A DNA stretch of 51,453 nt, from contig NZ_SNXO01000015.1 in the NCBI RefSeq assembly GCF_004362975.1, forward strand, positions 1 to 51,453, read 5' to 3'. Every line of letters begins with the position of its first letter. The first letter of the stretch is position 1. A program made the translations under genes and the position numbers. Below are positions 1-51,453 of the stretch, piece by piece. The notes below the pieces were generated by a model. That model made no database searches, was not told the DNA's origin, and saw only the letters and a list, made by a program, of their open reading frames with translations. The DNA comes from Aminicella lysinilytica (lineage in GTDB: Bacteria > Bacillota > Clostridia > Peptostreptococcales > Anaerovoracaceae).

Positions 1-129
<129 letters not shown>

Positions 130-186
130 AGAAAACCCAGTGTTTATGCGGGGTTGAGGACTCGGATACAAGGCGAAAAATACCTA
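130..186. other. Candidate element boundary (att-like region) behind lysS
   Basis: Immediately after the lysS stop lies a short AT-rich stretch with the imperfect inverted repeat AACCC (134-138) / GGGTT (151-155) around AGTGTTTATGCG. Such small inverted cores occur at tyrosine-integrase crossover sites, but the hairpin could equally be part of a lysS terminator. The matching copy at the other end of the element lies outside the window, so the exact attachment site cannot be fixed. Confidence 0.35.
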
Positions 187-221
187 TTTACATCAAATTT
201 ACATCAAATGATGTAAGTAAA
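187..221. repeat. Two tandem 11-bp repeats plus inverted partial copy (possible integrase/excisionase arm sites)
   Basis: TTTACATCAAA occurs at 187-197 and is repeated exactly at 198-208, followed by TGATGTAAGTAAA (209-221), a near-inverted copy. Short direct repeats just inside an element end are typical arm-type binding sites for tyrosine integrases or excisionases. That role is inferred from the position behind lysS. Beyond the promoter, I see no credible gene between 130 and 418. Confidence 0.5.
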
Positions 222-356
222 TGTGCAGAGGTCAAAAAATCGCATAATTTTGCAGAATGAATGGGCAGTCCTGAATGGGATTGCCCATTTTCAGAAGGAA
301 GAGAAATATAAATCGTTGGTTCTAGAGCTAAAAGCAGTTATGTTAATATGCGTTGC

Positions 357-386
357 TTGTGGCAATGGCTCATTTGTTCTTATAAT
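357..386 (+). promoter_or_regulatory. Probable promoter of the XRE regulator gene
   Basis: TTGTGG (357-362), an 18-bp spacer and a perfect TATAAT (381-386) lie 33 bp before the ATG at 419. The -35 box is only a fair match. Confidence 0.5.
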
Positions 387-418
387 GGAGCTATCAAAAC
401 AACTAGGAGGTATATATT

Positions 419-928
419 ATGCTCAATGAAAATATTAAAAAACTTCGAAAATCCAAAGGACTATCACAAGAAGAACTTGCCATTAAATTAAATGTGGTAA
501 GACAAACTGTATCAAAATGGGAGAATGGCTTATCAGTTCCAGATTCGGGTATGCTAATTGCATTGGCAGATGAATTGGATACTTCTGTAAGCATATTGCT
601 GGGAGAAACTGTAATGGAACCGATGACAGATGACCTAAAGTCAATCTCCGAAAAGTTAGAGGTGATTAATTTACAGTTGGCAAAGAGAAGCAGGGTCAAA
701 GTAAAAACCATCCGTTGGATATTTACCTCGTTATGTGCGTTTATAGTGCTTGTATTTATTGTACTTGCGGCTATACAAAGTTCTTATCTAAGGTGGGATT
801 ATAATAATCCAGAGTTTGCAGTTGCAGGAACAATATTACATGGATTTGAATTTATCTTTGTGAGATTAGCACCACTTGCTTTCATTGCTTCTGTTATTGG
901 AATCGTAATCACTTATAAGAAGAGATAG
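419..928 (+). CDS. XRE-family regulator with C-terminal membrane segments
   Basis: This 169-aa protein has a Cro/CI-type helix-turn-helix in residues 1-60 (LRKSKGLSQEELAIKLNV then RQTVSKWENG, the usual recognition-helix pattern). A short linker and two hydrophobic stretches follow, at about residues 93-118 and 140-163, so it is probably a membrane-anchored DNA-binding regulator. It starts at ATG 419 behind AGGAGG (405-410). It is the first gene inside the element next to the lysS boundary, and a terminator follows at 948-987, so it is transcribed alone. Regulators of this layout are common on Firmicute mobile elements. The target and ligand are unknown, and control of excision or transfer is only a guess from position. 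Confidence 0.82.
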   Translation: MLNENIKKLRKSKGLSQEELAIKLNVVRQTVSKWENGLSVPDSGMLIALADELDTSVSILLGETVMEPMTDDLKSISEKLEVINLQLAKRSRVKVKTIRWIFTSLCAFIVLVFIVLAAIQSSYLRWDYNNPEFAVAGTILHGFEFIFVRLAPLAFIASVIGIVITYKKR

Positions 929-947
929 CTTCAAATTTATCAAATTA

Positions 948-987
948 CCCTTTGAGAGAGGACAATCCTTTTTCAAAGGGCTTTTTT
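948..987 (+). terminator. Rho-independent terminator after the XRE gene
   Basis: CCCTTTGA (948-955) pairs with TCAAAGGG (973-980), followed by CTTTTTTATTTT. It separates the regulator from the next gene. Confidence 0.8.
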
Positions 988-1009
988 ATTTTATTGTGAA
1001 TTCGCAGAT

Positions 1010-1038
1010 TTCATAGAAAGTCCTTTTCTTCCTATAAT
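1010..1038 (+). promoter_or_regulatory. Probable promoter of the zinc-ribbon gene
   Basis: TTCATA (1010-1015), a 17-bp spacer and TATAAT (1033-1038) lie just upstream of the RBS GGAAGGAGAGG and the ATG at 1066. Confidence 0.5.
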
Positions 1039-1065
1039 GAAGCCATAGGAAGGAGAGGATTTGGT

Positions 1066-2478
1066 ATGAGTAATCTTTTGTCAGAAGTACATCCAGAGCT
1101 TATTGCGGAATGGTCGGATAAGAATCTGCCACTTACTCCAGACAAAGTGACCTTTGGTTCAAATAAGATAATGTGGTGGAAAGGTTCTTGCGGACACGAG
1201 TGGCAGACAAGCATAAAGGCTCGTTCCAATGGGGAAGGCTGTCCCATCTGTTCAGGAGCTAGAGCAGTAGAAGGAATTAACGATTTAACTACATTAAGAC
1301 CAGAACTTGCGAAAGAGTGGTCGAAGAAGAATAAAGACCTACAGCCGACGATGGTAACAATAGGTTCAAGTAAAAAAGTCATATGGAAAGGGAAATGCGG
1401 ACACGAATGGATAGCCACTGTGAAAAGCAGAGCAATTAGTAAAACGGGTTGCCCTTATTGTTCTCATAATTCTATCTTGGAAGGGTTTAATGACCTTGCT
1501 TCCCAAAAGCCAGACCTTGCAGAAGAATGGTCGAAGAAGAATTATCCACTAATGCCTGATATGGTTACGGTATTTGCAAATAGAAAAGTATGGTGGAAGT
1601 GTAAGGAGTGCGGCAATGAATGGAACACCCTAATATCCACTCGTTCAGGAGGCAGTAAGTGTCCATATTGCAGCGGTCTAATTCTTCTGAAAGGATTTAA
1701 CGATTTGAGTACAACATACCCTCAGATTGCGTCTGAGTGGTCAGAGAGGAATCTTCCTTTAGAAGCTGATATGGTAAATGCAAAATCAAGAAAGAATGTA
1801 TGGTGGAAATGCAAGAAGTGTGGCAATGAGTGGAAAGCAGTGATACATTCTAGGGTGAATGGTTCTATATGCCCCGTATGTGCGGATAGAGAGGTTTTAA
1901 GTGGATATAATGACCTAGCAACTACAGACGCTCATTTGCTTTCTGAGTGGGATTTTGAAAAGAATACGAAGGTTCTGCCCACAGAGGTTTCGAGAAATTC
2001 AATGAAAATAGTCTGGTGGAAATGTTCTCTAGGACATTTGTGGAGAGGTAAAATCATTGACAGGACTATTGAGAAAAAGGGGTGTAAGGTCTGTGAAGAA
2101 GAATATTTAAGTGTCCTTCCCAGATTGCTGGTTATGTTTTACGCTAAGAGGAAAAATCTAAGAGTTTATAGCGATTATGACAAGATAATCGGTATTCCAC
2201 TGGAGATGTACATAAGGGAAGAAAAGATAGCCATTGAAACAAGTGTGGGAACTGAAAAAATGGAGATATTAAAGCAGCACTTATGCTCCAAACAAGATAT
2301 TAAATTGATAAAAGTGCCATATAAAATCGGAATGGATGAAGTAAGCTATGCTTCTAAGATAAAGAAAGCATTTCGCAGTATGTATATCTTCATTTCTTCC
2401 GATGAGGAAAAAGATGTACAATTCATTCGAGAAAGATTCTTTGAATGGAGAAAAGCAGTGCATAAGGAGGCGATTTGA
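1066..2478 (+). CDS. Zinc-ribbon repeat protein (DUF4379-like) with Vsr-like C-terminal domain
   Basis: This 470-aa protein is built from five tandem copies of a roughly 65-residue unit. Each begins with a P..L..EWS.KN.PL.P..VT pattern and contains WWKC..CG.EW followed by CP.C, a two-pair Cys/Cys-His zinc-ribbon or treble-clef knuckle (units from about residues 7, 73, 143, 212 and 281). This matches the DUF4379 probable zinc-ribbon family. The C-terminal 120 residues contain IPLEMYIREEKIAIET and then K..KQ.LC...IKLIKVP, resembling the core of Vsr/PD-(D/E)XK-like nucleases (acidic residue, E-x-K, Cys-rich helix, hydrophobic strand), with Glu where Vsr has Asp. A DNA-binding or nicking protein is inferred. 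It has its own promoter and overlaps nothing. Substrate unknown. Confidence 0.8.
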   Translation: MSNLLSEVHPELIAEWSDKNLPLTPDKVTFGSNKIMWWKGSCGHEWQTSIKARSNGEGCPICSGARAVEGINDLTTLRPELAKEWSKKNKDLQPTMVTIGSSKKVIWKGKCGHEWIATVKSRAISKTGCPYCSHNSILEGFNDLASQKPDLAEEWSKKNYPLMPDMVTVFANRKVWWKCKECGNEWNTLISTRSGGSKCPYCSGLILLKGFNDLSTTYPQIASEWSERNLPLEADMVNAKSRKNVWWKCKKCGNEWKAVIHSRVNGSICPVCADREVLSGYNDLATTDAHLLSEWDFEKNTKVLPTEVSRNSMKIVWWKCSLGHLWRGKIIDRTIEKKGCKVCEEEYLSVLPRLLVMFYAKRKNLRVYSDYDKIIGIPLEMYIREEKIAIETSVGTEKMEILKQHLCSKQDIKLIKVPYKIGMDEVSYASKIKKAFRSMYIFISSDEEKDVQFIRERFFEWRKAVHKEAI

Positions 2479-2658
2479 ATGAGAAAAACCAAGTATCATA
2501 TTTATCTTGATGAAAAGGAATATAGGCAAGTGATGGAGTCGCTAGTTAATTTAAGGAATAATCTTATCACACAAGGAAAGTATACTGACCTTGCTGATGA
2601 AGTTCTATGTAAGCTGATAAACGCAAAGAAAAAGAAGATAAAAATTAAATATGTGTAA
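2479..2658 (+). CDS. Small conserved-looking ICE protein (59 aa)
   Basis: An ATG directly after the stop of the zinc-ribbon gene (TGA 2476-2478) opens a 59-codon frame ending at TAA 2656-2658. The RBS is AAGGAGG at 2464-2470, inside the end of the previous gene. The product starts MRKTKYHIYLDEKEYRQVMESL, with a predicted beta strand and helix, and ends in a very basic KKKKIKIKYV tail. It looks like a small nucleic-acid-associated protein co-transcribed with the gene before it. A terminator follows at once. I do not recognise a named family. Coding is supported by coupling, RBS and composition. Confidence 0.7.
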   Translation: MRKTKYHIYLDEKEYRQVMESLVNLRNNLITQGKYTDLADEVLCKLINAKKKKIKIKYV

Positions 2659-2667
2659 GTCTAAAGG

Positions 2668-2703
2668 CTGTCTGTTCTATATAAAAGAGCAGGCAGTTTT
2701 TTT
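2668..2703 (+). terminator. Rho-independent terminator
   Basis: CTGTCTGTTCT (2668-2678) pairs with AGAGCAGGCAG (2686-2696) with G-U wobbles, followed by seven T residues. It ends the two-gene zinc-ribbon operon. Confidence 0.8.
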
Positions 2704-3178
2704 ATGCGAAAAAATATTTTCAAAAAAATTATTCGGAAATAGGTTGTCATATGGTAGTTCAATTCCAAACAAGTGAAGGGGTTCATTTGCAAAGACAGTT
2801 TGCAGAGCTTCTTCACTTGATATTTGACAATTGAATACACATTCACTAAGACTTTATTTCTGATGATTTTAGCTATGATATAAGGTACGCCGAGACCTCC
2901 TGTAAAGGGAGAGAGCGAGAAAATCATATATGAGTATTAGGTTGCCCCTAATATGGCGATGACAGTCAGAATGATAATGATACTTCTCTACGGAGCTGGC
3001 GAAGAACTCGGCAGAGGTGAGATTCCTATGAGGCAGATTAGCAGTCTGCTGCTTAGTGACTTCCTTATCAGGGGGTGTTGAGAACAAATACTGATAATAA
3101 TTGCAGCCGATTCTGTCGGCTGTCTACATAGTCACAATATTTGTGGCTATTAAATCCAAAGAGAGGAGGAAGGACAAA
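2704..3178. other. Long non-coding leader upstream of parA, structured
   Basis: Nearly 480 bp separate the terminator from parA. Contents: an inverted repeat CAAGTGAAG (2769-2777) / CTTCACTTG (2812-2820) enclosing GCAAA/TTTGC; a TTGACA box at 2824-2829 with no convincing -10; the 14-mer GGTTGCCCCTAATA (2940-2953), which recurs exactly in the candidate oriT at 20909-20922; and CAGCCGA.TCTGTCGGCTG hairpin DNA just before the parA RBS (GAGAGGAGGA). The stretch could hold a partition site, a replication or leading-strand signal, or a regulatory RNA. A weak 42-codon frame at 2953-3081 is listed separately. Confidence 0.5.
2953..3081 (+). CDS. Possible 42-aa hydrophobic peptide (weak)
   Basis: An ATG at 2953 opens 42 codons ending in TGA 3079-3081. 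The N-terminus is hydrophobic (MAMTVRMIMILLYGAG) and the rest mixed. There is no good Shine-Dalgarno before the ATG, and the region carries DNA structure, so this may be a chance frame. It is reported because the composition looks more protein-like than its surroundings. Confidence 0.2.
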   Translation: MAMTVRMIMILLYGAGEELGRGEIPMRQISSLLLSDFLIRGC

Positions 3179-4003
3179 ATGTCAAATTGCAAAACGATTT
3201 CAATATGTAACCAAAAAGGCGGAGTGACCAAAATAACGTCAACGGTTAATCTTGGAGTAGGACTTGCTATGCAGGGAAAGAAAGTATTGCTGGTAGATGC
3301 AGACCCGCAGGGCGACTTAACGACTTGTCTTGGCTGGCAGGATACAGATAGCTTGGGTATCACGCTTGCAACGAAATTATCAGATGTAATGAATGAAACG
3401 ATGAATGACCCGATTTCAGGTATTCTGCACCACGAAGAAGGGGTTGACCTGCTACCAGCAAATCTGGAACTGTCTGCGATGGACTTCAATCTTATGAATG
3501 CGATGAGCAGAGAAACAACCTTGAAGAATTATTTATCAGCAGTAAAGGATAAATACGATTATGTGTTAATTGATTGTATGCCTTCGCTTGGTATGATAAC
3601 GCTTAATGCATTGTCTGCTTCAGACGGAGTGATTATTCCCGTTCAGGCTCAATACTTACCTGCAAAGGGTATGACGCAGTTGGTAAGCACAATCTCAAAA
3701 GTTAAGAAGTATATCAATCCCAATATAAAGATTGATGGAATACTGCTGACTCTTGTGGATAACCGTACAAACCTTGCAAGAAGTACCGTAGAAGCATCAA
3801 GAAACAGTTTTGGGAATCAGGCGAAAATATATCGTTCCCAAATACCAATCGCAGTGAAAGCAGCAGAAACATCATCAAAGGGGAAAAGCATTTATGCTTA
3901 TGAACCAAAGAGTACGGTGGCAAAAGCCTACACTGATTTTACAAAGGAGGTGTTAGCTGATGGCAGGAAGAAAGAGCGACTTCACGCTTCCGACGCTCGA
4001 TGA
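3179..4003 (+). CDS. parA: ParA/Soj-type partition ATPase with altered Walker A
   Basis: This 274-aa protein is of the MinD/ParA ATPase class. It has the deviant Walker A region at residues 13-20, LLVDADPQGD (Walker A' switch) at about residue 40, and a hydrophobic DYVLIDCMPSLG strand (Walker B). ParA binds DNA as an ATP dimer and, with ParB and a parS site, stabilises the circular ICE. The ATG at 3179 has AGAGGAGGA about 8 bp upstream, better than the in-frame TTG further 5'. The last 44 nt overlap the start of parB, so the two are translationally linked. The P-loop reads KGGVTKITS where the family has KGGVGKTT: the Gly before the catalytic Lys is Thr, and the first Thr after it is Ile. This may weaken ATP/Mg binding. 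The identity of the family is secure; its activity is not. Confidence 0.9.
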   Translation: MSNCKTISICNQKGGVTKITSTVNLGVGLAMQGKKVLLVDADPQGDLTTCLGWQDTDSLGITLATKLSDVMNETMNDPISGILHHEEGVDLLPANLELSAMDFNLMNAMSRETTLKNYLSAVKDKYDYVLIDCMPSLGMITLNALSASDGVIIPVQAQYLPAKGMTQLVSTISKVKKYINPNIKIDGILLTLVDNRTNLARSTVEASRNSFGNQAKIYRSQIPIAVKAAETSSKGKSIYAYEPKSTVAKAYTDFTKEVLADGRKKERLHASDAR

Positions 4004-4907
4004 TTTTTTTACGACACAAGAAATGCGAGATGAAGAAAAGGACGCAAAGATAAGAGACATTCCATTGACTGAAATTGATGAATTTCCAGACCACCCGTTT
4101 AAGGTTCGTGATGATGAAGATATGCTCAACCTTGTGGAGAGTATTAAGGAAAGGGGCGTTATTACTCCTGCTACTGTCAGGGAAAAAGAAGACGGAAGAT
4201 TTGAACTTGTATCAGGACATCGTAGAAAAAGAGCCTGCGAAATCGCAGGAACAGAAACACTTCGATGTGAGGTTGTAGAGTTAAATCGAGATGAAGCTAC
4301 CATATTGATGGTTGAAAGTAATTATCAAAGGTCGCAGATTCTCCCGTCAGAAAAAGCATTCGCATATAAAATGCGATTGGATGCAATGAAAAGACAAGCG
4401 GGTAGACCTAGTAAAAATAATTCGGACCCAGTGGGACCGAATTTATTAGGAAAGAGGTCTAATGAAGAATTATCTGATGAAACTGGCGACAGCACATCAC
4501 AAATTAAAAGGTATATTCGTCTTACCTACCTTGTGCCAGAACTTCTGGAATTTGTAGATGATGGGAAAATAAAAATGCGACCTGCTGTTGAATTGTCGTA
4601 TCTTGACGAAGAATGTCAAAGGGATATTGTGGAAGAAATTGATATGAGTGAGGCTACCCCATCACACGCACAAGCTATCCGTATGAGGCAGTTTGCCAGT
4701 GAAGGAAAACTGACTACAGAGGTTATCCAAGCGATTATGGGTGAGGAGAAACCGAACCAGAAAGAAAAAATCGTGCTTAGGGGCGATAGGGTAAGAAATC
4801 TAATCCCGAAAAATGTTCCAGTAAGCCAGACAGAGGACTTTGTGTGCAAAGCTCTTGAGCATTACAACAAGTTTTTGCGTAATAGAGCCGATAGGGATTC
4901 CAGATAG
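3960..4907 (+). CDS. parB: ParB/Spo0J-type partition protein
   Basis: This 315-aa protein has an N-terminal ParB/Srx domain (residues about 30-120) with the signature SGHRRKRACEIAG, the CTP-binding GERR-box variant, followed by NYQRS. A central helix-turn-helix region (SNEELSDETGDSTSQIKRYIRL) should bind parS, with a C-terminal tail after it. ParB loads on parS, spreads as a clamp and stimulates ParA. The ATG at 3960 lies within the 3' end of parA behind AAGGAGG. No experimental parS is known here; the AT-rich palindromic DNA after the gene (4950-5010) is one place to look. Confidence 0.92.
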   Translation: MAGRKSDFTLPTLDDFFTTQEMRDEEKDAKIRDIPLTEIDEFPDHPFKVRDDEDMLNLVESIKERGVITPATVREKEDGRFELVSGHRRKRACEIAGTETLRCEVVELNRDEATILMVESNYQRSQILPSEKAFAYKMRLDAMKRQAGRPSKNNSDPVGPNLLGKRSNEELSDETGDSTSQIKRYIRLTYLVPELLEFVDDGKIKMRPAVELSYLDEECQRDIVEEIDMSEATPSHAQAIRMRQFASEGKLTTEVIQAIMGEEKPNQKEKIVLRGDRVRNLIPKNVPVSQTEDFVCKALEHYNKFLRNRADRDSR

Positions 4908-5029
4908 TTGCTTATTCCCCTTTCTCACACTCTAACCCCTATACCAGCAGTAAGATATATACCAGCCGAAATAATATATACTATCTCACTTATATATATC
5001 TATCTCTTGAATATAACTGTCTAATAAAA

Positions 5030-5131
5030 GGCAGGATTGGTACAAATGATTTTGTCTGGTACGATGAAAGATTCCCCATCGCAAAGTTGCTTATGGGCAG
5101 GTATGTCGATATGATAAACCAAAAACCATAA
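5030..5131 (+). pseudogene. Possible remnant of a lost gene (protein-like C-terminal fragment)
   Basis: A frame ending at TAA 5129-5131 reads as a plausible protein tail: NDFVWYDERFPIAKLLMGRY then VDMINQKP. Upstream the same frame stays open but turns into low-complexity AT-rich sequence with no start codon or RBS. It may be the 3' stub of a gene deleted between parB and the lipoprotein gene. I do not recognise the family. It could be chance. Confidence 0.3.
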
Positions 5132-5145
5132 GGAGCGTGAATGCG

Positions 5146-5826
5146 ATGAGAAAGTATTTGTTGGTGGGGAGCGTAATTGTTTGTATGGCTGTTTTTCTTG
5201 TTGGTTGTAACAGTCAGGCAGCCAAAGAAAGTCCAAAAGATGATTCCAAAGTGATTACTTCTTCTTCGGCTGGTGAGACAGATAAGACGACAGAAAGCAA
5301 TAAGCCTACACAGACTAAGAAACTGCCAAAAACAAAGGCTAGAGAGGAATCTAAAGGCTCAGAGACAGTAATGAGCAACGAGCCACCATCAACGACAAAA
5401 CAGACAGAAAAGCAAACAACAGCGAAGGTTACTTCTCCTGCCAAAAAAGAAGAACAGCCAAAGGTTAATGATTCTGCACAAAAAAAGACGGACCAGCCAA
5501 ATCCAGAACCACCGAAGCAAGAACCAGTGCAAGAAGAAGCACCTGCACAAGCTGAACCAGTAGAGGAACAGACTGCAAGTTTTGATGTTAGTCCCTATGT
5601 GAATTATGCGATTTCCTATGCACAAAGCATTGGCTTAGATACGGGAACTATGGCTACTGATTGTTGGGACAATCCAATATCGGCAAATGCAGGAAAGAAG
5701 AACATTAAAGCTGATATTCAAAGCAGAATGAACAGATATAAGAATGTTGAAGGTTGTACTGGAGTATGGGTATGGACTACGAAAGAATCTGAATCAGATT
5801 ATTTAATCTATATTGGCTATTACTAA
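5146..5826 (+). CDS. Surface lipoprotein with Ser/Thr/Pro/Glu-rich linker
   Basis: This 226-aa protein starts at ATG 5146 (AGGAG at 5131-5135, good spacing; an in-frame GTG at 5137 is too close to the RBS). It has a type II signal peptide, with basic MRKY, a hydrophobic core and lipobox VGC at about residue 21, so it should be lipid-anchored on the outer face of the membrane. Residues about 25-145 are a low-complexity spacer rich in Lys, Thr, Ser, Pro, Glu and Gln. The C-terminal ~80 residues form a small folded domain with two Cys (ATDCWDNP and VEGCTGVWVWT). A terminator follows, then the adhesin gene, suggesting a cell-surface role during mating contact. The domain is not one I can name. 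Confidence 0.8.
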   Translation: MRKYLLVGSVIVCMAVFLVGCNSQAAKESPKDDSKVITSSSAGETDKTTESNKPTQTKKLPKTKAREESKGSETVMSNEPPSTTKQTEKQTTAKVTSPAKKEEQPKVNDSAQKKTDQPNPEPPKQEPVQEEAPAQAEPVEEQTASFDVSPYVNYAISYAQSIGLDTGTMATDCWDNPISANAGKKNIKADIQSRMNRYKNVEGCTGVWVWTTKESESDYLIYIGYY

Positions 5827-5849
5827 AAATTAAATATTTGTATGATTGG

Positions 5850-5889
5850 AACGCACTATGAAAAAGATGGTGCGTTTCTTTTTATTTTA
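5850..5889 (+). terminator. Rho-independent terminator/attenuator before the adhesin gene
   Basis: AACGCACTAT (5850-5859) pairs with ATGGTGCGTT (5867-5876), followed by TCTTTTTATTTT. It ends just before the AAGGAGG of the next gene. Confidence 0.75.
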
Positions 5890-5905
5890 AGGAGGTCAAC
5901 AAAGA

Positions 5906-8900
5906 ATGACAAAAGGAAAGTTTAAGAAAATTGTGTCGTTTGCTATGGCAACGCTCATAGGCTTTTCAACCTTTGCAAGTGGAGGGACAACAGCATTTGC
6001 AGCAACGGGAGAAAAAGCAAGTATCTATATGGTCGATTACCCTCGGTCTGGAGATCCCAATAACAATGGAAAATGGGGACACAGTAGTATGACATATATG
6101 AATGGATGGCAAAGTGGCACAGCAGTTGCCACTGGTTTAAAAGCATTAGGTTCTTATTCGGGAACAATTGCTTATTGTATTGAACCAGGCGTCTCTCTCC
6201 ATCAGGGAGATACAATGACAGAGAAAAATGAAAGTTACTTCAATAATCTTGATAGTAACAACACTGTATCAGGTGATGATATTCGGCTTTTGATTGGTCG
6301 TATTCTGACTTATGGGTATCGTGGCAGCATTAGTCTTGATTGGAAGTCACAAAATAATGATGACGCCAATAAGATTGCGGAGGCATATGCAACTCAGATA
6401 TTGATTTGGGAGACAATCGTCGGAGAGCGAAATGCTTCATTTGGTCACGTCTCGCCGGGAAATCATAATGCTGTAAAGGAAGTTGTTAATTCAGCCCATC
6501 CTCTTAGAAGTAAGATTTTCAGCTATTACAACAGTATTGTTACAAGTGTTCAGAACCATACCAAAGTTCCCAGCTTTTGTACGAAATCATCAAGTAATGC
6601 AAAGGTCAACGAACTGGAGTGGAATGGCAGTAAGTATGTAACAACACTTACTGATAGCAATGGAGTTCTTGCTAATTACAATTTTACAGCAAGCGTAGAT
6701 GGCGTATCATTTTCTACCAGTGGAAATAAATTGGCAATTTCAATGACAAAAGCACCAAGTAAGGAATTTACCATTACAGCTACCAAGAAAAACGCAAAGC
6801 GTAGAGGTGTAGTTGTGTGGTCTGATGGACAGAAAGGAAGTGGGATTCAAGATGTTGTCAGTTATTCGCAGGAGGTCAGTGACCCCGTAAGCGGTTATGT
6901 AAAAGCGAAAGTAAGTTATGGTTCTTGTGCTATTGAGAAAACAAGTGAAGATGGGATTGTTGATGGCATTCAGTTTACCATTGTTGGAGAAGGTGTGAAC
7001 AAAACAGTAACCACAGCCAATGGCGGTAAGTTCCAATTAGATAACCTGCTTCCCGGCATTTATACAGTCACAGAGCAGAGCATTGATAAATATGAGCCAC
7101 AGAACACGCAAAGAGTAACGGTTGTAGCAGGTCAGGTGTCGAAAGTAAACTTTAATAATAAGTTGAAAAGAGGCAATTTAAAAGTTGTAAAATCATCCGA
7201 GGACAATCTTGTAGAAGGCGTTAAATTTAAGCTATCTGGAAAGTCCCTATCTGGTGCAGATGTGAGTATGTTTGCGGTTACCAATAAAGATGGAGTTGCA
7301 ACATTCGAGAATGTACTTATAAGCGGGACAACCCCATACACTGTGGAAGAAGTGGATACAGCAATTCGCTATGTTGTTCCAAAGAATCAGACAGCACCGA
7401 TTAAGTGGAAAGAGGTTACAACTCGTGACTTTAGCAATATCCTTAAGAAATTTGCTGTTACAGTAACTAAGAGCGATAAAGAAAAAGGATTGCCACAAGG
7501 CAATGCAACACTTGCAGGGGCAGAATATGGCATTTATAAGGGAGAAACCCTTGTAGATACTTATACAACCGACAAAGATGGACAATTTACGACAAAAGAA
7601 TATGTATGTGATTCTGATTGGACAATTAGAGAAATAACTCCATCAGAAGGATATTTACTGGATAAGACTATTCATAAAGTAGGAGCGGAAGCCAAGCTTT
7701 TTGAAATTGAACACAATCTTGTATCCAATGATGTAGTGGAGCAAGTAATCAAAGGCAATATTGCGATTATCAAGCATACAGACAATGGAGAAACGCAAAT
7801 TGAAACTCCAGAGAAAGGCGCAGCTTTTGAAATCTATCTGAAGTCATCAGGAGGTTATGATAAAGCAAACGCTGATGAAAGGGACACAATCGAATGTGAT
7901 GAAAATGGATTTGCTCAAACAAAAGATATGCCATATGGTGTATATACTGTTCATCAGACGAAAGGCTGGGAAGGTCGTGAAATGATGAAAGATTTTGATG
8001 TCTTTATTGCTCAGGATTCTCAGACCTTTCGCTATATCATTAACAATAGAAATTTTGAAAGCTTTATTAAAGTTGTAAAAGTAGACGCTGAAAGTGGGAA
8101 AAACATTCCATATGCAGGAGCAGGATTTGAGATTTATGACCCTCAGGGAAATAAAGTATCAATGACCTTTACTTATCCAACTCCGACAACAATCGACACA
8201 TTCTACACAGATGCAGAAGGTACTCTTGTGACACCGCAGAAATTAGAATACGGAAAAGGTTATTCTCTTGTAGAAGTACAAGCACCTTATGGATATGTAT
8301 TAGATAAAACTCCTGTAGCGTTTGATGTGACAGAAGATAATTCATCTGAGGAGGGTGGAATTAAGGTGGTTAAAGTTGAGAAAGCAAATACTCCACAGAA
8401 AGGCACAATTTCTGTAGAGAAGAATGGAGAAGTATTCTTCGGTGTAAATGTGTCTGGAGATGAGAATAGTGAAGTAATGTACCAGCCTGTCTATAAGGTT
8501 GAAGGAATGGAAGGTGCGGTATATGAAATTAAAGCACTTGAAGACATTATCACTCCAGATGGAACATTAAGATACGAAAAAGGGCAGTTGGTTGATACCA
8601 TTACAACTACCAAAGACGGAGATGTTAAAAGTAAGAAACTATATCTTGGAAAATATTCTGTAACAGAAGTAAAAGCTCCTTTTGGAATGACATTAAGTGG
8701 AGAAACCCATAATGTAGAACTTACTTATGCAGGTCAGGAAGTAGCTGTAACAGAAACAGGAACAAGCTTCTATAATGAGCGTCAAAAAGTAGAAATCAGC
8801 CTTGAAAAAATCTTGGAGCAAAATGAGGAATACCACGTTGGAATGAATGGTGAAATTAAGAATATCAGCTTTGGATTATATGCGAATAAAGAATTAGTTT

Positions 8901-10147
8901 CATCAAGTGGTACTGCAATCCCGGCAGATGGATTGATTGAAGTAATTACTCTGTCTGAAGATGGAAAAGCAAAGATAAGTACAGACCTTCCACTTGGAAG
9001 TTACTATGTAAAAGAGATTGCAACAGATGAGCATTATATCCTAAGTGATGAAAAGTTCCCCGTAGAGTTTGAGTATGCAGATCAGGACACTGCTTGTGTG
9101 AAACTTGCTGTCAATGATGGAAAACCTATTGAAAATAAGCTGCTTTATGGAAGTGTCTCTGGTATGAAGGTTGATGAAAATGGAAAGGAACTTGGAGGTG
9201 CTTTAATAGGTATCTTTAAGTCAGATGAAACGAAATTTACGAAAGAAAATGCAATTAAGGTAACTACCTCTGAAAAAGACGGTAGTTTTTCTTTTGAAAA
9301 AATTCCTTTTGGAAACTGGATTGTAAGAGAAATTAAGCAGCCAGAAGGATTTGTCCTTGATGATACTTGCTATGAAGCGAATATTACAGAAAATGAGCAG
9401 GTTATAAAGGTGAAAATTGTCAATGAATATGTTTTTGGGAATATCAAACTTACAAAGGTAGATGCTGATTATCCAGATAACAAATTGGCGGGAGCAATTT
9501 TTGAATTATACAAGGATATAGACGGAAATGGAACACTTGATAAAAATGATGAGCTTGTTGGTGAACTTGGAGAAACAAGCGTTGGAATCTATGAGAAAAA
9601 GGTACTTCCATATGGAAAATATCTTGTGAAAGAGGTAAAAGCACCAGATGGATTTGTCCTTGATACAAAAGAGTACAGCGTATTTATTGAAGAAGATGAA
9701 AAAACTTATGAGATTGAAAACAAAGCAGGTGTTGGATTTATCAATGAAGCGATGAAAGGTACTTTGAAAATTCATAAGACATCTACAGACGGAAAAGTAG
9801 AAGGCTTTACTTTTAGAGTTACAGGTGTGGATGGATACGATAGAACCTTTACGACTGACAAAAATGGAAACATTGTTGTTAAAGATTTAAGAATCGGAGC
9901 ATATAAAATTTCAGAAGTGAAAGATGATGTTTCGGTTGGATATATCCTGCCAGAGGATAAAAATGTGACGATTGAATACGACAAAACAGCGGAGGTTACA
10001 ATGCACAACACGATTAGGGAAACACCGAAAACAGGAGATGATAGCAAAGCAGGACTATGGATTGCTTTAGCAGGCATTTCAGCTTTAGGACTTGGAATTG
10101 CTACGGGACTTTACCGCAGAAAGAAAAGAGAAGGGAGAGAAAACTAA
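5906..10147 (+). CDS. Thioester-domain adhesin/pilin with many Cna-B (SpaA) repeats and sortase signal
   Basis: This 1413-aa wall-anchored protein has a Sec signal peptide at residues 1 to about 33 (ends TTAFA). A thioester domain follows: Cys91 in AYCIEPG and Gln164 in ATQILIWETI are the classic pair that forms an internal Cys-Gln thioester able to react covalently with host or cell surfaces. From about residue 340 to 1365 there are roughly ten Cna-B/SpaA prealbumin-like repeats. Each has a Lys early (V.K.D), an internal Y.V.E..AP.GY(V/I)L segment and a terminal N, consistent with isopeptide cross-links. The C-terminus has TPKTGD (1373-1378), a hydrophobic span and RRKKR, a cell-wall sorting signal variant. 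Such proteins form a covalent stalk. A sortase gene lies further down the element (30351). The RBS is AAGGAGG. Confidence 0.92.
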   Translation: MTKGKFKKIVSFAMATLIGFSTFASGGTTAFAATGEKASIYMVDYPRSGDPNNNGKWGHSSMTYMNGWQSGTAVATGLKALGSYSGTIAYCIEPGVSLHQGDTMTEKNESYFNNLDSNNTVSGDDIRLLIGRILTYGYRGSISLDWKSQNNDDANKIAEAYATQILIWETIVGERNASFGHVSPGNHNAVKEVVNSAHPLRSKIFSYYNSIVTSVQNHTKVPSFCTKSSSNAKVNELEWNGSKYVTTLTDSNGVLANYNFTASVDGVSFSTSGNKLAISMTKAPSKEFTITATKKNAKRRGVVVWSDGQKGSGIQDVVSYSQEVSDPVSGYVKAKVSYGSCAIEKTSEDGIVDGIQFTIVGEGVNKTVTTANGGKFQLDNLLPGIYTVTEQSIDKYEPQNTQRVTVVAGQVSKVNFNNKLKRGNLKVVKSSEDNLVEGVKFKLSGKSLSGADVSMFAVTNKDGVATFENVLISGTTPYTVEEVDTAIRYVVPKNQTAPIKWKEVTTRDFSNILKKFAVTVTKSDKEKGLPQGNATLAGAEYGIYKGETLVDTYTTDKDGQFTTKEYVCDSDWTIREITPSEGYLLDKTIHKVGAEAKLFEIEHNLVSNDVVEQVIKGNIAIIKHTDNGETQIETPEKGAAFEIYLKSSGGYDKANADERDTIECDENGFAQTKDMPYGVYTVHQTKGWEGREMMKDFDVFIAQDSQTFRYIINNRNFESFIKVVKVDAESGKNIPYAGAGFEIYDPQGNKVSMTFTYPTPTTIDTFYTDAEGTLVTPQKLEYGKGYSLVEVQAPYGYVLDKTPVAFDVTEDNSSEEGGIKVVKVEKANTPQKGTISVEKNGEVFFGVNVSGDENSEVMYQPVYKVEGMEGAVYEIKALEDIITPDGTLRYEKGQLVDTITTTKDGDVKSKKLYLGKYSVTEVKAPFGMTLSGETHNVELTYAGQEVAVTETGTSFYNERQKVEISLEKILEQNEEYHVGMNGEIKNISFGLYANKELVSSSGTAIPADGLIEVITLSEDGKAKISTDLPLGSYYVKEIATDEHYILSDEKFPVEFEYADQDTACVKLAVNDGKPIENKLLYGSVSGMKVDENGKELGGALIGIFKSDETKFTKENAIKVTTSEKDGSFSFEKIPFGNWIVREIKQPEGFVLDDTCYEANITENEQVIKVKIVNEYVFGNIKLTKVDADYPDNKLAGAIFELYKDIDGNGTLDKNDELVGELGETSVGIYEKKVLPYGKYLVKEVKAPDGFVLDTKEYSVFIEEDEKTYEIENKAGVGFINEAMKGTLKIHKTSTDGKVEGFTFRVTGVDGYDRTFTTDKNGNIVVKDLRIGAYKISEVKDDVSVGYILPEDKNVTIEYDKTAEVTMHNTIRETPKTGDDSKAGLWIALAGISALGLGIATGLYRRKKREGREN

Positions 10148-10236
10148 TGTATGTAAAATCAATTATTGCACTGGTTTTAGTCGCCTTTTTAGTGGGTGGC
10201 TTTATATTTTTAAAAATAAAAGATAAGAACAAATAG
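10147..10236 (+). CDS. 29-aa single-span membrane peptide
   Basis: The ATG overlaps the adhesin stop (TAATG), with GGGAGAG RBS-like bases upstream. The 29 codons encode one hydrophobic helix (SIIALVLVAFLVGGFIFL) and a basic tail (KIKDKNK). Translational coupling to the adhesin and position before a clean terminator support a real small membrane protein, perhaps helping adhesin display. Function unknown. Confidence 0.6.
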   Translation: MYVKSIIALVLVAFLVGGFIFLKIKDKNK

Positions 10237-10245
10237 AAACACTTT

Positions 10246-10276
10246 GGGGCGGAGCGAAACACTTCGCCCTTTTTAA
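10246..10276 (+). terminator. Rho-independent terminator
   Basis: GGGCGGA (10247-10253) pairs with TTCGCCC (10263-10269) and is followed by a T run. It closes the surface module. Confidence 0.75.
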
Positions 10277-10292
10277 ATTGAAGGAGGTCAAT

Positions 10293-10610
10293 ATGAATAA
10301 TCCAAGTACCATCGAAGAAGTGGTTATTTCCGTTTTGGAAACAAGCACTGACGCTCGTAATGATGATATGAAGCTTTATCTTTTGGTGTGTGATAAAGTA
10401 AATCCTTTTGTGGGGAGTAATAATATTGGAAGTATCCCATTTGCAGTGATTATGAATATTTACAAGGAATTGAATTTACCACATTTTGAGAGTGTTCGCA
10501 GGTCAAGAGCAAAGATACAAGCGAAACACCCTGAACTGGCAGGAGACCCTGCTTGCAGAAAGGGAAGACGACAATTAGAAGGAATGTATAGAACATATGC
10601 GAAGATTTAG
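10293..10610 (+). CDS. Conserved ICE protein of unknown function (105 aa)
   Basis: The 105-aa product starts at ATG 10293 behind GAAGGAGG. It is mostly helical, with the C-terminus RRSRAKIQAKHPELAG and a CRKGRRQLE segment that is strongly basic. The pattern resembles small DNA-binding helper proteins of Firmicute elements, often encoded next to large helicases. It is the first gene of an apparent operon running through 10626 and 10871 into the DNA-processing module. No named family is recognised. Confidence 0.75.
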   Translation: MNNPSTIEEVVISVLETSTDARNDDMKLYLLVCDKVNPFVGSNNIGSIPFAVIMNIYKELNLPHFESVRRSRAKIQAKHPELAGDPACRKGRRQLEGMYRTYAKI

Positions 10611-10625
10611 GAGGGAAAAAAAGAT

Positions 10626-10856
10626 ATGGCAAATGAGGTTACAATGCAGCAAAAAATAAAAGTGATTAGTAAACTTACTGATTCGGGCTGTGATACCGAA
10701 AAGAAATTAGCAAAACTAGATATGCCGAGTATTCTTAAAATCAAAGGAATCAGCATTCCCGATATGAATGTCATTATGAAGCTGCAAGAAACATCAAAAA
10801 GCGGAAAGCTTTATTCTTATTTATGTAGTGGAAGTGATGACATTGAAAAAAGCTAG
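10626..10856 (+). CDS. Small ICE protein (76 aa), unknown function
   Basis: The 76-aa product begins at ATG 10626 after AGGAGGG, 15 bp behind the preceding gene. It looks all-helical with an ILKIKGISIPDMNVIMKL helix-turn-helix-like core, and ends close before the helicase start. Its tight spacing on both sides marks it as part of the helicase operon. Role unknown; a DNA-binding or helicase accessory function is a guess. Confidence 0.72.
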   Translation: MANEVTMQQKIKVISKLTDSGCDTEKKLAKLDMPSILKIKGISIPDMNVIMKLQETSKSGKLYSYLCSGSDDIEKS

Positions 10857-10870
10857 GAGGTGAGAAATAA

Positions 10871-13800
10871 ATGGCAAGAAAATACGACCTAATTTCAGAG
10901 CTTTATGAAAGAACTTGCTTTTCAATAACAGAAAATCCATTGAATTGGGAGAGCTTTCTTAAAACTGCTGGGAAAAATTTCAGACTTCGATTTGATGAGC
11001 AGCTTTTGATATTTGCTCAACGACCTGACGCAACAGCAGTTCTTGAAATTGAAAAGTGGAATAAAACATTTGGAAGATGGGTCAATAGAGGAGCAACAGG
11101 AATTGCTGTTTTTGAGGATTTTACACGAAAACGCCAACGACTAACTCATTATTTTGATATATCTGATACCCACGCCAGCAGGTACGCTAGACCCGTTCCT
11201 CTGTGGACAATGAATACGCAATATGAGAAAGAAGTAATCGAAACACTGGAAAATACCTTCGGCGGAGTGAATGACACGACTGACTTTGCAAAGGTAATTA
11301 TGGAAAGTGTAAATAATGCAGTAGATGATAATATTGACGATTACTTATCTGATTTTGATAGTGTTATATTAGGCAGTGATATGGAATATTTCTCCGATGA
11401 CGAAAGAAAAGCGATGTATGTCACTCTCGTAAAAAACAGTGTTGCATATATGATGATGAGTAGGCTTGATATTGATGCAGATAAGTATTACTCCAAAGAA
11501 GATTTTAGTGCTATTAAGAATTTTAATTCTCAAGATACACTTAATGCTATCGGATTTGCTACAAGTGATATAGCAGAGATGGGACTTATGCCAGTCAGCA
11601 GAACAATCAATGCTTGTAATAGAGAAAATCGCATAATTGAAAGAAATCATCAATCTGATTACAATAAAGACAATCAAAATACGGAAAGGAGCATTGTCAA
11701 TGAAACAGATAGAATACACAATGGTGGGCGATTACAACCTGCCGAATCTAGCACTTCCAGAGCAACCAGAAGTAATGCTGGGGAAATGGTCGCAGATGAG
11801 AAAAGAATATCTGAAGAATCACCACAAGATTCTATATTACAATCTTTTAACGAAGGGGAAAATGACAGAACATCTGGCACAGATACAGCAAAGAGCGATG
11901 GAACTGGAAGAATCCCTAGTGAAGAAGATGTCCATAGAAATGGGACTTACAGAGGAAATGAAAGCAACGGATATGATAAAATGGGTACAGATGATGAACA
12001 ATCTCCGTCAGTCAGCTCAGGAAATCGTGAAGGAACAAGTAATATACGCTTAGATGAAAAAGCGTTACCATCCGTAAATGAACAATTAGAATTATTTGAG
12101 AAAGCAGAGGAAAATAAAGCCTCTGTTTTTTCTATTCCGCAGGAAGTAATAGACGCTACTTTAATCAGTGGTTCAGGTTTTGAAAATGGAAAAATGCGAA
12201 TCTATGAGCAGTTCCAAAAGAGCTTATCAACAAAGGAAAATGCGGATTTTTTAAAGAATGAATATGGTGTTGGTGGTTCTTCTCACGCAGGAGGTAATAG
12301 TGGATATGGGCAAGACCACAATGCCAAAGGAATTGATATTCACAAAGGGTATAGCGAGAATCGACCTCATATTTTGCTTAACTGGACACAGGTGGCAAAA
12401 CGAATTGAAGTGCTAATTGCTAACGACAGATACCTTAATGATAAAGAAAAGGAACAATATCCTGATTGGCTTTATGAACAAGAAACAAAACGAGCCGAGA
12501 TATTAGAGCAAAAAAGGAATCGTGAAATCCTGAATACAGCTCCATCAATGAATGAAGATATTATCGGCAAGGAAGTTACTATTGAGGGAACGACCTTTGT
12601 AATTGAGAGGTACTCTGAAGATAGTGGTGATGTATCTATGTGTCCTACGGTGGGGTATCCCATCAATCGAGTAGAGAAGATTGAGTTTGTTCGCCAGTTC
12701 TTAGAAGTTCCTACTGCTTATGATAAGGTGGAAATGAAACCTGATATAACTTCTGAGTATGAATATCATCTTGGAGACGCAGTGTATATTGGCAGTGAAA
12801 AGTACGAAATATTATCCTTTGACGATGAAAGGGTAATGCTTTACGACTATGAAATGCCTCTGTTTAATAAGGAGTTTACAAGGGAGGATTTTGATAACAA
12901 GGTCAGAGAGAATCCGTTGAATGACTTCTTGATAGTTACAGAAAATGAGCTAGATGATGAGCCAGACATTGCACAGCGTTTGGTTAGATTTTTGAAGGAC
13001 TATGACCATTATGAATATCAAGACAACTTAGAGATTGGCGATACAGATGATGATGTTATAGAAAATGTCAGAAACAATCTGAATGACGGTAATTATATAT
13101 CTGGTATCAAAGAGTTCTTATCAGGAGAACTTGATGAGTTAAAAAGAGAAAGCCCAGAGAGGGCAACAATCGAAAAGCTACTATCAGACTTAGCTCCATA
13201 TGAACAATCAGATGAAGTACAAGCTGAACCTATAGCAGTTGAAACGGAGGTTGAGACAGCACCAACACCAATTACTCCTGCTTGGGAACAAAAGAAGCGT
13301 ACTAGAGTGCAGAGTTTTGACTTGCATCCAGATATTGCAATGAGTAAGAGAAACACTTTTGATTTGAGAAACCATCCTGTAGAGGAAGTGACTAAAAAAG
13401 AACGCTTCCGAAGAAATATTATGGCAATTCAGCTTGTGAAAAAATGTGAAGATGAAAATAGATTTGCCACTCCAGAGGAACAAGAAGTTTTGTCGAAATA
13501 TGTCGGATGGGGCGGACTGTCTGAAGCTTTTGATGATAGAAACTCAGGCTGGGGTACAGAATATCTTGAACTGAAAACAGTTCTTTCACCAGAAGAATAT
13601 GCTGCTGCAAGAGAAAGTACTCTAACAGCTTTTTATACTCCTCCTGCTGTAACAAGTGCTATTTATAAAGCAATGGAACAGATGGGATTTAAGGAGGGAA
13701 ATCTATTAGAGCCATCGTGTGGTATTGGAAATTTTATTGGTATGTTGCCTAAATCAATGGAAGATACAAAGATTTATGGAGTTGAATTAGATAAAATTTC

Positions 13801-16800
13801 AGCAATGATTGCACAGCAACTTTATCAGAAATCATCAATAGCAGCACAAGGATTTGAAGATGTGAATGTACCAGATAGCTTCTTTGATGGTGTAGTTGGC
13901 AATGTTCCTTTTGGAGATTTCAAGGTCTTAGATAAAAGATATGATAAGCATAATTTCCTTATTCACGATTATTTCTTTGCGAAATCTCTCGACAAACTTC
14001 GACCAGGTGGGGTTATGGCTCTCGTTACCAGCAAAGGAACAATGGATAAAGAAAACAGCAAAGTTCGTAAGTATATCGCACAAAGGGCAGAACTTCTTGG
14101 AGCTGTTAGACTACCTAATAATACTTTTAAAGGTAATGCAGGAACAGAAGTGGTATCAGATATTTTGTTCTTACAGAAGCGAGATAGAATCATTGATATT
14201 GAACCTGAATGGGTACAACTTGATACCACTGAAGAAGGAATTAAAATGAATTCTTACTTCGTCACTCATCCAGAGATGATACTTGGTGAGATGAAAATGG
14301 TGTCAGGAAGATTTGGAATGGAAGCAACTTGTGAGCCATATGAGAATGCTGATTTAGAAATACAGCTTTACGAAGCAGTAGAGAATATACACGCAGAGAT
14401 TTTGGACTATGAAATAGAAGATGATTTAGAGGAAGATAATTCTATTCCAGCAGACCCGACTGTTCGTAATTTCTCTTATACTATTCTTGATGATGAAATC
14501 TATTTTAGAGAGAATTCAAGAATGAATCCAGTAGAAGTATCAGCAACAGCACAGAACAGAAGAAAGGGTATGATAGGTATTCGTGAGGCAGTAAGAACAC
14601 TTATTGAAATGCAAACGGAAGATTATCCTGAGGCAGAAATAAAGATTGCTCAGGCTACGCTTAACAATCGTTATGATTCATACACCAAAAAGTATGGACT
14701 TATCAATAGCAGAGCAAATACTTCTGCATTTGGTGATGACAGTTCTTATTCTTTATTATCAGCACTTGAAATTATTAACGAGAATGGGGAGCTTGAACGC
14801 AAGGCTGATATGTTCTATAAACGCACGATTAAACCTCATACACCAGTAACCGAAGTAGATACTGCAAGTGAAGCATTAGCTGTGTCAATGGGTGAAAAAG
14901 CCTGCATTGATATGGAGTATATGCAAGGACTACTAGGCAAGTCAGAAGAAGAAATATATAACGACCTGAAAGGAACGATTTTCCTAAATCCTATGTATGG
15001 ATATTCTGATTCAAGTGAACGAAAGTATGTTATGGCAGATGAATATTTATCTGGAAATGTTAGAGAAAAGTTAGATATTGCCCATAGAACAGCACAGCTT
15101 TATCCAGAAGATTATGCGATAAATGTTGAAGCTTTAGAGAAAGTACAGCCAAAGGATTTGACTGCAAGTGAAATATCAGTTCGTCTGGGTGCTACTTGGT
15201 TGCCACCAGAAATCGTACAGCAATATATTTTCGAGTTTTTGGAAACACCAAGATACTCTCAGTGGAATATAAAAGTTCACTTCTCCGAATTTACAAGTGA
15301 ATGGAATATTGAGGGTAAGTCTTATGACAGAGGAAATGTAAAAGCTAACAGTACTTACGGTACAAGCCGAATAAACGCATATAAGATAATGGAGGAAACT
15401 CTGAACCTAAAAGATGTGCGTATTTTTGATTATATTGAAGATGAGGAAGGAAAGAAAAAGGCTGTTCTAAATAAGAAAGAAACTGCAATTGCACAAGCAA
15501 AGCAGGAGCTTATCAAACAAGGATTCGTAGATTGGATTTGGTCAGAGCCTACCCGAAGGGAACGGCTTACTAAGTTATATAATGAAAAATTCAATTCAAT
15601 CAGACCTAGAGAATATGATGGAAGTCATATAATTTTCAATGGTATGAATCCAGAAATTGATTTAAGAGAACATCAAAGAAATGCAGTGGCTCATATCCTT
15701 TATGGAGGAAATACTTTATTAGCTCACGCAGTAGGAGCTGGAAAAACCTTTGAAATGGTTGCAGCTTCTCAGGAATCAAAAAGGCTGGGACTTTGCAATA
15801 AATCCCTTTTCGTAGTACCAAATCACCTGACGGAGCAATGGGCGGCAGAGTATTTGCAGCTTTACCCGGCAGCTAATATTTTGGTTGCAACAAAGAAAGA
15901 TTTTGAGACAAAGAATCGCAAGAAATTCTGTGGGAGAATTGCAACTGGAGATTATGACGCAGTTATTATCGGGCATAGTCAATTTGAAAAAATACCGATG
16001 TCTATTGAAAGGCAAAAGGCAATTTTACAGCAGCAAGTTGATGAACTGACAGATGGAATCATAGAACTAAAGCGTAATCGTGGAGAAAAATTTACGATAA
16101 AACAGCTTGAAAAATCAAAGAAATCCATAAATCAGAAACTGGAAAAACTGAATGACCAAAGCAGAAAAGACGATGTTGTGACTTTTGAAGAATTAGGAGT
16201 AGATAGGCTCTTTATTGATGAGAGTCATTACTATAAAAATTTATTCCTCTATACAAAGATGAGAAATGTAGGAGGGATTGCACAAACGGAAGCACAGAAA
16301 TCCTCTGACTTATTTATGAAGTGTCGTTATCTTGATGAGATAACGGGAGGGCGAGGAACGGTATTTGCTACTGGAACGCCTATATCAAATTCGATGGTGG
16401 AACTATATACCATACAAAGATATTTGCAGTATGGAACACTTGTAAAAAACAATTTGCAACACTTTGATGCTTGGGCAAGTACCTTTGGAGAAACAGTTAC
16501 TGCGGTTGAATTAACACCTGAAGGAACTGGATATAGAGCAAAAACAAGGTTCGCAAAATTTTATAACCTGCCAGAGCTTATGGCAATGTTCAAAGAGGTT
16601 GCTGATATAAAAACAGCAGATATGCTTAATCTTCCAGTACCAGAAGCGAAGTATCATAATATAGCAGTTAAGCCATCTGAAATGCAAAAAGAAATGGTAG
16701 AATCACTGGCAGAAAGAGCCGAGAAGGTTCGAGGCGGTGGTGTGGATTCCAGCGTTGATAATATGCTGAAAATCACAAAAGATGGTCGTAAACTTGCCCT

Positions 16801-18142
16801 CGACCAAAGAATGCTGAATGAGATGTTACCAGACTTTGAAGATAGTAAGATTAACGCCTGCGTTGAAAATATCTATCGAATCTGGAATGAAACCTCAGAA
16901 AAGAAATCAGCACAGTTGGTATTTTGCGACCTTTCAACACCGAAAAATGACGGTAGTTTCTCTGTTTATAATGACATTAGAAAGAAGCTGATTGAAAGAG
17001 GAATACCTGAAAAAGAAGTACGATTTATTCACGAAGCCGATACAGATATGAAGAAAAAGGAACTATTTCAAAAAACACGAAAAGGAGAAGTTAGAGTCCT
17101 TCTTGGCTCAACGCAGAAGATGGGAGCAGGAACAAATGTGCAGGATAAATTAGTTGCACTGCACGATGTAGATTGTCCCTGGAGACCTTCAGATTTGGAA
17201 CAAAGAAGTGGTCGTATCATAAGGCAGGGTAATGAAAATCCAGAGGTAAATATCTATCGTTATGTAACAGAGCAGACCTTTGATGCATACCTTTATCAGC
17301 TTGTAGAAGGGAAACAGAAATTCGCAAGCCAGATTATGACAAGCAAATCTCCAGTACGCTGTGCAGAGGATATTGATGAAACTGCATTATCTTATGCAGA
17401 AATAAAAATGCTTGCAACTGGTAATCCCTATATCAAAGAAAAGATGGATTTAGATATTCAGGTACAGAAATTGAAGCTACTAAAATCTAATTTCCTTTCC
17501 GAGAAGTATAGATTAGAGGACAAAATAATTAAGTTTTATCCTCAGAGAATTACTACTTTGGAAACACGAATTGAAGGATTAAAAAAAGATGTTATAACAG
17601 CAAAGGAAAACCCGAAGCCAGTAGATGACCGTTTTGTCGGTATGAAGGTTTCGGGTATTTTTTATGCAGAAAAAGCAGAAGCAGGAAAAGCAATCATTGA
17701 AGCTTGTAAATCAATGACAAGTCCTGACCCCATTCCGTTAGGAGAGTATAGAGGATACAAGACGGAGCTGCTATTCAATACCGTAGAGCGAAATTATGAA
17801 GTGAAGCTAAAGGGAGAAACAAGTCGAAATGTGTCGCTTGGAGAAGACCCGCTTGGAAATATCATAAGACTGGATAATGGGATAGATAAGTTCGCTGAAA
17901 CACTTTCGGCTTGTGAATATGAGCTTGAAAACACCCAAAATCAGTTTGAAACTGCTAAGCAGGAAGTAGAAAAACCATTTGTCCACGAGGAAGATTTAAA
18001 AGGAAAACTTGCAAGATTAGATGAACTCAACATTCTTCTGAATATGGATAAAACAGAAAATGAAATTGTTGGAGGAGAGCCTGATGAGGGCGATTCTAAC
18101 ACCCTTAGGAAAGAAAAAACAAATGAGCGAGATAGTCGCTAG
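10871..18142 (+). CDS. Giant ICE DNA-methylase-like/SNF2-like helicase
   Basis: This 2423-aa protein is of the large helicase family found on many Firmicute ICEs. After an N-terminal ~250-residue domain comes a hydrophilic linker (about 270-400), which is also read in another frame as tnpV. An N6-adenine methyltransferase-like domain follows, with motif I LEPSCGIGNF at about 945 and GNVPFG at about 1009 (NVPF instead of NPPF, so catalysis is uncertain). The SF2/SNF2 helicase core has AHAVGAGKTFEM at about 1618, IDESHYYKN at about 1782, TGTPISNS, and a helicase C domain with GAGTNVQDK and QRSGRIIRQGNENP at about 2110. The C-terminus is coiled-coil-like. It probably remodels or protects element DNA during transfer and re-establishment. 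Start ATG 10871 has AGGAGGTGAG. Confidence 0.9.
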   Translation: MARKYDLISELYERTCFSITENPLNWESFLKTAGKNFRLRFDEQLLIFAQRPDATAVLEIEKWNKTFGRWVNRGATGIAVFEDFTRKRQRLTHYFDISDTHASRYARPVPLWTMNTQYEKEVIETLENTFGGVNDTTDFAKVIMESVNNAVDDNIDDYLSDFDSVILGSDMEYFSDDERKAMYVTLVKNSVAYMMMSRLDIDADKYYSKEDFSAIKNFNSQDTLNAIGFATSDIAEMGLMPVSRTINACNRENRIIERNHQSDYNKDNQNTERSIVNETDRIHNGGRLQPAESSTSRATRSNAGEMVADEKRISEESPQDSILQSFNEGENDRTSGTDTAKSDGTGRIPSEEDVHRNGTYRGNESNGYDKMGTDDEQSPSVSSGNREGTSNIRLDEKALPSVNEQLELFEKAEENKASVFSIPQEVIDATLISGSGFENGKMRIYEQFQKSLSTKENADFLKNEYGVGGSSHAGGNSGYGQDHNAKGIDIHKGYSENRPHILLNWTQVAKRIEVLIANDRYLNDKEKEQYPDWLYEQETKRAEILEQKRNREILNTAPSMNEDIIGKEVTIEGTTFVIERYSEDSGDVSMCPTVGYPINRVEKIEFVRQFLEVPTAYDKVEMKPDITSEYEYHLGDAVYIGSEKYEILSFDDERVMLYDYEMPLFNKEFTREDFDNKVRENPLNDFLIVTENELDDEPDIAQRLVRFLKDYDHYEYQDNLEIGDTDDDVIENVRNNLNDGNYISGIKEFLSGELDELKRESPERATIEKLLSDLAPYEQSDEVQAEPIAVETEVETAPTPITPAWEQKKRTRVQSFDLHPDIAMSKRNTFDLRNHPVEEVTKKERFRRNIMAIQLVKKCEDENRFATPEEQEVLSKYVGWGGLSEAFDDRNSGWGTEYLELKTVLSPEEYAAARESTLTAFYTPPAVTSAIYKAMEQMGFKEGNLLEPSCGIGNFIGMLPKSMEDTKIYGVELDKISAMIAQQLYQKSSIAAQGFEDVNVPDSFFDGVVGNVPFGDFKVLDKRYDKHNFLIHDYFFAKSLDKLRPGGVMALVTSKGTMDKENSKVRKYIAQRAELLGAVRLPNNTFKGNAGTEVVSDILFLQKRDRIIDIEPEWVQLDTTEEGIKMNSYFVTHPEMILGEMKMVSGRFGMEATCEPYENADLEIQLYEAVENIHAEILDYEIEDDLEEDNSIPADPTVRNFSYTILDDEIYFRENSRMNPVEVSATAQNRRKGMIGIREAVRTLIEMQTEDYPEAEIKIAQATLNNRYDSYTKKYGLINSRANTSAFGDDSSYSLLSALEIINENGELERKADMFYKRTIKPHTPVTEVDTASEALAVSMGEKACIDMEYMQGLLGKSEEEIYNDLKGTIFLNPMYGYSDSSERKYVMADEYLSGNVREKLDIAHRTAQLYPEDYAINVEALEKVQPKDLTASEISVRLGATWLPPEIVQQYIFEFLETPRYSQWNIKVHFSEFTSEWNIEGKSYDRGNVKANSTYGTSRINAYKIMEETLNLKDVRIFDYIEDEEGKKKAVLNKKETAIAQAKQELIKQGFVDWIWSEPTRRERLTKLYNEKFNSIRPREYDGSHIIFNGMNPEIDLREHQRNAVAHILYGGNTLLAHAVGAGKTFEMVAASQESKRLGLCNKSLFVVPNHLTEQWAAEYLQLYPAANILVATKKDFETKNRKKFCGRIATGDYDAVIIGHSQFEKIPMSIERQKAILQQQVDELTDGIIELKRNRGEKFTIKQLEKSKKSINQKLEKLNDQSRKDDVVTFEELGVDRLFIDESHYYKNLFLYTKMRNVGGIAQTEAQKSSDLFMKCRYLDEITGGRGTVFATGTPISNSMVELYTIQRYLQYGTLVKNNLQHFDAWASTFGETVTAVELTPEGTGYRAKTRFAKFYNLPELMAMFKEVADIKTADMLNLPVPEAKYHNIAVKPSEMQKEMVESLAERAEKVRGGGVDSSVDNMLKITKDGRKLALDQRMLNEMLPDFEDSKINACVENIYRIWNETSEKKSAQLVFCDLSTPKNDGSFSVYNDIRKKLIERGIPEKEVRFIHEADTDMKKKELFQKTRKGEVRVLLGSTQKMGAGTNVQDKLVALHDVDCPWRPSDLEQRSGRIIRQGNENPEVNIYRYVTEQTFDAYLYQLVEGKQKFASQIMTSKSPVRCAEDIDETALSYAEIKMLATGNPYIKEKMDLDIQVQKLKLLKSNFLSEKYRLEDKIIKFYPQRITTLETRIEGLKKDVITAKENPKPVDDRFVGMKVSGIFYAEKAEAGKAIIEACKSMTSPDPIPLGEYRGYKTELLFNTVERNYEVKLKGETSRNVSLGEDPLGNIIRLDNGIDKFAETLSACEYELENTQNQFETAKQEVEKPFVHEEDLKGKLARLDELNILLNMDKTENEIVGGEPDEGDSNTLRKEKTNERDSR
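11700..12053 (+). CDS. tnpV: TnpV-family protein overprinted inside the helicase gene
   Basis: A 117-aa frame lies entirely within the helicase gene, shifted +1 relative to it (helicase residues about 277-395). The sequence matches the transposon-encoded TnpV family as I know it: GDYNLPNLALPEQPE, GKWSQMRKEYLKNHH, LLTKGKMTEHLAQI, then LTEEMKATDMIKWVQMMNN and a QEIV.E.IYA end. It has its own ATG with GGAAAGGAG eight bases upstream, a real translation start inside another gene. The helicase reading of the same DNA is a hydrophilic Gly/Ser/Glu/Asn linker. TnpV occurs on Tn4451-type elements, function unknown. Alternative: a former tnpV insertion now read only as linker. The intact family signature argues that the frame is kept. 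Confidence 0.75.
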   Translation: MKQIEYTMVGDYNLPNLALPEQPEVMLGKWSQMRKEYLKNHHKILYYNLLTKGKMTEHLAQIQQRAMELEESLVKKMSIEMGLTEEMKATDMIKWVQMMNNLRQSAQEIVKEQVIYA

Positions 18143-18269
18143 AAAGCAGGTAATTATGAAAAAAGACAAAATCACTTATGAGTGTCAGGAAAGAGACAGC
18201 AAAAAAGATTTAAGACGTTATCGTCTGTATGCTCAGAAAATGAAGAACAAAAAAGACTTAAGAAAGTAG
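18084..18269 (+). CDS. Small basic protein overlapping the helicase 3' end
   Basis: The frame runs from ATG 18084 (GGAGGAG seven bases before) to TAG 18269, giving 61 aa, with in-frame starts also at 18123 and 18156. It overlaps the last 59 nt of the helicase gene in another frame. The C-terminal half (KKDKITYECQERDSKKDLRR plus YRLYAQKMKNKKDLRK) is highly charged and basic. The gene sits between the helicase and the next ICE gene with only 12 bp to spare, consistent with an operon member. Start choice is uncertain. Function unknown. Confidence 0.55.
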   Translation: MRAILTPLGKKKQMSEIVARKQVIMKKDKITYECQERDSKKDLRRYRLYAQKMKNKKDLRK

Positions 18270-18281
18270 AGGGAAAAGACT

Positions 18282-19232
18282 ATGGATTACAGAGAATTTA
18301 TAAATGAAATCAGGGAAAATATCTTAGATTTTATGCCGCCAGAGTATGGCACTGCCGAAGTTAGAGTAGATGGAGTAATGAAGAATAACAGCGTTATGAA
18401 GCAGGGACTATCTATTCATAAGGATGGAGCAGTCATTACACCGAAGCTATATTTGGAGGACTTTTTTCAGTCATATGAGAATGGAATTTCAATGGAAGAT
18501 GTATGCTCCCGCATTGCAAATGAGTATGTAAAACATACCATTGACGATAAGACTTTTAGTGCAGAATCCATTATGGATTTTGAAAAGGCAAAGAATAATA
18601 TCACAACAAAGGTAGTTTGTGCAAAAAACAATAAGAGCCTGCTTCGTGACAGACCATCTACAAAATTAGATGATTTGGCAGTAGTGTATCAAGTGGAAGT
18701 TGGCATTACACAAATTGGCAAATGTACAACACCGATAACAAATGAAATTATGAGAAGCTGGGGTGTTACAGTAAATGATATTCACAAAACTGCGGTGGAT
18801 AATACAGAAAGATTAAATCCATCGAGGCTCATTGCAATGGAATCCGTAATATTTGGCACTGAGGAAAACTTCCTAGAAGAAGGCAAGCCTTATGAACAGT
18901 GTGCAATGATGATTTTGACAAATGAGAATAAAATGGGAGGAGCAGCGGTACTTGCCAATCCAGATACACTTGGAAAAGTGTCAGAGGTTATCAATGATAG
19001 CTTCTATATCTTACCCTCATCTGTCCACGAGGTTATAGTGATACCAAAGGAAGTGGCAAGAGAAATGGGTATGACACCAAAGGAACTTGGAGAAATGGTG
19101 CGTGATGTGAATGCTCAGGAAGTTAGCAGAGAGGAACGCTTATCTGACCATATCTATGAATTTGATAAGGATAAAAAATCTCTTGAAACTGTGAAAGAAT
19201 CCAAAGAAAAGACAAAAGATTTGGAAAGATAG
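18282..19232 (+). CDS. DUF5688-like ICE protein
   Basis: This 316-aa soluble protein has no signal peptide or membrane span. The N-terminal MDYREFINEIRENI...MPPEY pattern, the YEN.IS.EDVC..IA.EY segment and the later VHEVIVIPKE..REMGM.P.EL part match the DUF5688 family of gut Firmicute mobile elements. It starts at ATG 18282 shortly after the small basic gene and is followed 12 bp later by the TOPRIM gene, so it belongs to the DNA-processing operon. No catalytic motif is visible; biochemical role unknown. Confidence 0.75.
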   Translation: MDYREFINEIRENILDFMPPEYGTAEVRVDGVMKNNSVMKQGLSIHKDGAVITPKLYLEDFFQSYENGISMEDVCSRIANEYVKHTIDDKTFSAESIMDFEKAKNNITTKVVCAKNNKSLLRDRPSTKLDDLAVVYQVEVGITQIGKCTTPITNEIMRSWGVTVNDIHKTAVDNTERLNPSRLIAMESVIFGTEENFLEEGKPYEQCAMMILTNENKMGGAAVLANPDTLGKVSEVINDSFYILPSSVHEVIVIPKEVAREMGMTPKELGEMVRDVNAQEVSREERLSDHIYEFDKDKKSLETVKESKEKTKDLER

Positions 19233-19244
19233 GAAGGTGAGCAT

Positions 19245-20210
19245 ATGCCATATATCCCACCAGAAGTTATTACGGAAGCCAAGAGAATGGACCTGCTTAC
19301 CTATCTTAAAAACTATGAGCCAAGTGAAATTGTAAAGCTGTCTGGGAATAATTATTCCACCAAAGAACACGATAGTTTAAAAATCTCTAACGGTAAATGG
19401 ATGTGGTGGAGCAGAGGAATTGGGGGCAAATCTGCCCTCGATTTCCTTATTAAAGTAAGAGGACTCAATTTTATAGAGGCAGTGGAAACCATTATGGGCA
19501 ATGTGTCTGTGTGCAGTCCTACTTATGAAATTCTTCAGAAGGATTATGAAGATAGACCTTTACTTTTACCAGAGAAAAGTCCTACCAATGGCGTTGCTAC
19601 AGAATATTTGTTTAAGCGTGGAATTGATTATGAAATCATCAATTACTGTTTGGACAGAGATTTGATTATGGAGTCGCTACCCTATCACAATGTAGTTTTC
19701 GTTGGATACGATGAGAACAAAGAAGCAAAATATGGTGCATATCGGGCGACCAATGGTAAACGTATTATGGGTGATTGTTCGGGAAGTAAAAAGGAATACT
19801 CTTTCCGCTTAATAGGCGGGAACGACAATGTTCTCCATCTATTTGAGTGTGCTATTGACCTACTATCATATGCGACCTTGTGTAAGTTAGGTGGCAAAAA
19901 CTGGCGTGATATGAACCTCGTTTCTTTGTCAGGCGTGTATTCGCCAAAGAAAAATATAGAGGAAAGCAAAGTGCCAGTCACAGTAGAAAAGTTCTTAGAA
20001 GAACATAAGGGTACTCGCAGTATCGTTCTTCATTTTGATAACGATATTGCAGGAAGAAAGGCAACGCAGGGATTAAAAGCAGTGTTGCAAAGTGAGTATA
20101 AAGTCGTTGATAAACCACCTTTAAAGGGAAAGGACTTCAACGACTTTCTTTGTATCCGAATGAATATAAATCAAAACAAATTCAAAGAGGAAAGGAAGGA
20201 GTACAGATGA
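19245..20210 (+). CDS. TOPRIM-domain primase-like protein (DUF3991 type)
   Basis: The 321-aa protein has an N-terminal DUF3991-like region (residues about 10-110, with KISNGKWMWWSRGIGGKSAL and DFL.KV.GL.F.EAV, resembling the zinc-free CHC2-like part of DnaG-type primases). A TOPRIM domain follows: LHLFECAIDLLSYATL supplies the catalytic Glu and IVLHFDNDIAGRKAT the D-x-D. It probably primes lagging-strand synthesis of the transferred single strand or works with the relaxosome. The start ATG 19245 has GGAAGGTGAG upstream. Its stop overlaps the next start (ATGA), so the pair is translationally coupled. Confidence 0.83.
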   Translation: MPYIPPEVITEAKRMDLLTYLKNYEPSEIVKLSGNNYSTKEHDSLKISNGKWMWWSRGIGGKSALDFLIKVRGLNFIEAVETIMGNVSVCSPTYEILQKDYEDRPLLLPEKSPTNGVATEYLFKRGIDYEIINYCLDRDLIMESLPYHNVVFVGYDENKEAKYGAYRATNGKRIMGDCSGSKKEYSFRLIGGNDNVLHLFECAIDLLSYATLCKLGGKNWRDMNLVSLSGVYSPKKNIEESKVPVTVEKFLEEHKGTRSIVLHFDNDIAGRKATQGLKAVLQSEYKVVDKPPLKGKDFNDFLCIRMNINQNKFKEERKEYR

Positions 20211-20812
20211 ATGTAGAACAAATAAAGGAAACTTATACTGAGGGAATGACCATTGTTCTTGAAGAAATGAAAGGTGAAAAAACAATGCCTGATGGACTTC
20301 GTGGGACAGTAAAATTTGTTGATGATGTAGGACAGATTCATATGAATTGGGAAAATGGAAGCTCTCTTGCGTTAAATATTGAGGAAGATAAATTCTTTAC
20401 AATGGAGGAGAAAAAGATGATTTCAGTAATATTAGTAGAGCCTGGAAAGTATCCAAAGAAGATTGATATTGAAGATTCCTTAGAAGCAATGCAGGAAGTT
20501 GTCGGTGGTTATATTGAAGAATATATGCCATTTGATGATGATGTAGCGATTGTTTGTAATGAAAAAGGAAAGATGAATGGAGCTGAGCTTAATCGGGCTG
20601 TATACGATAAAGATGGTGAGTTGATGGACATTGTGGCAGGCAAATTCTTTTTGTGCTATGCGCCGATTGAAAGCGAAACATTTCAGAGTCTGCCAAAGGA
20701 TATGGAGAATAAATACAGAGAAAAGTTCAGGTTTCCAGAGAGATTTTTCAAGCAAAATGATGAGATTAAGGTAGTTCCTTATAAGCCTATAAACAAGGAA
20801 ATGGAACGATAA
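20207..20812 (+). CDS. DUF4314 plus DUF3846 fusion protein
   Basis: The 201-aa product starts at ATG 20207, overlapping the TOPRIM stop by four bases, with AAGGAAGGAG upstream. Residues 1-70 (Y.EGM.IVLEEM.....MPDGLRGTV.FVDD.GQIHM.WENG..LAL) match the small DUF4314 SH3-like fold. Residues 72-200 (MISVILVEPGKYPKKIDIED... and the acidic IVCNEKGKMNGAELNRAVYD) match DUF3846. The two are usually separate small ICE proteins; here they are joined. Each is frequent near mobilisation genes, but neither has a known activity. It is the last gene before the candidate oriT. Confidence 0.75.
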   Translation: MNVEQIKETYTEGMTIVLEEMKGEKTMPDGLRGTVKFVDDVGQIHMNWENGSSLALNIEEDKFFTMEEKKMISVILVEPGKYPKKIDIEDSLEAMQEVVGGYIEEYMPFDDDVAIVCNEKGKMNGAELNRAVYDKDGELMDIVAGKFFLCYAPIESETFQSLPKDMENKYREKFRFPERFFKQNDEIKVVPYKPINKEMER

Positions 20813-20823
20813 AATTCAGAAAT

Positions 20824-20922
20824 TGGGGGCAACCAAGAAAGTCTGTATATTCTTAGCGAGCAGACCATTTGGATAACCACAGTTTCCAAACGGTAAATAC
20901 TCGTTAGGGGTTGCCCCTAATA
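20824..20922. other. Candidate origin of transfer (oriT)
   Basis: A 133-bp gene-free gap directly upstream of mobC and the relaxase holds nested repeats. GGGGCAACC (20826-20834) pairs at long range with GGTTGCCCC (20909-20917). CCATTTGGA (20865-20873) pairs with TCCAAACGG (20885-20893). TTAGGGG (20904-20910) pairs with CCCCTAA (20914-20920) around a 3-base loop. Relaxase substrates are usually just such hairpins beside mobC. The nick site cannot be assigned. The 14-mer at 20909-20922 recurs upstream of parA. Confidence 0.6.
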
Positions 20923-20945
20923 CCCCAAGAAAGGAACTTGATAAT

Positions 20946-21287
20946 ATGAGAAAGAGAAATATTCAAAAGATTGTAAGATTTAATCGCAGTGAAGCACAGG
21001 ATTTACAGAGGAAATCCAAGAAAACGTGTATGAGCGAAGCAGGTCTGATTAGGCTTCTGATTAAAGGTTACGAGCCGAAAGAAAAACCAGATGAAAGATT
21101 CTTCGATACAATGAGAGAGTTATCGGCTATTGGAAATAACATTAACCAGCTTGCAATTAAAGCCAATGCACTTGAATTTGTAGATGCAGTAATGCTGAAG
21201 AAGGAAGCAGAGCGTTGGCATAAGTTCCAAGCTGATGTGGAACAAGTATTTCTTCGCCCTGATAAAAGTAATATGAAATGGCAGTAA
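20946..21287 (+). CDS. mobC: MobC-type relaxosome accessory protein
   Basis: The 113-aa protein starts with a ribbon-helix-helix-like segment (IQKIVRFNRSEAQDLQRKSK then MSEAGLIRLLI), typical of MobC proteins. It continues with the MobC signature ELSAIGNNINQLAIKAN around residues 60-77. MobC binds oriT and helps the relaxase melt and nick the DNA. It begins 24 bp after the candidate oriT hairpins, behind AAGGAAC, and its 3' end overlaps the relaxase start by 10 nt, a standard mobC-relaxase arrangement. Confidence 0.88.
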   Translation: MRKRNIQKIVRFNRSEAQDLQRKSKKTCMSEAGLIRLLIKGYEPKEKPDERFFDTMRELSAIGNNINQLAIKANALEFVDAVMLKKEAERWHKFQADVEQVFLRPDKSNMKWQ

Positions 21288-22642
21288 GTAAACTCTGGTC
21301 TGTTTCTACTAATTTGGAGCGTGTGATTGAATATGCAGCGAATCCAGAAAAGACATCAGCAAAAGTATATAGTGAAGAACAATATCAAGCTCTTGCTGAT
21401 GTTTTATCCTATGCAAAAGATGAGGAGAAAACAGAGCAGGAGTTTTATGTTGAAGGGATAAACTGTAATCCAATCACAGCTCGTGACCAATTTGTAACTA
21501 CAAAGGAGCTGTTCGGTAAAACGGAAGGGATTCAAGCATACCACGCATACCTTAGTTTTAAAGAACAGAATATTACGCCAGAGATGGCACAAAGAATAGG
21601 AATGGAATTTGCAAAAGAGGTGTGGGGAAAGAAATTTCAGGTTGTGGTTACCACTCATCTGAATACCAAACATCTACACTGCCACTTTGTAATAAACTCG
21701 GTATCGTTTCTTGATGGAAAGAGATTATGGGGTGAAGAAAAAGCGTGGTTTAAATTCAGACTTGTAGCGGATAGAATTTGTGAAAAATATGGATTGTACT
21801 TTAATCCGAATCCCAATAGGAGCAAACAAAATTCCTATTACTATAAGCAGGAGCAGGCAGGAATGCCAACCAGATATTCTATGGTTAGAAGTGCCATTGA
21901 TGAAGCGATTGCTCACAGCACCAATCTCAAAACATTTGAGTACAATCTCACGCAGATGGGATACACACACTGTCTAAGCGAGAGCAGAAAATACTGGACA
22001 GTCATTCCAAAAGGATACAGTAGGCCAATAAGACTTAAAAATCTTGGAGAACAATACAGTGAGGAAGCGATAAAACGAAGGCTTATCGAGAATCAAAGGC
22101 TTCAGATACTTCCATTTTCAAGTGGAAGTGGAAAGCAATATAATCTTCCAACCAGAGGAGATAAAATCAAAAAAAAGAGTGGTATGTATCGCTTGTATCT
22201 TTACTATTGCTACAAGTTAGGATATTTACCCAAATATAAGAAACCAGATACAAATAAGCTTCACTATCTTTTGAGAGAAGATTTATTGAAGCTGGATAAA
22301 ATTTCAGAGGAGGCAAGGCTGCTTGGTCGTGAGAATATCTCGACAGATAAGCAGCTTTTCTCATATAAAGAATCCGTTATGGGAGAGATTTCAAAACTGA
22401 CTGATGATAGAACGCACCTGCGAAAAATGATGAGAAGAAAAATAAGTGACGATGAGCTATCAAAAGTCAAAGATGAAGTTTCGACAATAACCGACAAAAT
22501 ACGACTGCTCCGTAAGGAAGTAAAAACTTGTGAAAGTATTGCCGAAAGGTCAAAGGTGATGGAATATAACTTATCACAAGACAGAAAGCCAGAGCAGAAG
22601 AACAAAAGGAAGGAGAAAGAAACCTATGAACAACGGTGGTGA
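21278..22642 (+). CDS. MobP-family relaxase
   Basis: This 454-aa relaxase has, in its N-terminal 200 residues, motif I-type sequence (residues 1-30, with Tyr in VIEYAANPEK), the AYHAYLSF strand, and the metal-binding HUH motif HLNTKHLHCHFVINS at about residues 127-141. It nicks one strand at oriT, stays covalently bound to the 5' end through Tyr and pilots it to the VirD4 channel. The C-terminal part (from about 320) is basic and coiled-coil-like, probably for accessory contacts. It overlaps mobC upstream and pcfB downstream. The HUH motif is intact, so the gene appears functional. Confidence 0.92.
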   Translation: MAVSKLWSVSTNLERVIEYAANPEKTSAKVYSEEQYQALADVLSYAKDEEKTEQEFYVEGINCNPITARDQFVTTKELFGKTEGIQAYHAYLSFKEQNITPEMAQRIGMEFAKEVWGKKFQVVVTTHLNTKHLHCHFVINSVSFLDGKRLWGEEKAWFKFRLVADRICEKYGLYFNPNPNRSKQNSYYYKQEQAGMPTRYSMVRSAIDEAIAHSTNLKTFEYNLTQMGYTHCLSESRKYWTVIPKGYSRPIRLKNLGEQYSEEAIKRRLIENQRLQILPFSSGSGKQYNLPTRGDKIKKKSGMYRLYLYYCYKLGYLPKYKKPDTNKLHYLLREDLLKLDKISEEARLLGRENISTDKQLFSYKESVMGEISKLTDDRTHLRKMMRRKISDDELSKVKDEVSTITDKIRLLRKEVKTCESIAERSKVMEYNLSQDRKPEQKNKRKEKETYEQRW

Positions 22643-23429
22643 CGCAGCGGAACAAATTGTTAGATTATCCCTTGAAGGGGTAGAAGTAGCTGCTAAATTA
22701 AGTGGTTCAGCCGCAAAGAATATTGCCATTCTTTTGGCTTCCGTATTAAAGCAGGAAGCAAGTCAGGCGAACAAGACAAGAGGAAAAGCAAGACTTACCA
22801 ATATGATTAAATCAGGTAAAGAATTAAAAGTGTTTTCCATTTCAAATAAAGACCTGAAAATATTTACGGAACAGGCAAAGAGGTATGGAGTTTTGTACTG
22901 CGTGCTTCGAGAAAAAAATACGAAGGGAGACAATGCTCCTGTAGATATTATTGCTCGTGCAGAAGACGCTTCTAAAATTCAGCGTATTGTAGAAAGATTT
23001 GACTTTAATACGGTTGAGAAAGCTTCTGTTATTGCGGAAGCACAAAAGGAGCAAGCCGATAGACAGAGCGTGGCAAAGGAAATGCCTACGAAGTCCAAAA
23101 ATGAAATTATTATGGAGGAGGCAGTCAGAAAGCCAATGCAAAAGGAGGGACAGTCTCAGTCAAACCCCTCTGTTGCCAAGACGGACAAAAACCCTCCGTC
23201 AAGGCAAAGCTCAGAGCAGGTAGATATGCTCTCTGACAAGGGTGTTGCTGGCAAGGATACAAAACCATCTGTTAAGGAGAAACTTGACAGATATAAGGCA
23301 AAAGCAAACCAGCAAAAGGAATCAGAACGCAAAACACCTGAGATTGATAAGCCAAAATCCACAACAAAAAATGCACAGACAGTGCATACGCAGCCAAAAC
23401 CTAAAGTGAAAAAATCAAAAGAGAGGTAG
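22626..23429 (+). CDS. PcfB-like (DUF3801) conjugation protein
   Basis: The 267-aa protein has an N-terminal DUF3801/PcfB domain (residues 1-130): GGDAAEQIVRLSLEG, the helix with SAAKNIAILL, LKVFSISNKDLKIFTEQAKR and YGVLYCVLREK. The rest is a disordered Lys/Ser/Gln-rich tail of about 130 residues. PcfB of pCF10 binds the relaxosome and helps dock it on the VirD4 coupling protein. It overlaps the relaxase gene by 17 nt, and the ArdC-like gene starts 6 bp later, so it is tightly co-transcribed. Confidence 0.85.
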   Translation: MNNGGDAAEQIVRLSLEGVEVAAKLSGSAAKNIAILLASVLKQEASQANKTRGKARLTNMIKSGKELKVFSISNKDLKIFTEQAKRYGVLYCVLREKNTKGDNAPVDIIARAEDASKIQRIVERFDFNTVEKASVIAEAQKEQADRQSVAKEMPTKSKNEIIMEEAVRKPMQKEGQSQSNPSVAKTDKNPPSRQSSEQVDMLSDKGVAGKDTKPSVKEKLDRYKAKANQQKESERKTPEIDKPKSTTKNAQTVHTQPKPKVKKSKER

Positions 23430-23434
23430 CCAAA

Positions 23435-24316
23435 ATGACAAATGATTTTGAACCAAGAAAAGCGAATGAAAGACCAAGACTTTCAAAAGAAGAGTTTGCA
23501 GAGAAAAAGAAAGCAGAAAAAGAAGGCATTTATATAATGGCAGATGAAACTGGAAAAGAAATTGTAAATGACCCTGAGAAGTTTATGGAATATCTAAATA
23601 CGCAAAGCCAGATGGATAGATATTCAGCAGTGAATACACTTCTTATTTACAATCAGTTTCCAGAAGCGACACAGTTAAAAAACTTTGAAGACTGGAGCAA
23701 AGAAAATGTGAGAGTGAAAAAGGGTGTGAGAAGTATTTCTATCTTAGAGCCAGTAGAATATACCCGAAAAGATGGGAATACAGGAGTATCTTATAATGTG
23801 AAAAAGGTATTTGATGTTTCACAGACAAATGCAAAGAGACCGCCTGCACCAAGCGTAAATCGTGACCCGAAAGAATTGATTACTACAATGCTTGATTCAT
23901 CACCCGTTGATGTAGAAGGAACGAATGAACTTCCATATCCGAATATGGCAGCATTTTATAATAATGAGAAGCAGGTACTCTATGTGAAAAGAGATGTGGG
24001 AGATAGTGTCGCTGTTGCTCAATGCGTAGCACAGGAACTTGGACACGCCCAGCTTTCCATCAATAGTGACAAATACAGCCGCTTGGAGATGGGATTTCCC
24101 GCAGTGTGCATTGGCTATATGCTTTGTAAAAAGTATGGAGTGGACACACAGAATTTTGCTATCAATCGAATTCCTGACAATATGAAAAATGCAGAGCCGC
24201 AGGAAATCAGAGGAGAACTTTCCAAAATGAGAAATGCAATGGCGGAAATCCATTCCAGAGTTTCTGATGAGCTGTATAAGAAAAAGCAGGAACGTTTCAA
24301 AGATTATGAAAGATAA
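23435..24316 (+). CDS. ArdC-like ssDNA-binding antirestriction protein with altered protease site
   Basis: The 293-aa protein carries an ArdC N-terminal-like domain (FMEYLNTQSQMDRYSAVNTLLIYNQFP..., then KNFEDWSKENVRVKKGVRSI, IL.P), known in ArdC for binding single-stranded DNA. A C-terminal zincin-like region follows, in which the HExxH site reads Gln200-Glu-Leu-Gly-His204, so the first zinc ligand is missing. ArdC proteins coat entering DNA and block restriction. A version without protease chemistry would keep only that binding or decoy role (inference). It sits between pcfB and virD4, where early-expressed transfer aids belong. Confidence 0.78.
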   Translation: MTNDFEPRKANERPRLSKEEFAEKKKAEKEGIYIMADETGKEIVNDPEKFMEYLNTQSQMDRYSAVNTLLIYNQFPEATQLKNFEDWSKENVRVKKGVRSISILEPVEYTRKDGNTGVSYNVKKVFDVSQTNAKRPPAPSVNRDPKELITTMLDSSPVDVEGTNELPYPNMAAFYNNEKQVLYVKRDVGDSVAVAQCVAQELGHAQLSINSDKYSRLEMGFPAVCIGYMLCKKYGVDTQNFAINRIPDNMKNAEPQEIRGELSKMRNAMAEIHSRVSDELYKKKQERFKDYER

Positions 24317-24325
24317 GGTGAGCAT

Positions 24326-24523
24326 ATGGTAAAAGAAGAAAAATATTATATTGCTTTGGATGACTATGAGCATGGAATTATTGTCCGCTCTCTCAATGAC
24401 ACGAAAACGGAACTTCAAAAAGAAGGAAAGTTTACAAGTGATGTGAATGACCTTATTGTGAAAGTCGGAACAGCCCCAAAGAAGAAATTCAAAGTAATAG
24501 AAAAAGATAATGAATCGAGATAG
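24326..24523 (+). CDS. Small ICE protein (65 aa)
   Basis: The 65-aa frame starts at ATG 24326 (AAGGTGAGCAT upstream), 9 bp after the ArdC-like gene. It ends 14 nt inside the virD4 start, so it is translationally linked to both. MVKEEKYYIALDDYEHGIIV and RSLNDTKTELQKEG resemble a short conserved family found in this spot on related elements. No motif indicates a function. Confidence 0.68.
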   Translation: MVKEEKYYIALDDYEHGIIVRSLNDTKTELQKEGKFTSDVNDLIVKVGTAPKKKFKVIEKDNESR

Positions 24524-26303
24524 AGAAAAACAGTCGTCAATTATTTTATCTCTGATTGGCATTATTCCTATGATATGGCTTGGATTAAAAATTGCACCAT
24601 CAGCCAAAGGTGGTCTGCCAGAAATATTCCAAAGCTTGATGTTGATATTTGAAAAACCATTCCATATAGAATTTTGTGAAGACAGCCTAAAAACGGTCCT
24701 CATTTTGCTCTTGTGCTATGGAATGGGGATTGGTATCTATCTCTCATCGAATAGGAACTATCGCAGACGGGAAGAGCATGGTTCGGCTAAGTGGGGCAAT
24801 GCCAGAACCGTAAATAAGAAATATAGGCAAAGTCCGCAATCAGAGAACAAGTTAATGACTCAATCGGTGAGTATTGGGTTAAACGCTAAGAAACACAGGC
24901 GAAACCTTAATACCTTAGTATGTGGTGGTTCAGGTGCAGGAAAGACAAGATTTTATTGTAAACCGAATCTAATGCAATGTAATACCTCGTTTGTAATACT
25001 TGACCCGAAGGGAGAAATGCTTCGAGATACGGGTAAACTCCTTGAGAATAGAGGATATGAGGTAAGGGTTCTTGATTTAATCTCAATGGAAAAGAGCCAT
25101 TGTTATAATCCATTTGTATATTTAAAAAATGACAATGATGTGCAAAAGTTGGTCACCAATCTTTTTAAAAGTACAACGCCAAAAGGTTCGCAGAGTAATG
25201 ACCCATTTTGGGATACTTCTGCTTCAATGCTTCTTCTTGCACTTGTCTTTTATTTGCATTATGAAGCACCCGAAGAAGAACAGAATTTTGCAATGGTAAT
25301 GGAGATGTTAAGGGCGGCATCCATAGAAGATGAAGAAGACACAAGACCGTCTCCCCTTGATGAATTGTTCCAAGATTTAGAGATGATAAATCCTGAGCAT
25401 ATTGCCTTGAAATATTATCGTTCTTACCATTCAGGTTCTGCCAAAACATTAAAATCAATTCAGATTACACTTGCAGCACGATTAGAAAAATTCAACTTGG
25501 AAAGTTTAGCTGCACTTACGACAACAGATGAACTAGACCTGCCATCTATGGGAGAGAAGAAGGTGGCACTGTTCGCATTGATACCAGATAATGACTCCAG
25601 TTTTAACTTTCTGGTCTCGATTTTATATACACAATTATTTCAACAGCTTTTCTATACTGCTGACCATATCTACGGTGGAAGTTTGCCAATGCCAGTCCAT
25701 TTTCTAATGGACGAATTTGCAAATGTTTCATTGCCGGATGACTTCGACAAGATTTTGTCGGTAATGCGTTCCCGTAGTGTATCGGTCAGTATTATTTTGC
25801 AAAATTTAGCACAGTTAAAAGCACTTTTTGAAAAACAGTGGGAAAGCATTGTGGGTAACTGTGATGAGTTCCTCTATCTTGGTGGAAACGAACAGTCAAC
25901 CCATAAATATGTGTCAGAACTTCTAGGTAAGGAAACCATTGATACGAATACCTTCGGAAAAAGTACAGGCAGAAGTGGTAACTACTCCACGAACTATCAA
26001 ATAAGTGGCAGAGAATTACTTACCCCAGATGAAGTAAGACTTCTGGATAATCAATATGCCATTCTTTTCATTCGAGGAGAACGCCCAGTGATGGACTTGA
26101 AGTATGACATTTTAAAACATCCAAATGTCGCTATGACAACAGATGGAAAAGAAAAACCGTATGCACACGGTGAGGTAACAATTGAACACACAACTATCTC
26201 TATGATTGCGATGGACATTACAATGCTTCCAAGTGAGAACTATGGAGAAACAAACTATGAACTTCTATCCGATGAGGATTTTGAAGGAAACAACAACTTA
26301 TAA
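24510..26303 (+). CDS. virD4: VirD4/TraG-type coupling protein
   Basis: The 597-aa protein has two N-terminal membrane spans (about residues 10-31 and 66-86) and a cytoplasmic TraG/VirD4 ATPase. Walker A is GGSGAGKTRFY at about 138-148, followed by NTSFVILDPKGEMLRDTG; Walker B is LMDEFANV at about 399-406. The C-terminal part (ILQNLAQLKALFE, GNCDEFLYLGG) is typical. It recruits the relaxase-DNA complex and feeds it into the type IV channel. The start ATG 24510 overlaps the preceding gene by 14 nt. All core ATPase motifs are intact. Confidence 0.93.
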   Translation: MNRDREKQSSIILSLIGIIPMIWLGLKIAPSAKGGLPEIFQSLMLIFEKPFHIEFCEDSLKTVLILLLCYGMGIGIYLSSNRNYRRREEHGSAKWGNARTVNKKYRQSPQSENKLMTQSVSIGLNAKKHRRNLNTLVCGGSGAGKTRFYCKPNLMQCNTSFVILDPKGEMLRDTGKLLENRGYEVRVLDLISMEKSHCYNPFVYLKNDNDVQKLVTNLFKSTTPKGSQSNDPFWDTSASMLLLALVFYLHYEAPEEEQNFAMVMEMLRAASIEDEEDTRPSPLDELFQDLEMINPEHIALKYYRSYHSGSAKTLKSIQITLAARLEKFNLESLAALTTTDELDLPSMGEKKVALFALIPDNDSSFNFLVSILYTQLFQQLFYTADHIYGGSLPMPVHFLMDEFANVSLPDDFDKILSVMRSRSVSVSIILQNLAQLKALFEKQWESIVGNCDEFLYLGGNEQSTHKYVSELLGKETIDTNTFGKSTGRSGNYSTNYQISGRELLTPDEVRLLDNQYAILFIRGERPVMDLKYDILKHPNVAMTTDGKEKPYAHGEVTIEHTTISMIAMDITMLPSENYGETNYELLSDEDFEGNNNL

Positions 26304-26319
26304 TTTGGAGGAAATGAAT

Positions 26320-26688
26320 ATGACATTTTTTAAGAAAAATAACGAAACAAAGGTAACTAAGAAACTTCCAATGACAGGAAAGGTGAAGAAAGGTTTTAAA
26401 GCATACTGCACGATGATGATTATGGGTGCTTTGATTATTGGAACGGGTACAGTGGCATTTGCTGCTGAAGGAGGCGACCCTCTTACCGTTATCAATAATC
26501 TATCCACATTTATCTTTAGTCTGATTCGTGCGATTGGTCTTATCCTTTTAGGATTTGGTATCGTGCAGGTAGGCTTGTCACTGAAATCTCACGACCCATC
26601 ACAGAGAGCTAATGGATTTCTTACACTTGCAGGTGGTATTATCATCACATTTGCAAAAGAAATTCTTACTCTTATCACTGGAGCGTAA
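26320..26688 (+). CDS. Maff2/VirB2-like small membrane protein of the T4SS
   Basis: The 122-aa protein (ATG 26320, GGAGG at 26307-26311; an earlier in-frame ATG at 26314 is too close) has a basic N-terminus and a span ending in GTVAFAAEGG, a plausible signal-peptidase site. Two hydrophobic segments separated by KSHDPSQRANGF follow. The pattern of a signal sequence plus two spans matches VirB2/TrbC pilin-like proteins and the Maff2 mobile-element family. It probably forms part of the pore or a short pilus. It stands between virD4 and the VirB6-like gene. Confidence 0.78.
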   Translation: MTFFKKNNETKVTKKLPMTGKVKKGFKAYCTMMIMGALIIGTGTVAFAAEGGDPLTVINNLSTFIFSLIRAIGLILLGFGIVQVGLSLKSHDPSQRANGFLTLAGGIIITFAKEILTLITGA

Positions 26689-26710
26689 GACGGGGTTCGT
26701 TATCAACGAG

Positions 26711-26742
26711 GGGTGTACCGAGGAACCTGGTACACCCTATTT
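26711..26742 (+). terminator. Strong hairpin with T tract inside the tra operon
   Basis: GGGTGTACC (26711-26719) pairs perfectly with GGTACACCC (26729-26737), followed by TATTTT. Since conjugation genes continue downstream, it probably acts as a partial terminator or mRNA processing/stability element after the abundant pilin-like gene. Confidence 0.7.
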
Positions 26743-26762
26743 TAAGAAGGAGGTACGAATAA

Positions 26763-27599
26763 ATGAGTGATAACTGGGTAGTCCAAAACCTCGAAAATGC
26801 CTTGAAGACTTGGACTGACAAGATGAGCGAAATATGGACATTGCTTACTACCACACCTCAGAATTTCAAAGGCGGAGGAATATGGAAAGTAATCGTAGAC
26901 ATCAATGGAGCAGTTCAGGCAATCGGTATTGCATTACTGGTGCTTTTCTTTGTTGTAGGTGTGGTTAAAACCTGCGGTTCTTTTACGGATGTGAAGAAGC
27001 CTGAACACGCATTAAAACTATTCGTTAGATTTGCAATTGCAAAAGGTGTAATCACCCACGGTATGGAACTAATGCTTGCACTTTTTAGCATTGCTCAAGG
27101 AACGATGTCTACCATAATGAAAGCGGCGGGATTTGGAGTTCCAAATAAAACAACACTTCCAGCAGAAATGATTAAAACCATAGAAGATTGTGGATTCTTT
27201 GAGAGTATCCCACTTTGGGCAGTAACGCTTATTGGAGGTCTGATTGTAACTGTCTTATCGTTTATCTTGATAATGAGTGTGTACGGAAGATTTTTCAAAA
27301 TGTATATGTACACAGCACTAGCACCCATTCCACTTTCTACGTTTGCGGGAGAGCCATCACAAAACATCGGAAAGAGTTTTGTGAAAAGCTATTGTGCAGT
27401 ATTGCTTGAAGGGGCAGTTATAGCTCTTGCTTGCATTATTTTCTCTGTGTTTGCGTCTTCCCCACCAGTGGTGAATCCAGACGCAGCAGCAGTAACGCAG
27501 GTATGGGCATATATTGGAGAGTTGGTATTTAATATGCTGATTCTTGTGGGAACAGTAAAAATGGCAGATAGGATTATTCGAGAAATGATGGGACTATAA
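26763..27599 (+). CDS. VirB6/TrbL-like polytopic conjugation protein
   Basis: This 278-aa membrane protein has an N-terminal amphipathic part (VVQNLENALKTWTDKM) and about five to six hydrophobic helices (around residues 55-75, 95-120, 150-180, 190-215 and 220-270). The helix-loop pattern GDV-type KKPEHALKLFVRFAIAKG and YGRFFKMYMYTALAPIPLST resembles the CD0411-like VirB6/TrbL proteins of Firmicute ICEs. It should form the inner-membrane part of the channel. ATG 26763 has AAGGAGG. Confidence 0.82.
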   Translation: MSDNWVVQNLENALKTWTDKMSEIWTLLTTTPQNFKGGGIWKVIVDINGAVQAIGIALLVLFFVVGVVKTCGSFTDVKKPEHALKLFVRFAIAKGVITHGMELMLALFSIAQGTMSTIMKAAGFGVPNKTTLPAEMIKTIEDCGFFESIPLWAVTLIGGLIVTVLSFILIMSVYGRFFKMYMYTALAPIPLSTFAGEPSQNIGKSFVKSYCAVLLEGAVIALACIIFSVFASSPPVVNPDAAAVTQVWAYIGELVFNMLILVGTVKMADRIIREMMGL

Positions 27600-27628
27600 A
27601 AATATAGAAGGAAAGAAAGGAAGACTTT

Positions 27629-27994
27629 ATGGAAGTAAAAATCAATCGAGAAATAAGAAACTTCACAGAATCAATGTTTTTTGGACTGTCACTTAGACAG
27701 TTCATTTTTTCTGTCCTTGCTTGTGGGGTAGCCGTAGGAATTTATTTTTTAGGCAAACCCTATCTTGGAATGGAAACGACATCTTGGGTGTGCGTGGTTG
27801 GAGCATTTCCCTTCGCTGCACTTGGATTTTTCAAATATAACGGAATGACTGCTGAAAAAGCAATTTGGGCGTGGATTAAATCAGAATTTCTTATGCCAAA
27901 GAAATTGGTGTTTAAGTCCACCAATACCTATTACGAGTTAATGAAATCAAATATTGAACAGAAGATTAAGGAGGCAAAGAAACAAAATGATTAA
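27629..27994 (+). CDS. PrgI-family (VirB3-like) conjugation protein
   Basis: This 121-aa protein starts with MEVKINREIRNFTESMFFGL, the PrgI hallmark, then two adjacent membrane spans (about 23-41 and 49-69). A conserved FFKYNGMTAEKAIWAWIKSE segment leads into a cytoplasmic basic tail. PrgI sits next to and works with the VirB4 ATPase in the membrane complex. It overlaps virB4 by 8 nt. Confidence 0.88.
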   Translation: MEVKINREIRNFTESMFFGLSLRQFIFSVLACGVAVGIYFLGKPYLGMETTSWVCVVGAFPFAALGFFKYNGMTAEKAIWAWIKSEFLMPKKLVFKSTNTYYELMKSNIEQKIKEAKKQND

Positions 27995-30320
27995 AACACT
28001 AACAACATTATTTAAACAGGATAAAGAGAAATTTGTTGTACCGAAAGGGGTGCAGGACATTCTGCCAGTGAATGTGATTTATGATGATGGAATCTTTAGA
28101 AGCGGAAAGGACAAGTATTCTAAGAGTTTTAAGTTTACAGATATTAACTATGCAGTAGCAAGCAGAGAGGATAAAGAAGCGATGTTTCTTGAATACTCAG
28201 AGCTGCTGAATTTTCTTGATAGTGGTGCAACGACTAAACTCACTATTAACAACAGAAGATTGAATCGACTGGACTTTGAAAAGACAATTCTTATCCCAAG
28301 AAAAGAAGATGAACTTGATGAATATCGTGAGGAATATAATAAAATGCTCCTTGATAAAGCAACTGGGGCAAATGCCACTGTGCAGGATAAATATGTTACC
28401 ATTTCTATCAATAAAAAATCTGTTGAAGATGCAAGAAACTATTTCTCAAGGGTAGGTGCAGACTTGATTTCGCATTTTAGCAGGTTAGGTAGTAAATGCG
28501 TAGAACTTGAAACAGATGAAAGACTTCGTATTATTCACGATTTCTTTCGAGTGGGAGAAGAATCCACGTTTCATTTTGACCCAAAAGATAATCGTAAGAA
28601 GGGGCATAGTTTCAAAGATTATATTTGTCCAGACTCTATGGAATTTGAAAATGACTATTTCAAAATGGGAAAGAGATATGGCAGAGTAATCTTTTTAAGA
28701 GAGTACGCCTCTTATATCAAAGACAGTATGGTAGCGGAACTTACGGATATGAACAGAAACCTGATGATGTCTATTGATATTGTGCCAGTGCCAACAGACG
28801 AAGCAGTAAATGAAGCTGAGAGCAGACTTCTTGGAGTAGAAACAAATATTACGAACTGGCAGAGAAAACAGAATCAGAACAATAACTTTTCTGCGACAGT
28901 GCCATATGATATGGAGCAGCAGAAAAGAGAGATGAAAGAGTTCCTTGATGACCTTACTACTCGTGACCAGAGAATGATGTTTGCAGTGCTTACTATGGTT
29001 CACACAGCAGATACAAAAGAGCAGTTAGACAATGATACAGAAGCACTTCTTACAACAGCAAGAAAGCATTTGTGTCAGTTCGCAGTTCTGAAATTTCAGC
29101 AGATGGATGGGCTGAAAACTGCTATGCCATTTGGTGTAAGAAAAATTGATACGTTCAGAACACTTACAACAGAAAGCTTGGCAGTATTTATGCCCTTTAG
29201 AGTGCAGGATATTTATCACGAAAATGGTATCTATTATGGTCAGAATGTTATCAGTAAAAATATGATTATTGGAGACAGAAAACAGCTCTTAAATGGTAAT
29301 GAGTTTATTCTAGGTGTATCGGGTGGTGGTAAGTCCTTTGCGGCAAAAGGGGAAATTATTAACCAGATGTTATCCAGCGATGCAGATATTATTGTTATCG
29401 ACCCAGAGCGTGAATATTCCCAGCTTGTTAAAGCAATGGGAGGTGAGATTATCAATATTTCAGCAACCTCACCAAACCATATCAATGCGATGGATATGAA
29501 TAAAGATTATGGTGATGGAGCAAATCCAGTCATTCTTAAATCTGAGTTTATTATGTCTCTTTGTGAACAGCTTATTGGTGGGAAAAATCTTGGAGCGAAG
29601 CAGAAATCAATCATTGATAGATGTACTGCAAGTGTTTATCATACCTATCAGCAAAATGATTATACGGGTACAGTTCCAACCTTACAGGATTTTCGAGCAG
29701 AGTTATTAAGTCAGCCTGAACCAGAGGCAAGAGAGATTGCACTTGCCATCGAATTATTCACCCACGGTTCATTAAATACCTTCGCCAAACCAACAAATGT
29801 AGATACGGATAACCGCCTTATCTGCTATGACATCTTGGATTTAGGAAAACAGCTTATGCCTATTGGTATGCTTGTCGTTCTGGATAGTATTCTGAACAGA
29901 ATTACGCAAAACAGAGCAAAAGGGAAGCATACCTTTATTTTTATTGATGAGATATATCTGTTGTTCCAGCACGAATATTCAGCGAATTTCCTCTTTACAC
30001 TTTGGAAGCGAGTAAGAAAATATGGTGCATACGCAAGTGGTATTACGCAGAATGTTGACGACCTTTTGCAGAGCCATACAGCAAGAACAATGCTTGCTAA
30101 TAGCGAATTTATTATTATGCTGAATCAGGCATCCACAGATAGAATTGAACTTGCAAAACTCCTTAACATTTCAGACCTTCAGCTTTCCTATATTACCAAT
30201 GTAGACGCAGGGCATGGATTGATTAAGGTAGGCAGTGCATTAGTGCCTTTTGCAAATAAATTCCCTAAGAATACGAAGCTCTATAAACTGATGACAACCA
30301 AACCAGGCGAGGGCATTTAG
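27987..30320 (+). CDS. virB4: VirB4/TraE-type conjugation ATPase
   Basis: The 777-aa protein starts at ATG 27987 (AAGGAGG 12 bp upstream). It has an N-terminal VirB4 domain and a C-terminal RecA-like ATPase: GVSGGGKSFAAKG (Walker A) at about 443-455, IIVIDPERE after it, and HTFIFIDEIYLLF (Walker B) at about 647-659, with SGITQNVDDLL beyond. It powers assembly of the channel and substrate translocation. It is the best single marker, with virD4 and the relaxase, that this is a self-transmissible ICE and not just mobilisable. Confidence 0.93.
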   Translation: MIKTLTTLFKQDKEKFVVPKGVQDILPVNVIYDDGIFRSGKDKYSKSFKFTDINYAVASREDKEAMFLEYSELLNFLDSGATTKLTINNRRLNRLDFEKTILIPRKEDELDEYREEYNKMLLDKATGANATVQDKYVTISINKKSVEDARNYFSRVGADLISHFSRLGSKCVELETDERLRIIHDFFRVGEESTFHFDPKDNRKKGHSFKDYICPDSMEFENDYFKMGKRYGRVIFLREYASYIKDSMVAELTDMNRNLMMSIDIVPVPTDEAVNEAESRLLGVETNITNWQRKQNQNNNFSATVPYDMEQQKREMKEFLDDLTTRDQRMMFAVLTMVHTADTKEQLDNDTEALLTTARKHLCQFAVLKFQQMDGLKTAMPFGVRKIDTFRTLTTESLAVFMPFRVQDIYHENGIYYGQNVISKNMIIGDRKQLLNGNEFILGVSGGGKSFAAKGEIINQMLSSDADIIVIDPEREYSQLVKAMGGEIINISATSPNHINAMDMNKDYGDGANPVILKSEFIMSLCEQLIGGKNLGAKQKSIIDRCTASVYHTYQQNDYTGTVPTLQDFRAELLSQPEPEAREIALAIELFTHGSLNTFAKPTNVDTDNRLICYDILDLGKQLMPIGMLVVLDSILNRITQNRAKGKHTFIFIDEIYLLFQHEYSANFLFTLWKRVRKYGAYASGITQNVDDLLQSHTARTMLANSEFIIMLNQASTDRIELAKLLNISDLQLSYITNVDAGHGLIKVGSALVPFANKFPKNTKLYKLMTTKPGEGI

Positions 30321-30350
30321 CTCTCGCTTGGTTCTTGAAAGGACAGGAAA

Positions 30351-31115
30351 ATGAAGATAAAAACATATCGAATCATAATTGCCATATTAGGTATCGTGTT
30401 TCTTGTAAGTATGGGAGCAGTGGTAAAGAACTACTTGGATTCTCAAAAGCAGCAGGAATTATATAATGACCTTGCAGAAGTTGTGGAAACAGAACCAGAG
30501 AAAGAGGAAAAGCCAATGATTTATGACGGAGATACAGAGTTTCTACTAGATTATCAGGAACTATATCTTCAGAACAATGATATGGTTGGGTGGATAAAAG
30601 TAGAAGATACAAAAATCAATTATCCTGTGGTTCAGTCAAAATATGCACCAGACTTCTACTTAAAGCATAAGTTTGATAAATCATATTCAGAATATGGGTG
30701 TCCTTATGTGCAGGAGAATTGTGATGTAGACAAACCTAGCGACAATCTCATCATCTATGGCCATCATATGAATGATGGCTCGATGTTTGCCGAACTTACG
30801 GAATATGAGAGTAAAGGATTTTATGAAAATCATAAGACAATCACTTTTGACAGTGTAGCACAACACAGAGAGTACGAGATTGTTGCAGTGTTTAAAACCG
30901 TTGCTTATTCCAGTGACGGATTCCAATATTATCGTTTTGTAGACGCTGAAAATAGTGAGGACTACGATAATTATATCGAAAAATGCAAGAAATTAGCCTT
31001 ATATGAAACAGGAGTTTCTGCCCAATACGGAGATAAACTTATTACCTTATCTACCTGTGAATATTCCCATAATAATGGCAGATTCGTTGTAGTAGCAAAA
31101 TTAAAAACAACATAG
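30351..31115 (+). CDS. srtB: Class B sortase
   Basis: The 254-aa enzyme has one N-terminal membrane anchor (about residues 6-27) and an extracellular sortase domain. The catalytic triad is visible: His138 in YGHHMNDGSMF, Cys236 in TLSTCEYS and Arg244 in GRFVV. The NDMVGWIKVEDTKINYPVVQ segment and the extra helix before the Cys are class B features. It cleaves sorting signals and links proteins to peptidoglycan or to each other. The only sorting-signal protein in the window is the adhesin at 5906, whose TPKTG motif is not the canonical class B NPQTN. Confidence 0.9.
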   Translation: MKIKTYRIIIAILGIVFLVSMGAVVKNYLDSQKQQELYNDLAEVVETEPEKEEKPMIYDGDTEFLLDYQELYLQNNDMVGWIKVEDTKINYPVVQSKYAPDFYLKHKFDKSYSEYGCPYVQENCDVDKPSDNLIIYGHHMNDGSMFAELTEYESKGFYENHKTITFDSVAQHREYEIVAVFKTVAYSSDGFQYYRFVDAENSEDYDNYIEKCKKLALYETGVSAQYGDKLITLSTCEYSHNNGRFVVVAKLKTT

Positions 31116-31127
31116 AAGGAGATGTGT

Positions 31128-31622
31128 ATGAGTAGCATTATTTACTTAATGGCATTGTTTATAGCAAAAGTTGTAGATAATGCACTAGGGACAACAAAAA
31201 CAATAATGATTCAAAGAAGTCGGTGGGTAATTGCAGGATTTGCTGTAATACTTTCCGACTTTATTTATTTCTGGATAACGAAGCGGGTTGTGTCTGCTGA
31301 CAACTCAATTGCAATGCTTGTAGTAGCAGTTGCAGGTGGAGTTGGATGTTCTTTGGCTTGTTTTGTTAATGAAAAACTGTCAAAGGATAAAACTTATGTG
31401 AATGTGATTATGTCAGATAATCAGGATGAGATGAAGAAATTACGGGATTTTCTAGCACACCATCATATCACAAATGTTGCAACAGACAGTTACACATTGA
31501 ATTGGAATGACAAGACCATCACAATTACCGTTTATGCAGAAACAAAAGCCGAGAGCAGGTTAATCAACCAATTCATAAATAAGAGTTCTGTGAAATTCAA
31601 AAGAGTAATCCAGCAGAGCTAG
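31128..31622 (+). CDS. DUF5698/DUF2179-like membrane protein
   Basis: The 164-aa protein starts at ATG 31128 (AAGGAGA at 31116-31122; the in-frame ATG 31122 overlaps the RBS). Three hydrophobic helices lie in the first 85 residues, with the IAKVVDNALGTTKTIMIQR pattern typical of DUF5698/UPF0316 proteins. A C-terminal ferredoxin-like DUF2179 domain follows (VNVIMSDNQDEMKKLRDFL... TVYAETKAESRLI). Function is unknown; a membrane sensor role is a guess. It lies between sortase and wall hydrolase genes in the transfer operon. Confidence 0.72.
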   Translation: MSSIIYLMALFIAKVVDNALGTTKTIMIQRSRWVIAGFAVILSDFIYFWITKRVVSADNSIAMLVVAVAGGVGCSLACFVNEKLSKDKTYVNVIMSDNQDEMKKLRDFLAHHHITNVATDSYTLNWNDKTITITVYAETKAESRLINQFINKSSVKFKRVIQQS

Positions 31623-31634
31623 AAAGGAGGCTCT

Positions 31635-33368
31635 ATGGCAGATATAAAAACAAAAGATGTGATAAAAGGCACAATCAAAACTTTAGACCGAGCTGCCATT
31701 GCGACGGATAGAGTAAAACACGCTTATGTAACAACAAAAGATAAAGCAGAACAAGTGGTACGGACAGATGAAAGCTCTGGTGGAGAGTATGCTTCTAATA
31801 AAGCTTCAGCAGGACTATCTGCTGGGACACGCAGAGGAATACAGACTTTTGATAAAGTCGGCAGAGAAAGCACCAAAACTACGATTGACAATGTGAAGAA
31901 AACAGCCGAATTCACAAAAGAGAAAGTAGCAAAAACAAAGCAAAACATAGAGAAGTTTAAGTATAAGAGAGCTGAACAATCACTGAAAAGACAATCTGGA
32001 AAAGCACCAAATCAATCTATCAGAACAGCAAAAGAAGTTGATAAGAATATAAAGCGGTCTGTAAGGTCAACGGGAAATAAAACCATTAAACGTGGAATAA
32101 AAGCACCTGCTAAAACTACAAGGAGATACTTAAAGACAGCGGAAAAGACTTCAAAGACAGCAATCAAAACCACAGAGCAGAGTGCAAAAGTGGTAAAGAA
32201 CACTGCTAAGACAAGCGTGAAGGCTACTCAAAGGGCAGCTCGTGCAACAAAGAAAGCAGCAGAAACAACAGCGAGAGGTGTGAAAGCTGCAACCAAAGCC
32301 ACAATTCAAGCAGTGAAGGCAATTATCGCAAGTACCAAAGCTCTTATTACTGCAATTATTGCAGGAGGTTGGGTAGCAGTTGTAATTGTTGTTATTTGTG
32401 TGCTACTGGGTGCGGCGGTCTCTCTATTTGGAGGAGGGACTGAAAATTCGGGATATACTCCTGTAAGTCAAGAGGTGGAAGCCTATACACCGACAATTAC
32501 CAAGTATGCGAAGCAGTATGGCATACCTGAGTATGTAGAACTGATTAAGGCAGTTATGATGCAAGAAAGCGGTGGCAGAGGGAATGACCCAATGCAGGCG
32601 GCAGAGGGAGCATTTAACACGAGATACCCTAAGCAACCAAATGGTATTCAAGACCCTGATTACTCCATCCAATGTGGAATTCAGGAACTAAAAGCTGCTC
32701 TTAATTCCGCAGGTGTAAAAAATCCAATTGATATGGAAAATATCAAACTGGCATTACAAGGCTACAACTTCGGAAATGGATATATTACTTGGGCGAAGAA
32801 GAATTATGGTGGATACTCTTATGCAAATGCAGTGGAATTTTCCACAAACCAAGCTAAAAAATTAGGCTGGGACAGTTACGGGGATACGCTATATGTATCT
32901 CACGTTTTAAGATATTATCCTTATGGTCGAGCTTTTACCAGTGGTGGTAATCAAGCGATTATCGAAGTTGCGTTATCTCAACTTGGGAACAAGGGAGGAC
33001 AACCTTATTGGTCGTGGTATGGATTTGATTCTCGTGTGGAATGGTGTGCCTGCTTTGTATCTTGGTGTGCAGACCAAAGTGGATATATTGAACAAGGCAT
33101 TATCCCTAAGTATTCCTTGTGTAGTGATGGAGTAAACTGGTTTAAGAAAAATAAGCAATGGGAAGATAGAAATGCAACCCCGCCTACGGGAGCAATTATT
33201 TTCTTCGACTGGGGGAACGATGGAACAATTGACCATACAGGACTTGTAGAAAAATGCGAGAATGGTAAGGTTTATACTGTCGAGGGTAACTCAGGAGATA
33301 TGTGTAGGCAAAGAGAATACGCAGTAGGAAGTAGCGTAATTTATGGTTATGGAATACCTGCATATTAG
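31635..33368 (+). CDS. Membrane-anchored lysozyme-like/CHAP wall hydrolase (CwlT/VirB1-like)
   Basis: The 577-aa protein has about 230 N-terminal residues of low-complexity Lys/Thr/Ala-rich cytoplasmic sequence, then one membrane span (about 236-265). A lysozyme-like transglycosylase domain follows (YGIPEYVELIKAVMMQESGG with the catalytic Glu; ...SIQCGIQELK; LALQGYNFG). The C-terminal CHAP/amidase-type domain has Cys in EWCACFVSWCA, His in IDHTGLVE and Asn in EGNSGD. It locally opens peptidoglycan so the conjugation channel can be built. It is the last recognisable transfer gene before the cargo island. Confidence 0.9.
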   Translation: MADIKTKDVIKGTIKTLDRAAIATDRVKHAYVTTKDKAEQVVRTDESSGGEYASNKASAGLSAGTRRGIQTFDKVGRESTKTTIDNVKKTAEFTKEKVAKTKQNIEKFKYKRAEQSLKRQSGKAPNQSIRTAKEVDKNIKRSVRSTGNKTIKRGIKAPAKTTRRYLKTAEKTSKTAIKTTEQSAKVVKNTAKTSVKATQRAARATKKAAETTARGVKAATKATIQAVKAIIASTKALITAIIAGGWVAVVIVVICVLLGAAVSLFGGGTENSGYTPVSQEVEAYTPTITKYAKQYGIPEYVELIKAVMMQESGGRGNDPMQAAEGAFNTRYPKQPNGIQDPDYSIQCGIQELKAALNSAGVKNPIDMENIKLALQGYNFGNGYITWAKKNYGGYSYANAVEFSTNQAKKLGWDSYGDTLYVSHVLRYYPYGRAFTSGGNQAIIEVALSQLGNKGGQPYWSWYGFDSRVEWCACFVSWCADQSGYIEQGIIPKYSLCSDGVNWFKKNKQWEDRNATPPTGAIIFFDWGNDGTIDHTGLVEKCENGKVYTVEGNSGDMCRQREYAVGSSVIYGYGIPAY

Positions 33369-33438
33369 GAAGTTTTGGTCAAAGAAGAAAACATTAGGTG
33401 ACTGCCTTTAGAGGAAGTCATCTACTACATTAAAAAAT

Positions 33439-33529
33439 AGGTTATGAAAAACCTAAAAATATTTCTTGACTTTTTGAGGGGAAAGGATTATGATTACCTT
33501 ACAAGATAAAACAAGGTTATAAAAAACCT
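33439..33529 (+). promoter_or_regulatory. Strong promoter bracketed by two near-identical palindromes (operator pair)
   Basis: The 180-bp gap before the cargo methylase gene holds TTGACT (33466-33471), a 17-bp spacer and TATGAT (33489-33494), close to consensus. AGGTTATGAAAAACCT (33439-33454) lies just upstream and AGGTTATAAAAAACCT (33514-33529) just downstream of the promoter, 15/16 identical and each an AGGTT/AACCT dyad. The second copy also abuts the RBS AAAGGAGG. Paired operators around a promoter suggest repression by looping or blocking, perhaps by a protein of this cassette or by the XRE protein at 35947 (inference). Confidence 0.7.
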
Positions 33530-33549
33530 AAAAAAAGGAGGAAAACATT

Positions 33550-35274
33550 TTGGATAGAAAATATTTTGAATTATTAAAAACAATAAAGACAGATGAAGTT
33601 GCATTTAAATTAGCTAATACATTGAGAACAATTGAACCAATGGATTCAATTCACGCAAAATCAATTTCCATAGCAATGGTGTTAAGAGAATTGATAAAAA
33701 CAGAAGGCGTTGTTGACATCGCACAAGTAATAGAAAAAATAGAGTTGCCAGAAGATACACTAAAAATATTAAAAGATTTTGTTATGGATTCTTTCGATAT
33801 TATTGAGAACTATAGGGGAAAATTTACATTAGAACAATTGCTGGCTTATATTCTATTTGATAATTCTATGGAGGATGGAAAGAGAAGTGAATGTACTACA
33901 CCTGTAGGATTATCTCGTCTGGCAAATGAAATACTAGATGTGGAAACAACGGATAATGTGCTTGAATTATGTTCAGGACTTGGTGGCTTTGCTGTTGAAC
34001 AATATGGAAGAGGAGAGTGTAATTCATATCTTGGGATTGAATTGAACTTTATTGCTAAATATATTGCAGACATAAAAGCCTCAATCTTAGGTGAGAACTA
34101 TTCATTTGTTTTAAGTGATGCTTTTGAATATAGAGTTACAAGAAAAGCGGATAAACTTTTTGCAAACTATCCATTTAATCTAAAACTGTTATCAATGAAT
34201 GGTCAAAAGGAAAATATACAAAATATGCTTAAAATAAGTGAAGATATTACTCAAAGGGCATCTTCTGATTGGCTATTTAATGCAACTTTAATAGAACAGA
34301 TGAAAGACGATGGTAAGGCTGTTGCCATTATGACTAATGGAAGTAGTTGGAATAGAAATGATGAAAAAATCAGGAAATACTTTATCGAAAATGGTTACAT
34401 CGAAGCGGTAATTGCATTACCAACGAAACTTTTTTCATCAACAATGATTGGTACTACAATGATTGTTTTTAGCAACAACAACAAAACAATCAGATTAGTA
34501 GATGCTCGTGAAGTGTGTACTTCTGAAAGAAGAAATAACGTTTTGAAAGATAAAGATATTGCAGAGATTATAAGCTTATTATCTCAGGATTCAAAAATAT
34601 CTGTTAAAAAAGGGGTAGAGGATTTTGCGGATAATGAATATATTTTAAATCCTGTAAGATATTTTGAAGAAGTGCCTGAAATTAAAAATGGTGTAGAGTT
34701 TGATACGATTATTAAGAATATTACTAGAGGTTCTCAACTGAAGGCGGCAGATATTGAATCATTAAAATCAGAAGAAGAAACCGATTATCAGTATCTTATG
34801 CTTTCAAATATAAGCGAAGGCATATTAGAACTAGAGAATAAGCAGTTCCTTAAAGAAATTCCATCTAAAATGGATAAATATTGTGTACCTAACAATTCAA
34901 TAGTTCTATCTAAAACTGGAACACCAACATTTAAGTCAGCGGTGGTATCTGTTGCCAAAGGGAAAAAATTACTTGCAAATGGGAACATTTTTGTTATTGA
35001 GCTAGATGAAAGTAAAGTCAAACCATTTTATATACAAGCATTCTTTGCTAGTGAAATAGGTGTTATAACGATGAAAAGTATAAGCTCTGGCTCTAATATT
35101 TCAACAATTTCGCTGGATAAATTAAAGAAAATGATTGTTCCATTACCTAGTTTAAAAGAACAGGAGGTTATTGCGAACAAGTATGCAGCTTCAATGGATG
35201 AATTGATTTTACTCAGAAAAAAGATTGAAAAGATAACCGCAAAGATGGTTCACATTTTCGATGAGGAGGTGTAA
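33550..35274 (+). CDS. N6-adenine methylase fused to an HsdS-like target-recognition domain
   Basis: This 574-aa protein starts at TTG 33550 (AAAGGAGG eight bases upstream). Residues about 90-360 are an HsdM-type methylase: TPVGLSRLANEIL, motif I VLELCSGLGGF at about 137-147, and motif IV ANYPFNL at about 202-208 (NYPF instead of NPPF). The last ~170 residues look like one HsdS half: ITRGSQLKAADIESL, YLMLSNISEG, VLSKTGTPTF, then STISLDKLKKMIVPLPSLKEQ and a coiled-coil end. Methylation and specificity are thus on one chain, but there is no nuclease. With the next gene it forms a two-gene cassette under its own regulated promoter. It could be an orphan protective methylase or the modification half of an unrecognised system. 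Confidence 0.82.
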   Translation: MDRKYFELLKTIKTDEVAFKLANTLRTIEPMDSIHAKSISIAMVLRELIKTEGVVDIAQVIEKIELPEDTLKILKDFVMDSFDIIENYRGKFTLEQLLAYILFDNSMEDGKRSECTTPVGLSRLANEILDVETTDNVLELCSGLGGFAVEQYGRGECNSYLGIELNFIAKYIADIKASILGENYSFVLSDAFEYRVTRKADKLFANYPFNLKLLSMNGQKENIQNMLKISEDITQRASSDWLFNATLIEQMKDDGKAVAIMTNGSSWNRNDEKIRKYFIENGYIEAVIALPTKLFSSTMIGTTMIVFSNNNKTIRLVDAREVCTSERRNNVLKDKDIAEIISLLSQDSKISVKKGVEDFADNEYILNPVRYFEEVPEIKNGVEFDTIIKNITRGSQLKAADIESLKSEEETDYQYLMLSNISEGILELENKQFLKEIPSKMDKYCVPNNSIVLSKTGTPTFKSAVVSVAKGKKLLANGNIFVIELDESKVKPFYIQAFFASEIGVITMKSISSGSNISTISLDKLKKMIVPLPSLKEQEVIANKYAASMDELILLRKKIEKITAKMVHIFDEEV

Positions 35275-35276
35275 CA

Positions 35277-35780
35277 GTGCTTGAATATGAAGAATTAGAG
35301 GAAATAATAGATACAGTTACATCTAAAATCACATTGGCAAATCGTATGGGAGAGTTAGAAACTTTATTAGAAAAATGGGAATTACTCGATTTGATAAGAA
35401 GTGAGCCTGTTTATGAAACTAAAAAAGATGGCATTATTTTAGTGATTGGAGATTCAGAAGTTAAAGAGAACAATCTGGATGGAATAATAAAAAGTTTGGG
35501 ACTCGATAAAAATAGGTTTGAATTTTGTTTGGGATATGATAAACCCAAAACATATCAGTACAGTAAGCTGCAATATAACACGAATTATAGAGCTGTTATA
35601 TTCGGTCCAGTACCTCACAGTAGCACAGGGAAAAAGGATAGTGGAAGCGTAATTGCGGAAATGAAATCTCACGAAGGGTATCCAAGAGTTGAAGTATTAA
35701 GTAGCAATCACGCACTCAAAATTACAAAGACTAACTTTAAAAATAAGTTAGAAGAATTGATAAGCGAGAATTACATATAA
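35277..35780 (+). CDS. Unknown partner of the methylase-TRD protein (167 aa)
   Basis: It starts at GTG 35277, two bases after the preceding stop, with AGGAGG at 35264-35269, so it is translationally coupled to the methylase. Residues 1-45 are an acidic coiled-coil-like helix (EELEEIIDTVTSKITLA). Residues 50-125 look like a small Rossmann-like fold (GIILVIGDSEVKENNLDGI, then NYRAVIFGPVPHSSTGKKDS). The C-terminus is basic (HALKITKTNFKNKLEEL). The GPVPHSS-G-K segment could bind a phosphate or nucleotide. No nuclease motif is evident and I do not recognise the family. It might be the effector, an inhibitor or a cofactor-binding subunit. Confidence 0.72.
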   Translation: MLEYEELEEIIDTVTSKITLANRMGELETLLEKWELLDLIRSEPVYETKKDGIILVIGDSEVKENNLDGIIKSLGLDKNRFEFCLGYDKPKTYQYSKLQYNTNYRAVIFGPVPHSSTGKKDSGSVIAEMKSHEGYPRVEVLSSNHALKITKTNFKNKLEELISENYI

Positions 35781-35799
35781 GATAAGGTTTTTATACAAA

Positions 35800-35837
35800 C
35801 GAGAGTAGGTGTTGAAAAAATATAACATCTACTCTCG
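35800..35837. terminator. Long perfect hairpin between cargo cassettes
   Basis: CGAGAGTAGGTGTT (35800-35813) pairs with AACATCTACTCTCG (35824-35837), 14 bp with one G-U. There is no long T tract on the plus strand. It could be a bidirectional terminator, transcript stabiliser or recombination scar. Confidence 0.6.
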
Positions 35838-35864
35838 ACATAGATGAAAATATAAGCCGAATCA

Positions 35865-35892
35865 TTGAAAATCGGGATTTTAGTGTTATAAT
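35865..35892 (+). promoter_or_regulatory. Promoter of the type I restriction-modification operon
   Basis: TTGAAA (35865-35870), a 16-bp spacer and TATAAT (35887-35892), about 55 bp before the XRE gene start. This is a strong near-consensus promoter for the xre-hsdM-hsdS transcript. Confidence 0.72.
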
Positions 35893-35946
35893 GTATTATA
35901 AGTAATTATAGCCACTTATTTATGGTTTTGTATGAGGAGAAAAAGA

Positions 35947-36153
35947 ATGAAATTAAGTTATTTAAAGCTACAAAAACTGATGGTTGAAAATCAGATGAAG
36001 GGTACTGATTTGATAAGAGCTGCTGAAATAACTGCTTATGCAATGACAAAAATAAACAAAAACGAACCAGTATCGCTTGAGAATCTTATGAGGATATGCA
36101 AGGTTTTTCATTGTGATATTGGAGATATATGCGAAGTTATACTAGAAGATTAA
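35947..36153 (+). CDS. Small XRE regulator of the type I RM operon (C-protein-like)
   Basis: The 68-aa helix-turn-helix protein starts at ATG 35947 (GAGGAGA six bases upstream; the ATG at 35932 lacks an RBS). MKLSYLKLQKLMVENQMKGTDL and MTKINKNEPVSLENLMRICK, then VFHCDIGDICEV, are the YozG/Cro-type fold. It precedes hsdM by 19 bp under one promoter. Small XRE proteins at this place usually time expression of modification before restriction, here an inference. Confidence 0.85.
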   Translation: MKLSYLKLQKLMVENQMKGTDLIRAAEITAYAMTKINKNEPVSLENLMRICKVFHCDIGDICEVILED

Positions 36154-36172
36154 AATATGGAGGTTGCTAATA

Positions 36173-37678
36173 ATGGCAGAAAAGAACAATGCAAATATAG
36201 GATTTGAAAAGCAAATTTGGGATGCAGCTTGTGTTTTATGGGGACATATTCCTGCGGCAGAATACAGGAAGGTAATTGTAGGGTTAATATTCTTACGCTA
36301 TATTTCAAGTGCATTTGAGAAAAAATATGATGAGCTTGTTGCTGATGGCGATGGCTTTGAAGATGATAGAGATGCATACATAGAAGATAATATATTCTTT
36401 GTACCAGAAGAAGCTCGTTGGAATAAAATATCTTCTTCTGCACATACGCCTGAAATTGGAACAGTTATTGATGACGCAATGAGAGCTATTGAAAAAGAAA
36501 ACGCAAGTCTAAAAAATGTTTTACCTAAGAATTATGCAAGTCCGGATTTGGATAAGAGAGTATTAGGTGATGTTGTTGACTTGTTTACAAATATGGATAT
36601 GGGTGACACTGAAGAAAGCAAAGATTTATTAGGTCGTACATATGAGTATTGTATTAAAGAATTTGCAGCATACGAAGGCACAAAGGGCGGAGAATTTTAC
36701 ACGCCACAAAGTATCGTTAAAACAATCGTAGAAATCCTAAAGCCATTTGCTAATTGTCGTGTATATGACCCTTGCTGTGGTTCAGGTGGTATGTTTGTAC
36801 AGAGTGCAAAATTTATCCAAGCTCATAATGGAAAGCGTGAAGAAATAGCTGTATATGGTCAAGAATCAAATGCTGATACTTGGAAAATGGCTAAGATGAA
36901 TATGGCGATACGTGGTATTGACGCAGATTTTGGCTCATTCCAAGCAGACACTTTTTTCAATGACTTACATAAGACACTTAAAGCAGATTTTATTATGGCA
37001 AATCCTCCCTTTAATCTTTCTAATTGGGGACAAGATAAGTTGAAAGAAGATGTTCGTTGGAAATATGGAACACCTCCTGCTGGAAATGCCAACTATGCTT
37101 GGATACAGCATATGATTCACCATCTTGCACCAAACGGAAAGATAGGTCTTGTACTTGCGAATGGTGCATTGTCATCACAGAGTAGTGGTGAAGGAGATAT
37201 TCGTAAAAAGATTATTCAAGCTGACCTTGTAGAGGGGATTGTTGCATTACCAACACAGTTATTTTACAGTGTTACTATTCCAGTTACATTGTGGTTTATT
37301 AGTAAGAATAAAAAGCAAAAAGGAAAAACTCTCTTTATTGATGCCAGAAAAATGGGATATATGGTAGACCGTAAACATAGAGACTTCACTGATGATGATA
37401 TTAAGAAACTTGCGGATACTTTTGAAGAATTCCAGAACGGAACACTTGAAGATGTAAAAGGCTTTTGCTCTGTTGCTGATTTGCAGACCATCGAAAAACA
37501 AGACTTTATTCTTACTCCTGGTAGATATGTAGGTATTGAGGAGCAAGAAGATGATGGAGAACCATTTGAAGAAAAGATGGGAAGATTGACCTCTGAATTA
37601 TCTGATATGTTTGCTAAATCACACGAATTGGAAGAAGAAATTCGTAAGAAGTTGGGGGCGATTGGATATGAAATTTAA
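36173..37678 (+). CDS. hsdM: Type I restriction-modification methyltransferase subunit
   Basis: The 501-aa protein starts at ATG 36173 (GGAGG at 36159-36163). It has the HsdM N-terminal helical domain (AACVLWGHIPAAEYRKVIVG) and the N6-adenine methylase core: GGEFYTPQSIVKTIVEIL, motif I YDPCCGSGGMF at about 198-208 and motif IV ANPPFN at about 275-280, both canonical. A C-terminal helix for HsdS contact ends the chain. M2S1 methylates adenine in a split sequence set by HsdS, and with HsdR forms the nuclease. It overlaps the first hsdS by 11 nt. Confidence 0.95.
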   Translation: MAEKNNANIGFEKQIWDAACVLWGHIPAAEYRKVIVGLIFLRYISSAFEKKYDELVADGDGFEDDRDAYIEDNIFFVPEEARWNKISSSAHTPEIGTVIDDAMRAIEKENASLKNVLPKNYASPDLDKRVLGDVVDLFTNMDMGDTEESKDLLGRTYEYCIKEFAAYEGTKGGEFYTPQSIVKTIVEILKPFANCRVYDPCCGSGGMFVQSAKFIQAHNGKREEIAVYGQESNADTWKMAKMNMAIRGIDADFGSFQADTFFNDLHKTLKADFIMANPPFNLSNWGQDKLKEDVRWKYGTPPAGNANYAWIQHMIHHLAPNGKIGLVLANGALSSQSSGEGDIRKKIIQADLVEGIVALPTQLFYSVTIPVTLWFISKNKKQKGKTLFIDARKMGYMVDRKHRDFTDDDIKKLADTFEEFQNGTLEDVKGFCSVADLQTIEKQDFILTPGRYVGIEEQEDDGEPFEEKMGRLTSELSDMFAKSHELEEEIRKKLGAIGYEI

Positions 37679-38243
37679 TGAGAGCAGCCTATATAATATT
37701 CAATCTTCAGTTTTAGGAGAAAGACGTTCTTTGTATGAACTTGCAAATTGGAAAAATGGAATTGCGTTTAAAAAAATCAATTTTTCCGATACGGGAGTTC
37801 CAGTTATTAAGATTGCCGAGTTAAATAATGGTATCGGCGGAACAACGGCATACACTCAACAGATTTTTTCAGAAGATGTTCATTTAAAAAGAGGAGATTT
37901 GCTTTTTTCTTGGTCTGGGAATCCGCAAACTTCAATAGATATTTTTAGATTTAAATTAGAAGAAGGCTGGCTTAACCAGCATATTTTTAAGATAACACCA
38001 TATGAGGAAATAGTTGATAGAGATTTTTTCTATTTTTTAATGAAAAATCTTAAACCATACTTTACACAAATTGCTATCAATAAACAGACAACTGGTTTAG
38101 GTCACGTAACTATAGCAGATATAAAGAAAATTAGTATTGTTATACCATCTTTAGATTTACAGAGAGAAATTGTGTCATATATCAAACCGATTGATGACAA
38201 AATAGAGTTAAATAATGAGATAAACAATAATTTAGTGGCTTAA
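37668..38243 (+). CDS. hsdS: HsdS N-terminal half, slot 1 of the shufflon (OFF state)
   Basis: The 191-aa product starts at ATG 37668 within the end of hsdM. It contains one target-recognition domain (about residues 15-165, GIAFKKINFSDTGVPVIKIAELNNG split by further motifs) and the start of the central conserved helix (IDDKIELNNEINNNL). It then ends in VA-stop inside a recombination site (38220-38235). A full HsdS has two such halves. The missing second half lies just downstream on the other strand (38240-38965) and would be joined in frame by one inversion, giving about 425 aa. So this is a switched-off gene, not a dead one. Whether the half protein itself dimerises with HsdM is unknown. Confidence 0.88.
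   Translation: MKFNESSLYNIQSSVLGERRSLYELANWKNGIAFKKINFSDTGVPVIKIAELNNGIGGTTAYTQQIFSEDVHLKRGDLLFSWSGNPQTSIDIFRFKLEEGWLNQHIFKITPYEEIVDRDFFYFLMKNLKPYFTQIAINKQTTGLGHVTIADIKKISIVIPSLDLQREIVSYIKPIDDKIELNNEINNNLVA
38220..38235 (+). repeat. Shufflon site A
   Basis: ATAAACAATAATTTAG in plus orientation at the end of the slot 1 hsdS half-gene, in frame (I-N-N-N-L). It is also the outer end of a 61-bp inverted repeat (38220-38280) matching 41201-41261 with 4 mismatches. Confidence 0.85.
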
Positions 38244-38965
38244 AGGTCGATGTCGGAAACATCAAGCTCGCCGGACATCAATTTGGGTAAAAGGGTATCT
38301 CGGAGTTGAACCAATCGCTGATTTTCAAGCTGATTACTTATAATGGTTTCAAACATCGGAAGTGTTATCTCAGAAAAAGCCGTATTTACTTTTTCAGATG
38401 GCAAAACAGTTTGCGAAGTTTTAATCTCAGAAGATGATAGGTTTACTTGCACCCCGCTATTTGCTCTGCTACGCAGGTCAACAAGAAAATCCGTGCTATT
38501 AGTAAGTAAATAAATAAAAGGATAAGTCACTCCTTTGTATCCATTTGCTCTGAGGTGTCCAACTCGTTGATTGACAATGTACTCATTATCAAGTGGCATA
38601 ATGGCTGTGTTACCTAATATTGCCACATTGTCTTTCATATCTGTCATTGCCATAAGTATATCGCCTTTTTTGAGAACGAATTTCTTTAATTTTGATGCAA
38701 GACTTTTTGGATACCAGCTTTTTGTTCCATCAGGAATAAAACCACCGCCACGAGCAATATGCCCTTGTTTGAATACTTGATAACAGTCTGGTGACGGTTC
38801 ATTTAAAAGCTCCTTACTCTTAAACGCATAGCCATTTTGAAAATCAGCAATTTTTTCGAGAGGAACAATTTCCCAGTCAGAAGGCATAGTTCCATTGAAT
38901 GGTTCGAAATCAACGAACCACGATTTAAAAAGGATTTTGGCTTGTTGCTCTAAATTATTGTTTAT
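38240..38965 (-). pseudogene. hsdS: Silent inverted HsdS C-terminal half (exchangeable cassette)
   Basis: On the minus strand a continuous frame runs from the site at 38965 to the stop at 38240-38242 (241 codons). It begins INNNLEQQAKILFKSWFVDF, the central conserved region of HsdS, then MPSDWEIVPLEKIADFQNG (second TRD) and ends LPKLMSGELDVSDIDL like the active gene. It has no RBS or promoter of its own at the 5' end and an internal ATG at 38887 only. It is a storage cassette: inversion between sites A and B would fuse it in frame to the slot 1 N-terminal half. Its stop overlaps the stop of slot 1 in the shared TTAA. It is intact, so pseudogene here means silent, not decayed. Confidence 0.88.
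38950..38965 (-). repeat. Shufflon site B
   Basis: The reverse complement of ATAAACAATAATTTAG, starting the silent C-terminal half-gene on the minus strand. Inverted relative to site A, so recombination A x B flips 38220-38965. Confidence 0.85.
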
Positions 38966-39058
38966 AAGCTAACTATCCCATAACTCTTGTGGGTGGCAAG
39001 AGTTAATATCGGGAACTACCGCCCCGTAGTTGTTCTCTTAAATTAAGGAGAAAGAACT
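38966..39058 (+). promoter_or_regulatory. Leader of the recombinase gene with two hairpins
   Basis: TAACTCTTG (38981-38989) pairs with CAAGAGTTA (38997-39005), and AACTAC (39014-39019) with GTAGTT (39026-39031) followed by GTTCTCTT. An RBS AAGGAG and the ATG at 39059 follow. The two stems may form an attenuator or operator that limits recombinase synthesis. No clear -35/-10 is seen. Confidence 0.4.
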
Positions 39059-40039
39059 ATGAAACAGAGAATAATTAAAGAAATTGTTGAAGAAATGTTA
39101 CCAGTCCTAAATAATGGACAAGCTGAAAAATTACAAGAGGTTTTATTGCATACTTTATGGAAATATGAAATCGCTAAGGTCGATGTGGATAAAGAAAATG
39201 AGCAAGATTTTGTTGAATTATTTTTATCTGCAAAAAGAATAGAGGGCTGTTCAGAAAAGTCATTGAATTATTATGAAGCAACAATCAACGCAATGCTAAA
39301 TAATCTCGATAAAGGGGTAAAAGAGATTGTGACTGATGATATTAGAGGGTATTTGACAGAATATCAGACTACAAAGAAATCAAGTCGGGTAACGATTGAT
39401 AATATTAGGCGTATCCTTTCATCATTCTTCTCTTGGCTAGAAGATGAGGACTACATTTTAAAAAGTCCAGTAAGAAGAATACATAAGGTCAAGACGGTAA
39501 GTAATATCAAAGAAACATATACGGATGAGAATCTGGAAATAATGCGTGATAATTGCTTAGAAATAAGGGATTTAGCCTTAATAGATATGCTGGCTTCAAC
39601 TGGAATGCGTGTCGGTGAATTGGTGCTTTTAAATCGTGAGGACATCAATTTTGAAGAGCGAGAATGTGTGGTATTTGGTAAAGGAAGCAAAGAACGAGTT
39701 GTTTACTTCGATGCAAGAACTAAAATACATTTGCAAAACTATTTAAACAATAGAACAGACGATAATTCAGCTCTGTTTGTTTCTCTTAAAGCCCCACATA
39801 AAAGATTACAAATAGGTGGTGTGGAAGTAAGAATCCGTAATATTGGTAAGCAGCTTGGTATTAACAAAATGCACCCACATAAATTTAGGAGAACACTTGC
39901 AACAATGGCAATTGACAAAGGTATGCCGATTGAACAATTACAAAGGTTGCTTGGACACCAACGAATAGATACGACATTGCAATATGCAATGGTTAAGCAG
40001 AGTAATGTTAAGATTGCTCATAGAAAATACATTGGATAG
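39059..40039 (+). CDS. Tyrosine recombinase (hsdS invertase, Xer-like)
   Basis: The 326-aa protein has an N-terminal SAM-like core-binding domain (about 55-150, SAKRIEGCSEKSLNYYEATI) and the catalytic domain. Arg184 lies in TGMRVGELVLL; HPHKFRRT contains His274 and Arg277, GH follows in LLGHQR, and nucleophile Tyr309 lies in LQYAMV. It sits inside the hsdS locus between sites B and C, the place where PsrA/XerD-like recombinases that shuffle hsdS genes are found. It is therefore the likely enzyme acting on the four ATAAACAATAATTTAG sites. It is too embedded in the RM locus to be the ICE integrase, although that cannot be wholly excluded. Confidence 0.9.
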   Translation: MKQRIIKEIVEEMLPVLNNGQAEKLQEVLLHTLWKYEIAKVDVDKENEQDFVELFLSAKRIEGCSEKSLNYYEATINAMLNNLDKGVKEIVTDDIRGYLTEYQTTKKSSRVTIDNIRRILSSFFSWLEDEDYILKSPVRRIHKVKTVSNIKETYTDENLEIMRDNCLEIRDLALIDMLASTGMRVGELVLLNREDINFEERECVVFGKGSKERVVYFDARTKIHLQNYLNNRTDDNSALFVSLKAPHKRLQIGGVEVRIRNIGKQLGINKMHPHKFRRTLATMAIDKGMPIEQLQRLLGHQRIDTTLQYAMVKQSNVKIAHRKYIG

Positions 40040-40052
40040 AAAGGACTTAATT

Positions 40053-41240
40053 ATGGCTGAATGGAAAGAGTGTACTATTTCAGAAATAGGAACAGTTGTG
40101 GGAGGAGCGACTCCATCAACAAAGATAGTTGAAAATTATGAAGGTGGAACAATCGCTTGGATAACTCCAAAAGATTTATCAACTTTTAAGGGGAGATACA
40201 TAAGTAATGGGGATAGAAATATTACTGAAATGGGCTTAAAAAGTTGTTCTACACAGTTATTACCTAAAGATACGGTATTGTTTTCCTCAAGAGCGCCCAT
40301 CGGATATGTTGCTATTGCGGAAAATGAAGTGTGTACAAATCAAGGATTCAAAAGTGTAATTCCAAACTCCGATACAGACCCATTGTTCCTTTTTTATCTC
40401 TTGAAATACAATAAAAGTAAAATTGAAAATATGGGAAGCGGAACAACCTTTAAAGAGGTTTCAGGAAACACTATGAAATCAATTAAAGTTAATATTCCTT
40501 GTGAATATGAGGAACAAAAAAAGATTGCCTCTGTTTTAGATGCAATTGACAACAAGATAGAAGAAAATGAAAAAGTAAACAATAATTTAGAGCAGCAAGC
40601 ACGAGCACTTTACCAAGAATGGTTCTGTGATTTCACACCGTTTGGCGGTTTAATGCCAAATGATTGGAAAACTGGCAAACTAAAAGATATTTTACGTCTA
40701 AGACGAGAATCAATAAAGGCTGGAGACAATCCTACTATGCCATACTTGCCCATTGATGTCATCCCGATGAACACGTTTGCGGTTAGTTATTTCAAATCAA
40801 ACGATGAAGCGCAAAGTAGCCTTATTACTTTTGATAAAGATGACATCGTGATTGGAGCAATGAGGGTGTATTTCCATAGAGTAATACTCGCACCATGCAA
40901 GGGCATAACTAGAACTACTTGCTTTACGCTAACTCCGTATGATTCATCATTTTTATCATATGCGCTCCTTTGTTGCGACCGAGACAGTAGCATTGATTAT
41001 GCACAAGCAACGTCTAAAGGTTCTACCATGCCTTATGCTATTTGGGAAGGTGGTCTTGGTGATATGGAAATCGTTATTCCAACACCAAAAGTTGCATTGG
41101 ACTTTAACGATTTAACTCAGCCAATGTTGCGTCAAATCCAATCATCCTATTTTGAGAATCGTGATTTGAGGATTATGCGCGATAGTCTTCTTCCAAAACT
41201 GATGTCCGGAGAGCTTGATGTCTCCGAAATCGACCTTTAA
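40053..41240 (+). CDS. hsdS: Full-length HsdS specificity subunit, slot 2 (ON state)
   Basis: The 395-aa protein starts at ATG 40053 (AAAGGA upstream), 13 bp after the recombinase. Two TRDs are visible: TRD1 about residues 3-165 (WKECTISEIGTVVGGATPST..., then AITPKDLS-type sequence) and TRD2 about 205-375 (MPNDWKTGKLKDILRLRRES). They are joined by the central conserved helix IDNKIEENEKVNNNLEQQAR that carries site C, and the chain ends LPKLMSGELDVSEIDL. It sets the split target sequence of the type I enzyme. The C-terminal half is bounded by inverted sites C and D, so it too can be flipped out, leaving a truncated protein, or exchanged with the silent half. Confidence 0.92.
   Translation: MAEWKECTISEIGTVVGGATPSTKIVENYEGGTIAWITPKDLSTFKGRYISNGDRNITEMGLKSCSTQLLPKDTVLFSSRAPIGYVAIAENEVCTNQGFKSVIPNSDTDPLFLFYLLKYNKSKIENMGSGTTFKEVSGNTMKSIKVNIPCEYEEQKKIASVLDAIDNKIEENEKVNNNLEQQARALYQEWFCDFTPFGGLMPNDWKTGKLKDILRLRRESIKAGDNPTMPYLPIDVIPMNTFAVSYFKSNDEAQSSLITFDKDDIVIGAMRVYFHRVILAPCKGITRTTCFTLTPYDSSFLSYALLCCDRDSSIDYAQATSKGSTMPYAIWEGGLGDMEIVIPTPKVALDFNDLTQPMLRQIQSSYFENRDLRIMRDSLLPKLMSGELDVSEIDL
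40576..40590 (+). repeat. Shufflon site C
   Basis: TAAACAATAATTTAG (15 of the 16 bp of sites A, B and D), plus orientation, within the central conserved region of the active hsdS, in the same reading frame as site A. Confidence 0.85.
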
Positions 41241-41261
41241 GCCGCTAAATTATTGTTTATT
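41201..41261 (-). repeat. Shufflon site D within a 61-bp inverted repeat
   Basis: The reverse complement of 38220-38280 with 4 mismatches in 61 bp. It covers the last codons of the active hsdS (MSGELDVSEIDL-stop) and ends with the 16-bp site at 41246-41261, facing site C. Confidence 0.87.
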
Positions 41262-41305
41262 GCATCAAGATTTGTGGGAAACCATAAAGTTAAGGAGATA
41301 ATCCG

Positions 41306-41677
41306 ATGGAAAATGAAGAAAAAATTATATTTAATATTTTGTCAGGACTTCCTGATAAATGGAAATCCTTTTTTGGATTATATACCCAGTACATAGGTTA
41401 TCTTACAGCAGATATGGCGAAAACACTATTAGTAATAAAACGCTGTTCATATTTTGACATTGATTTTGATTATTCAAATATTGATTTAGATAAAATAAAT
41501 ATAAAGGCACTTGAGTATGAGCTATCTGAACTACCATATAGAGATAAAGAAGGATTAGATGCAGTTATTCCTGTATTGTGGGAATATCTTGATGAATTTG
41601 ACTTGTGTGAAATATCTGATGAGTCTTGGAATGGACTTGTTAAATTTTTAGATAATAAAATCGCAAAGGAGAAATGA
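41306..41677 (+). CDS. Acidic protein of unknown function between hsdS and hsdR
   Basis: The 123-aa protein starts at ATG 41306 (AAGGAG upstream) and ends 3 bp before hsdR. It is clearly acidic (about 25 Asp/Glu against 14 Lys/Arg), with runs such as DFDYSNIDLDKINI and WEYLDEFDLCEISDESWN. It has no signal or membrane span and looks mostly helical. I do not recognise the family. Position suggests a modulator of the type I enzyme; an acidic protein could mimic DNA or bind HsdR, but this is inference. Confidence 0.72.
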   Translation: MENEEKIIFNILSGLPDKWKSFFGLYTQYIGYLTADMAKTLLVIKRCSYFDIDFDYSNIDLDKINIKALEYELSELPYRDKEGLDAVIPVLWEYLDEFDLCEISDESWNGLVKFLDNKIAKEK

Positions 41678-41679
41678 TT

Positions 41680-44600
41680 ATGCCAAGTTTATATACGGAA
41701 GCAGATTATGAAAACTCAGTAATTGAGCTTTTCACAAATGATATGGGATATGAATATGCATATGGACCAGATATTGAAAGAGATTTCAATGTTCCTTTTC
41801 ACGAGGAGATATTACTGGAGTATATGTATCGTTTGAATAGAAGTCTGCCTGATGATGCGATACAAGACGCACTATTTAAATTGAAGAACTTTGAAAATGG
41901 TGAGCTTGTTCAGAAGAATGCAATCTTTATGGATTACTTACAGAACGGTATTCCAGTGAGATATGTAGATAAGGGAGAGGAACGTTCTTCTATTGTATAT
42001 TTGGTTGATTACAAAGAGACGGATAATAACTCCTTTATCGTTGCAAATCAATGGACATTTATTGAAAACAGTAATAAACGACCAGACATTATCCTATTTC
42101 TTAATGGGCTTCCAGTTGTACTTGTGGAACTCAAATCTCCTTCAAGAGAAGAAACTGATGCGTCAGCGGCGTATAGACAATTAAGAAACTATATGCAGGA
42201 GATTCCGTCAATGTTCATTTATAACGCAATATGCGTAATGAGTGACCAACTTACATCAAAGGCAGGTACAATAACCTCTGGTGAAGACCGATTTATGGAA
42301 TGGAAAACCAAAGACGGAAGTTATGAAAATACGCAGTATGCTCAGTTTGATACTTTCTTTGAGGGTATGTTCCAAAAGGAAAGACTGCTGGATATTATCA
42401 AGAACTACATCTGTTTTTCTAATGAGGGTATAAACTCCTTTAAAATACTTGCAGGATACCATCAATACTTTGCTGTAAGCAAAGCCATTGAATCCACAAA
42501 AAGAGCCATAGTTACCGATGGTAAGGGTGGTGTATTTTGGCATACACAAGGAAGTGGCAAATCACTTTCTATGGTTTTTTATGCTCATTTATTACAAGAA
42601 GCATTGGATAGTCCAACTATTGTTGTGCTTACAGATAGAAATGACCTTGATGACCAGTTGTATGGACAGTTTTCTAAGTGTAAAGATTTCTTGCGTCAAG
42701 ACCCTATTCAAGCTGAAAGCAGAGATAATCTAAAGTCATTATTGGCAGGCAGACAAGCAAACGGAATTATCTTTACGACTATGCAGAAGTTTGAGGAATC
42801 ATCAGAACCACTATCCGAAAGAAAAAATATAATTGTAATGGCTGATGAAGCACACAGAGGTCAATACGGATTAGCAGAAAAAATCAAGATAACAAAGAAT
42901 GAAGATGGTGAAGATGTAGCCAAAAGAGTTGTGGGAACAGCTCGTATCATTAGAAATTCTTTACCAAATGCAACATATATCGGATTTACTGGAACACCTA
43001 TATCATCCAAAGATAGAAGTACAAGAGAAGTCTTTGGAGATTACATAGATATATATGATATGACACAAGCAGTTGAAGATGGAGCAACCAGACCAGTTTA
43101 TTATGAAAGCCGAGTAATTAAACTTAATTTAGATGAAGATACACTGAAACTGATTGATACGGAATATGACATTATGGCTTCCAATGCTGATGAGGAAGTT
43201 GTTCAAAAAAGTAAAAAAGAACTTGGCAAAATGGAAGCTTTGCTGGGAAATGATAATACTGTAAATTCCCTTGTAAATGATATTCTTGACCACTATGAGA
43301 ACAATAGAGAGAACCTTTTGACTGGTAAGGCTATGATAGTAGCTTATTCCAGACCTATTGCAATGAAAATATATAAAAGGATTCTTGAACTTAGACCTGC
43401 TTGGACAGAAAAAGTAGGCGTAGTTATGACTTCGGGAAACAATGACCCTGAAGAATGGCGGGAGATTATCGGGAATAAGCAACATAAAGACGAGCTGGCA
43501 AGAAAGTTTAAAGATAATCATAGTCCGATGAAGATAGCAATTGTTGTTGATATGTGGCTCACTGGTTTTGATGTGCCATCTCTTGCAACAATGTATGTTT
43601 ATAAGCCGATGAGTGGACATAATTTAATGCAGGCTATCGCCAGAGTAAATCGTGTATTTGGAGATAAAGAAGGTGGACTGGTAGTAGATTATGTTGGTAT
43701 TGCAACAGCATTAAAGCAGGCAATGAATGATTATACAACTCGTGATAAAAAGAATTATGGTGATACCGATGTTGCCAAAGTTGCATATCCTAAGTTCTTG
43801 GAAAAACTTTCAATTTGCCGAGACAAGTTCCACGGATTTGATTATAGTAAGTTTTCAACTGGTTCAGACCTTGAAAGGGCAAGAACAATAAGTGGAGCAG
43901 TAAACTTTATTATTAGCAGAGAGAAAATTGAGGAGAAGGATTCATTTGTAAAAGAAGCGTTAATGCTACATCAGGCATTGTCCTTATGTTCGTCTCTTGT
44001 TTGTGAAGAAGATAGATTTGAAGCAGCTTTCTTTGAATCAGTTCGTGTCCTTATATTAAGATTAACCAGTGCAGGTGGGGGCGGTAAAATATCTCTGCCA
44101 GAAATGAACTCAAGAATCAATGAACTGCTGAAAGAGAGCATTAAGAGTGATGGCGTTATAAATCTTTTCTCTGACATTAAGGAAGAGTTTTCATTGTTTG
44201 ACCCTAAATTCTTACAAGAAATCGCCAATATGAAAGAGAAAAACTTGGCAGTTGAACTACTTAAAAAACTGATTTCTGAACAGGTATCCGTATATAAGAG
44301 AACAAATGTTGTAAAGTCAGAAAAATTCAGCGAGCTTATACAAAAGGCATTGAATGCCTATCTGAATGGAATGCTTACAAATGAAGAAGTCATTGAAGAA
44401 ATGCTGAAACTGGCAAAACAACTGGCAGAAGCACAAAAAGAAGGCGATGAGCTTGGATTAACAGCAGATGAACTTGCATTCTACGATGCATTGACAAAGC
44501 CTAGAGCTATTAAAGACTTCTATGAGAATGAAGAATTGATTGCAATTACAAAAGAACTTGCAGACGCTCTACGCAAGAACAAGACTATTGACTGGCAAAA

Positions 44601-44745
44601 GAGAGAATCTGCCAGAGCAAAAATGCGAATGCTTATTAAGAAACTTTTGAAGAAGCACAAATATCCACCAGAGGGTATGGAAGATGCAGTACAAACTGTA
44701 ATGACACAATGTGAGTTATGGACAGATAATGTAATGGAGGCATAG
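41680..44745 (+). CDS. hsdR: Type I restriction endonuclease subunit R
   Basis: The 1021-aa protein starts at ATG 41680 (AAAGGAG at 41665-41671; ATG 41674 is too close). The nuclease domain has RPDIILFLNGLPVVLVELKS at about 132-152, a PD-(D/E)XK site with E-x-K. The SF2 translocase has FWHTQGSGKSLSM at about 286-298, MADEAHRGQYG, GFTGTPI, and DMWLTGFDVPSLATMY with QAIARVNRVF. The C-terminal helical domain contacts HsdM/HsdS. It moves DNA through the complex and cuts at a distance from unmethylated sites. The chain is full length with all motifs intact. Confidence 0.94.
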   Translation: MPSLYTEADYENSVIELFTNDMGYEYAYGPDIERDFNVPFHEEILLEYMYRLNRSLPDDAIQDALFKLKNFENGELVQKNAIFMDYLQNGIPVRYVDKGEERSSIVYLVDYKETDNNSFIVANQWTFIENSNKRPDIILFLNGLPVVLVELKSPSREETDASAAYRQLRNYMQEIPSMFIYNAICVMSDQLTSKAGTITSGEDRFMEWKTKDGSYENTQYAQFDTFFEGMFQKERLLDIIKNYICFSNEGINSFKILAGYHQYFAVSKAIESTKRAIVTDGKGGVFWHTQGSGKSLSMVFYAHLLQEALDSPTIVVLTDRNDLDDQLYGQFSKCKDFLRQDPIQAESRDNLKSLLAGRQANGIIFTTMQKFEESSEPLSERKNIIVMADEAHRGQYGLAEKIKITKNEDGEDVAKRVVGTARIIRNSLPNATYIGFTGTPISSKDRSTREVFGDYIDIYDMTQAVEDGATRPVYYESRVIKLNLDEDTLKLIDTEYDIMASNADEEVVQKSKKELGKMEALLGNDNTVNSLVNDILDHYENNRENLLTGKAMIVAYSRPIAMKIYKRILELRPAWTEKVGVVMTSGNNDPEEWREIIGNKQHKDELARKFKDNHSPMKIAIVVDMWLTGFDVPSLATMYVYKPMSGHNLMQAIARVNRVFGDKEGGLVVDYVGIATALKQAMNDYTTRDKKNYGDTDVAKVAYPKFLEKLSICRDKFHGFDYSKFSTGSDLERARTISGAVNFIISREKIEEKDSFVKEALMLHQALSLCSSLVCEEDRFEAAFFESVRVLILRLTSAGGGGKISLPEMNSRINELLKESIKSDGVINLFSDIKEEFSLFDPKFLQEIANMKEKNLAVELLKKLISEQVSVYKRTNVVKSEKFSELIQKALNAYLNGMLTNEEVIEEMLKLAKQLAEAQKEGDELGLTADELAFYDALTKPRAIKDFYENEELIAITKELADALRKNKTIDWQKRESARAKMRMLIKKLLKKHKYPPEGMEDAVQTVMTQCELWTDNVMEA

Positions 44746-44751
44746 AAATAA

Positions 44752-47229
44752 ATGGAAAAACAAAACAACAAATCAAATGCTGCCTTTTTACATTGGATGA
44801 AACCTATCTTGACTGCATTAAAGGAATTAGAGGGTCAAGGTAAGCCACAGGATGTTCGTTCCATTATTGCAAAAAATGAACACCTGACAGAAGAAGAACT
44901 TTCAGAAACGAGAGGGAAAAACAACGTTAATAAATTTGAAAATGAAGTTGCATTTGCCCGAAATTATCTTGTCGCAGGTGGATATATTGATAAAAGCACT
45001 TATGGTATATGGAAATTGACTGATGAAGGTTGGAATGTAGATATGACCGATAAGTTGGCATCTGATATATTTAAGCAAGGAGTTACAGAGATGAAAGAGA
45101 AAAGAGAAAGAGATGCAGATTATCAGTGGGTTGATTTCTATATGGAATTTGCCGATGTGTTACTGAAATTTAAGGATAATCGCTCAGCTTTAATTGAAAA
45201 AATTAAAGAGGTGTATGCAAGCATAAATTTAAGATTGCCAAAATTGGAAGAAAATAATGAAATTGTGGATATAGACCCTTTCACGATTTTTGCTCTGTTT
45301 AATAAAGGAATTACTAATGACAATAGAGTAAGGATTCTAACTGCAATAGCGAAAATATTTGATGTTAATGCGGAAGTTCCTGTTGCCTTTGATGGAATAC
45401 CTGTTGTGAATAATTTAAAAGCAACATTTTACTATTTTAAAGACGGAAGAGAAGAACAGGATATAGATAACCTTTGGGAACTGTTTTACAATGCTATCCA
45501 ATATGCCGATTCACTAAATGAACCATATAAGAGTAATATGCAAAAATATTATGATGAAGTGAAGAAGCAAAAGGGTGTAAATTGGAATATTACAATGGGT
45601 TTATATTGGATAAGACCAAATACATTTATTAACCTTGACTCCCGTAACAGAGAATTTTTGAATGATGTTGATAATATGCCACATTATTTTACTGTCATAT
45701 TTTCCAATGTGAATAAAGGACTTCCTGATGGTGCAAGTTATTTCTTTATGTGTGAGCAGGCAAGGAACGCTTTAAAGAACGAAGAATATCCATATCATAG
45801 TTTTCCAGAACTATCCTATTACGCTTGGAAATCAACAACAGATGAAAATGGCAATGAAGTACCATCATCATCGGTTGATTCTAATGTAAAAGAAACGGAT
45901 TACTGGATGTATTCTCCAGGCGACGGGGCAAGTATGTGGGATGAATTTAGCAAATCAGGCATAATGGGTATTGGCTGGGATGAGATTAGTAATCTTTCAG
46001 AGTTTAAAAGTAAGGATGCAATAAAAGAAAAGTTGAAAGCTACTTATGACGCAAGTTATTCATATAAAAATGCGGCACATTGTTTATGGCAATTTGCAAA
46101 CGAAATGAAAATCGGAGATATAATATTTGCCAAAAAAGGAATGCATAAAATTGTTGGAAGGGGTGTTGTGTCTTCGGAGTACATTTATGATGATAAACGA
46201 GAAGAATATCGTCATATTAGAAAAGTAAGTTGGGAAAAGATTGGTGAGTGGGAACTACCTAATCAGGCAGCTATGAAAACTTTAACCAATATCACTTCCT
46301 ATGCGGATACGGTAAATGAAATTCTTAACTTGTTTATAGATGAAACAGAAGAAATCACAGAAGAAAAAGATGTGAAATATCCACCGTATGATAAGAATGA
46401 ATTTCTTGATGAAGTTTTTATGGAAGAAGAGGTGTACAATACATTAGTAGGCTTGATTGAGACAAAATATAATGTAATACTGCAAGGCGCACCAGGAGTT
46501 GGAAAAACATTTGCAGCAAAACGGTTAGCCTATTCTATTATGGGCGAAAAGAATACAAGTCGAGTTTCGATGATACAGTTTCATCAAAGCTATTCATATG
46601 AGGATTTTATACAAGGTTATCGACCAGACAAGGCTGGCTTTAAGTTAGAAAATGGCACATTCTATGAATTCTGTAAAACAGCAGAGGAAGATGATGAACA
46701 TCCATATTTCTTTATAATTGATGAAATTAACAGAGGAAATTTAAGTAAGATATTAGGTGAGCTAATGATGCTTATTGAAAAGGATAAGCGTGGCGAGAAA
46801 ATAAAACTATTGTATAAGAATGAATGGTTTACAGTGCCTAAAAATATAAGAATCATTGGTATGATGAACACCGCAGATAGAAGTCTAGCACTTATGGATT
46901 ATGCCCTGAGAAGAAGATTTGCATTTTTTAATTTTGCACCAGCATTTTCATCAGAAGGATTCAAACGCTATGTTGCAGAAAAGAACAATGAGAAATTTGA
47001 GAAACTTATTTCACAAATTGAAAATCTGAATAAAGCCATATCCGATGATGAATCTCTTGGAGATGGATTTAGAATTGGACACAGCTATTTCTGTACTGAG
47101 AATGAAATTACTGATGAATGGCTTAAATCAGTTGTTGAATATGAGATTATTCCATTGATTCAAGAATACTGGTTTGACGAACCTACTAAAGTAAAGGATT
47201 GGTCTGAAACTTTAAGGAGAACAATTTAA
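44752..47229 (+). CDS. mcrB: McrB-type AAA+ GTPase with Mrr_N-like and EVE-like domains
   Basis: The 825-aa protein has an N-terminal winged-helix domain like the Mrr N-terminus (about 13-90, WMKPILTALKELEGQGKPQD and YLVAGGYID..YGIWKLTDEG) and a middle domain of unknown type (about 110-350). An EVE/PUA-like modified-base reader follows (about 385-505, YWMYSPGDGASMWDEF, GIGWDEI, GDIIFAKKGMHKIVGRG). The AAA+ motor has GAPGVGKTFAAKRL at about 579-592, FIIDEINRGNLSKI, and the McrB hallmark MNTADRS at about 704-710. McrB binds modified DNA and drives McrC nuclease with GTP. It overlaps mcrC by 1 nt and follows hsdR by 6 bp. Confidence 0.92.
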   Translation: MEKQNNKSNAAFLHWMKPILTALKELEGQGKPQDVRSIIAKNEHLTEEELSETRGKNNVNKFENEVAFARNYLVAGGYIDKSTYGIWKLTDEGWNVDMTDKLASDIFKQGVTEMKEKRERDADYQWVDFYMEFADVLLKFKDNRSALIEKIKEVYASINLRLPKLEENNEIVDIDPFTIFALFNKGITNDNRVRILTAIAKIFDVNAEVPVAFDGIPVVNNLKATFYYFKDGREEQDIDNLWELFYNAIQYADSLNEPYKSNMQKYYDEVKKQKGVNWNITMGLYWIRPNTFINLDSRNREFLNDVDNMPHYFTVIFSNVNKGLPDGASYFFMCEQARNALKNEEYPYHSFPELSYYAWKSTTDENGNEVPSSSVDSNVKETDYWMYSPGDGASMWDEFSKSGIMGIGWDEISNLSEFKSKDAIKEKLKATYDASYSYKNAAHCLWQFANEMKIGDIIFAKKGMHKIVGRGVVSSEYIYDDKREEYRHIRKVSWEKIGEWELPNQAAMKTLTNITSYADTVNEILNLFIDETEEITEEKDVKYPPYDKNEFLDEVFMEEEVYNTLVGLIETKYNVILQGAPGVGKTFAAKRLAYSIMGEKNTSRVSMIQFHQSYSYEDFIQGYRPDKAGFKLENGTFYEFCKTAEEDDEHPYFFIIDEINRGNLSKILGELMMLIEKDKRGEKIKLLYKNEWFTVPKNIRIIGMMNTADRSLALMDYALRRRFAFFNFAPAFSSEGFKRYVAEKNNEKFEKLISQIENLNKAISDDESLGDGFRIGHSYFCTENEITDEWLKSVVEYEIIPLIQEYWFDEPTKVKDWSETLRRTI

Positions 47230-48257
47230 TGATACGCATCCATAATATATATTATATGCTCTCGTATGCGTTTCAAGTATTAAATGAAAATGGATATAAA
47301 AAAGTTCTTACAGAAGAATTTGATAAGGCGGGAGAGTTATGTGCAGAAATCCTAATAAAAGGAGTTTCTTCTCAGTTAAAAAGAGGATTAAATAGAGAAT
47401 ATCTTACATACACAGAGTCTATGTCTGCGATAAAGGGGAAAATAGATATTTCTTCTTCGATAAAGCAGCAAACAACGATTCAACGCAAACTCATATGTAG
47501 TTATGATGATTTTTCTGTTAATTCTTATCCAAACAGAATCATTAAAACTACTATGTATCTACTGGTAAGGTCTTCTCTTAGCAAGAAGAAAAAGCAGGCA
47601 TTGAAGAAACTACTAATTTATTTTGGTGAAGTAGATATACTTGATGTACATAATATAAATTGGAAGCTTCAATACAATAAGAATAATCAAACATATCAGA
47701 TGTTGATTTCTATCTGCTACTTGATAATAAAAGGATTGTTGCAGACAACTACATCAGGAAATGTTAAACTTATGGATTTTTTGGATGAGCAACGAATGAG
47801 TAGATTGTATGAGAAGTTCATCTTGGAATATTACAAGAAAGAACACCCTGAGCTTAGAGTATCGGCAATGCAAATACAGTGGAACTTAGATGATGAATCC
47901 GACGAATTTTTGCCAATAATGCAAAGTGACACAATGCTTTCCAATGGCATAAAAACACTGATTATTGATGCAAAATATTACAGCCGCTCTATGCAGACAT
48001 ATTATGACAAGCATACACTTCATTCGGCTAATTTGTATCAGATATATACCTATGTGAAGAATTATGATGTTGATAACACTGGCGATGTATCAGGATTGTT
48101 GGTTTATGCTAAAACAGATGGCAGAGTATATCCTGACAGCAGTTATACAATGGCTAGGAATAAGATTGGTGCAACTACCCTTGATTTAGACAAGGATTTT
48201 AAGGATATAAAAATACAACTTGATGAAATTGTAAATAAGTATTTCCCAGCGGAATAA
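47229..48257 (+). CDS. mcrC: McrC-type nuclease subunit
   Basis: The 342-aa protein starts at ATG 47229, sharing a base with the mcrB stop (TAATG). The MIRIHNIYYMLSYAFQVLNE start and the SQLKRGLNREYLTYTESMSA region are typical of the McrC/DUF2357-like family. The PD-(D/E)XK nuclease is seen as LPIMQSDTMLSN then KTLIIDAKYYSR at about 240-251, with Asp and D-A-K in place. It cuts DNA when driven by McrB. Together the pair is a complete type IV (modification-dependent) restriction system. Confidence 0.9.
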   Translation: MIRIHNIYYMLSYAFQVLNENGYKKVLTEEFDKAGELCAEILIKGVSSQLKRGLNREYLTYTESMSAIKGKIDISSSIKQQTTIQRKLICSYDDFSVNSYPNRIIKTTMYLLVRSSLSKKKKQALKKLLIYFGEVDILDVHNINWKLQYNKNNQTYQMLISICYLIIKGLLQTTTSGNVKLMDFLDEQRMSRLYEKFILEYYKKEHPELRVSAMQIQWNLDDESDEFLPIMQSDTMLSNGIKTLIIDAKYYSRSMQTYYDKHTLHSANLYQIYTYVKNYDVDNTGDVSGLLVYAKTDGRVYPDSSYTMARNKIGATTLDLDKDFKDIKIQLDEIVNKYFPAE

Positions 48258-48296
48258 AAAATAGATTATTTGTGGAAAACGAAGAAAGGATGGCAT

Positions 48297-49274
48297 ATGG
48301 AAACAAAACCAAGAATACTTTATCTCTTGAAGATTTTGCAAGAAAGAACTGATGAAGAACATCAGCTTTCTACAAAGCAGCTTATAGAGATATTGAATGA
48401 TGAGTATGGCATATCTACATATAGAACCACTATTTCAAAAGATGTAGCTGCACTGCAGCAGTTTGGAATTGATGTTGTTTCAGTCCGTTCTACGCAAACA
48501 AGATATTTTATAGGAGATAGAGATTTTGAACTTGCAGAACTAAAGATATTGATTGATGCAGTAGAATCTTCCAAGCTGATAACACATAAGAAATCAAAGG
48601 AACTGATTTCAAAAATACATACACTGACCAATGAGGGACAGGTTTACAAGTTAAAAAGGAACAATTATTTTGCTGAACGAGTGAAGCCTGATAATGAACT
48701 GATTTATTATATTGTTGACGATATTAACGAGGCAATCAATAACAATAAGCAAATCTCCTTCCAGTATTACGAATATTCGGGACTTAAGAAAAAGGTTTTG
48801 AGAAATAAAGGAGAAGTGTATATTATCAGTCCATACAGTCTTGTCTGGTGTGGCGATTACTATTATGTGGTCGGTCATTCAAAGAAGAAAGATAAGATTG
48901 TAACCTTTAGGGTAGACAGAATTGCAGCGACACCTGAAATCTTATATAAAGATGGAGTTCCAGCTCCTAAAGATTTCGATGTGGCAGAATATACAAAGCA
49001 GGTATTCTTTATGTATGACGGAGAGCAGGTGGAAGTTACGCTGCGATGTGATAACAGCTTGATGAAAACGATGATTGACCGCTTCGGAGAAGATGTAACA
49101 ACCCTTGCATATGATATGGAATCATTTAGATTGATTACTACCATTTCGGCAAGCCAAACATTCTATGGATGGGTTTTCGGATTCGGTGGCAAGGTACAGA
49201 TATTAGAACCAGCAGAAGTAAAAGAAGAATATAGACAGATGATACTTGATGAAAGTAAGTGTATAGAGGAATAA
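48297..49274 (+). CDS. WYL-domain transcriptional regulator
   Basis: The 325-aa protein starts at ATG 48297 (AAAGGA upstream; the TTG at 48270 is poorer). It has an N-terminal winged helix (STKQLIEILNDEYGISTYRT, TISKDVAALQQFGIDV) and a WYL domain (about 135-225, ISPYSLVWCGDYYYVVGHS then TFRVDRIAATP), with a WCX-like C-terminal domain. WYL repressors such as BrxR/CapW control defence islands and sense nucleic-acid ligands. It follows mcrC by 39 bp and probably controls this island (inference). Confidence 0.88.
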   Translation: METKPRILYLLKILQERTDEEHQLSTKQLIEILNDEYGISTYRTTISKDVAALQQFGIDVVSVRSTQTRYFIGDRDFELAELKILIDAVESSKLITHKKSKELISKIHTLTNEGQVYKLKRNNYFAERVKPDNELIYYIVDDINEAINNNKQISFQYYEYSGLKKKVLRNKGEVYIISPYSLVWCGDYYYVVGHSKKKDKIVTFRVDRIAATPEILYKDGVPAPKDFDVAEYTKQVFFMYDGEQVEVTLRCDNSLMKTMIDRFGEDVTTLAYDMESFRLITTISASQTFYGWVFGFGGKVQILEPAEVKEEYRQMILDESKCIEE

Positions 49275-49277
49275 AAT

Positions 49278-49586
49278 ATGAATGTAGAATTTCTGGTAAA
49301 CCAAGAATTGAATGATGGTAGACAGCTTTTCATTACCGAAAAAGAATTTAAAAAAGCAGCAAAGAACGAAGACGAATTTAATAGTTTTGCATTTGCCACA
49401 GAATGTTTTTTCTCATATTATGGCTTAGATACTTTTATCAATGCTAGAGAATATGAAATCATTAGACAGGAACTGACCGCAGGTGGAGCTGTAATCATCA
49501 CTGTTATAGAAGAAAAATATCCAAGAAGCTGTTTTCCAGAGGTATATGTATCGAATCATAACAGACTTAAGAAAGTTGAAATATAA
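49278..49586 (+). CDS. Unknown protein coupled to the WYL regulator (102 aa)
   Basis: It starts at ATG 49278, 3 bp after the WYL gene, so is likely co-transcribed and perhaps co-translated. The sequence (MNVEFLVNQELNDGRQLFIT, FNSFAFATECFFSYYGLDTF) suggests a small alpha/beta fold with no membrane span. I recognise no family. A co-regulator or last component of the island is possible. Confidence 0.68.
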   Translation: MNVEFLVNQELNDGRQLFITEKEFKKAAKNEDEFNSFAFATECFFSYYGLDTFINAREYEIIRQELTAGGAVIITVIEEKYPRSCFPEVYVSNHNRLKKVEI

Positions 49587-49637
49587 GATAACCATTTGAT
49601 TCAAGGAGGTGAGGGGCTTCCACGAGGCATAAGATAA

Positions 49638-50000
49638 ATGAGACGAAAATGTAAATTAACAAAAATTGCAAAATCTCAGCAACAAAAGTTTTTTAGATTA
49701 TGTGGAGAAAAGTACCGTAGAAAGCTAATCGGAAAAGATAAGATGACAGTCGCCGATTTTGCCAATATTACCTTGATATTAAGCTATTTGGACTTTTCAT
49801 CGTATTATTCTTATGTTTTGTGCAAATATCCAGAACAGTTGGAGATTTATGCAAATGTTATTGACAGAGAAGTGGCAGATGATGAACCTTTATATGTCGA
49901 TGATATACTGGATGAAAATGAAATAATTATCAAAAGATTTTGTGATGGTATTCAGAACAAGCGTATGCAAAAGATTTACAGAGAGAGGTTATTTGTTTAA
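49638..50000 (+). CDS. Unknown protein (120 aa)
   Basis: The 120-aa frame starts at ATG 49638 after CAAGGAGGTGAGG (about 20 bp upstream, not ideal). The N-terminus is basic (MRRKCKLTKIAKSQQQKFFR), the middle hydrophobic-helical (FANITLILSYLDFSSYYSYV), the C-terminal part acidic then basic (DDEPLYVDDILDENE; KRMQKIYRERLFV). There is no recognised motif. It stands between the defence island and further unknown genes, all on the same strand. Confidence 0.6.
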   Translation: MRRKCKLTKIAKSQQQKFFRLCGEKYRRKLIGKDKMTVADFANITLILSYLDFSSYYSYVLCKYPEQLEIYANVIDREVADDEPLYVDDILDENEIIIKRFCDGIQNKRMQKIYRERLFV

Positions 50001-50023
50001 AGTTATCGAAGGAGCTAAGGGGT

Positions 50024-50233
50024 ATGGTACATAAGTTTTATAAGAATAGCAAAACAGATAAGATATTTTGGATTGATACTCCTGACAGAGAAGGGGAATG
50101 GCTTTTTAGTTTTGACAAGAAGAAAGTCTATAATATGTTCAGAGATTATCCTGACAAACTCTCTGCGGAAGAAAAACAAATATTTGATGAAGAAAATCCA
50201 TATTGGAGAGATTTCTTTTCGGATAGACAATAG
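50024..50233 (+). CDS. Small conserved-looking protein (69 aa)
   Basis: It starts at ATG 50024 (AAGGAGCTAAGGGGT upstream). It has a balanced soluble composition rich in aromatics (MVHKFYKNSKTDKIFWIDTP, DREGEWLFSFDKKKVYNMF, ENPYWRDFFSDRQ). It reads like a conserved short family but I cannot name its function. An overlapping frame from 50073 is less protein-like and is not annotated. Confidence 0.65.
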   Translation: MVHKFYKNSKTDKIFWIDTPDREGEWLFSFDKKKVYNMFRDYPDKLSAEEKQIFDEENPYWRDFFSDRQ

Positions 50234-50265
50234 AATTTTATTGGTTAAAAATGCAGGTGATGAAA

Positions 50266-51006
50266 ATGAAAAATTATTTCTATATAAAGAACAAAGAATT
50301 GTTTGACGCAATGAAGAATGATATAGATGAATTAGAGGCAATAAAGACGGATATTGTTACAACAATAAATTTGACAAATAAGGATTGGAAATTTAAGTTT
50401 CAATATGACAAAGAGACCAATACCATACATCAATGTGTAAATGGAAGAGTATATAAGATTAGCGTGGATTATATTGGTCCATCAGATTATAATGCAAAAC
50501 AAAAGGGAATTGATGATTTAACAATCTTCGACTTTTGGTATAATACAAGAAGTATTGGTGGTCATTTGATTTTTCCTACGAATAGGTATAAGGTAAATGA
50601 ACAAAGTAAATCGATTAATGAAATACGAAGTTATAGGTTCAAGGAAAGAATAGATTATTTTTTATATGAATTAGCCTCGTGGTATAAAGGCGAAAACAAA
50701 GTACAAGCTTCTAAAAATGTTTTAGAAGGAAATAGAGATTGGCTTTTACAATTTGGTGACTTCTCTGGATACATAAAATTCTTTAAGTTAGAGGACTTTG
50801 TTTCTGAAAAAAACGAGGTATTTGATTTGTCGAGTTTTAATGATAATACTTATGAAGTTATTACGTGTCATCCTAATCTGGATAATACAAAGGCATATTA
50901 TGAAGCTCTTTTTGCTGCGTACACCAATAATTATGGTGATTACATTAAGGGCTGTGTGAATGCAATAAAGAAACGTACAGAACGAATGGGAAAGCAAATC
51001 TTATGA
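50266..51006 (+). CDS. Unknown cytoplasmic protein (246 aa)
   Basis: It starts at ATG 50266 (AGGTGA six bases upstream; in-frame ATGs at 50251 and 50260 are alternatives). It is soluble and rich in aromatics, with IDDLTIFDFWYNTRSIGGHL and IFPTNRY in the middle, and SYRFKERIDYFLYELASWYK and DFSGYIKFFKLEDFV after it. It ends in a basic helix (CVNAIKKRTERMGKQIL). The IGGHLIFP and GDF..YI.FF patterns recur in uncharacterised Firmicute proteins of this size, but no activity is known. A terminator follows. Confidence 0.68.
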   Translation: MKNYFYIKNKELFDAMKNDIDELEAIKTDIVTTINLTNKDWKFKFQYDKETNTIHQCVNGRVYKISVDYIGPSDYNAKQKGIDDLTIFDFWYNTRSIGGHLIFPTNRYKVNEQSKSINEIRSYRFKERIDYFLYELASWYKGENKVQASKNVLEGNRDWLLQFGDFSGYIKFFKLEDFVSEKNEVFDLSSFNDNTYEVITCHPNLDNTKAYYEALFAAYTNNYGDYIKGCVNAIKKRTERMGKQIL

Positions 51007-51019
51007 ATTGAAATGAGAT

Positions 51020-51053
51020 GAGGTGTTGCTCGATAGCGACACCTCTATTTTTC
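51020..51053 (+). terminator. Rho-independent terminator
   Basis: GAGGTGTTGCT (51020-51030) pairs with AGCGACACCTC (51035-51045) with one G-U, then TATTTTTCT. It ends the transcript of the unknown genes. Confidence 0.82.
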
Positions 51054-51067
51054 TGCCCATTTTTATA

Positions 51068-51101
51068 TTGCGTTTATCCAATTATCAAGTATAATATACT
51101 T
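51068..51101 (+). promoter_or_regulatory. Promoter with palindromic operator before the LexA-like gene
   Basis: TTGCGT (51068-51073), a 16-bp spacer and TATAAT (51090-51095). The -10 box lies inside the perfect palindrome AAGTATAATATACTT (51087-51101), a likely repressor site for autoregulation. Confidence 0.55.
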
Positions 51102-51141
51102 ATCAGAAACAAAGCGTTTCACATAGAAAAAGAGGTGCAGA

Positions 51142-51276
51142 ATGAGAAGTAAAAATCCTGAACTGATGAAGAAAATATTAAAATATGCAGAGCAGTATTA
51201 TCTAGATTATGGGAATTCACCTACTACTTTCAATATTGCAAAAGCACTTGATATTGCTGAATATTTCGCGTCATAA
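51142..51276 (+). pseudogene. LexA-like N-terminal fragment, cut off by insertion
   Basis: The ATG at 51142 (AGAGGTGCAG upstream) opens 44 codons. MRSKNPELMKKILKYAEQYY and NSPTTFNIAKALDIA match the N-terminal winged helix of LexA/SOS-type regulators (the S-P-T-x-x-x-I-A-x-x-L pattern). The similarity stops after about residue 39, and the frame ends at TAA 51274-51276 in sequence that looks like the end of an insertion element. The DNA-recognition helix and the peptidase domain are missing, so the gene is disrupted. Confidence 0.6.
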
Positions 51277-51453
51277 GCACCAGTGATACTCTTTATAGCC
51301 CCACCTGTATAGTTGATAGCCCTACTTGACATCAATACGCACATTAGCTCCACTTTTCTACAGAACTTCTGTACAATATACATGAGTGATAACTCAAATA
51401 TACAGAAGGGAGGCCAACAATAATGGCCAATAAAATCAATGTGAAGCTCATAC
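51257..51453 (+). mobile_element. Left end of an IS21-like insertion sequence (partial)
   Basis: The LexA-like similarity breaks at about 51257. The next DNA has repeated terminal-type motifs: CTTTATAGCCCCACCTGTAT and TAGTTGATAGCCCTAC share TATAGCCC/GATAGCCC. A transposase-like start follows at 51423. Multiple terminal repeats before istA are typical of IS21 elements. The exact end is uncertain, and the right part is outside the window. Confidence 0.5.
51423..51453 (+). CDS. istA: IstA-like transposase start (partial)
   Basis: ATG 51423 behind AGAAGGGAGG encodes MANKINVKLI before the window ends. This matches the start of IS21-family IstA transposases of Clostridia as I remember them. With only ten residues the call is tentative. 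Confidence 0.45.
   Translation, partial: MANKINVKLI

What the first reader, a model, noticed from the sequence alone, without database searches (positions are those of the whole stretch)
37668..41261. Phase-variable type I specificity locus with two slots, two swappable halves and four mapped recombination sites
ATAAACAATAATTTAG (or 15/16 of it) occurs at 38220-38235 (+), 38950-38965 (-), 40576-40590 (+) and 41246-41261 (-). Each lies at the same reading frame position of the HsdS central helix or just after an HsdS stop, and a tyrosine recombinase is encoded between them. A x B inversion would fuse the truncated 191-aa slot 1 gene in frame to the silent minus-strand half, giving about 425 aa. 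C x D inversion would switch slot 2 off. Larger inversions would exchange the halves. The truncation in slot 1 (NNNLVA-stop) is built into the cassette end, so each slot is an ON/OFF switch as well as a specificity shuffler. In other hsdS shufflons usually one active gene samples silent ones; two ON/OFF slots, one each side of the recombinase, is less usual.
Basis: partly seen in the sequence, partly recalled or inferred. Interest (0 to 1): 0.85.

Follow-up and report, generated by a model that had tools for sequence, protein, structure and literature searches.

The report
One-of-four switch for restriction specificity
A bacterium carries a DNA-shuffling locus that can build four versions of a DNA-recognition protein from two front halves and two swappable back halves; in most relatives with an intact set of shuffling sites exactly one version is switched on, and the shuffling enzyme's gene starts with its own folded RNA.

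Summary
The locus belongs to a large Firmicutes family with a fixed plan: hsdM, N-half 1, A, cassette, B, recombinase, N-half 2, C, cassette, D. 'Two independent ON/OFF slots' does not fit that family. In 82 non-redundant loci with four matching sites the cassettes lie on opposite strands in 78, and in 16 of 16 loci fetched afterwards, so exactly one slot is ON, although the state changes as often as chance along the tree. In 10 incomplete or mismatched loci the rule is at chance (5 of 10). Lactococcus plasmids identical in the compared segments differ by exchanged cassettes. Best reading: a one-of-four specificity selector that exchanges cassettes between slots rather than flipping one at a time; selection against other states is a serious rival. 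A covarying, pseudoknotted RNA leader that pairs with the recombinase's ribosome site and matched no Rfam family is the other new element. No recombination, expression or methylation was observed directly.

The parts
36164..37678 (+). hsdM, modification subunit
   Evidence: PF02384 and PF12161
37668..38243 (+). N-half 1 (slot 1), 191 aa, ends NNNLVA-stop: OFF in this assembly
   Evidence: PF01420 over residues 20-189; frame
38220..38235 (+). site A, cassette exit side to its right
38236..38949 (-). left C-half cassette, coding on the minus strand, entry at B
   Evidence: PF01420 weak match in 38243-38962(-); 241 codons from site B
38950..38965 (-). site B
38978..39061 (+). structured RNA leader of the recombinase: P1 38982-38988/38998-39004; pseudoknot P2 38991-38996/39019-39024; P3 39029-39037/39048-39057, pairing with the ribosome site at 39045-39050
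   Evidence: covariation over 66 sequences; model match; fold z -4.0
39059..40039 (+). tyrosine recombinase, 326 aa
   Evidence: PF00589 1.6e-32, NF040815 235.6 bits against cut-off 220
40053..41240 (+). slot 2, full-length hsdS (N-half 2 joined to the right cassette), 395 aa: ON in this assembly
   Evidence: PF01420, PADLOC specificity models over most of its length
40575..40590 (+). site C, entry side to its right
40591..41244 (+). right C-half cassette
41245..41260 (-). site D, just after the hsdS stop
41674..44745 (+). hsdR, restriction subunit
   Evidence: TIGR00348 and PF11867

Best explanation
[quoted passage not shown] Two N-halves are fixed in place: one behind hsdM, one behind the recombinase. 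Two C-half cassettes, each with an entry end and an exit end that carries a stop, sit between sites A-B and C-D on opposite strands, so one N-half is joined to a C-half and the other is cut short. The recombinase exchanges the two cassettes between the slots. If they are aligned in parallel (A with C, B with D), the ON state moves to the other N-half; if antiparallel (A with D, B with C), the same N-half receives the other C-half. Both moves keep the cassettes on opposite strands and the recombinase in place, so four HsdS proteins are reached one at a time. Flipping one cassette alone is rare. Recombinase translation is held down by an RNA leader that pairs with its ribosome site. Shown: anatomy, sites, states in relatives, cassette exchange between near-identical plasmids, covariation of the RNA. 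Inferred: that this recombinase acts on these sites, that exchange is concerted or runs through short-lived intermediates, that the four proteins are active, and that the RNA represses.
For: Opposite strands in 78 of 82 non-redundant four-site loci (41 and 37 against 3 and 1; Fisher 1.5e-18) and in 16 of 16 non-duplicate loci fetched after the rule was noted (notes 30, 81); together 94 of 98. Leaving out five rows assigned by hand or with a broken frame: 73 of 77. The state is scattered on the recombinase tree (29 changes, shuffled mean 27.4), and in 15 independent pairs differing on the left the right changes the opposite way in 14.7 on average, the same way in none (median p 6e-5). Among Lactococcus plasmids with identical N-halves, recombinase and flank, L163 and L164 have exchanged and reversed cassettes. 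C-halves occur in the other slot in 47 of 82 similar pairs, N-halves in the other slot in 4 of 72. In six complete loci with hsdM on the other side (L055, L068, L119, L133, L136, L149) both N-halves abut the right cassette, so function does not fix the left one, yet all six are opposite. Of the five non-opposite incomplete loci, three have mismatched cores and may be locked (post hoc).
Against: Among 46 loci without four matching sites, ten inform on both cassettes and only five are opposite (L039, L067, L076, L081, L085); L042, L083, L107, L132, L150 are not, and L141 has three N-halves with two joined. Exceptions among complete loci: L082 both ON; L072, L125, L160 both OFF. L104/L105 and L190/L196 carry the same cassette reversed within one slot, which needs two exchanges or a double flip. 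L165 carries one cassette twice, which simple exchange does not give. The six reversed loci may be recent. No reads, PCR or methylomes were seen.
Confidence: 0.5

Rival explanations
1. Each cassette flips independently, but cells with two full HsdS proteins or with none are lost by selection, so assemblies show one ON.
For: Predicts the same table of states. Same-slot reversals are seen (L104/L105, L190/L196). Two specificities sharing one HsdM could leave sites unmethylated (general knowledge).
Against: Rare both-ON and both-OFF loci exist, so neither is lethal; both-OFF should cost little in culture. Six of six complete reversed loci are opposite where function leaves the left cassette free. 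Does not by itself explain cassette exchange between slots.
Confidence: 0.28
2. Parallel cassettes are unstable: they place similar ends as direct repeats, so the recombinase and N-half 2 are deleted and such loci drop out of a survey anchored on the recombinase.
For: A/C and B/D are direct pairs; cassette ends are similar (88 bases, 85%). My survey finds only loci that keep the recombinase.
Against: Sites A/C and B/D are direct pairs in every state, so deletion by the recombinase is possible in the common states too.
Confidence: 0.12
3. The locus is a frozen remnant: sites no longer recombine, and the family's pattern reflects old events spread by transfer.
For: Only one state of this locus is known; no strain pair was found for the window itself.
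Against: Four matching cores, open recombinase frame and intact N-halves in the window; identical plasmids with different arrangements in relatives.
Confidence: 0.1

Closest known systems
Pneumococcal cod/SpnIII locus with PsrA
   Same: Type I locus with a tyrosine recombinase beside hsdS genes and a 15-bp inverted repeat needed for inversion (passages of PMC7096588).
   Different: There one expressed hsdS draws on silent genes through three repeat pairs; here one short core at four places, two N-halves each able to be joined, and no silent full gene. The PsrA repeat sequence was not seen, so sites were not compared.
Pneumococcal tvr/SpnIV locus with TvrR
   Same: Recombinase between hsdS parts, excision and reintegration that reshuffles halves, and an RNA hairpin upstream of the recombinase that limits its expression (passages of PMC6265443).
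   Different: [quoted passage not shown] here both direct and inverted pairs exist and double-complete states are rare. Its attenuator is a terminator-like hairpin; the present leader is a pseudoknot that pairs with the ribosome site.
Listeria monocytogenes CC8 and CC4 phase-variable hsd loci
   Same: hsdS genes on both sides of an integrase, four specificities by swapping halves (passages of PMC4783014 and PMC7662400).
   Different: Two oppositely oriented hsdS genes, two repeat pairs (gene start and centre), one gene active and one without start; here N-halves are co-oriented and fixed and only C-halves move.
Inverted-repeat hsdS loci of the REBASE survey (Atack 2020)
   Same: Duplicated hsdS parts with inverted repeats and often a recombinase (Results section of PMC7394358).
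   Different: That survey required identical repeats of at least 20 bp; the present sites are 14-16 bp and may have been missed. I did not see its tables.

Membership tests
Type I restriction-modification locus | hsdR, hsdM and hsdS genes together | tested here: met
Phase-variable hsdS locus driven by a tyrosine recombinase | recombinase beside hsdS parts carrying matched sites in the same frame | tested here: met
Phase-variable hsdS locus driven by a tyrosine recombinase | rearrangement seen between otherwise identical loci | tested here: inconclusive
   met in related Lactococcus plasmids; no second copy of the window's own locus was found
Phase-variable hsdS locus driven by a tyrosine recombinase | changed methylation | not testable with these tools
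   needs methylome data
SpnIII/cod type | one expressed hsdS with silent full hsdS genes and several repeat classes | tested here: not met
   two N-halves, two C-half cassettes, one core at four places
tvr type | shuffling through direct repeats | tested here: inconclusive
   A/C and B/D are direct pairs, A/B, A/D, B/C, C/D inverted; which are used was not tested
RNA families of Rfam 15 | match at gathering score | tested here: not met
   best RF02980 19.3 bits against 49.9 in the window stretch; none at E up to 1 in 12 related loci

The most novel reading that the evidence does not exclude
A widespread family of type I systems in which a recombinase performs concerted two-cassette exchange, a natural cassette-exchange reaction that hops among exactly four specificities without passing through an all-off or double-on cell, under control of a dedicated pseudoknotted RNA switch on the recombinase mRNA.
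Probability: 0.35. Interest if true: 0.82.

Novelty: new variant of a known kind. Interest (0 to 1): 0.62.

Why it matters
Known hsdS shufflers are usually described as one expressed gene sampling silent parts. A switch that holds one product ON while changing which one would solve the obvious hazard of such systems: two competing specificities, or none. It makes a clear test possible: does a simple tyrosine recombinase couple two exchanges, or does selection clean up after independent flips? The RNA leader adds a control point for how often a bacterial population changes its epigenome and its phage barrier.

Tried and rejected
Independent ON/OFF slots: rejected as a description of the family because the two cassettes are not independent. 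A single inversion explaining the change between the two common states: by drawing out the crossings, A-D and B-C inversions keep each state and A-B or C-D alone break the rule, so two crossings are needed. A rule that only like ends recombine (entry with entry, exit with exit): it would forbid the change between the two common states, which the tree requires about 29 times. A promoter for the recombinase formed by the cassette end: looked at by eye, not general, dropped. Truncated N-halves acting as dimers: recalled precedent only, not tested. Known RNA family: not found. Literature: ten searches (one search returned no paper) showed no paper in their listings that describes this one-ON rule or an RNA leader of this kind; most were seen as listings only, and subscription journals are mostly not held.

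Choices that affect counts: four-site loci were by definition those sharing one core at + - + - places around the recombinase, so identity of the four cores within a locus is partly by construction. Of 134 loci scored, 88 qualified and 46 did not; L161, L168, L170, L171, L172 were fetched but not scored. Six duplicate rows were dropped from 88 to give 82. Orientations of L095, L097 and L127 were set by hand (in L097 the left cassette is runs of N), and L070 and L111 have a broken frame at D. In the later set 29 loci were fetched; 7 were identical to earlier ones, 16 scored, 6 not (L184, L185, L189, L206 no sites; L203 two sites; L207 runs of N). In L187 site D opens a long chance frame and was read as exit. 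The 66 RNA rows were picked by eye; a first alignment had two wrong coordinates and was replaced. P3 is shifted by one column in some rows of that alignment.

Full report
What is there. The window lies on one contig of a 2.29-Mb assembly. hsdM, a truncated N-half of hsdS, a C-half on the other strand, a tyrosine recombinase, a full-length hsdS and hsdR follow one another between 36164 and 44745. Four copies of a 16-bp sequence, one with a mismatch, lie at 38220, 38950, 40575 and 41245, two on each strand, and the 15-bp part is found nowhere else in the genome. The core reads TAAA-six bases-TTTA, an imperfect palindrome with an asymmetric centre, as expected of a tyrosine-recombinase crossover site (general knowledge). 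It falls on the codons for N-N-N-L of the HsdS central helix. In the present state slot 2 is joined and slot 1 ends seven codons into the site reading.

A family. Of 134 loci scored, 88 have four sites with one core in the order + - + - around the recombinase. Thirteen different six-base centres occur among the four-site loci (for example CAATAA, CAAGAA, CGATAA, CGAGAA, TGATAA, TCATCA). N-halves stay in their slot: of 72 pairs of similar N-halves only 4 are N1 with N2, while of 82 pairs of similar C-halves 47 lie in different slots (a few pairs come from near-identical plasmids).

The one-ON rule. Each cassette has an entry end (…LEQQA…) and an exit end that reads into a stop after a few codons in most loci. 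The strands of the left and right cassettes are +/- in 41, -/+ in 37, -/- in 3 and +/+ in 1 of 82 non-redundant loci. In the usual geometry the first two mean exactly one slot joined. I noted the rule before fetching more loci; of 29 fetched, 7 were duplicates, 16 of the other 22 could be scored, and all 16 obey it, 8 each way. The pattern is not shared ancestry: the state needs 29 changes on the recombinase tree, about as many as shuffled labels (27.4), and in 15 independent pairs that differ on the left, the right differs the opposite way in 14.7 on average and the same way in none.

Limits of the rule. I checked the incomplete loci last. Ten inform on both cassettes: five obey (L039, L067, L076, L081, L085, the last with a tandem copy of the recombinase and slot 2) and five do not (L042, L083, L107, L132, L150). 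L042, L107 and L150 have cores that no longer match within the locus; L083 and L132 are cut by contig ends. L141 has three N-halves, two of them joined. So the rule holds where four matching sites are present and is at chance elsewhere, in a small sample. That could mean that matching sites actively keep the rule, but this is a reading made after the fact.

Mechanism. Inversions A-D and B-C, and crossings A-C and B-D, relate different pairs of ends. Drawing them out, A-D with B-C exchanges the cassettes and keeps the state; A-C with B-D exchanges them and moves the ON state to the other N-half; A-B or C-D alone gives both ON or both OFF. Lactococcus plasmids show the first: L163 (same as L166) has P(+) left and Q(-) right, L164 has Q(+) left and P(-) right, and N1, N2, recombinase, the B-recombinase gap and 1.5 kb to the right are 100% identical. 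L165, identical in the same segments, has P on both sides, with slot 2 joined; that may reflect exchange between two plasmid copies or an assembly fault. L104/L105 and L190/L196 have one cassette reversed in place while the other differs; this needs two exchanges or a double flip. In six complete loci hsdM lies on the other side, so the right cassette serves both N-halves and the left serves none; function then does not fix the left strand, yet all six are opposite. This favours mechanism over selection but is a small number and the arrangement may be recent. I hold concerted or paired exchange at 0.5 and selection on independent flips at 0.28. The later check of incomplete loci widened the exceptions; it did not change which reading I prefer.

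The RNA leader. Between site B and the recombinase most Clostridia-type loci carry the same structure: a hairpin P1, whose loop pairs with a downstream strand (P2, a pseudoknot), and a stem P3 that pairs with the ribosome site. On 66 sequences picked from that list 93.5% of cells pair; 180 cells change on both sides against 62 in shuffles and at most 32 when partners are slid; 4 of 6 P2 pairs change on both sides with 98.7% pairing. The window's leader folds at -28.3 kcal/mol, z -4.0. A model found it in 7 of 291 genomes of the class, once each (stricter filters); 6 of the 7 lie directly before a full recombinase of this family and one before a remnant. It is in 75 of 80 genome-contig loci and in 13 of 22 later loci, and was not found in the lactic-acid-bacteria plasmid loci L159-L167. 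No Rfam family reached its threshold. Sequestration of the ribosome site suggests translational repression of the recombinase; ligand or partner is unknown. The tvr locus of pneumococcus limits its recombinase by another RNA device, a functional parallel.

Verdict. An ordinary R-M locus at first sight, but a member of a family with two features I found in no listing of ten literature searches: near-exclusive one-ON states across two slots, and a dedicated pseudoknotted leader. New variant of a known kind.

Noticed in passing
L046 (G000:C16:26000-42000), recombinase at 7738-8715(-): The same genome has a second type I locus with a sister recombinase (58% identity) between two co-oriented, apparently complete hsdS genes that share direct repeats of 72 nt (100%) and 76 nt (86%), resembling the direct-repeat plan of tvr.
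   Followed up: partly
L170 (Latilactobacillus sakei plasmid pRV500), 6948-8524: A two-site version: one C-half cassette between two N-halves on opposite strands, so either strand joins one of them.
   Followed up: no
window 33550-35780: A protein with an N6-methyltransferase domain fused to a specificity domain, followed by a 167-aa protein without Pfam or PADLOC match, just upstream of hsdM; L159-L162 have similarly annotated genes before hsdM.
   Followed up: no
window 41306-41677: A 123-aa protein between hsdS and hsdR with no match in Pfam, NCBIfam or PADLOC.
   Followed up: no
window 24510-33368 and 44752-48257: Conjugation genes (coupling protein, TraG-like ATPase, lysozyme-CHAP protein) upstream and an McrB/McrC pair downstream, suggesting a mobile element with a defence island.
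   Followed up: partly
L115 6050-6140 and L141 8779-8837: Weak second matches to the RNA leader model (29.3 and 25.6 bits) away from the main one.
   Followed up: no
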